Below, in pieces: positions 1-64,000 of a stretch of 64,000 bases of DNA. The position numbers and the translations under genes are program-made. Origin of the DNA: Pseudovirgaria hyperparasitica (lineage: Eukaryota > Ascomycota > Dothideomycetes > Acrospermales > Acrospermaceae); contig NW_022985565.1 of the NCBI RefSeq assembly GCF_010093815.1, forward strand, positions 87,924 through 151,923, written 5' to 3'. The notes under the pieces were generated by a model that ran no database searches, was not told the DNA's origin, and saw only the letters and a program-made list of their open reading frames with translations. Each line of letters begins with the position of its first letter. Within the stretch, counting starts at the first letter, position 1.

Positions 1-94
<94 letters not shown>
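1..94. repeat. (ATT)n microsatellite tract
   Basis: The window opens with about 31 uninterrupted ATT triplets. The tract directly abuts a LINE 3' fragment. LINEs of this family in the window end in ATT/AAT-type tails, so the tract may be an expanded tail of another copy rather than an independent microsatellite. The left end is cut by the window edge, so its full length is unknown. Confidence 0.9.
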
Positions 95-96
<2 letters not shown>

Positions 97-265
97 GATA
101 TACTCTATAGCTATATACTTAAGAAGATATAAAGACTTAATAAGATATAGTTATAAAGAGAAGGGAGTTTTCTCTCTTAGGTTTCTTCTTATATAGTAGC
201 TTAGACTAGAGAAGATATATATCTATAGAGTACTACTCTATCTAGTTATATAATAATAATAATAT
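95..265 (+). mobile_element. Truncated 3' end of a Tad1-like LINE, RIP-mutated
   Basis: This stretch aligns with the reverse complement of about 9220-9390, the 3' end of the LINE at 9220-14501. Shared landmarks are CTATAGCTATATACTTAAGA, GGTTTCTTCTTATATAGT, GAGTACTACTCTA and CTAGTTATATAATA, followed by an AAT-type tail. The copy is on the plus strand, is only about 170 bp long, and is AT-richer than the 9.2-kb copy. Most of the differences I could align are C-to-T or G-to-A. A 5'-truncated LINE insertion later hit by RIP explains this. The remaining 266-395 is AT-rich sequence without recognisable content. Confidence 0.75.
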
Positions 266-462
266 TATTATACTTATAAAGACTATATTAGTATATAAGT
301 ACTTATTTACATTTCTATATATTCTCGTAGACTAGTAATCTATTAAGTACATTTAATAGACTAAACTATACCTTTTATACTACAGGACATAGGAGGGGAT
401 AATTGCCCACCCAAATGACGAAAAGCGGTAATACCAGGCAGGGATTCGGGTCATCATAGGGC

Positions 463-3400
463 CTAGTCGTCTGGAACGACACATTCGTCGTCCAGAGACC
501 CGTTCGGAGAAGTTATAGCACCATGGCAGTCTCCATCTCGATTGGGTAGTGCTCCACTGGAAGTTTGTTGTGCGCTACTCTTGCGATGCCTGCTTACCAC
601 ACCTGGAAACATGCGTGGCTCAGTGCCGTCCAAACGAGACGGGACAGGCATACCGATGTCCGATGATAGCGTGGGTAAGACCACTGTCGATGAACGATCA
701 AGGCGGTTGTGCTGATAGGTAGCGCTCTGTGGAGACTTCGGCGAGTTTGTAGTATTGTGAACTTCAGCCAAAGGTATAGTATGATTCATGCGTGCAGCTT
801 GCACCTGGGCAAGGGGAGCATTGTATGAGCTTGGGGGTAGATTGACGAATTGTGATAGTGAACTATCAGCCGGGACATTTGCGGAAGGATTGTTATGCAT
901 CGAGATAGTGGGTGATTGTGGCGTCTGGCTGAGAGGAGGGGACTGAGGTAGCGCGGCTGCTGTGAGGGTGTCGCTCTTGTGTATGCTGTATCGATTGATC
1001 CTAGAACGAGTCAGCTGACATCTCAAGCGATTCTGTGAAGATTATGGCCATTTGTGGTAGCACATACATCGCAAACTCCTGCATCAAAGTTTCGTGCCGG
1101 TAGGCTTCGCGTATCTGAGGGACATTCACTTTCGCAACATCATTACCAAGTACCCCTGGAAGATGATAGTTGCTGCCCAACCAGCGTTGCTTGATGATGT
1201 GCTCAAAACCACTCTGTTCAACTGAGTGCTTTGCCAACTCGCACATATCAACAGCACTCAACTTATAGATCTGGGCTGCGACGGAGTATTCTTCGATCAA
1301 AGGCTCCTTCGTGAAAGCGAACTGAAGAGGGTCATCCGTAGATAGAGACACGTTGAGTCCCCTTTTGAAGTATGAGTGAAAAGGATTCCTTTCATACGCA
1401 AGGAATAGAGCATTGTTACTGAGGGGAGACATGGCGATCCCAATTTGATCCAGATAGAATATGTATTGCAAAAAAGGTACTTTTCTGAGCAGAAGGCCAT
1501 GGCTGATGCTATGACAGCATATGGTAGCTGCTGCCAAATGGTCTGTATCGCCAGCTTCTCCACAGTGCGGTCGTAACAGGAAAGTATTGAACCCTCTCTG
1601 CTTCCGCCAAACATTGAGCGATGCGATATTCGCGAAAAGGAAATAGATCCAATAACTGTATGGTGGATTCTGGCTGGTATTCCACTCTGATGGCGCTGGA
1701 AACTTCTTGTAAAGTCGACGCTCAGGTTTGCTTTCATCGTCAACACTGTCGAAGCCGATTACACGCTGCAGGAATATATGTAGTTTAGGGTGACTTTCTG
1801 GCTCCTTGGTGACTTCGAAGAGAGGCTTAAAGATGTTCACAATGACTTGTTGGAAGTCCTCCATCAATCTAGTCGATTTGTACACGTCGTAGAGCCGCGG
1901 GATTTGTATCAGCCAACGCACATTGGGGGAGAACAACTTGTTATCGACAACCCAAGCCGCAAGCTTGTCCCACTCGTCTGGCGCACGGCCGTAGATTGAA
2001 ATGCGCCATTCAACCATCTGATACTTACTTGCCTCCAAATCTGATATGACCTCCTTGGTGATCTCGGCGAGATAACGTCCTTTGATCAGATTATCCGTTT
2101 TTAGGAAGATGGTACGCAGACGTGATTCACCAATAGGGTTGTACTTAAGATTGAATTTATCAAAACGGTGGAAGCTGTCCGTATGTGCCTGCTGAGTTTA
2201 GCAATATAACGCGTCTTAGCGAGTGAACGGCAACATACATGCATGTCCAAAGTATCAATGCTAAGATCATACGCAGTCAAGTTTATACTTTCAAACACTT
2301 CTTTGAGAGTGAGGTGCTTCCCGTCTCTGTGTAGCACGATCTCATCTGGAGATTTCTTCATTTTTGATTTAATAAAGCGAAGCAGATGTTTCTGATTCAT
2401 GCAAGCGGAGTGATGGACATGGGTATCAACTTTTCGGACGTTATAAAAGTCTCTGTGTGGTACTTTCTTGCTGTCTGCAACCTCCTGATATTCGTTCACG
2501 AGCGAGTATAAGTGAAATTTGCCTTCCAGGTACGAAAGGCGACGATAAGCGTAGCTTTTGTTCGCGCCCTCAGAGGATATATGCAGAATTTGATCGAGAT
2601 CCATGTAGTATTCGCGCAAAGTTGGTATGTGTATGATTGGGCTATCGAGTTCTGCTGACTTCGAATTCTCGTATACTTGGTAGACGCTGCCTGCATCCAT
2701 ACGGAACATCATCTCTGATGGGCCTGGAAATGGCTTGCAGTCTTCTAATTCGAAATCTTCACCAATGTCAAAGCCTATTTTTCTTGAAGGCTTTGACTTC
2801 TGTGGCTCGTCTAGACTCACGCTGTTCGACATGCTATTCAACGCATTGGTTCCCGACCGTCCTTTGACACCATCCCACACGGGTTCTGGGTGGGGTGGAT
2901 AGATTTGCCAACCTGGGTCATCCTTTGGATTGTCGAATGAGCGCTGTAGAGACAATCTCATGTACTTATGACGGAGATCAAGGACTTGCTGAATGTTCGT
3001 GAACACTTGACTCAATTCGGCAGTAACAGTGGAGTCATCACTGGCGAAGCCCAAGGGACCATTGCCGATACCTACACCAGCACCTGCGCCGTGGATACCC
3101 TCAGTGCCCAGCATTAGCTTGTGCTCGTGAGGGAGTGCTGAATGATGAGCATGGTCGCGAGCGTGGGCTTCTACACGTATCGATGGTCCATTCTCGTGCC
3201 ATAGCGAACGTCCAGAAGGGCCGTCAAGAGTGGAATCGACACCACCTGCTTGAACATCGATACCGAATCGGTCACTCCTGGCAACGTCTAACGGCAATGC
3301 AGATCTATAATTCGAGACACTATGTGCTAAGCTTTGTGTGCTTGGCTGAGATCTGAGGCTGTCTGCATGACCGTGATCATCGCCACAATTAGCTGGGAAC

Positions 3401-3883
3401 GTCTTTGCGCGAATGACGGGACTCGTCCCGTCTTGCGACCAAGCACTACCACCTGTATATTGACTTTCCAGTCGATGACGCTGATAGAAGAGCTTTGCTT
3501 CGGCATGTCCCACCTGTTTCTCTGACATGTGATCATATAGGGCAGTTTTGAATCGTTTGTCGCGAGGTAGCAAAATTGTCTTGGAATGTTCGTCTACTAT
3601 GGATCCAGATTCATCGTCATCCGGTTTTGCAGCTCTTACGTCATCCTCAAGAGTACCATGATCAAAGTAGCGGTCGCTGTCGTATGCCTGAGACCCGCTG
3701 TGAGCAGTAGATTCATAGCGGTCAAGGTCATCGTCGAAGAGAGGGCCGTCGTCGATAGCGCTGTTTGCCCGTTGGAGATGCGGCGAGTCGTCGGCTGAGA
3801 GCACACCAGACACTGAATCTGTATCTTAGGGTTGCAATGCGAGAATGACCATTAAACTCACCTGGAATCTGGTCTAGAGGCAT
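463..3883 (-). CDS. AMD1: AMP deaminase (four exons)
   Basis: AMP deaminase converts AMP to IMP plus ammonia in the cytosol, balancing adenylate and guanylate pools. I read the CDS as complement(463..1000, 1068..2188, 2239..3818, 3862..3883), 1086 aa, with all junctions in frame. The introns (67, 50 and 43 nt) have GTATGT, GTATGT and GTGAGT donors and AG acceptors. The ATG lies in a 22-nt first exon (MPLDQIP), because the long reading frame downstream has no ATG at its start. The first ~400 residues are a polar, poorly conserved extension. The catalytic domain shows [11 protein letters not shown] with the metal-binding HxH near residue 474, HCGEAGD near 742 and [10 protein letters not shown] near 815. 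The tail of ~180 residues is rich in Ser, Pro and Thr. The family call is firm; exon 1 and the last intron are inferred from splice signals. Confidence 0.93.
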
Positions 3884-4014
3884 TGAGTACGTTAGTAAAG
3901 TGCTCACGATATTAATAACCACGATGTTGCTGCTCACGAAGAACTTCGGGGTAAAGTAACGGTCTAGGCGGCGGGTAATCTTAGATGGCCCATTCTCTCT
4001 AGCCGTGTGCGGCT

Positions 4015-4440
4015 AGGTACAGCTCGCTATATATACTTCGATCTCGCTATTATAATATATATAATAGTAATAATCTTAGTATAGTAATAGGTCTTCTCTA
4101 CCTTAGTAAATAAAACTATAATTATATATATTCTTTATAAAATTATAATATTTTATAAATTAACTCTTTTATAATTATTAGTTCTAATTAATAATAGTAA
4201 AAGATAGAGATATTAGATATTAGTAAAATAATAAGAAAGACTTTCTTTAATTACTACTATTATCTTAGATAGACCTTAAAAGGTTACTCTCTACTCTATA
4301 TAAGAGTTTTAAGTTAATTATTATTATTATTCTATAGAAGTTTTTATATTAAGTCTCTTAAATATTATAATATTATATACTATAAGCTATAATCGTAGTA
4401 ACTAATTAATAAGCTATATGCCCTAGATGTCTAAAGGACC
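4015..4440. repeat. Small AT-rich, RIP-like island
   Basis: The sequence changes abruptly from normal composition to TA-dominated sequence with almost no CpA or TpG, then returns to normal composition after about 4440. This matches the large block at 6.1-28 kb and suggests a RIP-degraded repeat remnant. I could not align it to any of the elements in the window, and no coding content is visible. Confidence 0.6.
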
Positions 4441-5016
4441 CTATATACTATTAGAACATACGGAGCAGAGACCGATGGGGCAAGTGGGGCAAGTAGCTGT
4501 TGCCTATTCCTTGCGACCAATTATCGTTAGCCACATGATGTATGCGTGAGATTTCCGTTAGTCATCGCAGCTTCATATACCTGATTGCGGACGCGTCTTA
4601 GAATTGTTATCATTCCTCCTTTGGCCAAGTTCTCCCAACTCGTATTATCAAATCTGCTAGTACTAACTCTCTCTCCTCCCTCCGAGTAATGTGCACATAC
4701 GGTAGAACATTAGCTGTTTACGAAGCATGTCAAAGGCTACCTCAGCATAAGGAGGAGACTCGTCCGAGGCATCGTTGCGCGACCTCGCCAAAGCCAGGAG
4801 CTCCATGTCCGGAACCTGAACACGATCCCACCAAGGACATATTACATTCCCAGCGACGAGGGCCCTGTCACGCCTGTCGTGATTCTGGAAGTACTGTGGA
4901 AATTTGGCATGTTAAGTGGGCAAGTTTTGCTAACTTCTACTTCAAATCTCTAGGAACAAATGTCGAGTAGGTGGATGTACACGGCTCATGAAATTGGAAT
5001 CGGTACCTCAATAGAA
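4441..5016 (+). other. Intergenic stretch with a doubtful small reading frame
   Basis: A 93-codon frame runs from 4689 to 4970 on the plus strand. A possible intron with a GCTAAC branch site and a CTCTAG acceptor (about 4892-4953) would keep the same downstream stop frame (Thr-Asn-Val-Glu-stop). The translation is rich in His, Arg, Pro and Cys and I recognise no family. The other two plus-strand frames also read open for stretches, which fits a decayed gene fragment as well as chance. I treat it as unannotated sequence between the AT island and the kinase gene. Confidence 0.2.
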
Positions 5017-5988
5017 CTATCCAACCCGTTTCTTTTGCGGCGAAATATCTTGCATCTCTTTCTCTAAGGTTTCGATAATACAGTCCATTGATTCAATCTC
5101 GCCACGCCAGCATTTCTGCATTAAAACACTTAGTGGTAAATTGTTAGTCTCGGGAAATCTCCCGCGTGCGTAGAGTTGTCCGACAATTTGACCAGCTCCT
5201 TCCATATACATGTACTCCGAATACGGCGGCTTACCCACAACTATCTCGTAGATTATACAGCCAAACGCAAATATGTCTGTAGCGCGACTGGTTTGGGGCT
5301 GAGCCGGTTTATAACTAAACCATTCATAGCAAGAACCGGCTGAGTCACCATTAAGGCTACAACCTTCAAAATCAATTAACTTGACGCCCTCACTGGTTAA
5401 TATCAAATTATTACATCCCACATCGCAATGGACAATTCCGCAATCGTGAACATGTCTATAACCGGCCGCGGCGCGAATCAGCCACTCAAGCTTCGTGCTC
5501 AGCGATATATTACTGCCGGATTGGCATAATTCTCTGAGGGTAGTACCTCGTTCAAGAATGATACCGTCTTGCCATGGCTGAATGAGCTTTGCAATGGTCG
5601 GATGTGGAGCGAGAAGACCATATGCTTGACATTCGATTTGCTCAGACTCACGCAAGTGAAACTCTTTGTAGACGCGGGCTTCATCAACGCTGTATACGAC
5701 ACTGGCCTTTCCAGCAGCTAGGTATCGTAGCATATTTAGGTTCAGGCTGATCTCCTTCAGTTCATTAGGATACTGTTCGCTGGAGGATTGTTCTTCGGAG
5801 GGGTGTTCGTGGGAGGGGTGTTCATTGGTTTCGTCGGGCTCGCAGTGATTTGAGACAGTCTTGAATCTCTCAGAATCCTGCCCAAGGTCCTTCCAGCTGC
5901 GCTTTCGTGTGAAGCAGCAAAGTAGAATGCAAATAATGGACGTGGCTCGGTCAAGTCGAGAAGCTGTGCAACTGATGTACCTTAGCAT
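5017..5988 (-). CDS. Orphan-type protein kinase
   Basis: This 323-aa protein has a C-terminal protein kinase fold. It is counted from the ATG at 5986-5988; the open frame extends 22 codons further upstream but without another ATG. A degenerate glycine loop (LAAGKASVVYSV) precedes the likely ATP-anchoring Lys108 (RVYKEF). The catalytic loop is HCDVGCNN, with His187, Asp189 and Asn194, and the metal-binding motif is DFE (Asp206) instead of DFG. An ATDIFAFGCIIYE segment corresponds to subdomain IX. The N-terminal ~75 residues carry a short hydrophobic Ile/Leu/Cys stretch and a Glu/Ser/Pro-rich imperfect repeat (EHPSHEHPSEEQ). It resembles the expanded, poorly characterised kinase-like families of filamentous ascomycetes. 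The main catalytic residues are present, so activity is possible; the substrate is unknown. It sits alone between two RIP-type AT islands. Confidence 0.8.
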   Translation of the reverse strand: MLRYISCTASRLDRATSIICILLCCFTRKRSWKDLGQDSERFKTVSNHCEPDETNEHPSHEHPSEEQSSSEQYPNELKEISLNLNMLRYLAAGKASVVYSVDEARVYKEFHLRESEQIECQAYGLLAPHPTIAKLIQPWQDGIILERGTTLRELCQSGSNISLSTKLEWLIRAAAGYRHVHDCGIVHCDVGCNNLILTSEGVKLIDFEGCSLNGDSAGSCYEWFSYKPAQPQTSRATDIFAFGCIIYEIVVGKPPYSEYMYMEGAGQIVGQLYARGRFPETNNLPLSVLMQKCWRGEIESMDCIIETLEKEMQDISPQKKRVG

Positions 5989-6446
5989 GATTGACTGATT
6001 CCGCCGATGAAGGCAGTAAAACCACGAGATATTTGGAGGTCGATTCCGTGACAATCGGTAGCCGGGGCCGGCAAAGCTTTGATCCGGACCCGAAAGGTTC
6101 CGTGGGGCGTCAATGCTACTATCTACCTACTCTATTCTTATAGGTTCTAGCTAATTATTATTAACTATATACTATTATAAAAATAATTTATAAAGATATA
6201 AAGATTAGAGTAGATTAGTATAAAGCTATACTCTTAGAAAACTAGATATATATCTAGTCTAAGAGATCTAAAGAGTTTAATAATAAGTTATAGAATCTCT
6301 TAAAGAAAAGAAAATTATTAAAGAAAAGATCTATATATAGATAATAGCTAGACTTATATAATATAATATAATTATATATATATACTACTAGTTTAAATTA
6401 GATAAATCTATATATATATATATAAGAATCTAATAGAAGTTAGTAA

Positions 6447-6562
6447 TATAAGAATAGAGTAGATAGATAGTAGTATAGCTAAATAGAATAATAGAGTATA
6501 TTCTATTATAGAATAAGTTACTACTAAACTCTCTTAGTAGTAATTAAAGAGTATATATATAT
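6447..6562. repeat. LTR fragment (5' half), same family as the outer element
   Basis: The fragment starts TATAAGAATAGAG and follows the first half of the LTR at 6711-6938, including the region around TATTCTATTATAGAATAA and TTACTACTAAAC, with scattered differences. It stops matching after an AGAGTATATATAT stretch. It lies 145 bp outside the outer element in the same orientation. It may be half of an older LTR split by the outer insertion, the other half being at 27389-27512. Confidence 0.6.
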
Positions 6563-6705
6563 TATAATAGATATAACTAAGATATTACTATAATAGTAGA
6601 TTAAGATATATTATAATTTAACTTTAAGAAGTAGAGATAAATCTATATAGATTATAGCTTAATTATATAGTTTAAGTAAGATTATATAATACCTCTATTC
6701 TAGTT

Positions 6706-6710
6706 CTATC
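6706..6710. repeat. Target site duplication CTATC (left copy)
   Basis: These five bases directly precede the left LTR of the outer Gypsy element. The same five bases follow the right LTR at 27332-27336. A 5-bp duplication is the usual footprint of Gypsy-type integration. Confidence 0.8.
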
Positions 6711-6938
6711 TATAAGAATAGAGTTATTAGATAGTAGTATAGTTAGATAGAATAATATAGTATATTCTATTATAGAATAAATTACTACTAAACCCTTTTA
6801 GTAGAAATCTAAGAGTATATATATAAAGAGATGCTAATCTATTTAGTATATAACTATTTACTATCTATTATACTACCTTCTAACTAAGTTAGCTAAGATA
6901 TATATAGATATAATTATATCTAAGACTAGATTCTAATA
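6711..6938 (-). repeat. LTR of the outer Gypsy element (3' LTR, left)
   Basis: It is 228 bp long and matches 27104-27331 along its whole length. The ends read TA...TA, as expected if an original TG...CA pair was hit by RIP. The polypurine-like tract of the minus strand lies immediately to its right, making this the 3' LTR. Confidence 0.88.
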
Positions 6939-9204
6939 ATTATCCCCTTTCTTTTAGGAAGCTACCCCTAGTAATCTAGATTATTATCTATCTCTATATC
7001 TATATTCTAAGTTCTATAAGACCTTAATTATTCTCTATACTTTATCTTAAATATATATAAATACTAGCTAATCTAAGATTTATATAAGTATTTTTCTAAT
7101 AAACTAGATTTTATCTATTCTAAATTCTTATATAGATAGAATTATCTAATTAGACCTAGTATATTATATAATATAATTAGATAAGTCTAGATACTATCTA
7201 TATTAAAATCTTTTCTTAGAAATATTCCTTTTCTTAAAAAACTTTATAACTTATTATAGAGTTTTTTAGATTATTAGATATATTATCTAATTCTTATAGA
7301 TATAGATTTATATAGATTTACTATAATTTACTATAATTTATATAGCTTACTAACTTTTATAATATACATAGCTAATAATAATAATAATCTATAAGAATCT
7401 ATATAAATTAGTAATAATTATAATATAGTTTTCTAAAACCTTAATACTTAGAAGTAATTAGTATAGAAATAGATACCTTTAAATAATCCTTATCTTATAT
7501 ATATTACTAATATATTAAAAGCTATTAATCTACTCTAATCTAGGCTAGGCTCTAATAATCTAGCTATATATTATTATAGTTATTACTTTCTATTATATAC
7601 TACTTATAGTAGTACTAATTCTATAACTTATAGTATTTATATAACTAAGAAGTATTATTATTTATAGGTATTTAAATAAGTTTAAAAAACTTTATATAGA
7701 TTTACCTATATTAGTATAGATTACTACTAGACCTCTAGTAACCTCTACTAATAAGAAGTATAGTACTACTAATTATAATACCTTAGAGAAGGCTTTCTAT
7801 AAGTTATATATCTATAGTAAGAAGTATATCTAGAAGTATAATTCTAATATAATCTATAAAGTTTTATTAGAATCTACTATAGCTATTATTACTATAATTA
7901 CTAGATAATATTATTTTTCTTAAATTATTATAGATTCTTACTAATATATATTAATCTCTATAATAATACTAAAATCTCTACTACTTTAGACTTCTTTCTA
8001 TATACTAGTAATATTAAAATTCCTAGAAAAGATTCTAATAAAAAGACTAAGATTTATTTCTTATATATATCTAAGAGCTATAAATTTAGAGAAGATAGCT
8101 CTAATCTAGAAGTTTCTATACTAAAGATATATAGTTCTATACTAATTATTAAATCTTTTTACTAATTTATATAATTCTTAGTATATCTATACTAGTCCAT
8201 CTCTCTCTATCCTAGTTTCTACTACTCTATAGATTTCTATAGAGGAATTTATAGCTATAAAACGCGCTATATAGAGTTTATAGCATTAGAATAAAAGACT
8301 AGAGACCTATATTATAAAGCTCTATACTATACTAAATAAAAATTAGTAGAAGAAATTAGATATAATTATTATAGTAATTAGTTCTTCTACTTCTACTCTA
8401 ACTTAATTAGTTTAGATCTATACTAATTAGTACTAATATATTTCTTTTATCTAGTATTTTTAGTTTTTAGTTTTAATTTTAAAGTAATCTTACTTTTTCT
8501 AGATAGATTAGTATAAGTTTATATAGATTTATATAGATCTTTATATTTTCTTTTAGTTTTCTTAATTTTATCTTTCTTTAATAATAACTTCTTTAATCTC
8601 TTTAGTAATCTATACTAATCTATACTAATTAGTACTAATTTTCTATATCTATTTCTCTTAGTAAATTATTTTTCTAAATCTCTTTTTTAGTTAAATTCTT
8701 TAAAGTTCTAAGTTTAAACTCTCTAAGGGAGTTCTAAGTTTAAACTTTCTAAGGAAGTTCCTTAATTCCTTAGAATATTTTAAAGATCTATATCTCTTTT
8801 ATCTTCTTTCTTTTAGATAGCCGTTCTTAGTACTAAACTATACTAAAAAATATTAAATTATTATACTTTAGTATAATTCTCTATAATTCCGCGGCTTCCT
8901 TTACTAATTACTACTTATATACTAGTATTACTACTTTACTAATATTTATTATAGATTTCTAAGTATCTTTATTAGAATTATATTCTTTCTAATAAATTTT
9001 ATATAGCTATATACTATCTTTAGTATATTATTAGCTAAGTATCTACTTAACTTTATAGATATCCGTACCTTCTTATATAAGTATTTTATATAGTATCTAT
9101 TTAGAATAATCTAGTAATAATAAGATATAAAATAGCTTAAGAAGCGTAATATAGAATATATTATATATCTTTAATATAGAAGGGAGTTTTAACTTATACG
9201 CCTA

Positions 9205-9219
9205 GTTATTAATTATATA
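9205..9219. repeat. LINE target site duplication, left copy
   Basis: The 15-mer GTTATTAATTATATA is repeated exactly at 14502-14516. Between the two copies lies the whole LINE. Confidence 0.85.
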
Positions 9220-12200
9220 ATAATAATAATAATAATATTATATAACTAGGTAGAGTAGTACTCTACAGGCCTATGCCTCCTCTAGTCTAAGCCACTATAT
9301 AAGAAGAAACCCCATAGGGAAAAACTTCCTTATGTCTATAACTACATCTCGTTAAACCTCTATTTCGTCTTAAGTATATAGCTATAGGGTACGCCTATTA
9401 GCCTATAGCCTATATTACCGTTATTTTGCCCTTAGGTAGCACGTGTAGGTACGGAGGTTATTAGTTAAGGGCTACCCTTAACTAATAATTAGGGTTCTCC
9501 CGGGGTTCTTCTAGTATATATCGGGTTATTACCGGCGTATACCGGGTCTCTTCTAGTATATATTTCCGGGTCTACTAGTACTAGAGGAGTAGTAGATATA
9601 TAAGTATCTATTAGGAGACGTTCTTAGGGTACTTATTAAGCTATTATACGATATCTAAAGTCTTCGTAACGTAGATAAGCTATTACCGTTATATATAGAG
9701 GTTAGGGTATATAGCTAGATAGTAGCATATTATACCTCTCCGGCCGTACGCCTTATACTATAGAGACACATTAGGAACACCTCTCTTATAGAGATAGTAT
9801 AGAAGTCCCATGGCGCCCGTTCGGGCTTAGATAAGTATAGATACTTAGGCTTTCGTTAGCCCTTTATATATCTATTTACTCAGTTCCTTCTATAGCCCTT
9901 AAATCTACTCTAGGTACCTATCCTACTAGGAGGTCTAGTAGGCACGGAGTGCCTCTTTCTACTTATCTTAAGTCCACGACCGTATATTTTTTATAAGTTC
10001 TTAAAGGCTCTACTAGTCTAGGAGAGCGTCTAGGTTATCTCGGACTTCTTATACTACTTAGCTAGAGTCGGCTTCTATTAAGCACCTATACCGTATTCGA
10101 TTCCGGCCTATATATAGGAGTACGCGGTAATATATGCTAATTTATACACGTAGCGCGGCGAAAGTATATTCTACGTTTTCTATACGTTCCTATACTTATT
10201 ATTTAGTAAAGTATACTACCCTCTATATCTAGTAGAAGTTATATATACTTATAACGTCTGTCTCGCGTCGTAGTAGTACCGTGTTAGTAGCTTTATATAC
10301 GCCTAATATAAGACGGAGTATACGGTTCTATATAGATTCGAGCTTTATTCGCCTAGTCTATATAAGGGCCGTATACTAGTACTCGTGTCCGTACGTGAAG
10401 GCGGGTCGTACTATAGATATATATAGCTAGCGTGCCTTATCCCGGGCGGTTCCCTACGTGGAGACTATAATCTATTATATGGCGGCTTCTATCTAGAGGG
10501 CCCTAGAGACGGCGTATGCCACTTATGGTCCCTATTTAAGCTTACTATCTAGTATAACTCCGAGCGCGCGCATGCTTTATACTAGTAGTTCATTAAATAC
10601 GTTGATTCGGGGGCGTTATTCGCCTTCCCTAGTTACCTATTTCCCTTAACGATTAATAAAGTATATAAGCTAGTATTTCTCTAGGGCGAACTTTGCTCTA
10701 TGGCGTTTTACCTACTAGAGGCACCTCTCGTGGTTCTATTCTAGTCGTCTATACGTTCGGTTGGTATTATTATTAATGGCTAGGAGGTATATATTATCGG
10801 CGTATCCGACTACCTCTATATACTTTATTCCTTAAAGAAGGTCTACTATAAAGAAGAGGAATAGGATTAGAGAGATAGTACTCCCTTATAGGATGCCGTA
10901 TACCGTCTCTTTATATTCGCTCTAGTACCTAGGGATATGTATCTAAGTTATTCTTCCTATAAGGAATAACTATATAAAGCGTGTAATCTATTCTAGTATT
11001 CGTCTTATCCGGAGGTTATAAATAAGTCTTATATAGTTTACCTTATTAAACGCTCCGGCCATATTAAGGGAGAGGAGCGATACTACCCGTCTCTATTTCT
11101 ATACGGCCTGGACGACTTTAATAATATATTAGATAGCTATTATTAGAGAGCTATCTACCTTTACCTTCTGGTTCGGAGGGAGGAGATTATATTTCTATAC
11201 CGCGGTACTTATCTTCTTTACTATTATAGCCTCTAGTATCTTATCTAGGTAGAAGAGAAGGGCGATTAGTCTCTATCCCTTTAGGGAGTTAGGGCTCTTT
11301 CCTAGTTTCGGAAGTATAATAGTATAGGCGACTCGGAAGCTCTAGGGGTGGTACCCCTACGTGACGTATACTTAGAATATATAAGTAATAAGCGGTAGGG
11401 TCGCTTTTATAGTGCTTTTTAGACATTAATTTAGAATTCCATCTGGTCTAGGTGCTTTATCATTTAGAAGTATCTTAATAATATTAAGTATATTCTCCTC
11501 CGTAACTTCTTCGGGGATATCTACTATATATAGATATTCGGCGCCGTAAATATCTAATAGGTCTACTAGTTCCGGGAGAGGGAACATGGCCTCCCGTAGG
11601 GCCTTAGTTTTCTTAAGGCTCGTGGAGTATATTCTCCCCTAATATATTAGGGGAGGTATAAGTAGCGGGGGTGTCGGAGTATCTACGCCCTTAGCCTATT
11701 TCGCTATGCGCCATAGCCCTATTACATATTATATCTATTAACTAGTAATTATACGCTACTATTTACGTCTTTCGTTATAGAGGACTTTATTACGTTATTA
11801 TATCGCTTCCTTCTATTCTTTCTACGACTCGGGTATTCTCGTATAGTATACGTGTATATATAGCCTTCGGGCGTCTTATCTACTTTCCTATACTTAAGGA
11901 ATCCCCTTTACTTCCGGGGGCCGGTATATTTGGTATAGTACGTGTTTATTTCTCGTATTCTAATATATTTATAGGAGTATCTATACGGCCTGGTCTATAG
12001 CTAGATCGTTAGATATATCGACTATAGAGGGATCTAGAATCGCCGATTCCAGGTCCTTTAGGTACTTTTCCTAGTCGGTGTCCTTCTATATCTATCGTCC
12101 CCGTTATTTATTCGGGGTATATACGTTTATTATAGTTTCTATATATTTATAGTCGGAATCCGTCTATACCTAGCCTAGGCGGTAGTATTAGATCTAGTAA

Positions 12201-14501
12201 CTAATATACTCCGTAGCGAAGGTAAGGTTAAGCGTAGACCCGTCTTTATCCTATTTATATTTTTTCTATATAACTTATCCCATAGGTGTAAGTAGGTATA
12301 GAAAGTCGTGGTAGCGGGTACGTAGTTCCCTTACTCTAAGTTCTTCCCTAACTACGGCTAGGCCTCCCTACTATTAGTAGTAGAGGTTAAAGTCTTCTAG
12401 GAGGATGTGTTACCCTAGTTCCGTGGTACCCTCGAGTATCTTATCTAGTATAAGTATATATTATTAGTTATATATATTATATATATATAGGGGGCCTATA
12501 TCTATTTATAGGTGTAGTATTATCCTAAGGTTATCGCGCTTAGTATACGACCATAATAAGAGTAGTATTAACCTATAAATGTAGAAGAGGACTTATCTTT
12601 CTAGTCCTAGAGAGTGTATAGTATGGTATCCGGGGTGTATGGTTGGTTTACTCGTCTAGTAGTGTTTATAGGGTTCCTAGATAGCGAGTATTATAGCCCT
12701 AGTCTCTTCGAGGAGCGTCGCCTAGTTCTCTCTTTTATATTATATATTTACCTATATAATTCGGAGTATATTCTAGTCCCTTATTAGATACTAGGGAGTA
12801 TATATACCTATATACTTATTCCTTAGAGGCGCGACTGTCCTCGCGCGGTAGCGGCTTTAACTATACCTTTTAGTTGTCCTATCGTCTTTAGGATAGTCTA
12901 CTATCCCGCCTAACTACCTTCTAGAGGGGAGGTTAGGGGTATTATAAAGGAAGGGCTCGTGGTAGGTGTTATATTCTATAACTATCTCGTGTCTCTCGCT
13001 TTTATCATGCGAATGTATTCTATGACCTATTTACGTTTTATATACGTTAACGACCACGACGGGTATTTCCTATTATAGTTTAAATACTATACTATATCCC
13101 TGTTTCTTAGTCCGTCTCCTCGCGGTTTATAAGGGCACTTCTAGATAGCGTGGTCCCCACGGTACTATCCGCACTTAGTCTTCTATAAGCACCTTTATAT
13201 AGTATATCTATACCCTTAATAGTTGAAGCACTATATTATTACCTATGCTCTATCCTATAGCTCGGCTATAAGGAGCTCTCCTTCTATTAGGAATCCCTTC
13301 TATATAATGCGTTATATAAGGGCGGGGTCTTAGAGCTCTATAATTATAGTAGAGTGTTTTTTTGCCGTCGTCTTAATCGCCTATAGGTTCTTCTACTACG
13401 CTTTTATAATCTTAATCCCTAGGTATTTTTACGTGTTGGATTATTCTATACACGTAATATCCTCCGCTCCGATAGCCTATCCCTACACGGGTACTACGTG
13501 TACTATAATTAGGTATATAGCTACCCTAATAGACGCGCCGGGAAAGATACTACCTATCACGTTCGGATCTCGCGAGATGTTTTACTACGTAGTATTTATT
13601 ATAGTAGTAAGTACTACCCCACCTAGCGTAACTTTAGTAGCCACGACGCTCGACTACATTCCTTTCTATTCGTTAATCTTATTTATAATTTCCTTTAGGG
13701 ATGCCTATTAGACCTACGCTAGCGTGTCCTTATCCTAGATTACGACACGTATACTATATGCTCTATCTATGGTTCTAGTAGTCCTTAGTACGGTGGCTCC
13801 GGGTATTATTATAATCTAAGCCCACGTGTTAGGGCGCTTACCTTAGAATAGCTCTTTCTAGATTCTCCGTAGGCTGGCTTCTATTTAGTTGAGTCTACTA
13901 CTAGGTTTCTCTCGTGGCGACTTCCTTTCTTTCTCCGTGATTTCTCTTAGGTTCCGGATAAGGTCCCGGAATACATGAAGGAGGGTCTTCTTTCCCTCCT
14001 CGGCGTCTCTCTCTATATATATTACCTAGTATTTAATTTTATCTAGGAGGGTCTCCCCTCTCAGGGTCCCCTCGGTCTAGGTTATCTATAGCGCTTTACA
14101 CCCTTAGTTAGTTCCTATATTTTAGATAGGTGTCTAGCTATCCATATTAATGTCGCTATATGGCCGTTTCTACCGTACTAGTGGGGGTATATCCGGTATA
14201 TGCCGGGGTATTACGATACCTAAGGCCGCTATAGTTATTAGTTAAGGGTAGCCCTTAACTAATAAAAGGGGGTCGGCGTGTCGGCGTTTATTAGATATAG
14301 TCTATACTCGTGTTATCGAAGAGTCTTCGAGTATATATATATAGTATCTCTATACGTCGGTATTATCGTGTATTATACACTATACGTACGCACATATGTC
14401 GGAGGTTATTATACTTAGTATACTCTATTATTTAATGTATATAAATCGCTGTTTTACCCCGAATTAACTAGTTTAGTCCGTTAGAGTGTAAGAAGTTTTT
14501 T
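9220..14501 (-). mobile_element. Tad1-like non-LTR retrotransposon (LINE), moderately RIP-mutated
   Basis: This 5.28-kb insertion is bounded by an exact 15-bp target duplication. The left end is an ATT-type 3' tail, so the element is on the minus strand. Going 5' to 3' on that strand: a CCHC zinc-knuckle-like stretch near 13.15-13.20 kb; an endonuclease (EEP) motif where the family's GDFN reads EDFN at 12386-12397, followed by a LLTPMG motif; and a reverse transcriptase core reading GYADN in place of YADD at 10793-10804. In-frame stops are scattered through both reading regions, typically TAG or TAA where TGG or CAG is expected, which is the RIP signature. GC content is higher than in its surroundings, so it suffered RIP less or later. 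The order of domains and the fungal host suggest the Tad1 clade. The 5' end at 14501 may be truncated. Confidence 0.85.
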
Positions 14502-14516
14502 GTTATTAATTATATA
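14502..14516. repeat. LINE target site duplication, right copy
   Basis: It is identical to 9205-9219. The integrase-side sequence of the outer Gypsy element resumes directly after it. Confidence 0.85.
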
Positions 14517-16281
14517 AGTAATCTTATATAGATCTATTATTATATAGTTAAGCTTCTTCTTTAGTCTAATACTATAAATATTCTTACTATTTAGTAAAAC
14601 TTTATCTCTAATATTAAAGATTATAGGTTTTCTACTCTTATTATAGTATAATTTACTATAATCTATAGTATCTTATAGTAACTTTATAATACTTCTTTAT
14701 ATTTAGAATAGTTCTATAATAATCTCTATTACTTTAATATTAGATTATTCTACTTTAAACTATATTTCTAAGAACTACGCCTTATAGTTCTAACTAAAGT
14801 TTACTTTAAATAGACTTATATAGATTAATATATATTAGCTATTATTATATATAAATTGTATAATATAGACTAACCTTATCTAATTATTATACTTATAGTT
14901 ATAATATATATATAAATATACCTTAACTATCTAATTCTACTACTCTATCTATCTATCTATTTATAGATAGAATATAATACTAAGTTTCTACTTAATTCCT
15001 AGTATATAGTAGAAATCCTTCTAAAATTTAGATATTATCTATAGATCTCTATCTAAAACTATATTATTTAGTATACTATAGAGCTAAACTATATTATAGA
15101 GTAGTATATCTATAAGATCTAATACTTAGATTATCTTTCTTATAGAGATATAGTATAATATCTTTATAAATCTATCTAGAACTATAAGTAAACTATTATA
15201 AATATATCTAAAATACTTACTTAGGGGTAGATCTATAATAAAATCTATTAATAATTTCTTCTATATCTTCTTTAGTATAGATAATAGTCTTAATTTACTA
15301 TATAGTAAGTATCTATATACTTTTATATACTAGTAAATATTATATATTTCTATATAGTTCTTTATATATTTATAAAGATCTAGCTAGTTATATATTCTTT
15401 AAATTAAATTAACTATTCTTATAATACTAAAGTATTCTACTAATATATAATTATACTATTCCCTTAAAATATTAATCTATAAGCTATCTTCTAGTATATA
15501 GAGTTAGTCTTAGAAATATATTATATCTAATTATTATTTTTATCTTAATAACTATAGCGGATCTATAGCGCTTTCTTTTATACTTATAACTTTCTTTACT
15601 AATATATTAGAATTCTAGATAGATTTAATTAAGTCTTTAAGGGTTTTCTTAGTTTCTTAGATATTTATTTAGATTACTTAATACCTACTCTAATTTCTAT
15701 AGAGAATTACTAAAAGTATTCTAGCTTCTAGTATTCTATTAGATAACTAGTCTTATAGTATCTATAGTATAGTATAGTCTAAATTATACTAACTATCTAT
15801 ATTATTCTATAATAATTTCTTATAATCTTTACGCTATAATAGAGGATTAGCTTTATTCTCTCTTCTAGCTGTATATACGATTTTAAAGTTAAATATTAAT
15901 ATCTACTTAGCCTAGTATACTTATTAGTAATTAAGAACTTTAGTTAATATAAAGTAATATAGATTTATATAATCTAATAATAATTTAATCTAATATATAG
16001 AATCTTCTAAATAATATTACTATTACTTAAAACTCTTAATAATTATAAGTAGTTTCTAGTTATATATATTATAATATATCTCTATATCTACTATTTTATA
16101 GAAAAAGAAGATAACTAGATACTATTATATCTTATCTTTTATATCTTTATATAGTTAACTACTAATTCTAGTAATTATAAATTCTAATATATTAGTTTCA
16201 ACCTAAATATACTTCTTAGAATTAAAATACCTAAGAATTAGTATAGTTATAAAGTAATTCTTTAATAATTAGAATATATCT

Positions 16282-16861
16282 NNNNNNNNNNNNNNNNNNN
16301 NNNNNNNNNNNNNNNNNNNNNNNNNNNNNNNNNNNNNNNNNNNNNNNNNNNNNNNNNNNNNNNNNNNNNNNNNNNNNNNNNNNNNNNNNNNNNNNNNNNN
16401 NNNNNNNNNNNNNNNNNNNNNNNNNNNNNNNNNNNNNNNNNNNNNNNNNNNNNNNNNNNNNNNNNNNNNNNNNNNNNNNNNNNNNNNNNNNNNNNNNNNN
16501 NNNNNNNNNNNNNNNNNNNNNNNNNNNNNNNNNNNNNNNNNNNNNNNNNNNNNNNNNNNNNNNNNNNNNNNNNNNNNNNNNNNNNNNNNNNNNNNNNNNN
16601 NNNNNNNNNNNNNNNNNNNNNNNNNNNNNNNNNNNNNNNNNNNNNNNNNNNNNNNNNNNNNNNNNNNNNNNNNNNNNNNNNNNNNNNNNNNNNNNNNNNN
16701 NNNNNNNNNNNNNNNNNNNNNNNNNNNNNNNNNNNNNNNNNNNNNNNNNNNNNNNNNNNNNNNNNNNNNNNNNNNNNNNNNNNNNNNNNNNNNNNNNNNN
16801 NNNNNNNNNNNNNNNNNNNNNNNNNNNNNNNNNNNNNNNNNNNNNNNNNNNNNNNNNNNNN
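16282..16861. other. Assembly gap (580 N)
   Basis: A run of N lies inside the outer Gypsy element. By alignment with the inner element it falls on the reverse transcriptase portion. The gap length may be an estimate made during scaffolding. Confidence 1.
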
Positions 16862-18249
16862 TATCTAATAGTTAATATATAGATATAAACTTCTATCTTT
16901 CTTCTTTATAAAGAGAATAGATATACTAGCTAATAATATACTATAATATATCTAGTCTCTTCTAAGGTATTCTTTAATATATTTATAAAGAACTTTAAGT
17001 TCTAGTCTTAAAAGTAGATAAAGTAGACTATAAGGGATGTCTACTCTCTCTTTAAGCTTAATCTTTAGCTTATATAGTCTATAATTAGAGAGAAGTAATA
17101 TATCTTCTACCGAAAATATATCTATATACTATAAATATATATTAGATAGTATATCTTTACTCTAATTATTACTATTATCCTTATCTTTATTAATAATTAA
17201 TAAGAATATAAGATAGATTAGTAATAATTAGATCTATATAGTAAGATTCTATATCTTCTTACTAACAGTTATAACTTACTAGTATAATTTACTATAATAT
17301 TAATAGAATATTAATATTTTCTTCTAAAAATTAAGAATAGAGTTTAGATATTTAAGCTAAGGTATCTCTAGAATTATATTCTATTAGCTAATATTAGCTA
17401 TAATAAATTTATTAGATATCTACTATTTTATTATCTTTAAGTTATAAACTTTATAATTTATTATAGCTTTATCTAAAGTTCTAACTTTATATCTATTAAC
17501 TATAATAGTTTAGCTAACCTTACTAAGATTATATAATAATCTATACTCCTTTATAAGAATTAATAAAATATAGTTATCTTCTATACTAGTATCTATAAGG
17601 GCCTATATAGTTTTATTACTATTTACTATAGATAATAATACTTTTAGTAATATTAGGTCTTTACTTACTAGAAGACGCTATAGCTTCTTCTAAGTATATA
17701 TAATTTAGCTAAGAATATAATTAGATCTTATATACTAGTCTATTCTTTTTTTAGATTCTTATAGTTAGATAAAATATATTCTATTTCTCTATACTTATAG
17801 TAATAAAGTATACTATAATCCTACTATTTTATAATAGATATTATATTTAAATCTATATCTTATTCTTTTCTATATTAAGAAGTACTATCTTAATTATTTT
17901 AGTATTCTCTTAATATATTTCTACTCTAATTTATACTCTTCTAGTACTAATTATAGTAAGATTACTCTTAATTAAATATATTTAATTAATCTTATTTCTA
18001 ATCTATATAGAGTTTATTAGTTTTATCTAGAGAGCTATATTTCTTAAGGATATAATAGTATTTATTAGCTTTCTTCTCTAATTTATATAGATAGTTAAAA
18101 TCTAATAATACTATTTCTAGTCTTTTATAGATTAACGGAAGTAGTACTTTATAAAACTAGAATATATAAATATTTTTCTATAGCGTAGAGATATTATTCT
18201 ATAGGTTTTATAGGTATTATAGTAGTTAAGTAGATATCTAGTTCGGTTA

Positions 18250-18254
18250 TTATA
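18250..18254. repeat. Target site duplication TTATA (left copy)
   Basis: TTATA directly precedes the left LTR of the inner element and recurs at 26266-26270 after the right LTR. Confidence 0.75.
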
Positions 18255-18494
18255 TATAAGAATTATAGACATAGGATAGTAGTCTAATAGATTATAGAAG
18301 GATTTAGAAATATATTTAAAAGAGTAGTCTACTCTTATAATAAGGTTAATTTCTAAAGAGTAGGAATTAAGTATATATAGTCTACTTATATAGTAGTCTC
18401 GCTTAATCTAGCTAACTTAACCTAGGTCTACCTATTACGGACCGTACTAGACTATAGTAGTCTAGTTAAGTCTACCCTAGTATTAGCCCTAATA
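18255..18494 (-). repeat. LTR of the inner Gypsy element (3' LTR, left)
   Basis: It is 240 bp and near-identical to 26026-26265. A shared landmark is CTATTACGGACCGTACTAGA. The ends read TA...TA, consistent with an original TG...CA. Confidence 0.9.
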
Positions 18495-20537
18495 ATATTC
18501 TTCTTCTTTTTATACTTCGCTCTAAAGTACTTAGCTATATATAAATCTATAATTCTATAAGCGTTATATTTATATACGTATCTAATTAAATCTATATAAT
18601 ATTATTAATAGTCTTTATATTAGTAAACTTAAACTTTAGTTTACTTTTATTTATATACGCGCTTATCTCTTACTTTCTAGCTACTATCTTAGAGATAGCT
18701 CCGCGGGTTATATAACTATTATATTAATTAAGCTTATATTTAGTTCTCTTATTCTAAATTTTCTTCTTTAGTATATCTACCTTACTCTTAAGATAAGTTA
18801 TTAATTTATATACTATCTCCTTTAGTTTAGATCTATTTAGATCTAGAGTAGTCTATTCTTATTAGAGCTAGTCCTATATAATCTATTTATATTATTATAG
18901 TTACTAATTTAGCTTCTTTAATCGCCTTTAAGACTAAGCGAGTATTCTACTCTTAGATCTCTAGCTAATATATATATATAGATATCTAATACTAGTTCTA
19001 TTTCTAAGCCTACCTTCTTCTCTTATAAGACTTACTCTAAAGGAATTACCTCTACCCCGGCTATACTAGCTAAAAAATCTACTTATTATAGTAGTATAAA
19101 GGCGCGCTCTAAGTTAGAGAAGAAGATAGCTAAGACTACTACTACTATTACTACTAATATAGCTACTAGTTACTCTAATCTAGATAATTCTAGTACTAGT
19201 ATTACGGAAGAGATAGCTATAAAGCCTATCTATATCTACTTATACTATCTATCTACTCTATCTTCTTTAGAGAATAAAGAAGATCTTATTATAGATAATA
19301 ATTAAGAGTTTATACCTTTACCGCCCCGCTCTAAATACTATTTCTCTTTTTAGTCTAATATAGACTAACTTAGTTACTCTAGATTCTTTTAGAACCTTAA
19401 TATTTACTTTAAACCTAGCCCTAGTAATAATAAGGCCTAGATTACTAAAGATACTAAATATAGTCACGGTTTACGCTATAGGAAAATAGTAAACTATAGT
19501 TTAATATACTTTAAGTATATTAAGGCTTATATGACTAGCTCTAAATATCTCTTCCGCTCTAACTCTAGTATTAGCTACTACTCTACTAACTATAATAGAT
19601 CTATATATCTAATCTTTAAGCTCTCTACCCGCTACTACTACTATACTATTCTTAGTAAAGTTTATCTTTAGATAAGTCTATTAGGCTATTTTAGTCTAGA
19701 GTAATCTAAAGTTATCTATACTAATATATTTTTAGGTTTCTATTTATATATAAAATATATATAATAATCTTCGTGTCTATAAGACTCTTAGTAGTTCTAG
19801 TAGTTATCTAGCTTCTATATATAGAGAGTTTAGGGAGCGCTATAAGCTCTTTCTAGAGGTTATTAAAATATAAGTTTAGAAACTATTAATTACTATTAAC
19901 CTTAGCTTATAATTTTTAGTTACTATAAGATTTCTAGTATCTAGACTACCTATTCTAGGAAGTTAGTTTTAGCTACTAAGGCCGTAGAAGAGATTTATAG
20001 TATCTCTTTCTATCTAACTTATACTACTAACGGGTCTTATAAGAGATCTACTAGTTCTCCTTCTAAGTTACCTTATAAGAGAGTATATATTCTATTCTAG
20101 ATTATTCTAGATTATATTAGCTAACTTTAGATCTAGTCGCTCTACTCTAGCGTGTAGTTCTCCTTCTACTAGACTCTAGTTAATTAGATATCTACTCTAG
20201 AGGATAAGATATCTAACCTCTACCGCTATATTATCTATCTAGATTAGTTAATTTACTCTAAAGAGGAGGATAAGATAGAGGAGTAGCTCTATAGCTCTAT
20301 TTACTAGGGTTTCTATATAGTATATATTAGCTCTATCTACCTAGTTTCTATCTATTTTAGTCCTTTTTAGACCGTTTAGATACCTATTTACTAGTTCTCT
20401 AGTAATTTAATTCTTAACTTAATAATATTATATACGCTCCTATTTATTCTATAACTATTAAATTTTAGGTTCTAATTTCCTTTAAGTTACTTAAGTATAG
20501 GTATTATATATAAATTAGTTTATCTCTCTAAATTATA

Positions 20538-20632
20538 TTAGAGCACCCAAACTAGTAGTCTAGTAGTTATTAGTTCGGGTACTCTAACCTTTTATATTAT
20601 ATATTACGAGTTTAATTCCGTAGTAGAGTACC
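20538..20632. repeat. Double inverted repeat inside the inner element
   Basis: TTAGAGCACCC (20538-20548) pairs with GGGTACTCTAA (20577-20587) apart from one G:T-type position, and the inner arms around CTAGTAG pair further. The overlapping GGTACTCTA (20578-20586) also pairs perfectly with TAGAGTACC (20624-20632). A box-B-like GAGTTTAATTCC lies just before the second arm. The T stem of a normal tRNA does not form, so I do not call a tRNA. Confidence 0.45.
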
Positions 20633-23600
20633 TTTTTAGTTTCTTAGTCCTATATTCTTCTCATATATAATAGTCTATATTAGTCTATTCTAGACTTCTC
20701 TATATTATTCTATTATAATATATCGCGTCGCGTGCCTATAACGGTTATTTACGTTTTCTTCGCGTTTAGTAACCGTGTATTACTTGAATTATAGGGCTAC
20801 CTTATAGAGTTTTCCTAGTATATATTTAGGATTCGTAATTTAATACTTCGTTCTCTACGGTATCCTTCTTCTTTTTATAACGGCTCTAACGGCGCTAGGT
20901 TTACGGTAGTAATATATTATTCTATAACCTCTATTTATATATAGATATTACGGTACTTAAGATATATACTATAGGTTTCTAGGTATCCTTATCCTTAGTA
21001 TAGTTCTTCTAGTAGATTTAATACTTCTAGATACTATTCTTATTAAGTCTATATTCGATAATATAGTCTACTTTATATACGTCTAGTCTATCTTAGAGTA
21101 TAATAGAGTATAATTATATATTTATATAATTATATACGTTAGATCGAAACCTTTTAAGTAATAAGATATAGAATATATTATAGACTTTTATATCGTTTCC
21201 TAGATTAAGCTTATAGACTCTTATACTAATATAGTATTTAATTTAGAAGGGACTAGCTATTTTATAGTTAAGCTTTTTATTTACTTATAATATCTATATA
21301 TTATAGATATTAAGAAGGACTTCGTCTCTCTTCTTATATATTTAATCTTTAACTAATCTATTATAGTACTTTATATATAACTTATTTACTTACTAGATTA
21401 TTATACGATAGTTATATACGGTTTTAAAGATTTTAATCGCTAGTTTCTACGCGTGGACGTTAATATCTATTATTTAGTTAAACTAGACCGTATAAGGTTT
21501 AAAACCTATCCTTAGACTATATTCTAGATTTATCTAGAAGGGCGTAATATCTATTATACTATAACGACTATTATTATATACGAATTCTACTATACTTAGT
21601 AGAGAGGCCTAGTTATCTTATTCGAAATTATAGAATATACGAAGATAGACCTTAAGTGTTTAGTTCTATTACTCTATCTAACTATCTATTTATAGATAGA
21701 ATACTATTAATATATTCCTATTTATACCGGCTATTTTATAGAATAACGTCTAGAATTTAGACGTGAATATACTCCCTTAGTCTATAATAATCCTTTTTAG
21801 TATACTATAGACCTTAATAATCTTATTCTAGAATACTTATACTAGTTCTTTTAATATAATTATCTTCTATATAGAGATATACCTAGATATCTTTATAAGT
21901 CTATCTATAATAATAAGAATTAAATTATAACTTATTCTAAGTATCTTACTTAGAGGTAAGTTAACTATAAAATCTATAATAATATCTTTCTATATAAAGA
22001 GAGGGACTAGTAGAGACTATAAATTTCTATGTAGCTTATACCTAGATACCTTTATTCTTTAATAAATTAGATAAGTAGCTATCTATTCTTTAATATACTT
22101 AGGTATATCGTTCTAAAAGTAGTACTAATAAATCGAGCTTAGGGTATATATATACCCGAAATATTCTACTAGGTTAGTATTATAGTATCGGCTAACTATA
22201 GTAAATTATATATTATCTATTAGTATATAGTACTTTCTATTATAGTAGAGTAAGCCGTCTATAAAGGTCTACTTATAGTCTACTTTAGTCCGTAATAACC
22301 TATCTTACTATATTTTATATAACTTTAAAACTATTAGGTCTATCTTTTATAGATTTATAATTAACTAGGTAAGATCTACTTAATATATATACTAGGTACT
22401 ATCGCCCTTTCTAATAGTACTAATAAATAGCTCGCTAGAGACTTCGGTACTATATCTTTAGTTACTAGCTTTAGTCTTATAAATTTAATTACTAGTATTA
22501 GTATTAGTATCTTACTAATTATTAGATAACTTATTATCTAACCTTATCCTTAAGAGTTAGATCTATAGCTACTCTAGAATTCTATAGCTACTATAATTCT
22601 AGGCGCCTTCTTTATAGTTAGGTCTTCTTAATATTCTATTAGCTAGGTTTATACTTCTAGATTGATAGTAGATTATAAAGTAGAAATTTATAAGCTACTT
22701 AGCCTATTAAACCTATTAATGATTTAAAACTATTATACTTATAAACTCCTTTAAGTTATAGTAATTAGTTAGTAACTTAACGTTATATATAGTACCTTTA
22801 AGATAATATTACTACTACTTAAACGACTCTACTATTACTAGTAGCTCTTAGTTATAAATAGTATATCTAGTCTTAATATTAGCTATCTTACGTAAGAAGA
22901 ACGTAACTAGATACTATTAGACCTTTTTAGACTCTATTAGTCTAGGCTAGAAGAGTATATCTAAGATTATAAATTCTAATATATTAGTTTTAACGTAAAT
23001 AGATTTAGTTAGATTAAAGTATACTAGTAATAGAGTAGTTATAAATATCTCTTTAATTTTCTTAAAGGATATTCTTTTAATCTCTATTAATTTAATAGAT
23101 TACGACTTAATATTATACTATTTCTATCTACTATAGACTATAATAGATAAATTAGTAGTAGTAGTATATATATTAAGTAGTATAGCTAGATAGAAGAAGT
23201 ATTTAATAAATTTTTAATAGTAGTTAGCGAAGCTAATAAAGATATATATATCTTAGATAGATTTTAGTTTAGGCTATTCTATAATAGTAGTAACCCTATC
23301 TCTCTCTATAATTATATCTTAGTTAGTAATAATAAAGCTAAGAAAGTTAATATAGTTCTAATAGAACTTATATTTGGATAGCTTAATATATAGCTTATAC
23401 TTTTCTAGTCTATCTAAGACTATATATATATACTAGATATACTCCTTCTTATTATCTAAGAAGATAAGAATATTATCTAGGTATACGATATATATCATGT
23501 CGAGTAGATCTACTAGCGCGTTATTAATATATACTTAGAAGGTACCTAGTATATTAGTTAGTCTAAAAGAGACTATAGTATACTTAAAGTATCTATAATA

Positions 23601-26025
23601 GATTCTAAAAGCCGTTTTCTATTTCTTACCCTCCTTAATATAAAAGTAATAGTAGATATTATATAGATTAAGCTTAGTAAAGATCTTTATATGTTCTAGT
23701 CTATTAATAGACTTAGAGATAAGAGGTAGTAGATAATAATTCTTTTATATAATATTATTTAGACTATAGTAGTTAATATATAGATAGAGGCTTCTATTCT
23801 TCTTCTTTATAAAGAGAATTAGAGCTCTAGCTAGAGATATACTAGATCTAATCTATTCTCGCGTAAGGTTCTTTTTAATATATTCTTAAAGGACTTATAA
23901 TTTAGGTTCTAAAAGAGAGTAGATAGGTCTATATAGAGGTTACTAGCTATCTTTAAGATTAATAGTAAGGTTAGTAGATTAGTATTAAGGTAGTTTAGAG
24001 GAATTAATTACTAATATAATATATTAGTATATTTTATACTAATATAGTAGGTTTTCATCTACTTTAATACTAAGCTTACTATTTTAGATAAGTAAGAGTA
24101 TATAGATAGTAGAAATTACCTTCTTATAATCTTTATAGAATTATTTATTATTAATAAGCTATACTAGTTTCTATTAAGGTAGGTTTATACGCTAGCTAGC
24201 TATTTTCTTAAGGAAGTCTAGTTTTAGATTATATTTCTTAAGCTATAGTATACCTAGAATTATATTAAAGGGACTATCTACTATAATAAAGGTTAAATAG
24301 TAGGGTTTCTATTTCCCTCCGCTATCCTAGATACTATATTTAATAGTATAGATACTATATAACTTAATAGAACTATCGATACTATAGAATATAGTATCTA
24401 TTAGAGCTTAGATATTAATACTAAGTTCTTATACTTATTAAGTTAATATAATATTAGTAGCTAAACTACTATTAAGTATTATAGTCTAATATTATCTATA
24501 AGGGACCTTAATAGGTCTAGTCTATAGTTTAATATACTATTTAACTAGTTATCTCTCTATTATAGTCACGTCTATAAGTTATAAGGGTTTCTTATAGACT
24601 ATTAGTTTTTTATATTCTATACTAGGTAGTTAGACGCGATATATTCTAGCTATTAGTACTTATAATATATAACTAATTAGTTAGTTATATTAGTACTTAG
24701 TAGTTTTTCTAAGTAGTACTTAGGTACTATATATTCTATTCTACTATAGATATAGTAAGTAACTTTAGGTTATTTATGTAAGTTAGTTCTTATATCTTAA
24801 GATATTAATTAGTAGAGAGACCTACGATATAGTCCTCGTGGTTTTAAATTTAAGATATAGTAGTAGTCTTATAATATACCGCGAGATCTATTACTAAATT
24901 AGTTTTAGTTAGATAATTTTATATTAGATTAGATTATTAGGGATAGTTATATACTAGCACGGCGTTAATTATTTATTATATACTAGTATTACTCTATAAG
25001 GTTTATAAGAGCTTAGAGATCTATAGAAATTATTATTATAAGATTAAGATAGTTCTTTATATTTAGGGTAAGAGACTATTTAAAGTTATTATACTATTAA
25101 ATTATATAATCTTCTTAAGCTTCTCTCTAGAGAGGCTAAAGGTATTTAAGAAGTTATAATAGTAACTAATTATCTTATTATCGAGTCTTAAAGATATAGC
25201 CCTAGGCCTAGTCATATTATTTAGCTCTATTACTAAAATATTAGAGAAGAAATTTAGTAAACATATCCTAGTTATAGATATTCTTAGAATATTTAATTTA
25301 GTATACTATCTAATGTTCTAAAGGCGTTAGATTAAGGTAGTTCTAGATAAATCTAATTTTATTACTATCGTTTATAAATAGATAGAAGAATTAGCTATAT
25401 TAATAAGTCTATATATAGAAACTCTTTCTACTTTTACTATTAAAGTAAGATAGTTTCTTAGGTCGAGGTAATTAGGATAGTAGTAGACTAGAATAGACCG
25501 TTTTAGTTAGTATAGGTCTATATAAATATAGATTAGTTATTACTAGAACTAAAGCGTATAATATAGCTTTAAGTCTTATAGTATATCCTTAAGCTTTATT
25601 AAGTTTATATAGTTATTACTTAAGTTAAATCTATTATTATCTCTCTTTATATAGTCTAGTATATATATTATTATAAGGTATAGTTAATATTAGATAATTC
25701 TAATAGATTAACTTATTAACGTTAATAAGGTCTAGCCTTATATTAAGGTTAGATCTAGTATAGTTTAAACTAGACCGGGATAGAGTATAATAGACTCTAT
25801 TCTTATATTCTATAATATCTTCTATAGTTATATAGAATATTATATAAGTTATTAGTATAATAGTCTATAAGGTATAGTTATTAGTAGAGGTAGTTATAGA
25901 TAGACTATTCTCCTTATTTAGGTTAGAAGAAGGTCTACTATAAGAGGCGGTACTATAAGTATTATAATAAGCAGTTAGAGCTATTTCTATAAACTACCGT
26001 CGTGCTATATAAAGAGAAATTAAAA

Positions 26026-26265
26026 TATAAGGATTATAGATATAGAATAGTAGTCTAATAGATTATAGAAGGATTTAGAAATATATTTAAAAGAGTAGTC
26101 TACTCTTATAATAAGGTTAATTTCTAAAGAGTAGAAATTAAGTATATATAGTCTACTTATATAGTAGTCTCACTTAATCTAGCTAACTTAACCTAGGTCC
26201 ACCTATTACGGACCGTACTAGACCATAGTAGTCTAGTTAAGTCTACCCTAGTGTTAGCCCTAATA
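26026..26265 (-). repeat. LTR of the inner Gypsy element (5' LTR, right)
   Basis: It has the same length and the same ends as the copy at 18255-18494. Transcription of the element would have started here and run leftward. Confidence 0.9.
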
Positions 26266-27103
26266 TTATACTATACTTCTTAACTTAGATAGTATCTTTC
26301 TTTTATATTCTCTATCTATTCTAAGGATATTTAGTATAAATATAGCTAGATATTCCTAGGTTATTATAGATAGTAGCTATACTTCCTTCTATCTATTCTA
26401 TTAATTATAGAATTATAAGTCTAGATATTATTCTCTAAATAAAATATATTATACTTTAGTAAAAAAGAGTAGAGGGTTATTAAGGAAGTACTTTTTATAG
26501 TCTCTTTTCTAGTCTTTCTACTTCTTTTAGTTCTTCTCTATAAATATAGTTAGATTCTTAGATTTTAGTATATCTAGAGAAGAAGTAGAGTAAATTAGTA
26601 ATAAAGTAGCTAGAAGTATAGTAGATTATTATAACTCTAATAGTAGGTAAACTAATTCTATCTAAATTAGTATAGAAAGTTATCTATCTACTATTATTTA
26701 GCGTAGTTCTTTAAGAGACTCCTTAAGTTCTTATCTCTTTATAAGAAGTTTTATATATTCTATCTACTCTTTAAGAGTTTAAATCTCTTAGATTTAACTA
26801 ATAATATACTTCTATAGTTTAGTAATAGTTTATTATAATATCTTATATAGCTCTACTATAACTTATTATCTAGCTTTATATTATTAGAAGTTACTTAGTA
26901 TATCTACTATTTCTTTATCTAAAAGCTCTATAATTTAGTCTAATATCTCTACTTCTTAGTTAGAAATAGCTAGAATTAATATTAATTATAGAGAATTTCT
27001 ATTATTTAATATAGTATTACTTATCTCTATAGTAGATTATATTAACCTTCTTAGTTCTAGTTAGACTATCTTAACTATAGTACTATATAGATAGTAATTT
27101 AAA

Positions 27104-27331
27104 TATAAGAATAGAGTTATTAGATAGTAGTATAGTTAGATAGAATAATATAGTATATTCTCTTATAGAATAAATTACTACTAAACTCTTTTAATAGAAA
27201 TCTAAGAGTATATATATAAAGGGACGCTAATCTATTTAGTATATAACTATTTACTATCTATTATACTACCTTCTAACTAAGTTAGCTAAGGTATATATAG
27301 ATATAGTTATATCTAAGACTAGGTTCTAATA
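27104..27331 (-). repeat. LTR of the outer Gypsy element (5' LTR, right)
   Basis: It is 228 bp, matches 6711-6938 end to end, and is followed by the CTATC duplication at 27332-27336. Confidence 0.88.
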
Positions 27332-27388
27332 CTATCTATCTTAGCTCTATTATATAATACTAGAGATAAAATAAAGCTAAAGTCTATA

Positions 27389-27512
27389 ATATATATAAAG
27401 CTAAGATACTAATCTATCTAGTATATAACTATTTACTACTTATTATACTATCTCTAGCTAAGTTAGCTAAGATATATCTAGATATAGACTAGTCTTTAGC
27501 TAATTTCTAATA
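27389..27512. repeat. LTR fragment (3' half), same family as the outer element
   Basis: The stretch follows the second half of the 228-bp LTR (ATATATAAAG, CTAATCTAT, GTATATAACTATTTACTA, AAGTTAGCTAAGATATAT) and ends TTTCTAATA. Its orientation is the same as that of the outer LTRs. It complements the 5' half found at 6447-6562 on the other side of the nest. Confidence 0.6.
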
Positions 27513-27694
27513 AGTAAAGAGTAATATATTAGATATACTCTAAGAAACTTAACTATCTAAATACTATATATAAATTACTTAGTATTAATATATACTATAA
27601 GATAAAGTCTATTTAAAAGTAGTCTAAAACTATAAAAGTATATAATAATTTAGATTACTAAAGATAGTTTCTTAAAGAGAGAAGATATAGTAAT

Positions 27695-27941
27695 TATTAG
27701 AAATAACTACTAGTAGCTAATAGCTAAACTCGAGCTCTATATATTAGAGCTAAGATAGTATAAATAATAATAAATAGTTATATATAGTAAATATTAGTAT
27801 ATCTTTATATATATATATATTCTCTAATTACTACTACTACTATAATAGAGCTTAGTAGTAATTTAGTTCTATAATAGAATATACTCTATTATTCTATCTA
27901 GCTATACTAGTACTCTACTATCTAATAACTTTATTTTTATA
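27695..27941 (+). repeat. Inverted LTR copy, same family as the outer element
   Basis: The reverse complement starts TATAAAAATAAAGTTATTAG, continues through the block TATTCTATTATAGAA and TATATAACTATTTATTA, and ends TTATTTCTAATA. This is a complete but diverged LTR of about 247 bp in the opposite orientation to the outer LTRs. The bases on its two sides (GTAAT and CTAGC) do not form a 5-bp duplication, so it is not a clean solo LTR. Confidence 0.6.
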
Positions 27942-28229
27942 CTAGCTATCTATATATTATAGTAGTAGTATTTACTAGTAATATCTAAAACAACCCATGA
28001 AATGAAATCACTAGTTATATTATAAGCTAAGCGCTAGAGACGTATAGCTACGTAGGTACGCCTTCTATAGTAACCTCTATCCCCCTCTAAGCGCAGTAGC
28101 TTCGAGTTTCGACCATTTTGGTGGAGTGGTATGGTCCCTGGAGCGCTTACCTCTACAGTTAGTCTACTAATTCTAGCAACTGTTATCTCTTGCTTCTTAC
28201 TTACATCTATCATCTCTCTACAGGCCAGA

Positions 28230-30353
28230 ATGACTCTTGTCCCAGCAATCACCCTCGACGTTGCTGTGAGAGCCAACCCGGCGCGGATCTTACCAGCTCT
28301 GCTTGTCTGCACCTCTTACCAAAGAAGAGGCTTGGTGGAACTGATCACTAACCAGCAAGGTGATATCGAAACTTTTCCGGATGGGTCCGTCGTCCAACTA
28401 CGAACATCGGATAGATCAGTGGTTGTGGACCAAGCAGTCCTGGAGTATCTTTTCCAGTTGGACAAGGAAACCCTAGATCACAACCAACAATGGCTTACGT
28501 ATTGCAACGATTTAAATTCTCCCGACTACCAGGAGCTGAAACCTCTTCTCAGTCAACTGAATGGACATCTGCTGGTGCGAAGTTTCGTGACCGGCTACGA
28601 TGTTGGACCTGCAGATCTCGCGATTTGGGGCGCCCTCCGTGGAAACCATATCGCGCAAAATGCAGTCAAGAAGGCCTCGAACAACGTTTGGCGCTGGTAT
28701 CGCTATGTGGAGACTTCCATGCCTTGGGTTGCTGAGAAAGCATATGAGCTCGCAAGTCAGACAGGGAAGAAAAAATACACAGATAGCGCGGCTGGAGCAA
28801 GTTATGACCTTGGCCTTCCTCAGCTCGATATCCCAATTGTGACACGATTTCCTCCTGAGCCATCTGGATATCTGCACATCGGGCATGCAAAAGCAGCCCT
28901 TTTGAATGACTACTTTGCACACAAGAATGAGGGTGGAATTCTTATTTGCCGCTTCGATGACACGAATCCATCGAAAGAATCGATAGAATTTCAAGATTCG
29001 ATTACCGAAGACCTCAAAGTCATGGAAATCTATCCCGACAAGACAACATTTTCTAGCGATTACTTTCAGCAAATGTATGACTATGCTATCAAAATGATCA
29101 TGTCTGGCAGAGCTTTTGCCGATGACTCTGAGCTTGGAAAAGGAGACGAGGACCGGAAGAATCGTCGTCCCAGCAAATGTCGCGATCTTGGTATCGAAGA
29201 GACTCTAGCGCGGTTTAAGGATATGCAGTCCGGTTCCCATGAGGGCCAAAGATGGTGCTTGCGTGCCAGAATCGCCTACGATTCTCCCAATGGCGCCATG
29301 AGAGACCCGGTGATTTACCGATGCAATCAGTTACCTCACCACCGGACCGGCACAGCGTGGAAGATTTATCCGACATACGACTTCTGCGCTCCAATCTTGG
29401 ACTCCATCGAGGGGGTTACCTTAGCCCTGCGCACAAACGAGTATAGAGATCGTAACGCTCAGTACGAATGGATGCAAGAAGCCCTTGGCCTACGAAGAGT
29501 GCCCATCTGGGACTTTTCCCGCATGAATTTCGTGCGCACACTTCTCTCCAAGCGTAAGCTTGCTCACATTATCGTAAAAGGCAAAGTCTCGGGTTGGGAT
29601 GACCCTCGCATGCCAACAATCAGAGGGATACTCCGCCGTGGCATGATGGTAGCTCCACTACGTGCATTTGTTTTGATGCAAGGTCCAAGCCGCAATATCC
29701 TGAACCTTGAATGGGGCGCACTGTGGGCCATGAACAGGAAAGAAATCGATCAAGTCGCGCCACGGCATACAGCCATAGACGAAACACAGTCGATCGCTTG
29801 TGAGGTTCGTGGTGTCAATGGCCCAATCAAAAGTAAGAAGCCCAAACATGGCAAAGTCCCTGAGCTTGGTGAGAAAACAGTCCTCTACGGTGGAAACATC
29901 ATTATCGAGCAGACTGACGGTCATTCCTTTGAGATTAATGAGGAGATCACCTTGATGAACTGGGGCAACGCTCTCGTACGTGAAATCACCTGCAATCCAG
30001 GCGGCGGGATCGTCACAAATCTGGTTCTTGAGCTGTATCTTCAGGGTGACGTCAAGAAGACGAAAAAAAAGGTCACCTGGCTTGCGGCATCTCCCGAAAA
30101 TCTGGTCCCCATTGAGCTTGTGAGATTTGACTACCTAATCACTAAGGACAAACTTGAAAAAAGCGACAAACTCGAAGATTTCTTAACCGAACGGACTGAA
30201 TTCAGGCATCGGGCATTAGCGGACTGTAACGTGTCACAGCTTACATTTGGATCGATCATTCAATTCGAACGCAAGGGTTTTTACAGGCTTGATTGCTTGA
30301 ATAGGATGGACTCGAGGCTCACCTTCTTTGAGATTCCTTCAGGGAGATCGTGA
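28230..30353 (+). CDS. GUS1: Glutamyl-tRNA synthetase, cytosolic type (divergent)
   Basis: This class I enzyme charges tRNA-Glu with glutamate in the cytosol. It is 707 aa and intronless when counted from the ATG at 28230. That start is preferred because a typical CTCTCTACAG acceptor lies just upstream and the 33 extra codons back to 28131 are hydrophobic and unlike the family. A GST-like N-terminal domain (residues ~40-165, with a DVGPADLAIWGAL motif) is the part that in yeast binds Arc1. The catalytic core has RFPPEPSGYLHIGHAKAA, with HIGH at 216-219, and SKRKL at 440-444 in place of KMSKS. The GWDDPRMPT and APRHTA blocks and a complete beta-barrel anticodon domain ending in FFEIPSGR follow. 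Several usually invariant positions differ from the fungal consensus as I remember it, so this could be a second, diverged copy. It is the first gene after the RIP block. Confidence 0.9.
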   Translation: MTLVPAITLDVAVRANPARILPALLVCTSYQRRGLVELITNQQGDIETFPDGSVVQLRTSDRSVVVDQAVLEYLFQLDKETLDHNQQWLTYCNDLNSPDYQELKPLLSQLNGHLLVRSFVTGYDVGPADLAIWGALRGNHIAQNAVKKASNNVWRWYRYVETSMPWVAEKAYELASQTGKKKYTDSAAGASYDLGLPQLDIPIVTRFPPEPSGYLHIGHAKAALLNDYFAHKNEGGILICRFDDTNPSKESIEFQDSITEDLKVMEIYPDKTTFSSDYFQQMYDYAIKMIMSGRAFADDSELGKGDEDRKNRRPSKCRDLGIEETLARFKDMQSGSHEGQRWCLRARIAYDSPNGAMRDPVIYRCNQLPHHRTGTAWKIYPTYDFCAPILDSIEGVTLALRTNEYRDRNAQYEWMQEALGLRRVPIWDFSRMNFVRTLLSKRKLAHIIVKGKVSGWDDPRMPTIRGILRRGMMVAPLRAFVLMQGPSRNILNLEWGALWAMNRKEIDQVAPRHTAIDETQSIACEVRGVNGPIKSKKPKHGKVPELGEKTVLYGGNIIIEQTDGHSFEINEEITLMNWGNALVREITCNPGGGIVTNLVLELYLQGDVKKTKKKVTWLAASPENLVPIELVRFDYLITKDKLEKSDKLEDFLTERTEFRHRALADCNVSQLTFGSIIQFERKGFYRLDCLNRMDSRLTFFEIPSGRS

Positions 30354-30656
30354 CAATATGGAACTAAAATCATAATAAAACTTGAAGACAATCTTCCTCA
30401 GGCTTCCAAGCTCTAGTAGTTAGATAAAAGAAAAGGATATTTATTACATATAAAGTCATAAGATTACTAGTATATGATGCTTTATGGTCTAATCCATGTT
30501 CTATGCACATATAATAGATAGACCTCGGCCATGCGCTATCTAGCGCCATTGACATGATATAGCCGGGTCGCTGATTAGCTGCCTTTGGGGGAATTCCATC
30601 GCCTGTATGTTGTTCATTCTTCTATAGTTGTACTCACCGAGAACAGAATAAATATC
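30354..30656. other. Intergenic, AT-leaning
   Basis: The 303 bases include a locally TA-rich piece around 30400-30490. No gene or RNA is visible. It must hold the 3' region of the synthetase gene and the promoter of the HbpS-like gene. Confidence 0.6.
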
Positions 30657-31112
30657 ATGGCGACTAAATTTCCTCCCATTCTTACTCTTCAGGGGGCGCG
30701 CGAAGCCGTTATCGCTGCCACACATCGTGCCATAGAGATTGGGATCCCTATGAACATCGCCATCGTCGACGCCAATCTTCACCTACTACTCTTCGAACGC
30801 ATGGAGGGTGCAAAAATTACAAGCATCGATATCGCCATCAATAAAGCCTTTACTGCAGCAGGCCACCGTGTTCCGACATCAGTTTATAAGGAAGCAGTGT
30901 GGCCTGGGGGTGCTGCTTTTGGTATATGGAATAGTAATGGGGGGAGGTTTACAACAATCGCAGGAGGCTGTCCCATTGTGGATGTACATGGCAATGTTCT
31001 TGGTGCGATTGGATGCAGTACGGGTACGCCAGCAGAAGATGAAGATGTAGCTACCAGAGGGAAGGAAGCCATTGAGAGAGTTGTAAGGATTGGATCTAAG
31101 GCGAAGCTATAG
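30657..31112 (+). CDS. HbpS/GlcG-like protein (heme-degrading domain, PF03928-type)
   Basis: This 151-aa protein is almost entirely one HbpS/GlcG domain. It starts LTLQGAREAVIAATHRA, then AIVDANLHLLLFERMEGA and INKAFTAAGHRVPTSV, and ends in GNVLGAIGCSTGTPAEDEDV. Bacterial relatives bind heme or act as accessory proteins beside glycolate oxidase genes; the fungal function is not established. The ATG at 30657 is chosen because the domain begins a few residues after it, while the in-frame codons back to 30585 are not family-like. No signal peptide or membrane segment is seen, so it is probably cytosolic. The compact single-domain form and patchy fungal distribution known for this family raise the possibility of bacterial origin, which is inference. 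Confidence 0.85.
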   Translation: MATKFPPILTLQGAREAVIAATHRAIEIGIPMNIAIVDANLHLLLFERMEGAKITSIDIAINKAFTAAGHRVPTSVYKEAVWPGGAAFGIWNSNGGRFTTIAGGCPIVDVHGNVLGAIGCSTGTPAEDEDVATRGKEAIERVVRIGSKAKL

Positions 31113-31576
31113 TTGCGCCCATGACCTATAAGAGACTTCGTCCATGAAGTACGTTAGTCTTCTTTGCTCATGCTACCATGGTGCTAGCCGGACCTTGAGG
31201 AATCGAGAGAGATAACACCTGTCAAGTGTCTAGCTCTAACATGTCGTCAGTACTAGGTGCCCACTACTATCCCGAGACATAGAGGAAAAGACTGAATGCT
31301 TCCAATTTTTTCGCAACACGCTAGTCACCAGCATAGAAACAAGGCTAATGTCCGTGTATCAAAACTCTGCTACTATTCGCATGATATTGCGCAATAGCTT
31401 CGACGCGCAAACGTTGAAGACAAAGACGTAAGAATAGCCCATAAAAGAAATGTCTGGCTGAAGGTTGACCGGGTTTGCATCAATGTAAACACTGGACTTT
31501 TGAGGGACTGATAAACATTATAGCCATTACTAAAGCTATTACTATATTCGGTCTACTGTAGACTCAATTATTCTTG
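31113..31576. other. Convergent intergenic region
   Basis: The region lies between the 3' ends of the HbpS-like gene and the PhoD-like gene. I see no ORF, RNA or repeat worth naming. Confidence 0.6.
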
Positions 31577-34500
31577 TTACCAAAATTTCCACCCTTTACG
31601 CCGCGGTGCCATTTCATACTCCTCTGTCAGCATGCTCTCATTATCATTGTCTTGACCGTACTGAAAATCTATCTCGCGCTCAAATTTCCTATCACCCACG
31701 GGGTTATACGTCGCGCTAGTTTGCCCAATAGACTCATCTCCATCTCCCATGTGTGATCTCGGATTCGGGATACCCATTTTCTGCAGCTTCTTAGATATGG
31801 CTCCATTGCGAGCTACAGTGACGAAGGGCTCTTCCCCAACTTGTCTATCGGGTCCGCGGATACGACCTACCCCTTGATATGACGTTCCCTGGACTGCGCG
31901 TGGAGCCGAATTACCTGAGTTATCCGAGTTTGGAATAGCCGTACGTGAGAGTGGTGGTTTACGATCAGCCGCATAAACAGGGTCGGGAAGATACTTATAT
32001 AGCTGTGCTTTTGGGTCACGATGTCGAGCAGCTCCATCGTTTGTTGATGGCCCAATGGACGTGGAAGCTTGCTTTGTTGAAGGCGCAGGAAGCTGTACAG
32101 GTTGCGGAATAGATCTGGTAGAGAAGCTGATCGGTCTGTTTGGCAACCCCGATTCAGCGCTATCTATAGTTTCTGACCTCTCTTCGTACCTGGCCATGTC
32201 TGGCTTATGGCGAGTTACAGTGCTGAGACGCCGTACTATATTCGACATCAAGTTGCCGCCGATGCTCGCCTTCTGCTGTATAGAGTCTGGAGAGAGAGAG
32301 GGCGCAAATGAACGTGTTGAGCTCCTATCGTCCCGTGATGGTCTTGGCGGTGGACCACGATAGTCAAGTGCAGGCACAAGTAGCCGGTATGGGGCTGTGA
32401 TCCCAGCAGGGTCTTTCTGATTGACTTCCGCATTGATGATAATATCCAAGCCGTGCTGCAAGTCAATACGTCCCTGCCTCTGCTCGGGATCATCGCTTCG
32501 TAAGGCCGCTTTTTCAGAGAGACCAGTGGGCCGACGGTGGAATGGGTTCGGTCGAACATCCATGGAGGTTCTGTGTTGAGCGCCATGGAAATTTGCTCCA
32601 TCATCAGGTATGTCGCTTGTTGACTGGCGGCGTGCCGCATTGCTACCTGTAGACAAGCGACGCTGTATGCTACCAAGCAAGCTATTCCGACGTCCTGGTG
32701 CATATCCTTGTGTCATGAAAGCTGTGGGCGGTTTTGTACTGCGGACGGACAGCCGACGTTCTATACGCGCAGGAAGACGGTTAGAAAGCACCCGCTTTAT
32801 CGTTCCCGGAGGATATATATGTCTATCGTCAATGAGCGGTGTACGTGGAGGCGTTGGAGAAAGGGAAGGTGGTGTGGGTGGTGGTGTACGGCCTGGCTGG
32901 TACTCCCTAATTGAGCACCAATTTCTCCGCGGAAGCAAATGAGTGTTATTTCTAGGTTTGCCGTCGACATCATGTGTAAAAATTGGGATCATGTCTTCGT
33001 CGGTATATTTGTCCAAGTGATGAATTTTATTGCGTTTGTTCAGAACGTCCGCCATAACATCCGGCGGGGGTGTATTGACAATTGCAGATGAAATTACGTT
33101 CGGCATGTATCTGTGATCTCGATCCTTGGGGACGCCGAGTTTCTTGTTGCTATAGAATTGCCCGACACCAGCAAGGTGTACGTCGCCTCCGAGAATGGTG
33201 ATGCGAACAGACTTCTCGGCTGCGAATTCCTGAAGGTCCTGGATGAAGTAATTACGCTCTGCCTTGTGATGCTTCGCTGTCCAGTGGTCATCTAGGTCGT
33301 CAAGAATCTCAACGCCCCCATCAAATTTGTTGACGATGTTACCAAGCAAGCCCATGCGTCCTGCAGCTTTGATCGGGTACATGATTCTTGAGGTGAGAAT
33401 ATTTTCTAGGAAATTGTACCGAGGATATGCGATTGGCTGAAGTTCCAAATCAATATGCATATTCTGATTAAGATTATTTCATTCCACTTACCACCCCTAG
33501 AAGGATTAGGAGATGCTTTACCTTCCCCTTTACAATCTCGCCTCTGAGTCTACTGAACACGAGATTGTAAGATTCGTCGCTTAATACCGTGTTGTTCTAG
33601 ATTGAGGATTAGCAGGAACAAGATTGCAGGATTTGATCCCTACCGTCCGTTCTGTTCGACAATCAAGGCCGAGGAGAGCAATGTGACCCCCAAGAGACAT
33701 ATATACACTTCTGCTTAGCTCGTTGATGTATGGCCCCGGGGCGGCACCGAGTAACCAGGACGGCTCCGTTTGTTCCGTCTCGTCAGCAACGCTCTGGTGC
33801 TGGAATAACATATAGAACTTGTAGGCTACGGCTCCTAGGCCAGTAAAGACTGGGGTCCGCATAAAACCATGTGGATACGACCCGAAACCCTGAGAGCCAT
33901 TAGCGAAGGGTATATGTTCTCCCAAAAAATTCAACATACATCTATGATATCATGGTCGTCCCAAATGTTCACCATCGGAATTTGGGAAGCAGCCATGCCA
34001 AAGAGACCTTGAGAGAACCACATTGCGTAGCGGTTAAGGTAGAATTCTTCTAATTCATCTTGCATCTCAGCTGTGAATTGAGCGTTGTGTTTGTGTGCCG
34101 GATTTTTCAACTCCGTCCACTCCTGGAACAGATGTGTCTGTTTCATCGCGGCGTCGTTGTATATCTGGTCACCACCACCAACCATAACATGAAATGGGCG
34201 TATCTGATGATTATTGAGAACATCCCTCCACAGCGGGTCTGGGCCGCAGAACTCATGCGGATTGACTGAGAGGCTGAACCCATTACAGCTGTGGAACATG
34301 ATATTCATACTCTGACCTCTCGCTGGCACCCAGAATCCAATGGCGGGGCCACTGTTGATTCGATATGCTATTCTTGTCTGCTGGGGGCCTAGTTCAACCT
34401 CGAGATTAAATCTCCAGAAAGTGAAACCTCGTTCATTGTGCAGCCGAAACCCTCTGACCTCACAATACTTTCCGATACGTTCACCGTCTTTCTTTTGTGA

Positions 34501-35795
34501 GTCTCTATTATTTGTACTCGGGGAAGTCTTTTGTACACTGTGATAAGACGCCGATTGGCGTTCTTCGAAAAGGCCATCGTCGTCCTCAATCCTTGACAAG
34601 TCTCGCTGCTCTTCCAATGTATGTACAGGTCTCACGTACAGGGTCTTGCCTGACCGCGATGCTTTGACTTGCCCAGCCAAGGGATCCACATAACAGGGCT
34701 CCAGGTGCTGGCCGCTTGCAATATCTACGTGTTCCGGAGGAGGTGACGAAAGCTCCATTGGCTGCTTGAACATTCGCAGAATTGGGACAGTCTGGTAAGA
34801 CGATCGACTGTCGGTTGTTACAATCATGACGCTGCCACGCCAGATATCTCTACCCAAATTGTTACCAGCAGACTCCGACTTAATGCCCGTAAAGCGCAGT
34901 AGAGGACCGCTCTTGAGGTATAGCTGGGGGCTGAACATTGTAGGAGCGCGGTCTTGCTGATACTGCGTATCTCGAAAGGTATTTCCTGGGGCAGACTGAG
35001 AGGACGATTTCCGTCGCCCTTTTTGTGAGCCACCACGTTCCAACCAGGCCTGGTACTCTTCGTCGTCCAAGTCAAGATCTTTGCCTCGCAGACTTGCAAT
35101 GCCTCCGCGTTTCCACTCATCCAGAACCTTTGGCGCTTGGTAGCGTCGCTCCAGATCGTGGTGCCTGTGAAAGGGGTGAGCAATGTTATGTCGCGTCCGA
35201 TGTGTACTGTCCTCGCGTTCTTCGGGGTTCTCTACAGGAGAGCCTACTTGGCCGCGAGCCTGTGGTCCTGTAGCGGACTGAGGTGGTAACACATATCTAC
35301 GCCTAGATTGATCACGGCTTGGAACTTGCTTAGGCATAAAATCGTCTCGAAGAGGAAGCTCTCCGGGACTATTCTGTCTTGCAGGTATAATATCTGCCTC
35401 ATTAGACCTGGAACTTTCATGTGTCTGCTTGGCAATTCTGACCCGTTCAATTGGCATAGGTGACCGACCAGCGTCGCATTCTTGTGGCTCAGCAGGGTTG
35501 AATGGTTTCTGTTCTGCAGCGCGGAGGTGCTTCGGAGTTCGCGATTTTTGGTCCTCAACGTCTGAAAGTCCCAACCCCAGTGCAGTTGTTCCACGGTCAA
35601 AAGTATCAACGTTGAATGGTTCGCGCTGTACGTGAGGATCCAGCATGGACTTTACCTTTGCTTCGCGGTCTCTGTAGCTTGGTCCTCGTGGCATGTTCGG
35701 TTGCGCTGAGTTACGGTGTGGGAGGTGATATATAGTCTTGTCAGGATGTCCATAATATACAGGCCCCGATGGACGCCCAAATGAAGAGCGTTCTG

Positions 35796-35826
<31 letters not shown>

Positions 35827-36582
35827 TTGATGGCTATATTGCGTATTCCTCCGTGCTCCCTGGTGTGAGCTAGATTGTGATACTGTTGCTGGGATTGGGA
35901 CAGAGACATGTCGTCTTTCGTTTGGGGAGACCGCGTTGTCGGGAATGGAAGGATGCTGAGGTGGACGTTTGTTCGCGGTGGCATCCCTGACCGAGCGTTG
36001 TGTTGCACGGGCAATTGCAGCTTTGCGTTCCTGTGCGGCAAGTTCTGCATCCAGAACCCTGGCTCTCTTCTCCTCTTTGCTAATGTCATCAAGCTTGACT
36101 TCCAGCTTCTGTAGGGGAGACCGGTCGGGAACAGAGCTGCGTCGTTTGTCACTTGAGCTTTGTGGCACGGATGCCGGCGTATTTATGGTATCTGCAGGAC
36201 TGGGAACTATTGCAGCCTCACGCAAGCTATACGGCTCGCGATAGGCTAATGGTGGTCCAGGTCGCCGAGGAGCTGGAGCGTCTGGGACACTTGGCGGTAG
36301 GTTGAGAGGTGCCCCAGCTTCGGGGAGATTTAGGGGACTTTGTCTCCTGCGCTGTGGGCCAGCTCTTACAGCCTCACTATCGGACGGAGCCAAGGTATAG
36401 GACTGACGGGACGCATATGGTACATATTCTCCTGCTTCCTGTGACGTTTTTGTAAGATGACTCTGGCTCGTCGCTCTAGACGCATCTCCTTTCTTAAGTC
36501 GGAAGAGTTCAGCAGGAACAGGACCAGGAGGAGGTAGTGCTCCGCGAGAGACTTTTACACTATTGCTTCGGCGGTGCGACAT
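31577..36582 (-). CDS. Large PhoD-like phosphatase-domain protein (four exons)
   Basis: I read the gene as complement(31577..33436, 33492..33596, 33644..33889, 33940..36582), 1617 aa. The introns are 50, 47 and 55 nt with GTATGT, GTAGGG and GTAAGT donors, and all junctions are in frame. The first ~580 residues are disordered and include an 11-Gln tract near residues 252-262, encoded by CAA/CAG around 35798-35831. The metallophosphatase core follows: GGGDQIYND, then NIWDDHDIID at the end of exon 1, then LLGLDCRTERT, LLGVPIAYPR and GGDVHLAGVG. These match the metal-binding blocks of fungal PhoD-like proteins. A Ser/Pro/Arg-rich tail of about 450 residues ends in MAPRRKGWKFW. There is no signal peptide, unlike secreted bacterial PhoD. 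The substrate is unknown, although a phosphodiester or phosphomonoester is expected from the fold. Confidence 0.88.
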
Positions 36583-37625
36583 ATCTGATCTACTGATGTG
36601 TCTGTACGTCAGGTAATACGAATCGGGGGCAGGAGTAGGTATAGCTGTTATGAGGCCTCAGAGATATTCCTACATAGCTCGGAGGAGCAAGCTTGTCCAG
36701 GAACACTAGAAGACTTAATCCGCAAGTCTACAGACAGCTATTTGACAACTGACGATCAACTATATTCAAGCAAAACCAATGCTTCCACCACAGGCAATGC
36801 GTCAACGTACGATATGTATGGCAGGCCGGATCGATCGTCGCAGGGTCGGGAGCGATGGGCACGCGCAGGATGTAGGAGTACAGAAGATTGCGTGACAAGC
36901 TGGAGAGATGGGACGCAGAAGAGACTGGAGGAGATTCGAAAAAGGCTAGTTAGAATATAAGGCGAAAACTCCGATTCAGCCCGTCTGTAGCATGGATATA
37001 TATATATGGAAGTTTATTAGCTCTGAACTGTGTTCACCAGGTAATAATTCAAGCTAGAGAGGAGGCTGGGGCTGGGAAGGAGAAAGCAAAGCAGGTCAGG
37101 GCATAGGAAAGAGGCCTGAGGCTGCAATACATCCATCCGATCCATTCCAGTAGCCAACAAAAACTGACTGGGGCCATCCATGGGGCGGCGCGGAGAACCG
37201 GCCAGGGGGAAGTCCGGGCCAGATGATAGATCGCATACCGTTTCATCACTGAATACTACACCTATACATGGCTACAGTCAACATCAGCCCTCCCTCCTCC
37301 CTTTGCTAGAAAGCCACAGCGACCTCGAAGACAACCGGAAACACCACTACCCTTCTCATCTTCCGTATTGTCAACGAAGTTGTTGTACACACTACTCGAC
37401 TCTACCTCCCTTTGATCCGCTGTCCATTTTCTACCTCAGGCAGTCTGACGGGGGCGAAGTACTTGTCCATTGCGATAATCAAACCATATCTACCTCAGGA
37501 ATCCAGCATTCTTATTCGGCATCGCGTACTTCCAGCGAACTTCTCATCTTCTTCGGCTGACCACGTTCTACGCATGCGGAGGCCTTTAATTCCAACAGTT
37601 CGAGATCTTGACTTTCTCCACCGCC
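36583..37625. other. Divergent promoter region, PhoD-like gene / kexin
   Basis: About 1 kb lies between the two start codons. A pyrimidine-rich, CTC/CCT-heavy stretch runs through about 37260-37450 and probably belongs to the kexin 5' leader. An open frame at 36598-36960 begins 15 bases beyond the PhoD-like ATG and has no family features; I treat it as leader sequence. Confidence 0.55.
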
Positions 37626-40118
37626 ATGCGCCCAGTCATTCTTTGCACTGTCCTTGCCAGCCTTGCAGCCGTACTTGCAGACTCCCTACCTCCACGGAAC
37701 TACAATACACATGACTATTATGCTGTGCACTTAGACCCGAGCATCGCTCCAGCTGAGTTCGCGAATCACGTCGGTCTCCTGTATGAAGGCGCACTCGGCT
37801 CAATAAAAGACCACCATCTCTTTAAGTGCGGGAAAAATGACGGCGACATTGTTGAAGATGCCATACAAGAATTAAAAAGGCGCAGGAGAAAGAGGGAGAT
37901 CGGTCTCGATAGGCACATCCTTGATGGTATCAGATTCAACCAGAAGCAGAAGCTAAAGCCTCGGATGGTGAAGCGAACTGCGCCCCGATTGGTACCCAGA
38001 GAAGGGTTGCCTGCTGAAGACACGTCTGCCGTTGCTCAGCGGAAGATTGCCGAGACGCTGAACATACAGGACCCAATTTTCAATGAACAGTGGCATCTAT
38101 TCAATACGCATACCCCAGGGAATGATCTCAACGTGACCGGAGTCTGGATGCAAGGAATCACTGGTAAAAACTCAACTGTATGCATTGTCGATGATGGACT
38201 GGATATGGACAGCGATGACCTCCGGGACAATTACTTTGCGGAAGGCTCATACGACTACAACGACCATGGTCCCGAGCCAAAGCCGCGGCTTTCAGATGAT
38301 AGGCACGGAACAAGATGTGCCGGCGAAGTTGCAGCTGGCAAGAATAATGCTTGCGGTGTTGGTGTTGCTTATGATTCAAGGGTATCGGGCGTGCGAATTC
38401 TCTCCGGCGAGATCTCCGACGCCGATGAAGCTCTGGCCGTCAACTATAAGATGCAATTGAACGACATCTACTCGTGTTCCTGGGGACCACCAGACGATGG
38501 GAAAACTATGCAGGGGCCTGGTATCCTAATCGAGAGAGCAATGGTTACAGCTGTCCAACAGGGCCGAGGTGGTAAAGGCTCGATCTATGTTTTCGCGGCC
38601 GGAAACGGTGCGGCAAACGATGATAATTGTAACTTCGACGGCTACACGAACAGCATATATAGTGTCACAGTTGGTGCTATTGACCAGAAGAACAACCACC
38701 CATACTACTCGGAGCAATGCTCTGCGCAGCTTGTCGTTACATATAGTAGCGGCAGCGGCGAAGCGATTCATACAACGGACGTTGGCGCCAACAAGTGCAC
38801 AGCACAACATGGGGGTACATCGGCAGCGGGGCCCCTTGGGGCAGGCATATACGCACTTCTTCTCGAAGCCCGGCCAGATTTGTCATGGAGAGATGTACAG
38901 TGGCTCACTGTCATGACCGCGGTTAAGTTTGAAGCAACTAGCGATTGGCAAGTGACTGCTTTAGGACGGGAGTTTAGTCATCAGTTCGGATACGGTAAGT
39001 TGGACGCTGGGGCACTAATTGACAAAGCCAAGGATTGGAAGACTGTCAAGCCACAAGCATGGTATTATTCTCCTTGGATGCACGTGAAGCACGAGATACC
39101 ACAAGGCGATCAGGGCCTTGCAAGTACATTCGTTGTCACAGAGGAAGCTCTAAAGAAAGCCAATCTCGATAAGGTCGAGCACATCACCCTCACCATGAAT
39201 GTTGAGCACACTCGACGAGGCGATCTCAGTGTCGAGCTACGAAGTCCAAGCGGTATCGTCAGCCATCTTGCAACAGCTCGCAAGAACGATGAGGCGTCAA
39301 GCGGTTACGTTGACTGGACGTTTATGTCAGTTGCTCACTGGGGCGAATCCGGCATTGGAGAATGGATTGTCATTGTGAAAGATACCGTACAAAATGAACA
39401 TTCGGGAAACTTCACGGATTGGCGACTTCGGCTTTGGGGTGAATGCGATAATGCAGACATACAAGAGCTGCGTCCTATCCCTGGGGAGCACGATGACGAT
39501 GATCACGATGAGGTTAACACTGTGACGCCGCACACGACTACTATTGTTGTGCCCACACCGACTGGTGATCCTGCACCTGGCAACCCTACTGACCACCCCG
39601 AACGTCCCGTGAACCAGCGACCAAGTACCACCGCTGGACCCTCCTCCACTGAGCCTACTGCAAAGCCCGAAGAGACGCCTAAACCGACACAGGACAACTT
39701 CCTGCCATCTCCATTCCCGACCTTTGGCGTATCTAAGCGTACCCAAATCTGGATCTATGGCGCTGTTGCTTTGATCCTCATGTTCTGCTGTAGCCTCGCA
39801 GCGTATTTCTTTATTGCTAGACGCCAAAGATTGCTTAACAGCGCCCGCGAAAATTACGAATTCGAGATTCTCGAAGACCAGGCAGACGGTGCGACCACTG
39901 GTCTGAGGTCTGGTAGGAGAAAGCAACGTGCAGGGGAATTGTATGATGCATTCGCCGGTGGTAGTGATGAGGATCTTTTCAGCGATGATGATGAGGATGA
40001 CAATTACCGCGATGAGAAGGGCTATGATGAAGACGCGGAGGAGTACACGGAGAAGAGCAGATTACAACATGGCGTTGATAGCGGGAGTGAAGGGTCTGGG
40101 TCGGGACCAGCCAGATAA
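37626..40118 (+). CDS. KEX2: Kexin, Golgi proprotein convertase (S8 family)
   Basis: Kexin cuts secreted precursors after Lys-Arg or Arg-Arg in the late Golgi. The protein is 830 aa from the ATG at 37626 (CCGCCATGC context) and the gene has no introns. The order is: signal peptide (MRPVILCTVLASLAAVLADS); prodomain with dibasic sites; subtilisin domain with Asp189 (IVDDGLD), His227 (DDRHGTRCAG), oxyanion Asn327 (AAGNGAAND) and Ser399 (HGGTSAAGP); P domain (about 470-615); a Thr/Pro-rich stalk; one membrane segment (IWIYGAVALILMFCCSLAAY); and an acidic cytosolic tail with YEFEIL and YDAF tyrosine motifs that could serve Golgi retrieval. Length and architecture match the family. The unknown targets could include the cell-wall protein at 57.3 kb, but no dibasic site is visible there. 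Confidence 0.97.
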   Translation: MRPVILCTVLASLAAVLADSLPPRNYNTHDYYAVHLDPSIAPAEFANHVGLLYEGALGSIKDHHLFKCGKNDGDIVEDAIQELKRRRRKREIGLDRHILDGIRFNQKQKLKPRMVKRTAPRLVPREGLPAEDTSAVAQRKIAETLNIQDPIFNEQWHLFNTHTPGNDLNVTGVWMQGITGKNSTVCIVDDGLDMDSDDLRDNYFAEGSYDYNDHGPEPKPRLSDDRHGTRCAGEVAAGKNNACGVGVAYDSRVSGVRILSGEISDADEALAVNYKMQLNDIYSCSWGPPDDGKTMQGPGILIERAMVTAVQQGRGGKGSIYVFAAGNGAANDDNCNFDGYTNSIYSVTVGAIDQKNNHPYYSEQCSAQLVVTYSSGSGEAIHTTDVGANKCTAQHGGTSAAGPLGAGIYALLLEARPDLSWRDVQWLTVMTAVKFEATSDWQVTALGREFSHQFGYGKLDAGALIDKAKDWKTVKPQAWYYSPWMHVKHEIPQGDQGLASTFVVTEEALKKANLDKVEHITLTMNVEHTRRGDLSVELRSPSGIVSHLATARKNDEASSGYVDWTFMSVAHWGESGIGEWIVIVKDTVQNEHSGNFTDWRLRLWGECDNADIQELRPIPGEHDDDDHDEVNTVTPHTTTIVVPTPTGDPAPGNPTDHPERPVNQRPSTTAGPSSTEPTAKPEETPKPTQDNFLPSPFPTFGVSKRTQIWIYGAVALILMFCCSLAAYFFIARRQRLLNSARENYEFEILEDQADGATTGLRSGRRKQRAGELYDAFAGGSDEDLFSDDDEDDNYRDEKGYDEDAEEYTEKSRLQHGVDSGSEGSGSGPAR

Positions 40119-41082
40119 TGACCATCCGATGGTATTTACTATTTTCTCATAGACAAGCCTTTATTTCATGTTGTCAGATCCTGCCAATATCGCACTTGAT
40201 CGTGTGTGACCGCATTGTCTACCACTGTCATCGCGAGGTCAGTCGCACATACTGAACAACTTACTTCGGCCTTACGATCATCTTCGTTCCTTTTGAACAC
40301 AGTGTTGATCCATAATTTGTTGTTCTCCACGGTTTCTCCACATCCCTAGCCGATCTTTCACATATACTTGCATTTGATGGATCCCGGCCACTTGTTTTCA
40401 GTCTTCTTGAAGTTCACTATATGTAGTTGCTTACACACAATATGAGAGGCAGCAGACAAACTATTACCTGGCGACGGTCAATTCGGCACACGCCCATACA
40501 CACACAGTCACGCGCGGGCGAACGAACGAAAGGGTGACTTTACCGCCTCTACTATTCTCACAGCGTAAATGAGACGAACTCTTCGAAATCTTTTTACGCC
40601 CCTGACAACGTCAAACGATGACTCTTTGTCATATATACTAGACGTTGTGATGCCGTTCTATGTACTAGACATTGTGATCTCGTCCTATGTACTAGACGTT
40701 GTAATCTCATCCTATGTACTAGACGTTGTAATCTCTTTTCAAAATGGCACAGGTCCACAACCAGAATGCCATTGTACATTGTGGTCGAGCCACAAGGAAT
40801 AGTATACGCCAATATATGAGGCCAGCTGCGCTTGACTGGTGAACAGCATCCTTCTACACTCTACTTTGCTACCCGGTCGTCTGCAGTATTTCTGCTTGAT
40901 ATCGTATGTCCTCTGCAGTGTTGCTATCCTTTCTATTCGTAAATTTCTGATTGCGGAGCAGGCTCCCTGATATCCACATTATCGTGAGCCGACGCTCGTA
41001 GTTTTATTTACAACAAGTCTAGCTCCCTCCTCCTACGTCCCTAGCTAAGCTCACACTGAAGTATGTAGCCACTCCCGTAATC
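40119..41082. other. Intergenic region holding a minisatellite
   Basis: Nearly 1 kb lies between two plus-strand genes. Apart from the 27-bp tandem repeat annotated separately I see no gene. The 77-codon frame across the repeat (40569-40802) is explained by a repeat period divisible by three. Confidence 0.55.
40636..40735. repeat. 27-bp minisatellite, about 3.7 copies
   Basis: Units begin at 40636, 40663, 40690 and 40717, each starting TACTAGACGTTGT or with one change. The unit has a CTATG at its end. Differences between units are mostly C/T or G/A. In one frame the unit encodes nine residues (YVLDVVISS), but nothing suggests that it is translated. Confidence 0.85.
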
Positions 41083-41826
41083 ATGGGCAAAACTCTTGTT
41101 CCACTTTCTGAGCGCCGTGCCTCGCGCGTCGGCGGCAGCGTGAACAGCCAGAGCGCGAATAGCCCTAGCCATACCTCCATCGGTTCCAGCACCACCACAC
41201 AGCCCAGTCACATCCCATCGCACGCCGCCAATCGTATCCTTCGCGACCGTAACCCGTCCCTCACGCACAAAATTGACCAAATGCGCCTTACCTTAGCACC
41301 CATATATCCAATACACATTCCCGCTGGCCCGCCGCATGAGTCCTATCCTCGCAGTGTGTTACATTACTGGCTTTTAACCGAGGATGAAATAGATGCCTTT
41401 GCGCGCTACTACCATCAGGTAGAGCACACTGAGTACACGAGCTTGTATCCCGCGTGCATGGGCTGGGACAAGGGGTTCCTCTCACGTGGACAAGACATCG
41501 ATAGATCCAATAGTGTCAGTGGTGTCTCTAGCGGCACGGGAGAGAACATAGCGTTCAATGACGATGGATTGATGATCGGTCTCGGACTGGGTGCTGTGGA
41601 GGACCATTATGCCGAGGCGAGACGGCGCCGGGGCGAATTGAGTGCGGTGGAGAGGCTGGCGATCAAGAGACGAATGGTGGGCAAGTTTATTGGGTTGCGA
41701 GGTTGCGAAACACCGATGTGGGAGATGAGAGCTAAGGTCAGGTGGCTAGATGGTAGAGTTAGAAGGGAGATTGAGGATGAGAGGGAGAGGGAGTCAACTT
41801 TTAGGCGCGGACGCAAGTGGATTTGA
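41083..41826 (+). CDS. Conserved-looking fungal protein of unknown function
   Basis: A single-exon 247-aa protein that I do not recognise. The first ~55 residues are Ser/Thr-rich and disordered. A globular part follows with a Pro/His/Ile-rich entry (LAPIYPIHIP), an aromatic helix (SVLHYWLLTEDEIDAFARYYHQ) and the segment EYTSLYPACMGWD. The C-terminal ~70 residues form a strongly basic and acidic helix ending in RRGRKWI, which could bind nucleic acid or form a coiled coil. The codon use and the long open frame fit a real gene. There is no signal peptide or membrane segment. It is convergent with the cysteine synthase-like gene, with only about 150 bases between the stops. Confidence 0.7.
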   Translation: MGKTLVPLSERRASRVGGSVNSQSANSPSHTSIGSSTTTQPSHIPSHAANRILRDRNPSLTHKIDQMRLTLAPIYPIHIPAGPPHESYPRSVLHYWLLTEDEIDAFARYYHQVEHTEYTSLYPACMGWDKGFLSRGQDIDRSNSVSGVSSGTGENIAFNDDGLMIGLGLGAVEDHYAEARRRRGELSAVERLAIKRRMVGKFIGLRGCETPMWEMRAKVRWLDGRVRREIEDERERESTFRRGRKWI

Positions 41827-41975
41827 CCTTTCCTATGATATTCGCCCCAGATGATAGAGAGCGAAGCGCTGTACGTTGGAACTGAGGTCCGCTACTACTG
41901 TTTGGTACGAGCCATAGCACCTTTATGAGTCGCATGTGAGACTTCATACAACCTTGGAAGTGAAATACCAGGCCT

Positions 41976-43304
41976 TCACTTGGCATTGAAGACGTGGTCG
42001 AGCTTCAAGTCTGCACCACCACCAATAACTCCAGCCTCTTTCCAGAATTTACTTAAATGCCGTGTCCCACTGTCACACAGTATCGTGACGATTCTATGTC
42101 CAGGTCCCAGCTGTTTTGCTAACTGCGTAGCAGCCACACAATTAACAGCACTGCTACTCCCCACGAAAATACCGTCTTTCTCGACCAGCCACCGCGCCAT
42201 ATCGATGGCTTGCTCATCTGTCACTCGGATCGCATCGTCCACCAATTCCCTTCCGGCTTCAAAGTTCTTCGTCACACGATTGATACCAACACCCTCCACA
42301 ATTGTATCAACTTGGTGCCGTCGCCTTGTCCCCTCGCGTTCCTTTGGGTCAAACATGACTCCATATTTTACTCGGTTGTAGAGTCCGCTGCCTTGAGGAT
42401 CAGCTATTACAACCTTCATATCTGGAAGCAGTGGTTTAAGAAACCTGGCCACCCCTGATATGGTACCACCAGTACCAGCACCGGCCACAAATGCGTCCAC
42501 TCGCCCGCCCGACTGCGCATAAATCTCAGGCCCGGTACCCTCAAAGTGCGCCGCCCAATTGGCCTCATTTTCAAATTGGTCTGCAAAAACACCGCGCCCA
42601 GGCTTCTCTTGGCTATTCGTATGCTCTTGCGCCCTTGTCCGCGCTCGATTTACGAATTGATTCTTGTCCACTATACTCGCAGGCCGCACACGCTCAACTA
42701 CAGCTCCTAGGCGAAGAAGCAGGTCACTCTTCTCAGTCGCCTGGTCGTCTGGCATACATATGTGCGCGGTATAGCCCCGCGCGCGGCAGATGGCTGCAAG
42801 AGAAATGCCAGTGCTGCCAACGGTGCCTTCGTAAATGACGTCGCCAGCATTCGGTGTGAGCAGGCCATTTTGCTCTGCAGCTGTAATAATATTGAGCGCA
42901 ACACGGTCCTTGGGAGAATTCCCAGCGCCGTTCATGAATTCGGCTTTCGCGAGGATCTCGCACCCGGTGGCATCGCTCAGGCTTTTGATGCGGATAAGAG
43001 GCGTGTTTCCAATACAACCTTCGATACCATCTTTGATTTCTTCTGCTGCTGCAATGTCACGCGGAGCCGGTAACGTCACATCTGCCGTGTTGTCCTTGAG
43101 TGTAACATGTTCATGATGAGGCACGAGGGCCCCGGAGCGCGCGTTTGAAGGAAGCCATGAGTTGAGGTAAGTTGGGAATCGACGGCGACGGTGGCAGATA
43201 CGGAAATGATGTTGCAGATCAGGGTATAAGTCTTTGAAGCCAAGAGTTAAAACAATTCCGAGAACGAAGGAGCTTATGATATACAAGCGGTTTCGTGTGT
43301 CCAT
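41976..43304 (-). CDS. MCY1: Membrane-anchored cysteine synthase-like protein
   Basis: This is a fold-type II PLP enzyme of the cysteine synthase family. It is 442 aa from the ATG at 43304; the frame is open for 26 more codons but lacks an ATG. An N-terminal membrane segment (LYIISSFVLGIVLTLGF, about residues 7-23) resembles that of yeast Mcy1 in the mitochondrial outer membrane. The core starts GIEGCIGNTPLIRIKSL. The PLP lysine is Lys132 in NSPKDRVAL, where true cysteine synthases usually have SVKDR. GTVGSTGISLA and AGAGTGGTISGVA hold the cofactor phosphate, and SSSAVNCVAA and CDSGTRHLSKFW follow. Making cysteine from O-acetylserine and sulfide is expected from the family, but for yeast Mcy1 the in vivo role is unsettled. 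The gene is intronless. Confidence 0.88.
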   Translation of the reverse strand: MDTRNRLYIISSFVLGIVLTLGFKDLYPDLQHHFRICHRRRRFPTYLNSWLPSNARSGALVPHHEHVTLKDNTADVTLPAPRDIAAAEEIKDGIEGCIGNTPLIRIKSLSDATGCEILAKAEFMNGAGNSPKDRVALNIITAAEQNGLLTPNAGDVIYEGTVGSTGISLAAICRARGYTAHICMPDDQATEKSDLLLRLGAVVERVRPASIVDKNQFVNRARTRAQEHTNSQEKPGRGVFADQFENEANWAAHFEGTGPEIYAQSGGRVDAFVAGAGTGGTISGVARFLKPLLPDMKVVIADPQGSGLYNRVKYGVMFDPKEREGTRRRHQVDTIVEGVGINRVTKNFEAGRELVDDAIRVTDEQAIDMARWLVEKDGIFVGSSSAVNCVAATQLAKQLGPGHRIVTILCDSGTRHLSKFWKEAGVIGGGADLKLDHVFNAK

Positions 43305-44113
43305 GTTACGACATGGACGAACATGGTGTGGACAGTGGAGGGCTAAGATTACCTCAGTAAGGATAATCAGACTCTCTGCCAAGACGCTAAGTATTCATGT
43401 ATCCAAAAGAGGTTCTAAGACGTTTTAGCTATTACTTATCTATCTAAGAATCTAATGAAATGTAGATGTTATAGCTTTTCAAGTAATACTATAGCTCTAG
43501 GTAGTTATATAGTGCTTTTACCTGATTCAGTACAATTAAGGTTATGAGTTATATTATAAGAACTCTACAAATCTCAACTTAGATGCAGTTATTAGCGGAG
43601 TAATCATAGTCTTGAAAGCTCTATACAATCAGAAAATTTAGCTTACGTAGTCTCTACTGTGGTATAAAGTAGTAGCGATCTCTACTGCGTCCTTTGGAAG
43701 CCCACATCTATCCGCAAACGAAAAAGAGGTCTCTGGGCAGGCTGCTATACTGTGTACTACAGAAATCCTCTGTATACTGATCCGGTCAACATGATGATAT
43801 TGCAGGTGCGTCTGCAAGTGCATCAGGCAGCACCCAGTTGTGCAGTCTACTATGTCGCTCGGGGAAAGTATGTCCTTCTGATCTAGAGGCTTATACCTTA
43901 TATGCAGTCGGCCATGTATACAGGGATGAGATGTGGAATCAACTCTGACAGACGACCCATTCTTGTTGACTTGTTGTTCATGAGTTTTCAGAGCCTTCCA
44001 GGTTGCTGTCTGGTTTTGCCTCCCACAACCGACCTTCGATTAAGGTCCCCTGCTACTCTGCATATTTGCCTACTTTTGTGACTTACTAACCTATCTGTTG
44101 TAACAACCTGCGA
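43305..44113. other. Intergenic, partly AT-rich
   Basis: A mildly AT-rich stretch (about 43430-43640) follows the promoter side of the cysteine synthase-like gene. It still contains CA and TG, so it is not RIP-like. A branch-site-like CTTACTAAC lies near 44083, upstream of the coiled-coil remnant. No intact gene is seen. Confidence 0.5.
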
Positions 44114-44799
44114 ATGTGTAAAGAAGCTTGTCGGCGACAACGGGTTTGGAAGTGTCGCTCTCGCCACAACAACGGGGAACAACGTGCCCCGGAAGACTGG
44201 TGGATTTCGAGAACGGGACCTAAGGAGCCAAAGCGACTCTATAGAAGTACATGCTGGCTAATGGTGTGCATATGTACAGACAGGACGCAGGCGCCGAGTC
44301 AGCCTTGCAAATCGTAAAGTCCCGATTCGATAGTGACCGAAAGATTGTCACAGACTTGCAGAGAGATATGGCAGATCGCAGAATCACACTAAATAACACA
44401 GCAGCTGGGATGGAAGTGGTCTGTTTCCACATTCAATAGCCTCAAGAATGTGAGGGGAAGCTTAAGGACTTACAGGCGGACTTGATCAGAGCTCAGGCCG
44501 AGAGGGACCAAGAACAGATTGCATATATCGAAGTGCTGAAAGCAGACCATGGAAGCAGAAAAGCCCAGAAAGATGCCGAAATTGAGAAACTGCGTGTCAG
44601 TACGTCAGAACTAAGAAGACTCAAGGAAGCACAGTACATGAAGGAGATAGCTGAGCTGGAGATGGAGATCGAGAAAGCAAACGAGCAACGACAGATCGTG
44701 ACGACCGAGGCACAGGAATCGAAAGATGCCCAGCTACAAGGCGCGAAGAAGGCGCGGTACTACCATGTTCTAGTGCAAAGGAGCTGTACGGTATTGTGA
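44114..44799 (+). pseudogene. Decayed or misread coiled-coil protein gene
   Basis: From 44251 to 44799 one reading frame runs in the same phase and is interrupted once, by TAG at 44437-44439 between HIQ and PQECEGKL. Before the stop it reads MLANGVHMYRQDAG and then a charged helix (IVKSRFDSDRKIVTDLQRDM). After it a clear coiled coil follows, rich in Glu, Lys, Gln and Ala (ELEMEIEKANEQRQ). Upstream, a different frame at about 44114-44250 also reads protein-like (KLVGDNGFGSVALATTTG). No splice pair of plausible length removes the stop: the only GT...AG around it spans 21 nt. A pseudogene with one nonsense change and probably a frameshift is the simplest view. A multi-exon gene with an assembly error cannot be excluded. 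No family is recognised. Confidence 0.45.
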
Positions 44800-45252
44800 A
44801 TAGGAATTGAGCCATCGCGCATCAGGTACATGACTTCCCACAAGCTAGGACAAAAGGATTACTGTCAAATGGACCCCTCGATTTTATCATGTAGTGGCTA
44901 AGATATGTCTCATTCTCATATAGGCCTTCTCCCACTCGGTCGTAGACCGTAGGATCCTTACAGTAGTATAACATGGAAATCAGGGCTACCGGTATACCTC
45001 AACGCTGGACTACCTGTATGCTATCATGCCTGCTTGCCCTTGACCCCTGATTGTAAGCCTTTAAATGCTGTATCCTATCGCTGTTTCGTAATGACGGGGC
45101 TTGATCATAAACAGTCAGCCATTAGCAGACGGCGTCCAGGGCATGATTAGAATAAATCATCGAGTCTGATTGTTCAACTGCTATGACGTTATGATTCTGA
45201 AGTATCCCATACTGACGAACTCATACAGACACGTAGGGTTTGAATATATACC
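44800..45252. other. Intergenic region
   Basis: It lies between the coiled-coil remnant and the stop of the phosphate transporter gene. I see nothing specific in it. Confidence 0.5.
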
Positions 45253-47340
45253 TCAATGACTTTCCTTCTCTTTAACCTCATCACTCTGGGTGTCGCTGTT
45301 CAGATCGCTCTTCTCCCGGATTTCACGTGTGGCCTTGACCCCGCCTGTGTTGCTGCCAGTTCTCCTAAAATATGACGCAACATGCTCGCCATATTCCTCT
45401 CCCTCCTCGTTCAGTCCGTCCCCATCCTCTCTTCCCTTGTCCTTCTCACTCTCTTCCCACTCTCCACGCATATCTTCGACCTGTGCTGCAAAGTCCTTCT
45501 CCGCATCCCACAGTTTGCCGATGCCCCACATGCGCTCCCACCAAGATAAGTGCTTTGGGTGCACCGCGACACCATGGTATTCTTGAGCGCGACCCGCGAT
45601 GAGATAGCGCCAGCGGCGTTCTTGTTCCTTGAGATCCAGGCCGGTGGTATCCGGCATCCAAATGAGAGTGACGAGGGCACCAGCGAGACCGAACCAGGGC
45701 ACGACCTTAAATTTGGTCGGGTTGTCGATATAATTGTATAGTACGGCAGCGGTCAGGGCGCCGAGCTTACCTACAGCGGCAGAGAAACCGTGAGCTGTGG
45801 CACGCACTGGAGTAGGGAACACCTCTGCGGCGACGAGGAAGGTGACAGAGTTTGGACCGAACTGATTGAAGAAGGATGACAGAAAATACATAGCCTGGAA
45901 GGCGTGAATATTTTCCTTTTGTAGGAAGAAGTCGTAATTAAATGCCGGGACGACAAACAAGACGAAGTCGCAGAAAAACCCAACGACCATCATCCACTTG
46001 CGGCCATAGAGCTTGTTGTCAATAAGGAAGGAGGCGAGATAGTAACCAACAAGGGAAACGCCGATGTTGATAAGATTATACAGCCAGCCTACCATAACAG
46101 CGTTGTTTCCAGGAGTCAAAACTTTAATGAATTCGTTCTGGAAAAGCTTGTTCCCGTAGAAAAAGACGTCGTTAAAGTACCATGCCATGGCAGTAGCGAA
46201 CAGACGCCCGCCAAAGTGGGTCATACACATCTTGAGCGACCTTGTGTCGTAGCCGGTGACTTTCGACTTCTTCTTGGCGATCATAAGCTGCTTACTCGCC
46301 GATGGCATCTTGTAAGCACGGTAGTAGACAAGCCAGAGAGTTCCGACGGCAGGGATGGCAAAGCTGACACGATACGTCCATTGAGCGGCCACTTTGGAGT
46401 ATGGAGGGTTACCGCTGCCGTGGTGAAAGATCAAGAGTAGAAGGATGAGGATGACCTGGTTGAGGAATTGACCCCAACCCTGCATCAGAAAGGCACTGGT
46501 AACTTTGCGGCCACGGTGCAGACGATCGTCTCTGGTACTGACCTTGCCGGAACCGACAGCGTTTTCCTGAGCAAGATTAGCGGAAATCGAAAACTAATGC
46601 ACTGGGAACTCGCCATTCCAGAGGTAGCAGTCATGGGGTATTCACCACCCACACCGATACCATAGAAGAACAGTGACCAGACATAACAGATGACCCATCC
46701 GTTTTCCGTGACTCCCCATGCCGCAGTGAGCATGAGCAGACCAATAAACATGATGGTGGCATCTTGTAGAAGACCCCATCGTCGACCGATCCAATCGCCA
46801 ATGACACCGACCAGGATTTGGCCGACGATGATACCAACGATCTCTAAATAATCGACAGCTTGGGTCCATGTTTCGTCGCAAGTTTCGAAGTGCTTCCAAC
46901 AGGCAGGGAATGCGGCTTGGAGCAGAGGTCGGATAGTACCAATGGAGAAGAGAACGTAACTAGGAAAGTTAGACTAATAAACAAAGATTGTTTCAAATAT
47001 CATACCCTTCCAGTAGAAGACCTGCACCAGGAATCACCATATTTCGGACATAGGCTCCGACGGGGCTAAGAGGGTCCTTCTTGATCATCCTGCCAATCGA
47101 CTTGAGTTCCCTCGAAGCTTCCTCGCGGTCAACCTTGCCGACGAACTTGGCGCGCCTTCCAATTTTCATGTCAGCCCAGTAGACGCCATTCTCATCGTAG
47201 CTATCGTCGGCACGGATGAGTTTCCTGAAGACTTCCTCTTCAGCCTGGTTCATGGACATGTGACTGAAATTTTTAGTGCCGTCAGGATTTGGGCCTGGTG
47301 GAGCGGCGGGTGCATCATCATTGAAGATATGATCTGCCAT
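45253..47340 (-). CDS. PHO84: High-affinity phosphate:H+ symporter, PHO84 type (three exons)
   Basis: This MFS transporter of the phosphate:H+ symporter family brings inorganic phosphate across the plasma membrane. I read complement(45253..46566, 46614..46959, 47006..47340), 664 aa, in frame. Intron 1 (46 nt) has a GTATGA donor. Intron 2 (47 nt) starts GCGAGT and ends CTCAG; only this GC-AG splice joins TSGM to ENAVGSGKVSTRDD, the expected family sequence. Family marks are GAGLLLEGYVLFSIG (TM1), GDWIGRRWGLLQDA, GIGVGGEYPMTAT (TM4), FLMQGWGQFLNQV, WYFNDVFFYGNKLFQ and FLVAAEVFPTPVRATAHG. The acidic N-terminus and long cytosolic Glu/Asp/Lys-rich tail are usual for fungal members. The ATG at 47340 is the first in the frame. 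Confidence 0.95.
46567..46613 (-). other. GC-AG intron in the PHO84-type gene
   Basis: The donor reads ATG|GCGAGT and the acceptor TTGCTCAG|GAAAAC. No GT donor nearby keeps the conserved reading frame. An in-intron GCTAAT could be the branch site. GC-AG introns are a known minority class handled by the ordinary spliceosome. Confidence 0.8.
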
Positions 47341-50286
47341 TCTGGCTGGTAACAATACTTCAGAATATCTAATGGGTTAGATATGGATGGCAACAGTGCA
47401 AATTCGACTCGCGGCAGGGTTGCAGAGTGCCAATATATACCAAGCGCAACGGGAAGCTTGCGGCGTGCTTCGTGCCCCGAAGAGCGCCAACTATGGATCC
47501 TTCGCCGGCTAAGGAAGTAACGATTGCTTATATGGTTTCTGTTTCAGCGTCAGTTTAAGCTCCACGTTGTCAGAAGATCAGCCTCGAGTGGTATCTGGGA
47601 AGTACAGGCCACCGCGAATGACGTACATGGCAAATCCGTCGACTCCAAACTGTTGGGTGAAACAAAGCCAGATATATCGGCAATAGCAGAGTTGCCTGGC
47701 TGCGCGATCGGATAATTCGGCGAATAAGGATTTCCAAGTGGCTGAAGAAGCGCGTTGGAGGCCGTACACGGTTGACAAGAAAGGTCATACAACATGCGAG
47801 ACTGGCACAGACAGAGTTTATGAATATCCAATACCATGGAGACAGGCACAACGAGAAGAGTTTTTTTGCGCTGCGCTGCCCACAAGTCCGCTGTCAGGGT
47901 CTAAGAGCGGAGAGAGTGGAGGTGTAAAAGTGGAATGGACGGCACGTCGAAGAGGAAAATGTAGCGATCCACCCATCTCATCGTCTCTAACCTCGCATTG
48001 ACGTTAGTCCGGATGAAGTGGGTGCTTGTTTACCCACGGACGTGTGTGGGGTCCATGTTTACGGATGAATTCTGTCAATCGCGGCCTAGGGCCCAGTGAG
48101 AAAGGCCTTGATGATTGATACCACGGCCATGGCTCCCGAGGTCCTCCGTATCGACTTCGTCTCCAAATGTCGTCACTGCAGGCCAGACCTGGTCACTGAC
48201 AAGCAACACCAAGGGGTCTTGTCAGCGCCACAAGCGGCCGATAGCATGAGATACGATGCGATTGAGCGAAGATTGATGCGATTCAGAGAGGGTTTGGCGA
48301 TGCGGAGAATCCGATGGCGCCGCACGTGTTCGGCAAAAATAACAATGGTAATGATAATAATAGCAAACACTCGGTGATGGGTAGTAGCATAGGCCATTAT
48401 TATCATGAAATTCTCAGCTACTACGTCTGGAGTTTTTAGCCAATCATACAGCTGAATCTGACCCCGTGCACTCATCTTAGGGTCTCATTGCACGGCTATG
48501 AAGATCGAACGGCCCGCTATCCTGCGCGGGTGGCAGCATTAGGCCAATGAGAGCAGGCTATCTTAGATCCGGTAGCACACTAGCTACCTAGGTAGCCTCA
48601 GCTTGGGTCGTTAGACTCGCTTTTAGTTACTTATGTCATCAGCCTTCCGCTGAGGTAAAACTCATTAACCTAGACTACTGATTTCCGTATCCAGTCGTGC
48701 CTTAATGTCACATCGATCGTTCTCCGAAACTGGTGCCTTGGGGCAACATGTCGGCTACCCTAATCGGCCACTGACATATCCGTGTCACTTTCTTCAGCAG
48801 AATCAGCACTCGTCGTCCATGTTATTACCGTTGTACTTCGTACATTGATCCTATGAACACAGAGTACTAGACATTTACACCATTCACATCTTTACATTGT
48901 AACCAGCGTAGTTATTATTACTGCCACTAAATGAAGAAATTCGCTCCGCTGTCAAGACCCGCTTGCTATGACCACATCCATTGCCACGGAACACGATTAA
49001 ACCCGGCTTCACTGATACCCAGAAACATGCGGCAATTAATCTCCAAGTCTCAATTGGACTAAGTTAACGACCTAATTCTTAATGACTCAATGAGCTCATA
49101 TGCCGCATAGTGGAGCCATGAACTCCCAACGCACGCAACCTACTCATGCTTGCCAGCTATTATATATACATATTGTACATGCCAGTCGCTTTACGTGCAC
49201 AGGTTGGCCCATGCTCGCTAAACACCCACCATTGAAGTCCCTCCATCTCCCAAGAGCTCACCACGTGCTATCGGACAAGCAGCTCTACGATTACGAGTAG
49301 CTTCACCGAATGCCAGGTATAGTACAGCATTGACTTATCACGCAGAGACCTAGCGGACATACCCGATTATGGCTCAACCATGCTAATACTCACGAGGCAC
49401 AATATCACGTCCACCACTAGGGGCTTTCCGGCCAGACACGCAGCCTCGCCATGTCTTGTACGAGCTCTGTTACGTACGTGGACATAGACGCGTGACATAC
49501 GTTTTGCTTCCTGGTGACACGAGAGTTGACAGTGCTGCACTTGGACCCGGAATAGTGAGAGGCATATGTGTCGCATGTGTCGCTGTTGTCTGCTGCTATT
49601 ACGGGCTATCGTATCCGCACGAAGAGGTCGTCTTGAGGTAGTTGACATCGGGAAAGAGGAAAGATAGCAGAGAATTCGCGGTCCGTCAATGTCTAGTACC
49701 ATTGTCCAGCCTGTCCGCAACACAGCAGCTCGACTAGATGAGGTACGACTGTACAGTGGTATTCGTCAATACGCTCCCTTATCACAACAGTATCCGCCAT
49801 AACATTCCATACCATGTTAGACCATCATCTATTCTATCTACATAAAGACGTCCATGTCACATCTAGAGGGGGGCCCTATATATGCCTATAGTTCCCTGCT
49901 ATATAAATTCCAAGTAATCTATGGGAAGGCGCCCATAACCCAGCAGATCCCGAGTTCTGAGTGCAAATCCCCGAGAGTCGCAGGTCGGCACGGAAGGGAA
50001 GTGCCAAATAAACCAGACCAAACAGTATTCAAGTCCATGTTATGGAATAATTGTGAGACGCAGCTCTGCAGTATGGGAGACTGATAGAAGAAATAATCGT
50101 CTTCAAGATAGAAGGTAGCAAGCAAAATGTTAAGGGAGGCGAGATCTAGGCACGTTAGTACCAAACAGTGTGCGTGAATGTTGACGCGTGGTTATGGTGG
50201 TTAGGCGAAGAACAAGCTCATCGAACGCAATCCTAATGCCTCCACATAATTCAAGCTCGGTATCATACTTACGTTGTATACAGCTC
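47341..50286. other. Long intergenic region (2.9 kb)
   Basis: Many short frames occur on both strands, none with family features or consistent codon use. The region contains the promoter of the phosphate transporter. A CACGTG, the core bound by Pho4/NUC-1-type regulators, sits at 48323-48328, almost 1 kb upstream of the ATG; one such site that far away is weak evidence. Another CACGTG lies at about 49263. No tRNA or repeat was recognised. Confidence 0.5.
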
Positions 50287-53035
50287 TTACAGCGCACTCA
50301 AAACCGCCTGTACACCTACACTCCCGGCGTCCTCTCTCTTACTGATATAACCCCTCAATTCACCCCGCTCATCGCCTTTGACGCTCCTCAGCCTCTCTCT
50401 CAACGCATCTGGATTGATCACAAACAGATTCGCCACATCCACGAGCACATGCATCGCTTCCGCTCCCGGGGGTAGCTCGTCACCTAACGGCCAATCTCGT
50501 ACTGTATCTACATATTTCGTCACGTCCCTACTGAGTACCAGACCTCCTGTGAGACTGATTGTGAATCTTCGGAAATGTTCCAGAAGCAGCGAGCGCACGC
50601 CGATGACAAGCTCAGTGAGGAAGACAGACAGATTGCGACCGCTGAGGGCGGAGGTAGCAAGCAGGCTCGTCTTGCTGAGGAAGGTAGTGATTGCTTGGCA
50701 GGTAGTGGTTTCACTGCTAAGGGCAACCGCGACGGCGTCGTCGTCTTTGGGACGGAAGTCGTTCTTTTTTTGTTGGGCTAAGAGTTTGGTGATATAGTTG
50801 AGCGCGGAATCAATGGTCCGGTGAAGAATCGTGCTTATTTTCGACTCGAGTGTCGTGGTGGTGTTGAGCGTGTTTTTCTCGATATCGCGGCGGATCATGG
50901 TAGACGAGGAGGCGAGTGGGAGGAGAACGGTCTGAACGGAAGTGGATAGCAGGTGAAGGACGCCGATGGCCGAGCGAAGGGTGTTGAAATAGGAGTAGTC
51001 TGGGAGAGACTTGCTGGTTTCTTGGGCTAGTGCTTGTTCGGCGGCGCTGTATCATACTGTTAATTCTGAGATATGCTCGTTGAACTGCGCACTTACGCAT
51101 CGAGTGCTGTGTCAAGATAAATATCGCCCATATGGACCAATAGCAGATTCAGTAGTGCTTGCACATCTTTCGGTGTCTCGGGTCCGCCATGAGTGAGCTC
51201 CAGCCCTCTACCAACACCTTCCGCTAGCCACTTCAACATCCGTTTGGCGTTTGGTATGCTTAATGCCCCATCTTCCTCTGTGACATCAATTTCCTTCTTC
51301 TCGGTCTCTGCCTCTTTCACACCTGCTATACGTAAGAGCATGGCCTTTTGCGATGATGGTATCTCAGCAGAGTCCAGTCGTTCCATGTATGCGTCTCGGG
51401 CTGATGACAATAGTTCTTTGCCACGCTGACTAAAAGACGAGAACATTGTCGTCGGTGCCTTTCGTCTTTTGGAATGGTATACTGTAAACTTGAAGAGCAA
51501 AGACGAATATAATTCGTCCAGATTCTTCTTCTCCCGCTCTATGTAAGTCGTACCTACAAATGGAGGAACAAAGAGGTCTTCGAGCTGTTGGTCAAGAGTC
51601 GCAGCAATTTGAGACGTGGCTGGCTCGGGGTGCTCCGTCAAACCATGTGCCTTTAAGTCGTCTACTAGGCCCTGAGCGTATGACCTGGCTGACTGTAGCG
51701 ACCGCAGGAATGCTAACGATGATACCGAGTCGGCCTTTTCAAGAACCAATTCAAGTCTTTGTTGGATCTTTGTTAAGTCAGCTAGGAGTGGTATGTATAA
51801 TGCGAGGTACTAACCGATTGTTGAAACACTCTCTGTAAGAACCTGATCAAAACTTCATCGTAGAATGGAAAAGCGCGTTTGATGATAAAGGACTCTTCTT
51901 GGACCACAATTCTCACTTCGTCAATCAGTGTTTGCAAGCTCGGATCCACGCCAGGAGGCTCTGTGTCCGGATCCGCTAGGCTTGCCCACCTGAAAAGACA
52001 GTTAGTGGGGTCCTAAATGTAGTATCAGAGCTTGAGCTCACGCTTCATCATCCCCAGCAATCTCCTCAGTAATCAATTGACTTCTATCAATGAAGAACTG
52101 ATGCTGATTGACGAAGAGTGCCTTCACACTGGACCCGTCGCTAAAGTCTCTCAAGGCAATGGCACATTCCTTCATCCGCTCAAAATCTTGCCGTCGATAG
52201 AAGCCATCAAATTGCTTCAGAAGATCTGTCTCAAGTGATTCTAAGAATTTCTCGATGATTTCTCTCGTCCGATTCTTCGCTTGAGCTCCACTGCGTAGCA
52301 GAGAGCCATTCACACCTGTGCCATTGAATTGTGACGCAGGATCCCCGTCAAGGCGATGACTTATGCGTAACAGCTGTCTCGCCATGTTTGCAGCTTGTAC
52401 TGATCCTTCTCCCTTCCCCTTCTTGTCCTCTAACCTATTTAGATGTCCCTTTTCAGAGACATCAACCCAACAGTGTATCAGTTCTGCAGCGTCTTGCGCC
52501 CTTTGGCTCTGTCTGTTCAGCTCCTCAAGCTGTTCTCCTATCCTCAGGGCAGCATTACCCCCAGCATCGTCCACGTTTCCATTAAGCGAGCTGTCCAATG
52601 TATTGAAGTTCTCCACAGCCATGTCCAATTTCGATCCAAGCGTCTGTACAATACGACCATGCTCAGCTTCTGCTCTTCGAACAGACCCCGAAAGCTCGTT
52701 CTCTTTTTCTTCCAAGTCCTCTGAGAGACCTCCTAGTCGCGATAGTGCATGCTCGAATGTTCGAATCAGAGGCTTAGGGTCGAATGCCTGTTGTGCGACG
52801 CCCGGGCCGGAGCGTCTAGAGGCTGGTACAGCAGCATCAGACAGCGCTTCAATGAAGTCCTTTACTATGAAGTCTTTGTCCTATGTAGTGTGACTTAGTC
52901 TCTGCACCCTTGACGACGTCCAGAGAAACGTACCGAGAATGTCTCCAAGGTGAAGATAGGTCCTTTTTGACGAATTGAGCCCGTAAGAGTCGTTCCAGTG
53001 ATGATTGAGGCGGTATCGGCCGCTCCAGGAGCCAT
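50287..53035 (-). CDS. SEC10: Exocyst complex subunit Sec10 (five exons)
   Basis: Sec10 is a rod-like helical subunit of the octameric exocyst, which tethers Golgi-derived vesicles to the plasma membrane at growth sites. I read complement(50287..51046, 51097..51767, 51815..51989, 52042..52880, 52934..53035), 848 aa. The introns of 47-53 nt have GTACGT, GTGAGC, GTTAGT and GTAAGT donors, and all junctions are in frame. Family marks are FTLETFS at the end of exon 1, DFIVKDFIEALSD, the coiled-coil stretch EEKENELSGSVRRAEAEHG, AWASLADPDTEPPGVDPSLQ, VQEESFIIKRAFPFYDEVLI and RVFQQS|IQQRLELVLEKAD across the third intron. The ATG at 53035 lies in a short first exon. The length matches other fungal Sec10 proteins. 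The gene diverges from NUS1, with 554 bases between the starts. Confidence 0.93.
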
Positions 53036-53589
53036 TGTGGCCTGTTACCTTCCTGTCATTCCCGGGAGGTCAATTACCCACTGATTCAATGCGGAGAAGC
53101 GGGCGGAGAAGGTAGGGCTGTGAGCATTAATGTCGCAGTCTCTCAGAAGGTAGATCGAATGACTCCTGAGACCAGACAATAGTCTGTTGCTGGCTAGCTA
53201 CTCGATATATCCAGACACTGGGGCTCGTGCTGTATGGTTAGCGAACAGTAAATACAAGATTGGAGCTGCAGTATCCATCTCCACCCAAACATAGACCCTG
53301 GCGGCGCGTGGCATATGTGGCTGAATAGTGGCGGTGCGCACACCAAGCTTCAACTTCTAAGCAAACGTACGTCAACCCATACGATGATCAGGCTTCATGG
53401 CGAAGCTAAGTTACTTCATGCAGTTTCTATAAATACTGTAGACTCACTCAGAACACGCTCTATTTCAATGTCCTCTTTGACCTATATTCATCCTTCTATC
53501 TCATTTATTTGTTGATCTTGCGGGCTGGCCACTCGACCCACAAGTAATACCTTCCTACAGGATAACCATCTCCTCGTATACAGCATACC
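53036..53589. other. Divergent promoter region, SEC10 / NUS1
   Basis: The 554 bases separate the two start codons, so both promoters must lie here. I see no convincing regulatory motif, repeat or RNA. Confidence 0.6.
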
Positions 53590-54661
53590 ATGGTGGCAGC
53601 AAAGGAAACCGCAGTCCTGCGCCGAAACGTCCATCCGGACGGCCGACCTCTCACTAAACATGACCGTGAGAATCTCCTCAAACCATACCTTCCTCCAGCC
53701 GCACCACAATCCATCTCTCACGCTCCGATTTCCTCGACGCGCCCAAAACGGTCCAAGCCAATGCGCTCATTCCTGAAGACGCAGCTCCACTTTCTCACAT
53801 TCACCCTCGTCCACTTCATATTCTCACTCTATATCCGCTTCCGCAAGGCCTACCACTCCGTCCTCGACCGCGTATGCGCTATCTTATACTACCACCATCG
53901 CACCCCCGAATACATCCATAAAGACGTAAAGCAACTATCTCGCCTCCCGGCACACCTGTCTGTAGTCCTTGAACTGGATGATGACGAACACTCAGGGGCT
54001 GGCCTGTCTAGCTTAGTGTCGGACCTCGCAGAGCTCGCAGCCTGGACTGCGTGCGCTGGCATTCCGTTGCTTAGCGTCTACGAGCCGAGCGGTGTCCTGA
54101 AGAACTACATTCCGCAAACGCATCGGAGTATCAGCGAGACATTGGCGTCGTATTACGGACCCTCGCACCCAGGCAAACCTACACTTTCCATACGTGCTCC
54201 GCACTTGCCTTCTTTCTCGCCTCCGACAACTCCCCCTGGCACCGCGGAATCCGGCGCCGAAGGATCCAGTCCGCCGCATTTGACGATTCTGCTACTCAGT
54301 GCGGAAGACGGCCGCAGTACACTTGTTGATCTGACAAAGACACTGGCTGAGATGGCTCAGCGGCAGAAGTTGAGCCCGGCGGATGTTAGTGCAGAGCTGA
54401 TCGATGCCGAAATTTCGGAGAGTGTAATGGGCGAGCCGGACTTGCTGGTATTGTTTGGACCACGAGTAATTTTGAAGGGTTATCCGCCGTGGCAGATGCG
54501 GTTGACGGAGATATTGTAAGTATAGTCATTCTTCTTGAGGCCCAGGGTATTTGCTAATGATAGTGCGTAGCCACGTTCCGGATAATGAGGGAGTTAATTA
54601 CCAAGTCTTTATCAGAGCGCTATTCCGTTATGCGAAGGCGCAGATGAGGTTTGGTAGGTAA
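53590..54661 (+). CDS. NUS1: Dehydrodolichyl diphosphate synthase subunit NUS1 (two exons)
   Basis: Nus1 (NgBR) is the regulatory partner of the cis-prenyltransferase that makes the dolichol carrier for N-glycosylation at the ER. I read join(53590..54515, 54571..54661), 338 aa. The 55-nt intron has a GTAAGT donor and a GCTAAT branch site, and splicing yields RLTEIF|HVPDNEGVNYQVF. The order is: a polar N-terminus; a membrane segment (LHFLTFTLVHFIFSLYI, about residues 66-82); a cis-prenyltransferase-like fold without the catalytic Asp motif of the active subunit; and the C-terminal QMRFGR, which holds the RxG motif that contributes to the shared active site. A Pro/Ser-rich insert sits near residues 200-225. 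Length and C-terminus match the family well. Confidence 0.93.
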
Positions 54662-54890
54662 GTCGGTGTCTGGTTCTCCGTATAGGGCTAGCGACGTACA
54701 GTCCTTCTAAACTATATATCCCGGATGGAGCAGGTCCGAAGTGTTTGAAGAGTAATATTGTAATAATTGAAAAGTGTGTGACATGTATGCACATATGTAG
54801 CCGCATAAATAACCAAGCACATCACGACCCAAGACGCCGTCTATAATCCACATGCAGCAATGTCAAACAATGTGCCGCCCATCTGCCCAT
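54662..54890. other. Convergent 3' intergenic spacer
   Basis: The spacer is only 229 bases between the stops of NUS1 and the cystathionine gamma-lyase gene. AATAAT- and ATAAATAA-type sequences near 54750-54815 could serve polyadenylation in either direction. Confidence 0.4.
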
Positions 54891-56250
54891 TCATGCACCA
54901 TTTTTCACGCCGTTATGACCGTTCACCGCAACCTCCAAGGCCTGCCTCACATCCGCCTCCAGATCCACAGCATCTTCAATCCCACAGCTTACTCGTACAA
55001 GATCATCCCATACACCTGCTGCCTCCCGAGCCTCACGGGGAATGCCTCCGTGCGTCATGCTGGCCGGCACTTCCACTAGACTCTCCACACCTCCCAGACT
55101 CTCTGCTAATGTAAAGATTTGCGTCGCCGCACAGAACCGCGCCGCGCCCTCGCTACCGCCACGAATCCGGAAGCTCAGCATGCCGCCGCCTAGACCATCG
55201 CGGTGTTGTTTAATTGCTATGGAACGCTGGGGGTGCGACGCCAGGCCGGGGTAGTTGACAGCCAATACGTGCGGGCTCTCACTGAGCAGTGTGGCAATGC
55301 GCAGCGCATTCTCGCTCGCAGCACGAGCACGGAGATGGAGGGTCTTCACGCCGCGATGAGCGAGCCAGCAGTCGAAGGCGGAGGGCACGGCGCCGATTGC
55401 GTTCTGCAGAAAGCTGAGTTGCTCGTACAGGACGGGGGAGTTGAGGGCGGCTACGCCCATAAGCACATCGGAGTGGCCGTTTATGTATTTTGTGACAGAG
55501 TGCACGACAATGTCGGCGCCAAGGTCGAGGGGCGTCTGTACATAGGGAGAGCAGAAGGTGTTGTCGACGACGACGTTGATGCCATGTTTGTGTGCTTCGG
55601 AGGAGACAGCGCGGATATCGACGAGGGACAGAGTTGGGTTGGAGGGCGACTCGATCCAGACGAGGGTTGTGGTGGGTCGAATGAGCTCTGTGAGAGAGGT
55701 ATGGAGATTGAGGGAGGGAGTGAAGGTTACAGTAACGCCATGCGCCGCGGCGACTTTTGTGAAGTAGCGGTGCGTGCCGCCGTAGACGTCTGAGACGGAG
55801 ATGACATGGGAGCCGGCTGCGAGTGATTGGAGAATATTAGCAGTGGTCGCACTGCCAGATGAAAAGGCGAGGGCATAGCGAGCGTGTTCGAGGGCAGCGA
55901 TGCTGGTTTCGAAATTGTCACTGTACAGAGTTGTGTTAGTCGTAATTATCAATCAAGTTTCCAGAATGGAGCAAGGACATACCGGTTGGGGTTAGAGCTT
56001 CGTGTGTATTCGTACGCGCCTACTGGCTGTCCGACGGTGGTCTGCGCAAAGGTCGTGGAAAGTGAGATCTGGTGGAGGGTCAGTGCCAATTTTCCTGGAG
56101 CGAATTATTCTTAGTGAAACTTACTGCCTCAATAACTGCACCTGTCACTGGGTCGTGGGGAGAGCCAGCATGGACAGCCAAAGTCCCGAATTGGTGTTTT
56201 GGCGTAGGTGCGCGTGGCGGTGTTTCGATGGGTGCGTCGGTCTGCGTCAT
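54891..56250 (-). CDS. CYS3: Cystathionine gamma-lyase (three exons)
   Basis: This PLP enzyme splits cystathionine into cysteine, 2-oxobutyrate and ammonia, the last step of reverse transsulfuration. I read complement(54891..55920, 55983..56068, 56125..56250), 413 aa. The introns are 56 and 61 nt with GTAAGT and GTATGT donors. The N-terminus (FGTLAVHAGSPHDPVTGAV), SLSTTFAQT and YTRSSNPNR are typical. The fold-type I core has SGSATTANIL, SDVYGGTHRYF, the PLP-binding Asp near 190 (VVVDNTF) and the Schiff-base Lys near 215 in VVHSVTKYINGHSDV. The C-terminal SLGGVESLVEVPASMTHG is shared by gamma-lyases and beta-lyases; the overall pattern favours gamma-lyase, but a beta-lyase cannot be fully excluded by eye. 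Long antisense frames over this gene are codon-use shadows. Confidence 0.9.
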
Positions 56251-57253
56251 GGTGGTAAATGCAATCTATGTCGCAAAATAGTTCAGGAAAGAAGAAACAA
56301 TGCACAGAACTGGTAAAGAAGCTATGCTGGCGAGTGTGTACCTAGAGACGCATATATATATCACAATATGTAACAGAGGATTTGATTTATCACCAGCGCA
56401 GAGACAGGGCGGGGATACACATAATTTTTTGTCGATTTCTAAGACAAAAGTGTTAGGGTCGGCGTCCGACAAGGGTTAAGCTCCAATGACGCGATCGGAT
56501 TGGATGGCCGCTAAGCCGCGTGGAGCCGTACGGCCGCAGGTGACGATGATGATAAATGAATTATATGCCCTGCCCTGCGACCAAAGCAATAATTGTCCTT
56601 CTAGTTTGTTCTCCATTGCCCGTGTCATCAGGTACAGCCATCATTCTATGATAAGTGACGAAAAGAAGGAACTCGTCACCTACTATCAAACCGATAATGC
56701 TGTTCTGAGCAGTCCCCAATGCCTATGACAACATATACTACACGGCGGATTCGATGATAACGCGAACTTGGAATCGTGATCACAAAAAACGGTGTTATCA
56801 TTGTACGTCTTGCGATTTACAACGAGACTACACCACATATACTTGAAGCTGAGACGTGTTGTAACCGAGACGATTTCCCCTGACGATCATGCCCGTGAGA
56901 CAGCCTGGGAGATCGTAATTTCAGTCATGGTCATGTCGTCATACGTGTCATTCGTTTGCGACCCCGCCGATATCATCATCACTTTCATTCACGTGCAGGA
57001 AAATCGAAGTGCAGTAGGATAGTATGCAAACTCTATTGTATTGCTACAGGCACATCCAGGGTACCATGCCTAGCGAATAGGAATTACTGCGGAACGCATG
57101 GTTACATATGTGCCACATAAGAGATCAGACCCGCCGATTACTGTCGTGCTTTTGCGCAACGATGCTTGACCTAATGAGACGCCCCAGCATCGTTAATATG
57201 CACATTGAATGAGATGCTCCTATAATCTCGACCCTCAACCTATGGTCTGGCGT
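56251..57253. other. Intergenic region upstream of the gamma-lyase gene
   Basis: About 1 kb with short frames only. A CACGTG at 56990-56995 lies about 740 bases upstream of the gamma-lyase ATG; bZIP/bHLH sulfur regulators can bind such cores, but a single distant site proves nothing. No RNA or repeat was seen. Confidence 0.5.
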
Positions 57254-57802
57254 TTAAGCAAACATCATAGCAGCCACAACTGCAACGAGGCCAAATGCAC
57301 TGGCCTTCACGCTGGTAGCAGCTCCAGTGGGTGATGGCGTTGGGCTTGGGACAACGCTGGAGACGGCAGAGGGTACTACGATGCTCGGTACGGCAGATGG
57401 GACGACCGGTGGCTGGGTCTCAATCAACAGCGTCGTTGGAGCTTGAGGCTGGCCATCAGATATCTGGCTAATGACTGGAGCGCTGCTCGGTGCCTGGGGC
57501 TGACCATCGGAGATCTGGGAAACTGGTGGAGCTGGAGTAGGTGCTTGAGGTTGACCATCAGAGATCTGGGTAATAACTGGGGCAGACGGAGCGAGGGTAG
57601 GCGCTTGAGGTTGACCGTCAGAGATCTGAGTGACGACGGGAGGAGCGTAGGTTGGGGCTTGAGGCTGGCCGTCTGAGATTTGAGATACAACGTAACCTTG
57701 AGGTACGGTATCTTCGAGGAAGTAGTTGGAGTCCTGACCGCGCGGATTGAGAGCATGCGAGGAGGCGGCGATGGCGACGAGGAGAGCGATTGAGGTACGC
57801 AT
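57254..57802 (-). CDS. PIR-repeat-like, GPI-anchored cell-wall protein
   Basis: This single-exon 182-aa protein has a signal peptide (MRTSIALLVAIAASSHA). Five copies of QISDGQPQAP follow at about residues 41-50, 59-68, 79-88, 96-105 and 113-122, separated by short Pro/Ala/Thr/Val linkers. The repeat matches the PIR signature Q-[IV]-x-D-G-Q-x-Q, whose glutamine forms an alkali-labile ester to beta-1,3-glucan in yeast Pir proteins. A Ser/Pro/Thr/Val-rich stretch leads to a C-terminal hydrophobic segment (GLVAVVAAMMFA) typical of GPI attachment. The C-terminal four-cysteine domain of classical Pir proteins is absent, and the predicted mature chain has no cysteine. It probably sits in the cell wall. 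The tandem repeats predict copy-number variation between strains. Confidence 0.87.
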   Translation of the reverse strand: MRTSIALLVAIAASSHALNPRGQDSNYFLEDTVPQGYVVSQISDGQPQAPTYAPPVVTQISDGQPQAPTLAPSAPVITQISDGQPQAPTPAPPVSQISDGQPQAPSSAPVISQISDGQPQAPTTLLIETQPPVVPSAVPSIVVPSAVSSVVPSPTPSPTGAATSVKASAFGLVAVVAAMMFA

Positions 57803-59843
57803 GTTGACTGGTGTATTGGCGTGTATCTGGTGGATGGTAGTATTTCGGGGTCTATGGTAGGTAGTTGATGAGGTTGGAAAGGAGAATGCAACGAAAAGTG
57901 TGTGGTTAAATAACGACTGTGATACCAGCTCTCAAACGAATGTAGTGGCAGGATAGGTTAGAGGATGAAACAGAAACAGAAGGTAGGAAACATCAAGGCT
58001 GGGGAGACAGCAAAATATAGGATCTCCTGAAGAGTGTGAGTGGGTCAGCGTGCGTTTGTTGCACATGTATGGCCATATTGTCGGTAGCCATGACCACGAC
58101 CGGGAGCCAAAGCAACACAATGCAAAGCAGAAAAAACCTTCTGCCTTTCCCAATCAAGGACAACGCTGACACTGATTGTGGACGCAGCAGGTCAAAGTGT
58201 GTTTCAAAGTGAATGCGCATCGGGTAACGATCATAGCTTCAGTCTGGAATGGAGTACTGATTGGCTACAGAGACCCCTATCGATACCAAACTCCACCAGG
58301 TCCCCGACTAGCTGTCGGGCGCCGTCGGAGGAAGCCCTGGCCCCTGGCATTAGTCGCGCAGGCGGCGTCCATCAAAAAAATTCAAAACCCCCTAACCTCC
58401 ACCTTCCTTGCGGGGACGTCTCTCACATGGTAGACAACTGTGTAGGACTTATATTAGAATTATACAAGCTTTTGGGACGTCATAGTGGCAGTAGGTATGG
58501 TCCGTGTCACAGCGCTACGCCTCAAACCGATGTGACAGTGACTGCCTTGGTCTGTACTTTGTACCTTCTCGCTCGCAACCAACAGCCTATGAACGATTGA
58601 CGGAATGGCTTGGCCGTGCCAAAGATACCTATGCACCATGAGGTAAGGACGCAGTCGCACCACCGCTTCCCCACTCCGCCACGCCATCACTCCACCATCC
58701 ATCCAGACTCGAACTGGAACATTCGCTGGAAATCATCTCGTCTCGCTCTCTGCCTGTCTCTCTTATTGTCTTTCTCGTTCTCTAGCCTTCGCCACCTGTC
58801 ACCTAGCCTTCCTTGCTCGGATTACCTTTCTAATACAGTGACACCCGAAATCTGACAGGCCATCATGCAGTAATGCTGTATATTGCCAATAGTCTCCTCG
58901 TCCTCGCCAATCGATACTGACAATGCTGACATGGGAATCCCTTTACGCTTGTCTGATAACGCTATGTGGCCACCCATGTTAACATTATGCAGGTGCTATT
59001 CAAAGTTAAGACGTCATGATCGTTTTGATCCTCAAGCGAAATTTGAATTCTGATGGTTCTATGAACGTAACGGGCACCCGAGTCTATAAGGGATCTCGGG
59101 GTATTGTACGGTAGAGAGGAATATTCTCCTTCGTCACTGCTACGACAAACCGCCACTACTGTTTCTTCTTAAATCCATGGACGACATTATATTATCAACC
59201 AATTGCCACGTCAACATGTGACTGTTAATGCCCGGTCGATTGCGTCGGACATTTGGGACCTTTATAAGCGCCCTGGGGAAAGACTTATATGACCTAGCAC
59301 ATGTCATTATTTGTACATTAACGCAGAACGGATTCTCACCCCTATACTAATAACAGCGTAGTGATATAAGAATCTGTAAATCTACAACTTCATCCCTGCT
59401 TCAGTCAGTCGTAGCACCAATAGTAATAGAGCGAGATAACAGTAAAGGCCATGCCGAAGGTAGTCGTGGCAAGCAACGCGAAGGAAGAGAGTAGTGGGGA
59501 CCTCATGCTCCACAGTCCGGATTGACAAATTTGACGTATTGTTTGGTGGTGATTGTGACTTCTACCTTATTGTAGGTGGGCGTGAGTCGGCTTTCGTATT
59601 GTCAATCAATAGATGGTGGTGCCAATAACTTAGCAGAAGTATCTGTTAGGATCGATTAATCGAATAATTGCTCTAATCAGATTAAATCAACACAAATAAC
59701 GAAGCATTATTCATTGGTCGCTCATTGGGCTTCCTTCACTAAGCTTCCTGTGTATGCCTTGATTAGTACCTCGAACATCACATCACGAATCAGCATAACC
59801 ATGATTAAAGAAGGATATAGTTTCAAATATACGTGATTCGAAC
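57803..59843. other. Intergenic region (2.0 kb)
   Basis: It holds short unconnected frames, the longest of 140 codons at 58178-58600, without family features. A pyrimidine-rich tract (about 58740-58830) stands out. A GACTCGAAC at about 58706, read on the minus strand, looks like a tRNA box B with a short stem, but no box A or acceptor stem accompanies it. Confidence 0.5.
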
Positions 59844-59962
59844 ACATTCGGCCATACCAACCAGAAAGCAAGCGGTCCCGTTCGCTCCCGCCTATTTAAG
59901 CTGGTTAGGGGTGGATTAGTAGTTAGGTGGGTGACCACTAGCGAATACCCACTGCTGAATGT
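59844..59962 (+). rRNA. 5S ribosomal RNA gene (dispersed copy)
   Basis: The 119 bases fit the family length of 118-121. The first nine bases ACATTCGGC pair with the last nine GCTGAATGT to form helix I, with one G:U-type pair. The internal control region is plain: TTTAAGCTGGTTAGGGG (box A area) and TTAGTAGTTAGGTGGGTGAC (box C), followed by CACTAGCGAAT. These follow known fungal 5S sequences closely, with a few C-to-T-like differences. 5S genes lie scattered through Pezizomycotina genomes rather than in the rDNA array. The copy may be active or slightly decayed. Confidence 0.9.
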
Positions 59963-59973
59963 TTTACATTTTT
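59962..59973 (+). terminator. Pol III terminator T-runs after the 5S gene
   Basis: Four T (59962-59965) follow the 3' end directly, and five more T (59969-59973) come three bases later. RNA polymerase III stops at such runs. Confidence 0.6.
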
Positions 59974-61133
59974 GGAACGTTCTAATGCCCACTAATCACT
60001 TCATCATACACCCGTCGTGTTGTTCTCTCCATGTATGACTGACTATTACATCGATTATAATGATCATGGGTTGAATATATGTTTTCTTACCGAATTTACC
60101 ATGTTTGCATTGTCCAACCATGCTTTAGTATTTTACTCTACTGATATATGCAAATGTCTCTCGGCTACATGTCCGGTCGTTAATCAATAGTTGAAAAATA
60201 GTTATAGGTAATGGTTATCTGCATGTAGCAATGCTATCTAGCTGAAAGTGTACTGTGCAAAGTTAGCCTGTAAGGCGCGGTTAAGGGGAGTGTTAAGTAC
60301 TATAAGACAGTCTTTGGAACAGGTCTCGGTATCTCCAATTGTAGTTCTGATATATGTTTTTGATATGTCTTGACTAGCTCTTGTGAAAGCTCGAGCGTCT
60401 ACCTATGTACTTCCACCCTGGACCCATAAGACAACACTGTTAACTGTTTCGTCCTCAGCCGTTATTTAATGCGGTGCAAATATCCTGCTGTCGATTGCTG
60501 TCTCGATACAATTCTATTATAATCACTGGTGTCAGCAATCATGTGAAAATCTAGGTGATCTTTACATAAGATGGCTGTATTGGGGAATAGCCCCTTACGT
60601 CTTCGGGACATGATAGGATGAGGAAATACGTGGAACGGCCACTGTGATGTTCTCGATGAACTGTGCCGTGCCCAGGCAACCCGACGGTTACGTGCAAGTT
60701 TCTAGACCGAAGGAGTTCTGTTTGCAGAGTATCGCCAAGGTTCTCCACTACTAAAGCTGTAGATGGCCCAGTGCTCCTGTCGAACCCGACAAAGTGCAAC
60801 ATGTACCGCACAGGAAGGAGGCATTTGATGTGCTGTACCATGACGCTTTTTTTGATCTCTGGCAGTTGCTACTCGACTCGGGAAAATGCGTTCCCTCAGA
60901 TGACCACCACTACCCCTGTGCTTGTTCATGCTTCCTTTCACGCCCGCCGCAGGGTCTATCAACAATGTAATGTTTTGTTCACCGCACAATTCACCAACCC
61001 ACAGTGTTTGACCTGGCATACGTATTCCTATAGAACGAACCACGTCATGAGCTTGTATGTCGCCTCCCCAGGCCTGATTACGAAATCCTTCCCAGGTCAT
61101 CGAAAGGAGTCGTGAGTCCAGAGCCCAGCCATC
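59963..61133. other. Intergenic region (1.2 kb)
   Basis: Overlapping frames on both strands occupy 60551-61115 (150 codons plus, 132 and 96 codons minus). None shows a domain, and since they conflict, at most one could be real. The minus-strand frame 60702-61100 reads most protein-like but has no recognisable family. Confidence 0.4.
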
Positions 61134-62171
61134 ATGTCTAGATTCTGGCCATATTCATTTGCTCCAAGGGCACAACCGCTCACTCAGCCATCACACGCCC
61201 AGGTCAATGCCTACTCCGAATATACGAACAGACATGTCCGGCAACACACGCAAGCCCCCTCATCACCACCAGATCTTACCAACTCCATCAAATCATTCCG
61301 CACAGCCATGCTAGATCGAGCCGCACGCCATCTCGGCTGCCAGATGTTCTCCCTGATCCGCGCGACTCTCCATGGCGCAAACACCCCTATTGGAACGCCC
61401 GATCTCTATACGCACCTAGGCACAAGCATTGGCAACCCGTCTATCCTCATCAACTCCGTCTCGCGCCGCTACGTCCTCCCGTTCGTCGAGCCGCACTGGT
61501 ACACCACCACATCGCTCTTTGCCTTCGGCGGCGTACTGCCACACCCGGCAACCCCCTCCAATAACGGCAAGATGGACAGCCACGGCGCCACGGAGCTGTA
61601 TATAAAGTTGGCCAGTCAGCAGCTGAGCGACCACCACACGGCTACAGACGTGCAGAAGTTTGGTGTGCCGCTCCCGATCCTGCCGGCTGACTTTCTTGCT
61701 TTGATCCGCGTGCATGCCGTGTTCGTTGCGGGATCGCCATTCGGCGCGAGTTTTGCGGAGCGCTGGGTGGTGTGGGACGGGCCTGGGTGCTTGCAGAATC
61801 ACCAGCATATTATGGCGCGACCGCTGCTTTTGGCGAAGGTGAACGTGACACCGCGGCCGCTGGGGCAGGTTTATGATGTCGTGGCGGGGCTCTGTATGGG
61901 TGGCAATCGGGCATCGTGGGGGAAGCCTCCAGGGAGTACGACTGAGCATGGAGTTTGGGCGCTGTGGTGTCGCCGGGCGGAGAGGTATGGTCTTCCGTTC
62001 CAGTGGAGGTATTTTCTCATCGTGAGCGGGCCAGGGGCGGTGGCTGTCTCGTGGGATAGTATTGAAGCACTGTTGAGGGCGTTGGTATTTTTGAATAGGC
62101 CTGAGCTGCTGAGGGAGGAGATTTATGCGCTACCGGCAGAGATTAGAGAGGAGTGCGAGATCGTCGAATAG
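61134..62171 (+). CDS. Fungal protein of unknown function, 345 aa
   Basis: A single-exon protein that I do not recognise. It starts MSRFWPYSFAPRAQP. The middle is rich in His, Pro and Ala and holds the stretch TELYIKLASQQLSDHH. A globular part from about residue 180 has ILPADFLALIRVHAVFVAGS, ERWVVWDGPG and LGQVYDVVAGLCMG. Near the end, WRYFLIVSGPGAVAVSWDSIEALLRALVFL suggests a strand-and-helix fold. There is no signal peptide and no obvious membrane segment. The plus-strand frame is long and codon use looks genuine, with strong C/G third positions. It converges with the FSH hydrolase gene, 104 bases between the stops. Confidence 0.65.
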   Translation: MSRFWPYSFAPRAQPLTQPSHAQVNAYSEYTNRHVRQHTQAPSSPPDLTNSIKSFRTAMLDRAARHLGCQMFSLIRATLHGANTPIGTPDLYTHLGTSIGNPSILINSVSRRYVLPFVEPHWYTTTSLFAFGGVLPHPATPSNNGKMDSHGATELYIKLASQQLSDHHTATDVQKFGVPLPILPADFLALIRVHAVFVAGSPFGASFAERWVVWDGPGCLQNHQHIMARPLLLAKVNVTPRPLGQVYDVVAGLCMGGNRASWGKPPGSTTEHGVWALWCRRAERYGLPFQWRYFLIVSGPGAVAVSWDSIEALLRALVFLNRPELLREEIYALPAEIREECEIVE

Positions 62172-62275
62172 GCACTTGGAGGCTGGACTTCTCGGAGACG
62201 CAACCTTTGCTAGAAATAGTTGTTGAGTACCAACCGCTCTATGTATGTCTATATTCTATGCAAACTCGGTCCCGT

Positions 62276-63088
62276 CTATGGCTGGCTCAAAGCCCCTGTC
62301 GCTCGGGCGATGTCCAAGATGCCTTGGGCAGCTTCTGTGACATCAGCAGTCTTGAGCGGAATTCTGTGTGCTCCCTCCCATTCCATGAGCTTCCTGCTAC
62401 TCTCTTCGCAGTACTCCTTGTATAGCATCCGATGCAAGTACAGGCCAGGATCCTGCAGCCCATGTATATGGAAAGTTGGTAGCTTAATCCTCGCCTCTTT
62501 ATCGACCCCCTCATTTGCTTTTATAGCTCCATCAGTAACGGCGTCAACGGTGTGTAGTGATTTGCCTGTTTGTCTTGCCGGATCCAGCACAACCGGGGGC
62601 GCCCTTCCAGCCATAAGGACCCCGAACCTCCACCTCACACCCTCCACACCGCACGTCCCCACGCCTTTACCAGCCGATAACTGCGCCTCCCGCGTTTGCT
62701 GCTCCAAGAGCATACTCGCCGCCATCTTTGCGCCCTGGCTAAAGCCTACAAGTCCAACCCACTCTCCGGTTGCACCTTGCCGATTGTCGTCTTCGATGGC
62801 ACACCGTAGACTATATGTGATCTCTTCCAGGGCACTCTCTACATGAACCGGCGCGTGCTCCTCTTTCCACCGGAGCCAGCGACGGAACGGGCCGTGTTCG
62901 CCATAGACTGTGACGATGTCTGGGTGCGGGGGGCAGAGGAAGGGTGCGTCGACGAAGACGCATCGGAAGTGCTGCCGGAGGAGAGGAAGGAGTGTGCGGC
63001 ACTGCGTTTCGTAGATGAAGGCGTTTACGCCGCCGCCGTGCAGAAAGAGCAGGCGAGGAAGGGCGAGTGCCTCGGACGACACAACCAT
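62276..63088 (-). CDS. FSH-family serine hydrolase
   Basis: A 270-aa single-exon alpha/beta hydrolase of the fungal FSH1/serine hydrolase family. It opens LPRLLFLHGGGVNAFIYETQ, the usual oxyanion-loop start. The nucleophile is Ser117 in VGLVGFSQGAKMA (GxSxG), with Asp213 (HIHGLQDPGL) and His241 (EGAHRIP) completing the triad. There is no signal peptide, so it is likely cytosolic. Family members include esterases of unknown substrate and the thioesterase-like hydrolases beside polyketide synthases, such as LovG. No polyketide synthase or other biosynthetic gene lies in this window, so a specialised role is not supported here. The ATG at 63088 is immediately followed by the conserved core. Confidence 0.9.
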   Translation of the reverse strand: MVVSSEALALPRLLFLHGGGVNAFIYETQCRTLLPLLRQHFRCVFVDAPFLCPPHPDIVTVYGEHGPFRRWLRWKEEHAPVHVESALEEITYSLRCAIEDDNRQGATGEWVGLVGFSQGAKMAASMLLEQQTREAQLSAGKGVGTCGVEGVRWRFGVLMAGRAPPVVLDPARQTGKSLHTVDAVTDGAIKANEGVDKEARIKLPTFHIHGLQDPGLYLHRMLYKEYCEESSRKLMEWEGAHRIPLKTADVTEAAQGILDIARATGALSQP

Positions 63089-64000
63089 TTTCCCTATGAG
63101 CGAGCGTTTCGGTGTTCGCGCTGGCGCGGAGGAATAGATTGTCGATGTCGCGGGCCGTGGTCAGCCTGGTTCCCTGGAATCTACGCTGAAGTGTCACGAT
63201 GGAGTCACAGGAGCAAGTACAAGTCTAAACAAGACTGAATGATGTTGTTAGTAGTTGGCCGGAGTATCTCGGCGGTTCATATCTTCCACCGGAGGGGGCT
63301 GCAGGCCGGACTTCGGTGATGCTGCCAGCCAGCATCAGGCACAAGCCGGAGCCGGTTTCGTCGGCGTCCGTTCCACTGTATATCGCTTTGATGTTTTACA
63401 TTGTGACTGGCACGATGAGACTAGGTTATCTGTCTCCTGTTCTGTTCGGATGTGAAGTCGTTGTCACGGTACTTCTTACTTTTGTCTTCCCCGCTCGTAT
63501 AACGCAAGTGCATGGCATTCTAGGACCTGCAGCCAGCCACATCACGGAGTGAAGTCCGTCGCAGTCATCCTCATGTCGCTCTGGCTTCTTTATACTGAAC
63601 ATACTCACTATAACTGCTCTACAGTCTCCGCTCTTGACCATGGAAACATCTGTCATAGTGGCCAGAATACTATTCATTTTCAGATAGCCGATACCGCTCC
63701 GTTCTGAATGGGTACCGGGATGGGCGGCCTGATGGATCCCCGCACGCGACTAATTCGCCCGAGTGCAGCTTGAGATGAGACAACATCTACATCTCTTGGC
63801 TATTGAACTCTTAGATCTTGCGATTTCATTCTCTTAGGGTATTAATCTGTCTTACCTCGCTAGGGCATGTCTACAGGTCTATCATCTCTGAAATGGTTCT
63901 ACCATGAGTTCGGACTCGGATCTATTCACGAAACAGGCCGTGATGCCTACCTCATCATCTTAGCCAGATCATGTCGAATGTTTGCATATGGGACAAATTC
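63089..64000. other. Intergenic region to the window end
   Basis: It holds the promoter of the FSH hydrolase. Short frames on both strands lack family features. I see no RNA or repeat. Confidence 0.5.

Follow-up and report, generated by a model that had tools for sequence, protein, structure and literature searches.

The window analysed here is the whole stretch of 64,000 nucleotides at positions 87924-151923 of contig C17, in a genome of 35.0 Mb assembled in 59 contigs. Some 22 kb of it (6134-27941) are free of genes and consist of defunct mobile elements inserted one into another. This nest separates two divergently oriented open reading frames. The left one (5017-6126, minus strand) has protein-kinase relatives, and the right one, taken from the list of open reading frames (28074-30353, plus strand), we take to encode glutamyl-tRNA synthetase. 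Both have normal base composition and normal indices of repeat-induced point mutation (RIP), and thus show no visible spread of RIP from the nest. Additionally, a small AT-rich, RIP-like island lies at about 4060-4400, between two open reading frames upstream of the nest, and has weak similarity to the Gypsy bodies (best match 77.5% over 80 columns, E 7e-7).

The largest component is an outer Gypsy-type element that spans 6711-27331 together with its inserts. Its LTRs (6711-6938 and 27104-27331) match at 220 of 228 positions from end to end without gaps (BLAST E 7e-107), and both copies of its CTATC target duplication are present (6706-6710 and 27332-27336), as the original prediction had described. 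Removal of the two inserts leaves 20,621 - 5,297 - 8,016 = 7,308 bp, a length that counts the part of the body reading N. The expectation that this subtraction would yield a normal element size is borne out by the distance between LTR ends in two other copies (7,440 bp in L041 and 7,384 bp in L044, the latter without matching duplications at its ends), while L040, a rearranged copy, measures 6,219 bp. The very low GC content of one bin was discarded as a genuine compositional feature, being due to N letters. The domain scan of the partly N body returned RT_RNaseH_2 alone, on the minus strand and below threshold (17.3 bits, cut-off 29.8). This match and a purine tract adjoining the left LTR indicate that the element is probably coded on the minus strand. 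At the DNA level, it also resembles the inner element over a short stretch.

The inner Gypsy element (18255-26265, minus strand) is similarly delimited. Its LTRs, at 18255-18494 and 26026-26265, are identical at 232 of 240 positions without gaps (BLAST E 2e-113), and the two TTATA copies that had been noted beside them are both there (18250-18254 and 26266-26270). Pfam scans of plus-strand frame pieces gave no match, and the minus strand was therefore scanned for all three large elements. In the inner element, matches above cut-off were found there to reverse transcriptase (RVT_1, about 23328-23774, 36.0 bits) and RNase H (RT_RNaseH_2, about 22791-23069, 32.8 bits), followed by a Tf2-type SH3 match below cut-off (about 21147-21326, 24.1 bits, cut-off 30), which corresponds to the Gypsy order. 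Domain scans of the inner element and of the partly N outer body detected no integrase core. Both Gypsy-type elements thus combine paired direct LTRs with a 5-bp target duplication, the combination by which LTR retrotransposons are recognized.

The third large component is a LINE on the minus strand (9221-14501), with a (TAA)n tail at its 3' end, which lies on the left, and an RVT_1 match at about 10661-11284. An endonuclease match (Exo_endo_phos, 27.8 bits, cut-off 27.4) was obtained in the less mutated copy L031 and corresponds by position to about 12141-12488 of the window, whereas no RNase H was detected in the frames scanned. Reverse transcriptase, endonuclease, a 3' tail, target duplications of variable length and the lack of an LTR identify the element as a LINE; the same pairing of reverse transcriptase and Exo_endo_phos is seen in fungal endonuclease-type LINEs. 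The seven proteins most similar to the window LINE are fungal and share 29-36% identity with it; two of them come from Podosphaera aphanis. The presence of a LINE with a target duplication had been predicted correctly, its Tad1-like label being a candidate assignment, but the duplication, GTTATTAATTATATAA (9205-9220 and 14502-14517), is 16 bp long according to the alignment and the unoccupied sites, and not 15 bp. Among 20 other copies, 17 have direct repeats of at least 14 bases at their ends and three have repeats of 8-10 bases.

Pattern searches of the whole genome returned 139 LINE 3' ends and 84 LINE 5' ends, with no match for the controls; on the 20 fetched copies, the 5' pattern recovered 19 and the 3' pattern all 20. 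A stricter 5' pattern with 54 matches caught 13 of these 20 copies and was replaced. Although all 26 scored copies (of 411 candidates) were full over the query, the notion that this LINE is never truncated was abandoned, given that 5' ends are scarcer than 3' ends genome-wide: some copies stop short of the 5' end, and many appear to extend to it. A palindrome of about 31-34 bases was also observed near both ends of the LINE (9458-9491 and 14232-14265), and it occurs at both ends of other copies as well.

The LINE and the inner Gypsy element are siblings that occupy separate places within the outer element and share one level. The divergence of the LTRs was discarded as a means of dating: of the 16 differences in the two LTR pairs, 15 are transitions such as RIP makes, and the remaining one is an A/C transversion in the outer pair. 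Transversions are not made by RIP. The window LINE carries no private transversion in 4,951 bp and differs from 20 relatives by 2-9 transversions, whereas the window inner element (18495-26025) carries 33 private transversions in 7,531 bp, compared with 1-4 in each of seven other full-length copies, and differs from eight relatives by 35-60 transversions per approximately 7,530 bp. Copy L032, whose body length differs, was excluded from the count of private transversions and from several later comparisons. Given these few LINE and many inner transversions, and what is established about the two families, the LINE probably inserted last. The opposite sequence within the same nest, with the inner Gypsy element arriving last, is a less likely but serious alternative. 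The inner LTRs, free of transversions over their 240 bp, set no minimum age, and their RIP-type differences carry no date; the contrast between 0 and 33 private transversions speaks against this alternative. These figures bound the age of a lineage, not the date of an insertion: the inner copy could belong to a divergent lineage that jumped late. The excess of private transversions in the inner element is in itself an observation that may reflect either an older or a separate lineage. For the outer element, comparison with five other copies gave 29 transversions in 4,068, 39 in 6,240, 28 in 2,736, 40 in 4,906 and 49 in 6,216 bp; one piece of 176 bases (17 transitions, no transversions) was excluded from these totals by a length limit.

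Across the nest, CpA is nearly absent. In 500-base bins, the ratio (CA+TG)/(AC+GT) ranges from about 0 to 0.11 in the Gypsy bodies and from 0.13 to 0.40 in the LINE, compared with 1.19 in the window to the right of 30,000. The mutation spectrum itself can be read directly: pairwise comparisons among 21 LINE copies of equal length over 4,951 bases yielded 76,911 transitions and 1,160 transversions (66:1), and 356 of the 358 CpA sites with an invariant second base show C/T variation. This decay is consistent with RIP, the mutator suggested by what is established about such families, which would produce C-to-T transitions in repeats, at CpA first, and spare single-copy DNA. That the AT-rich decay instead arose from ordinary mutational drift or methylation decay appears highly improbable, as the changes sit in repeats while neighbouring genes are spared, are nearly all of C-to-T type on either strand, and fall in the CpA context in those 356 of 358 testable sites. 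The LTR termini follow the same pattern. Both Gypsy elements in the window read TA...TA, which had been ascribed to RIP acting on TG...CA. Among full LTRs of the outer type, two of 15 carry one of these termini (one starts with TG, one ends with CA), and three of the 18 full LTRs of the inner type end with CA while none starts with TG; no LTR of either type has both. These rare ends in less mutated LTRs make TG...CA altered by RIP the simplest explanation of TA...TA.

We also observed that, after CpA, C-to-T change strongly prefers CpCpT over CpCpC, CpCpG, CpG and CpT in the LINE, inner and outer families, as sampled from loci L012-L044 and window positions 6711-27331. At LINE sites followed by two invariant bases, C/T variation affects 180 of 223 CpCpT sites, 5 of 37 CpCpC sites and 2 of 14 CpCpG sites. 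The corresponding counts are 236/271, 1/8 and 0/5 in nine copies of the inner family, and 67/86, 1/5 and 0/2 in outer-family pieces represented by three to five copies; CpCpC and CpCpG sites are few in all these counts. The T share at CpCpT averages 0.164 in the LINE (n = 223) and 0.253 in the inner family (8 copies, n = 291), compared with 0.009 (n = 51) and 0.039 (n = 29), respectively, at CpCpC or CpCpG and 0.022-0.023 at CpT. Change at CpCpT rises with change at CpA across copies (Spearman 0.60, p = 0.004, n = 21; 1.0, n = 8), while no significant link across copies was found between change at CpT and change at CpA. Where the base at +2 is variable, 17% of the LINE copies with T at that position have T in place of the first C, as do 3% of those with C; the values in the inner family are 22% and 6%, respectively, comparisons that are confounded by local RIP intensity. 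Similarly, the CpCpT share is higher before A and after T, which may reflect local intensity. Our findings make it reasonably likely that the RIP machinery of the host recognizes CpA and, at a lower rate, CpCpT, largely sparing CpCpC and CpCpG, and that the repeat families record this trinucleotide dialect.

Some of this has precedent. In the portions of the RIPCAL paper (PMC2621366) considered here, CpA is the dominant target, as in this nest, and a TpCpG bias is given for Microbotryum together with CpC depletion in Stagonospora nodorum repeats. According to the same portions, change at CpT ranks second in some fungi, with a questionable link to RIP, whereas the second context here is CpCpT. 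No paper was found in the literature that contains both "repeat-induced point mutation" and "CpCpT", although papers with "trinucleotide context" exist, and the portion of PMC7882544 considered here mentions neither Pseudovirgaria nor "trinucleotide" nor "CpC". Trinucleotide bias as such is already known. Incidental though it is, the CpCpT preference may prove more novel than the nest itself.

Unoccupied versions of the insertion sites were sought by joining 300 bases of each flank and comparing the product with 44 fetched loci. The outer site is crossed in seven of them, without gaps in L002 (96.2% over 212 columns) and with 3-12 gap positions in the other six; the LINE site is crossed in six and the inner site in four, in every case gap-free. 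As the loci were chosen by similarity, these counts are not rates. The target sequence is single in the loci that lack the insert, in some of them with C/T or A/G differences. The 5-bp duplications match in two of three other outer copies and in five of eight other inner copies with both full LTRs, and the rate at which two random 5-mers of the nest coincide is 0.0066. Since each of the three insertion points is crossed by loci without the insert in question, the predicted order, with the outer element first and both inserts later, is upheld, and the outer element is firmly placed as older than both of its inserts. Either outcome that had been named as fatal to this reading, LTR pairs failing to align or homologous loci with separate solo copies, is the opposite of what was found: both pairs align throughout their length, and the homologous loci contain unoccupied sites.

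It is hardly credible that there is no single outer element and that its LTRs are separate solo copies, or pieces joined by ectopic recombination or mis-assembly: the outer family is abundant (at least 43 matches, with 40 of 270 candidates scored) and more LTR pieces flank the nest on both sides, but CTATC matches on the outer sides only, the body pieces are collinear in relatives, the remainder after subtraction has an ordinary element length, and the loci crossing all three insertion points contradict separate copies.

Beyond the outer element, the interval 6706-27336, which had been taken as the whole nest, misses three older layers just outside it. The innermost of these, a 203-bp unit designated B, was the target of the outer element and is divided into a left part (6563-6710) and a right part (27337-27391). 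Six other loci share both of its ends, and two of the six have 5-bp duplications of their own (TATAC and ATATC). On contig C21, two B-type LTRs (L005 and L006, about 279772-301858) are separated by approximately 22 kb and have ATACG in common at their outward-facing ends, which suggests another large nest with a B element as its base. Because its ends recur in six loci, because of the TATAC and ATATC duplications and because of the shared ATACG on C21, B was taken as an LTR of a third family. In the window it is flanked by TATAT (6558-6562 and 27392-27396), a duplication that lies within low-complexity sequence.

B splits a solo LTR of the outer type, A', on the minus strand. Its left half (6447-6562) is 90% identical to positions 1-115 of the outer LTR and its right half (27392-27512) is 89% identical to positions 107-202; each half includes one TATAT copy. 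A' is flanked in turn by AGTAA (6442-6446 and 27513-27517). The oldest layer is an outer-family relic on the plus strand, inverted relative to the outer element, with a left piece at 6134-6446, whose left limit is uncertain, and a right piece at 27513-27941 that includes an inverted LTR-like end (27752-27941). With A' removed, the relic flanks align in inverse orientation to the outer LTR and the part of the body next to it (759 columns, 70%, 254 bits), compared with at most 52.7 bits in 100 dinucleotide shuffles and 36.5 bits for the reversed sequence. A 30-base LTR-like match at 6113-6142 was rejected as a candidate for the end of the relic, its score lying under the shuffle maximum. The interpretation of A' and B as solo-LTR layers would thus draw on the duplications, the split halves and the relic alignment.

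We are therefore highly confident that the stretch 6134-27941 is a retroelement stack built by successive insertion over five generations. The layers follow in the order relic, A', B, outer element and then, side by side, the LINE and the inner element, because B splits A', AGTAA flanks A', and the flanks without A' align to the outer family. The nesting proposed in the original prediction is retained, but its count of three levels is not: there are five generations, and the two inserts it had placed in the outer element share a single level. In terms of events, an outer-type LTR element would first have inserted into an old relic of the outer family, A' would then have received an LTR element of the third family, and B would have received the outer Gypsy element, which later took in the LINE and the inner Gypsy element at separate places. 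From what is established about these families, integrase would have inserted the LTR elements and produced the 5-bp duplications, and target-primed reverse transcription would have brought in the LINE with its 16-bp duplication, while the bodies of A' and B were probably lost by recombination between their LTRs. RIP in sexual cycles would then have changed CpA to TpA and, less often, CpCpT to TpCpT, and so broken the reading frames.

The nest is unusually legible, yet of a well-known kind: nested, RIP-mutated clusters with verified duplications have already been published in fungi. In the sections of PMC4522978 considered here, 78 nested clusters of 7.5-63 kb with two to seven elements each are described for Mycosphaerella graminicola, with an LTR element as the base in 49 of them and duplications verified in 35 of these 49. 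As far as those sections extend, these clusters resemble the present nest in their LTR base with a verified 5-bp duplication, in their LTR and non-LTR inserts, and in their low GC content and CpA-to-TpA change. They differ in depth, as the deepest bracket examined in Table 4 of that paper contains four families, whereas five generations are found here, counting two solo LTRs and the relic. Relative to the same sections, duplications are read here for every layer except the relic.

The value of this locus lies in that legibility. Target duplications survive in every layer after the relic, and relatives with an empty site exist for the three largest insertions; the order of insertion therefore follows from position rather than from divergence, and RIP cannot blur it. 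The nest thus constitutes a small relative clock against which the growth of RIP load with age can be followed. The preference for CpCpT, if general in the lineage, would matter for the indices by which RIP is detected and for understanding which sequences the RIP methyltransferase targets.
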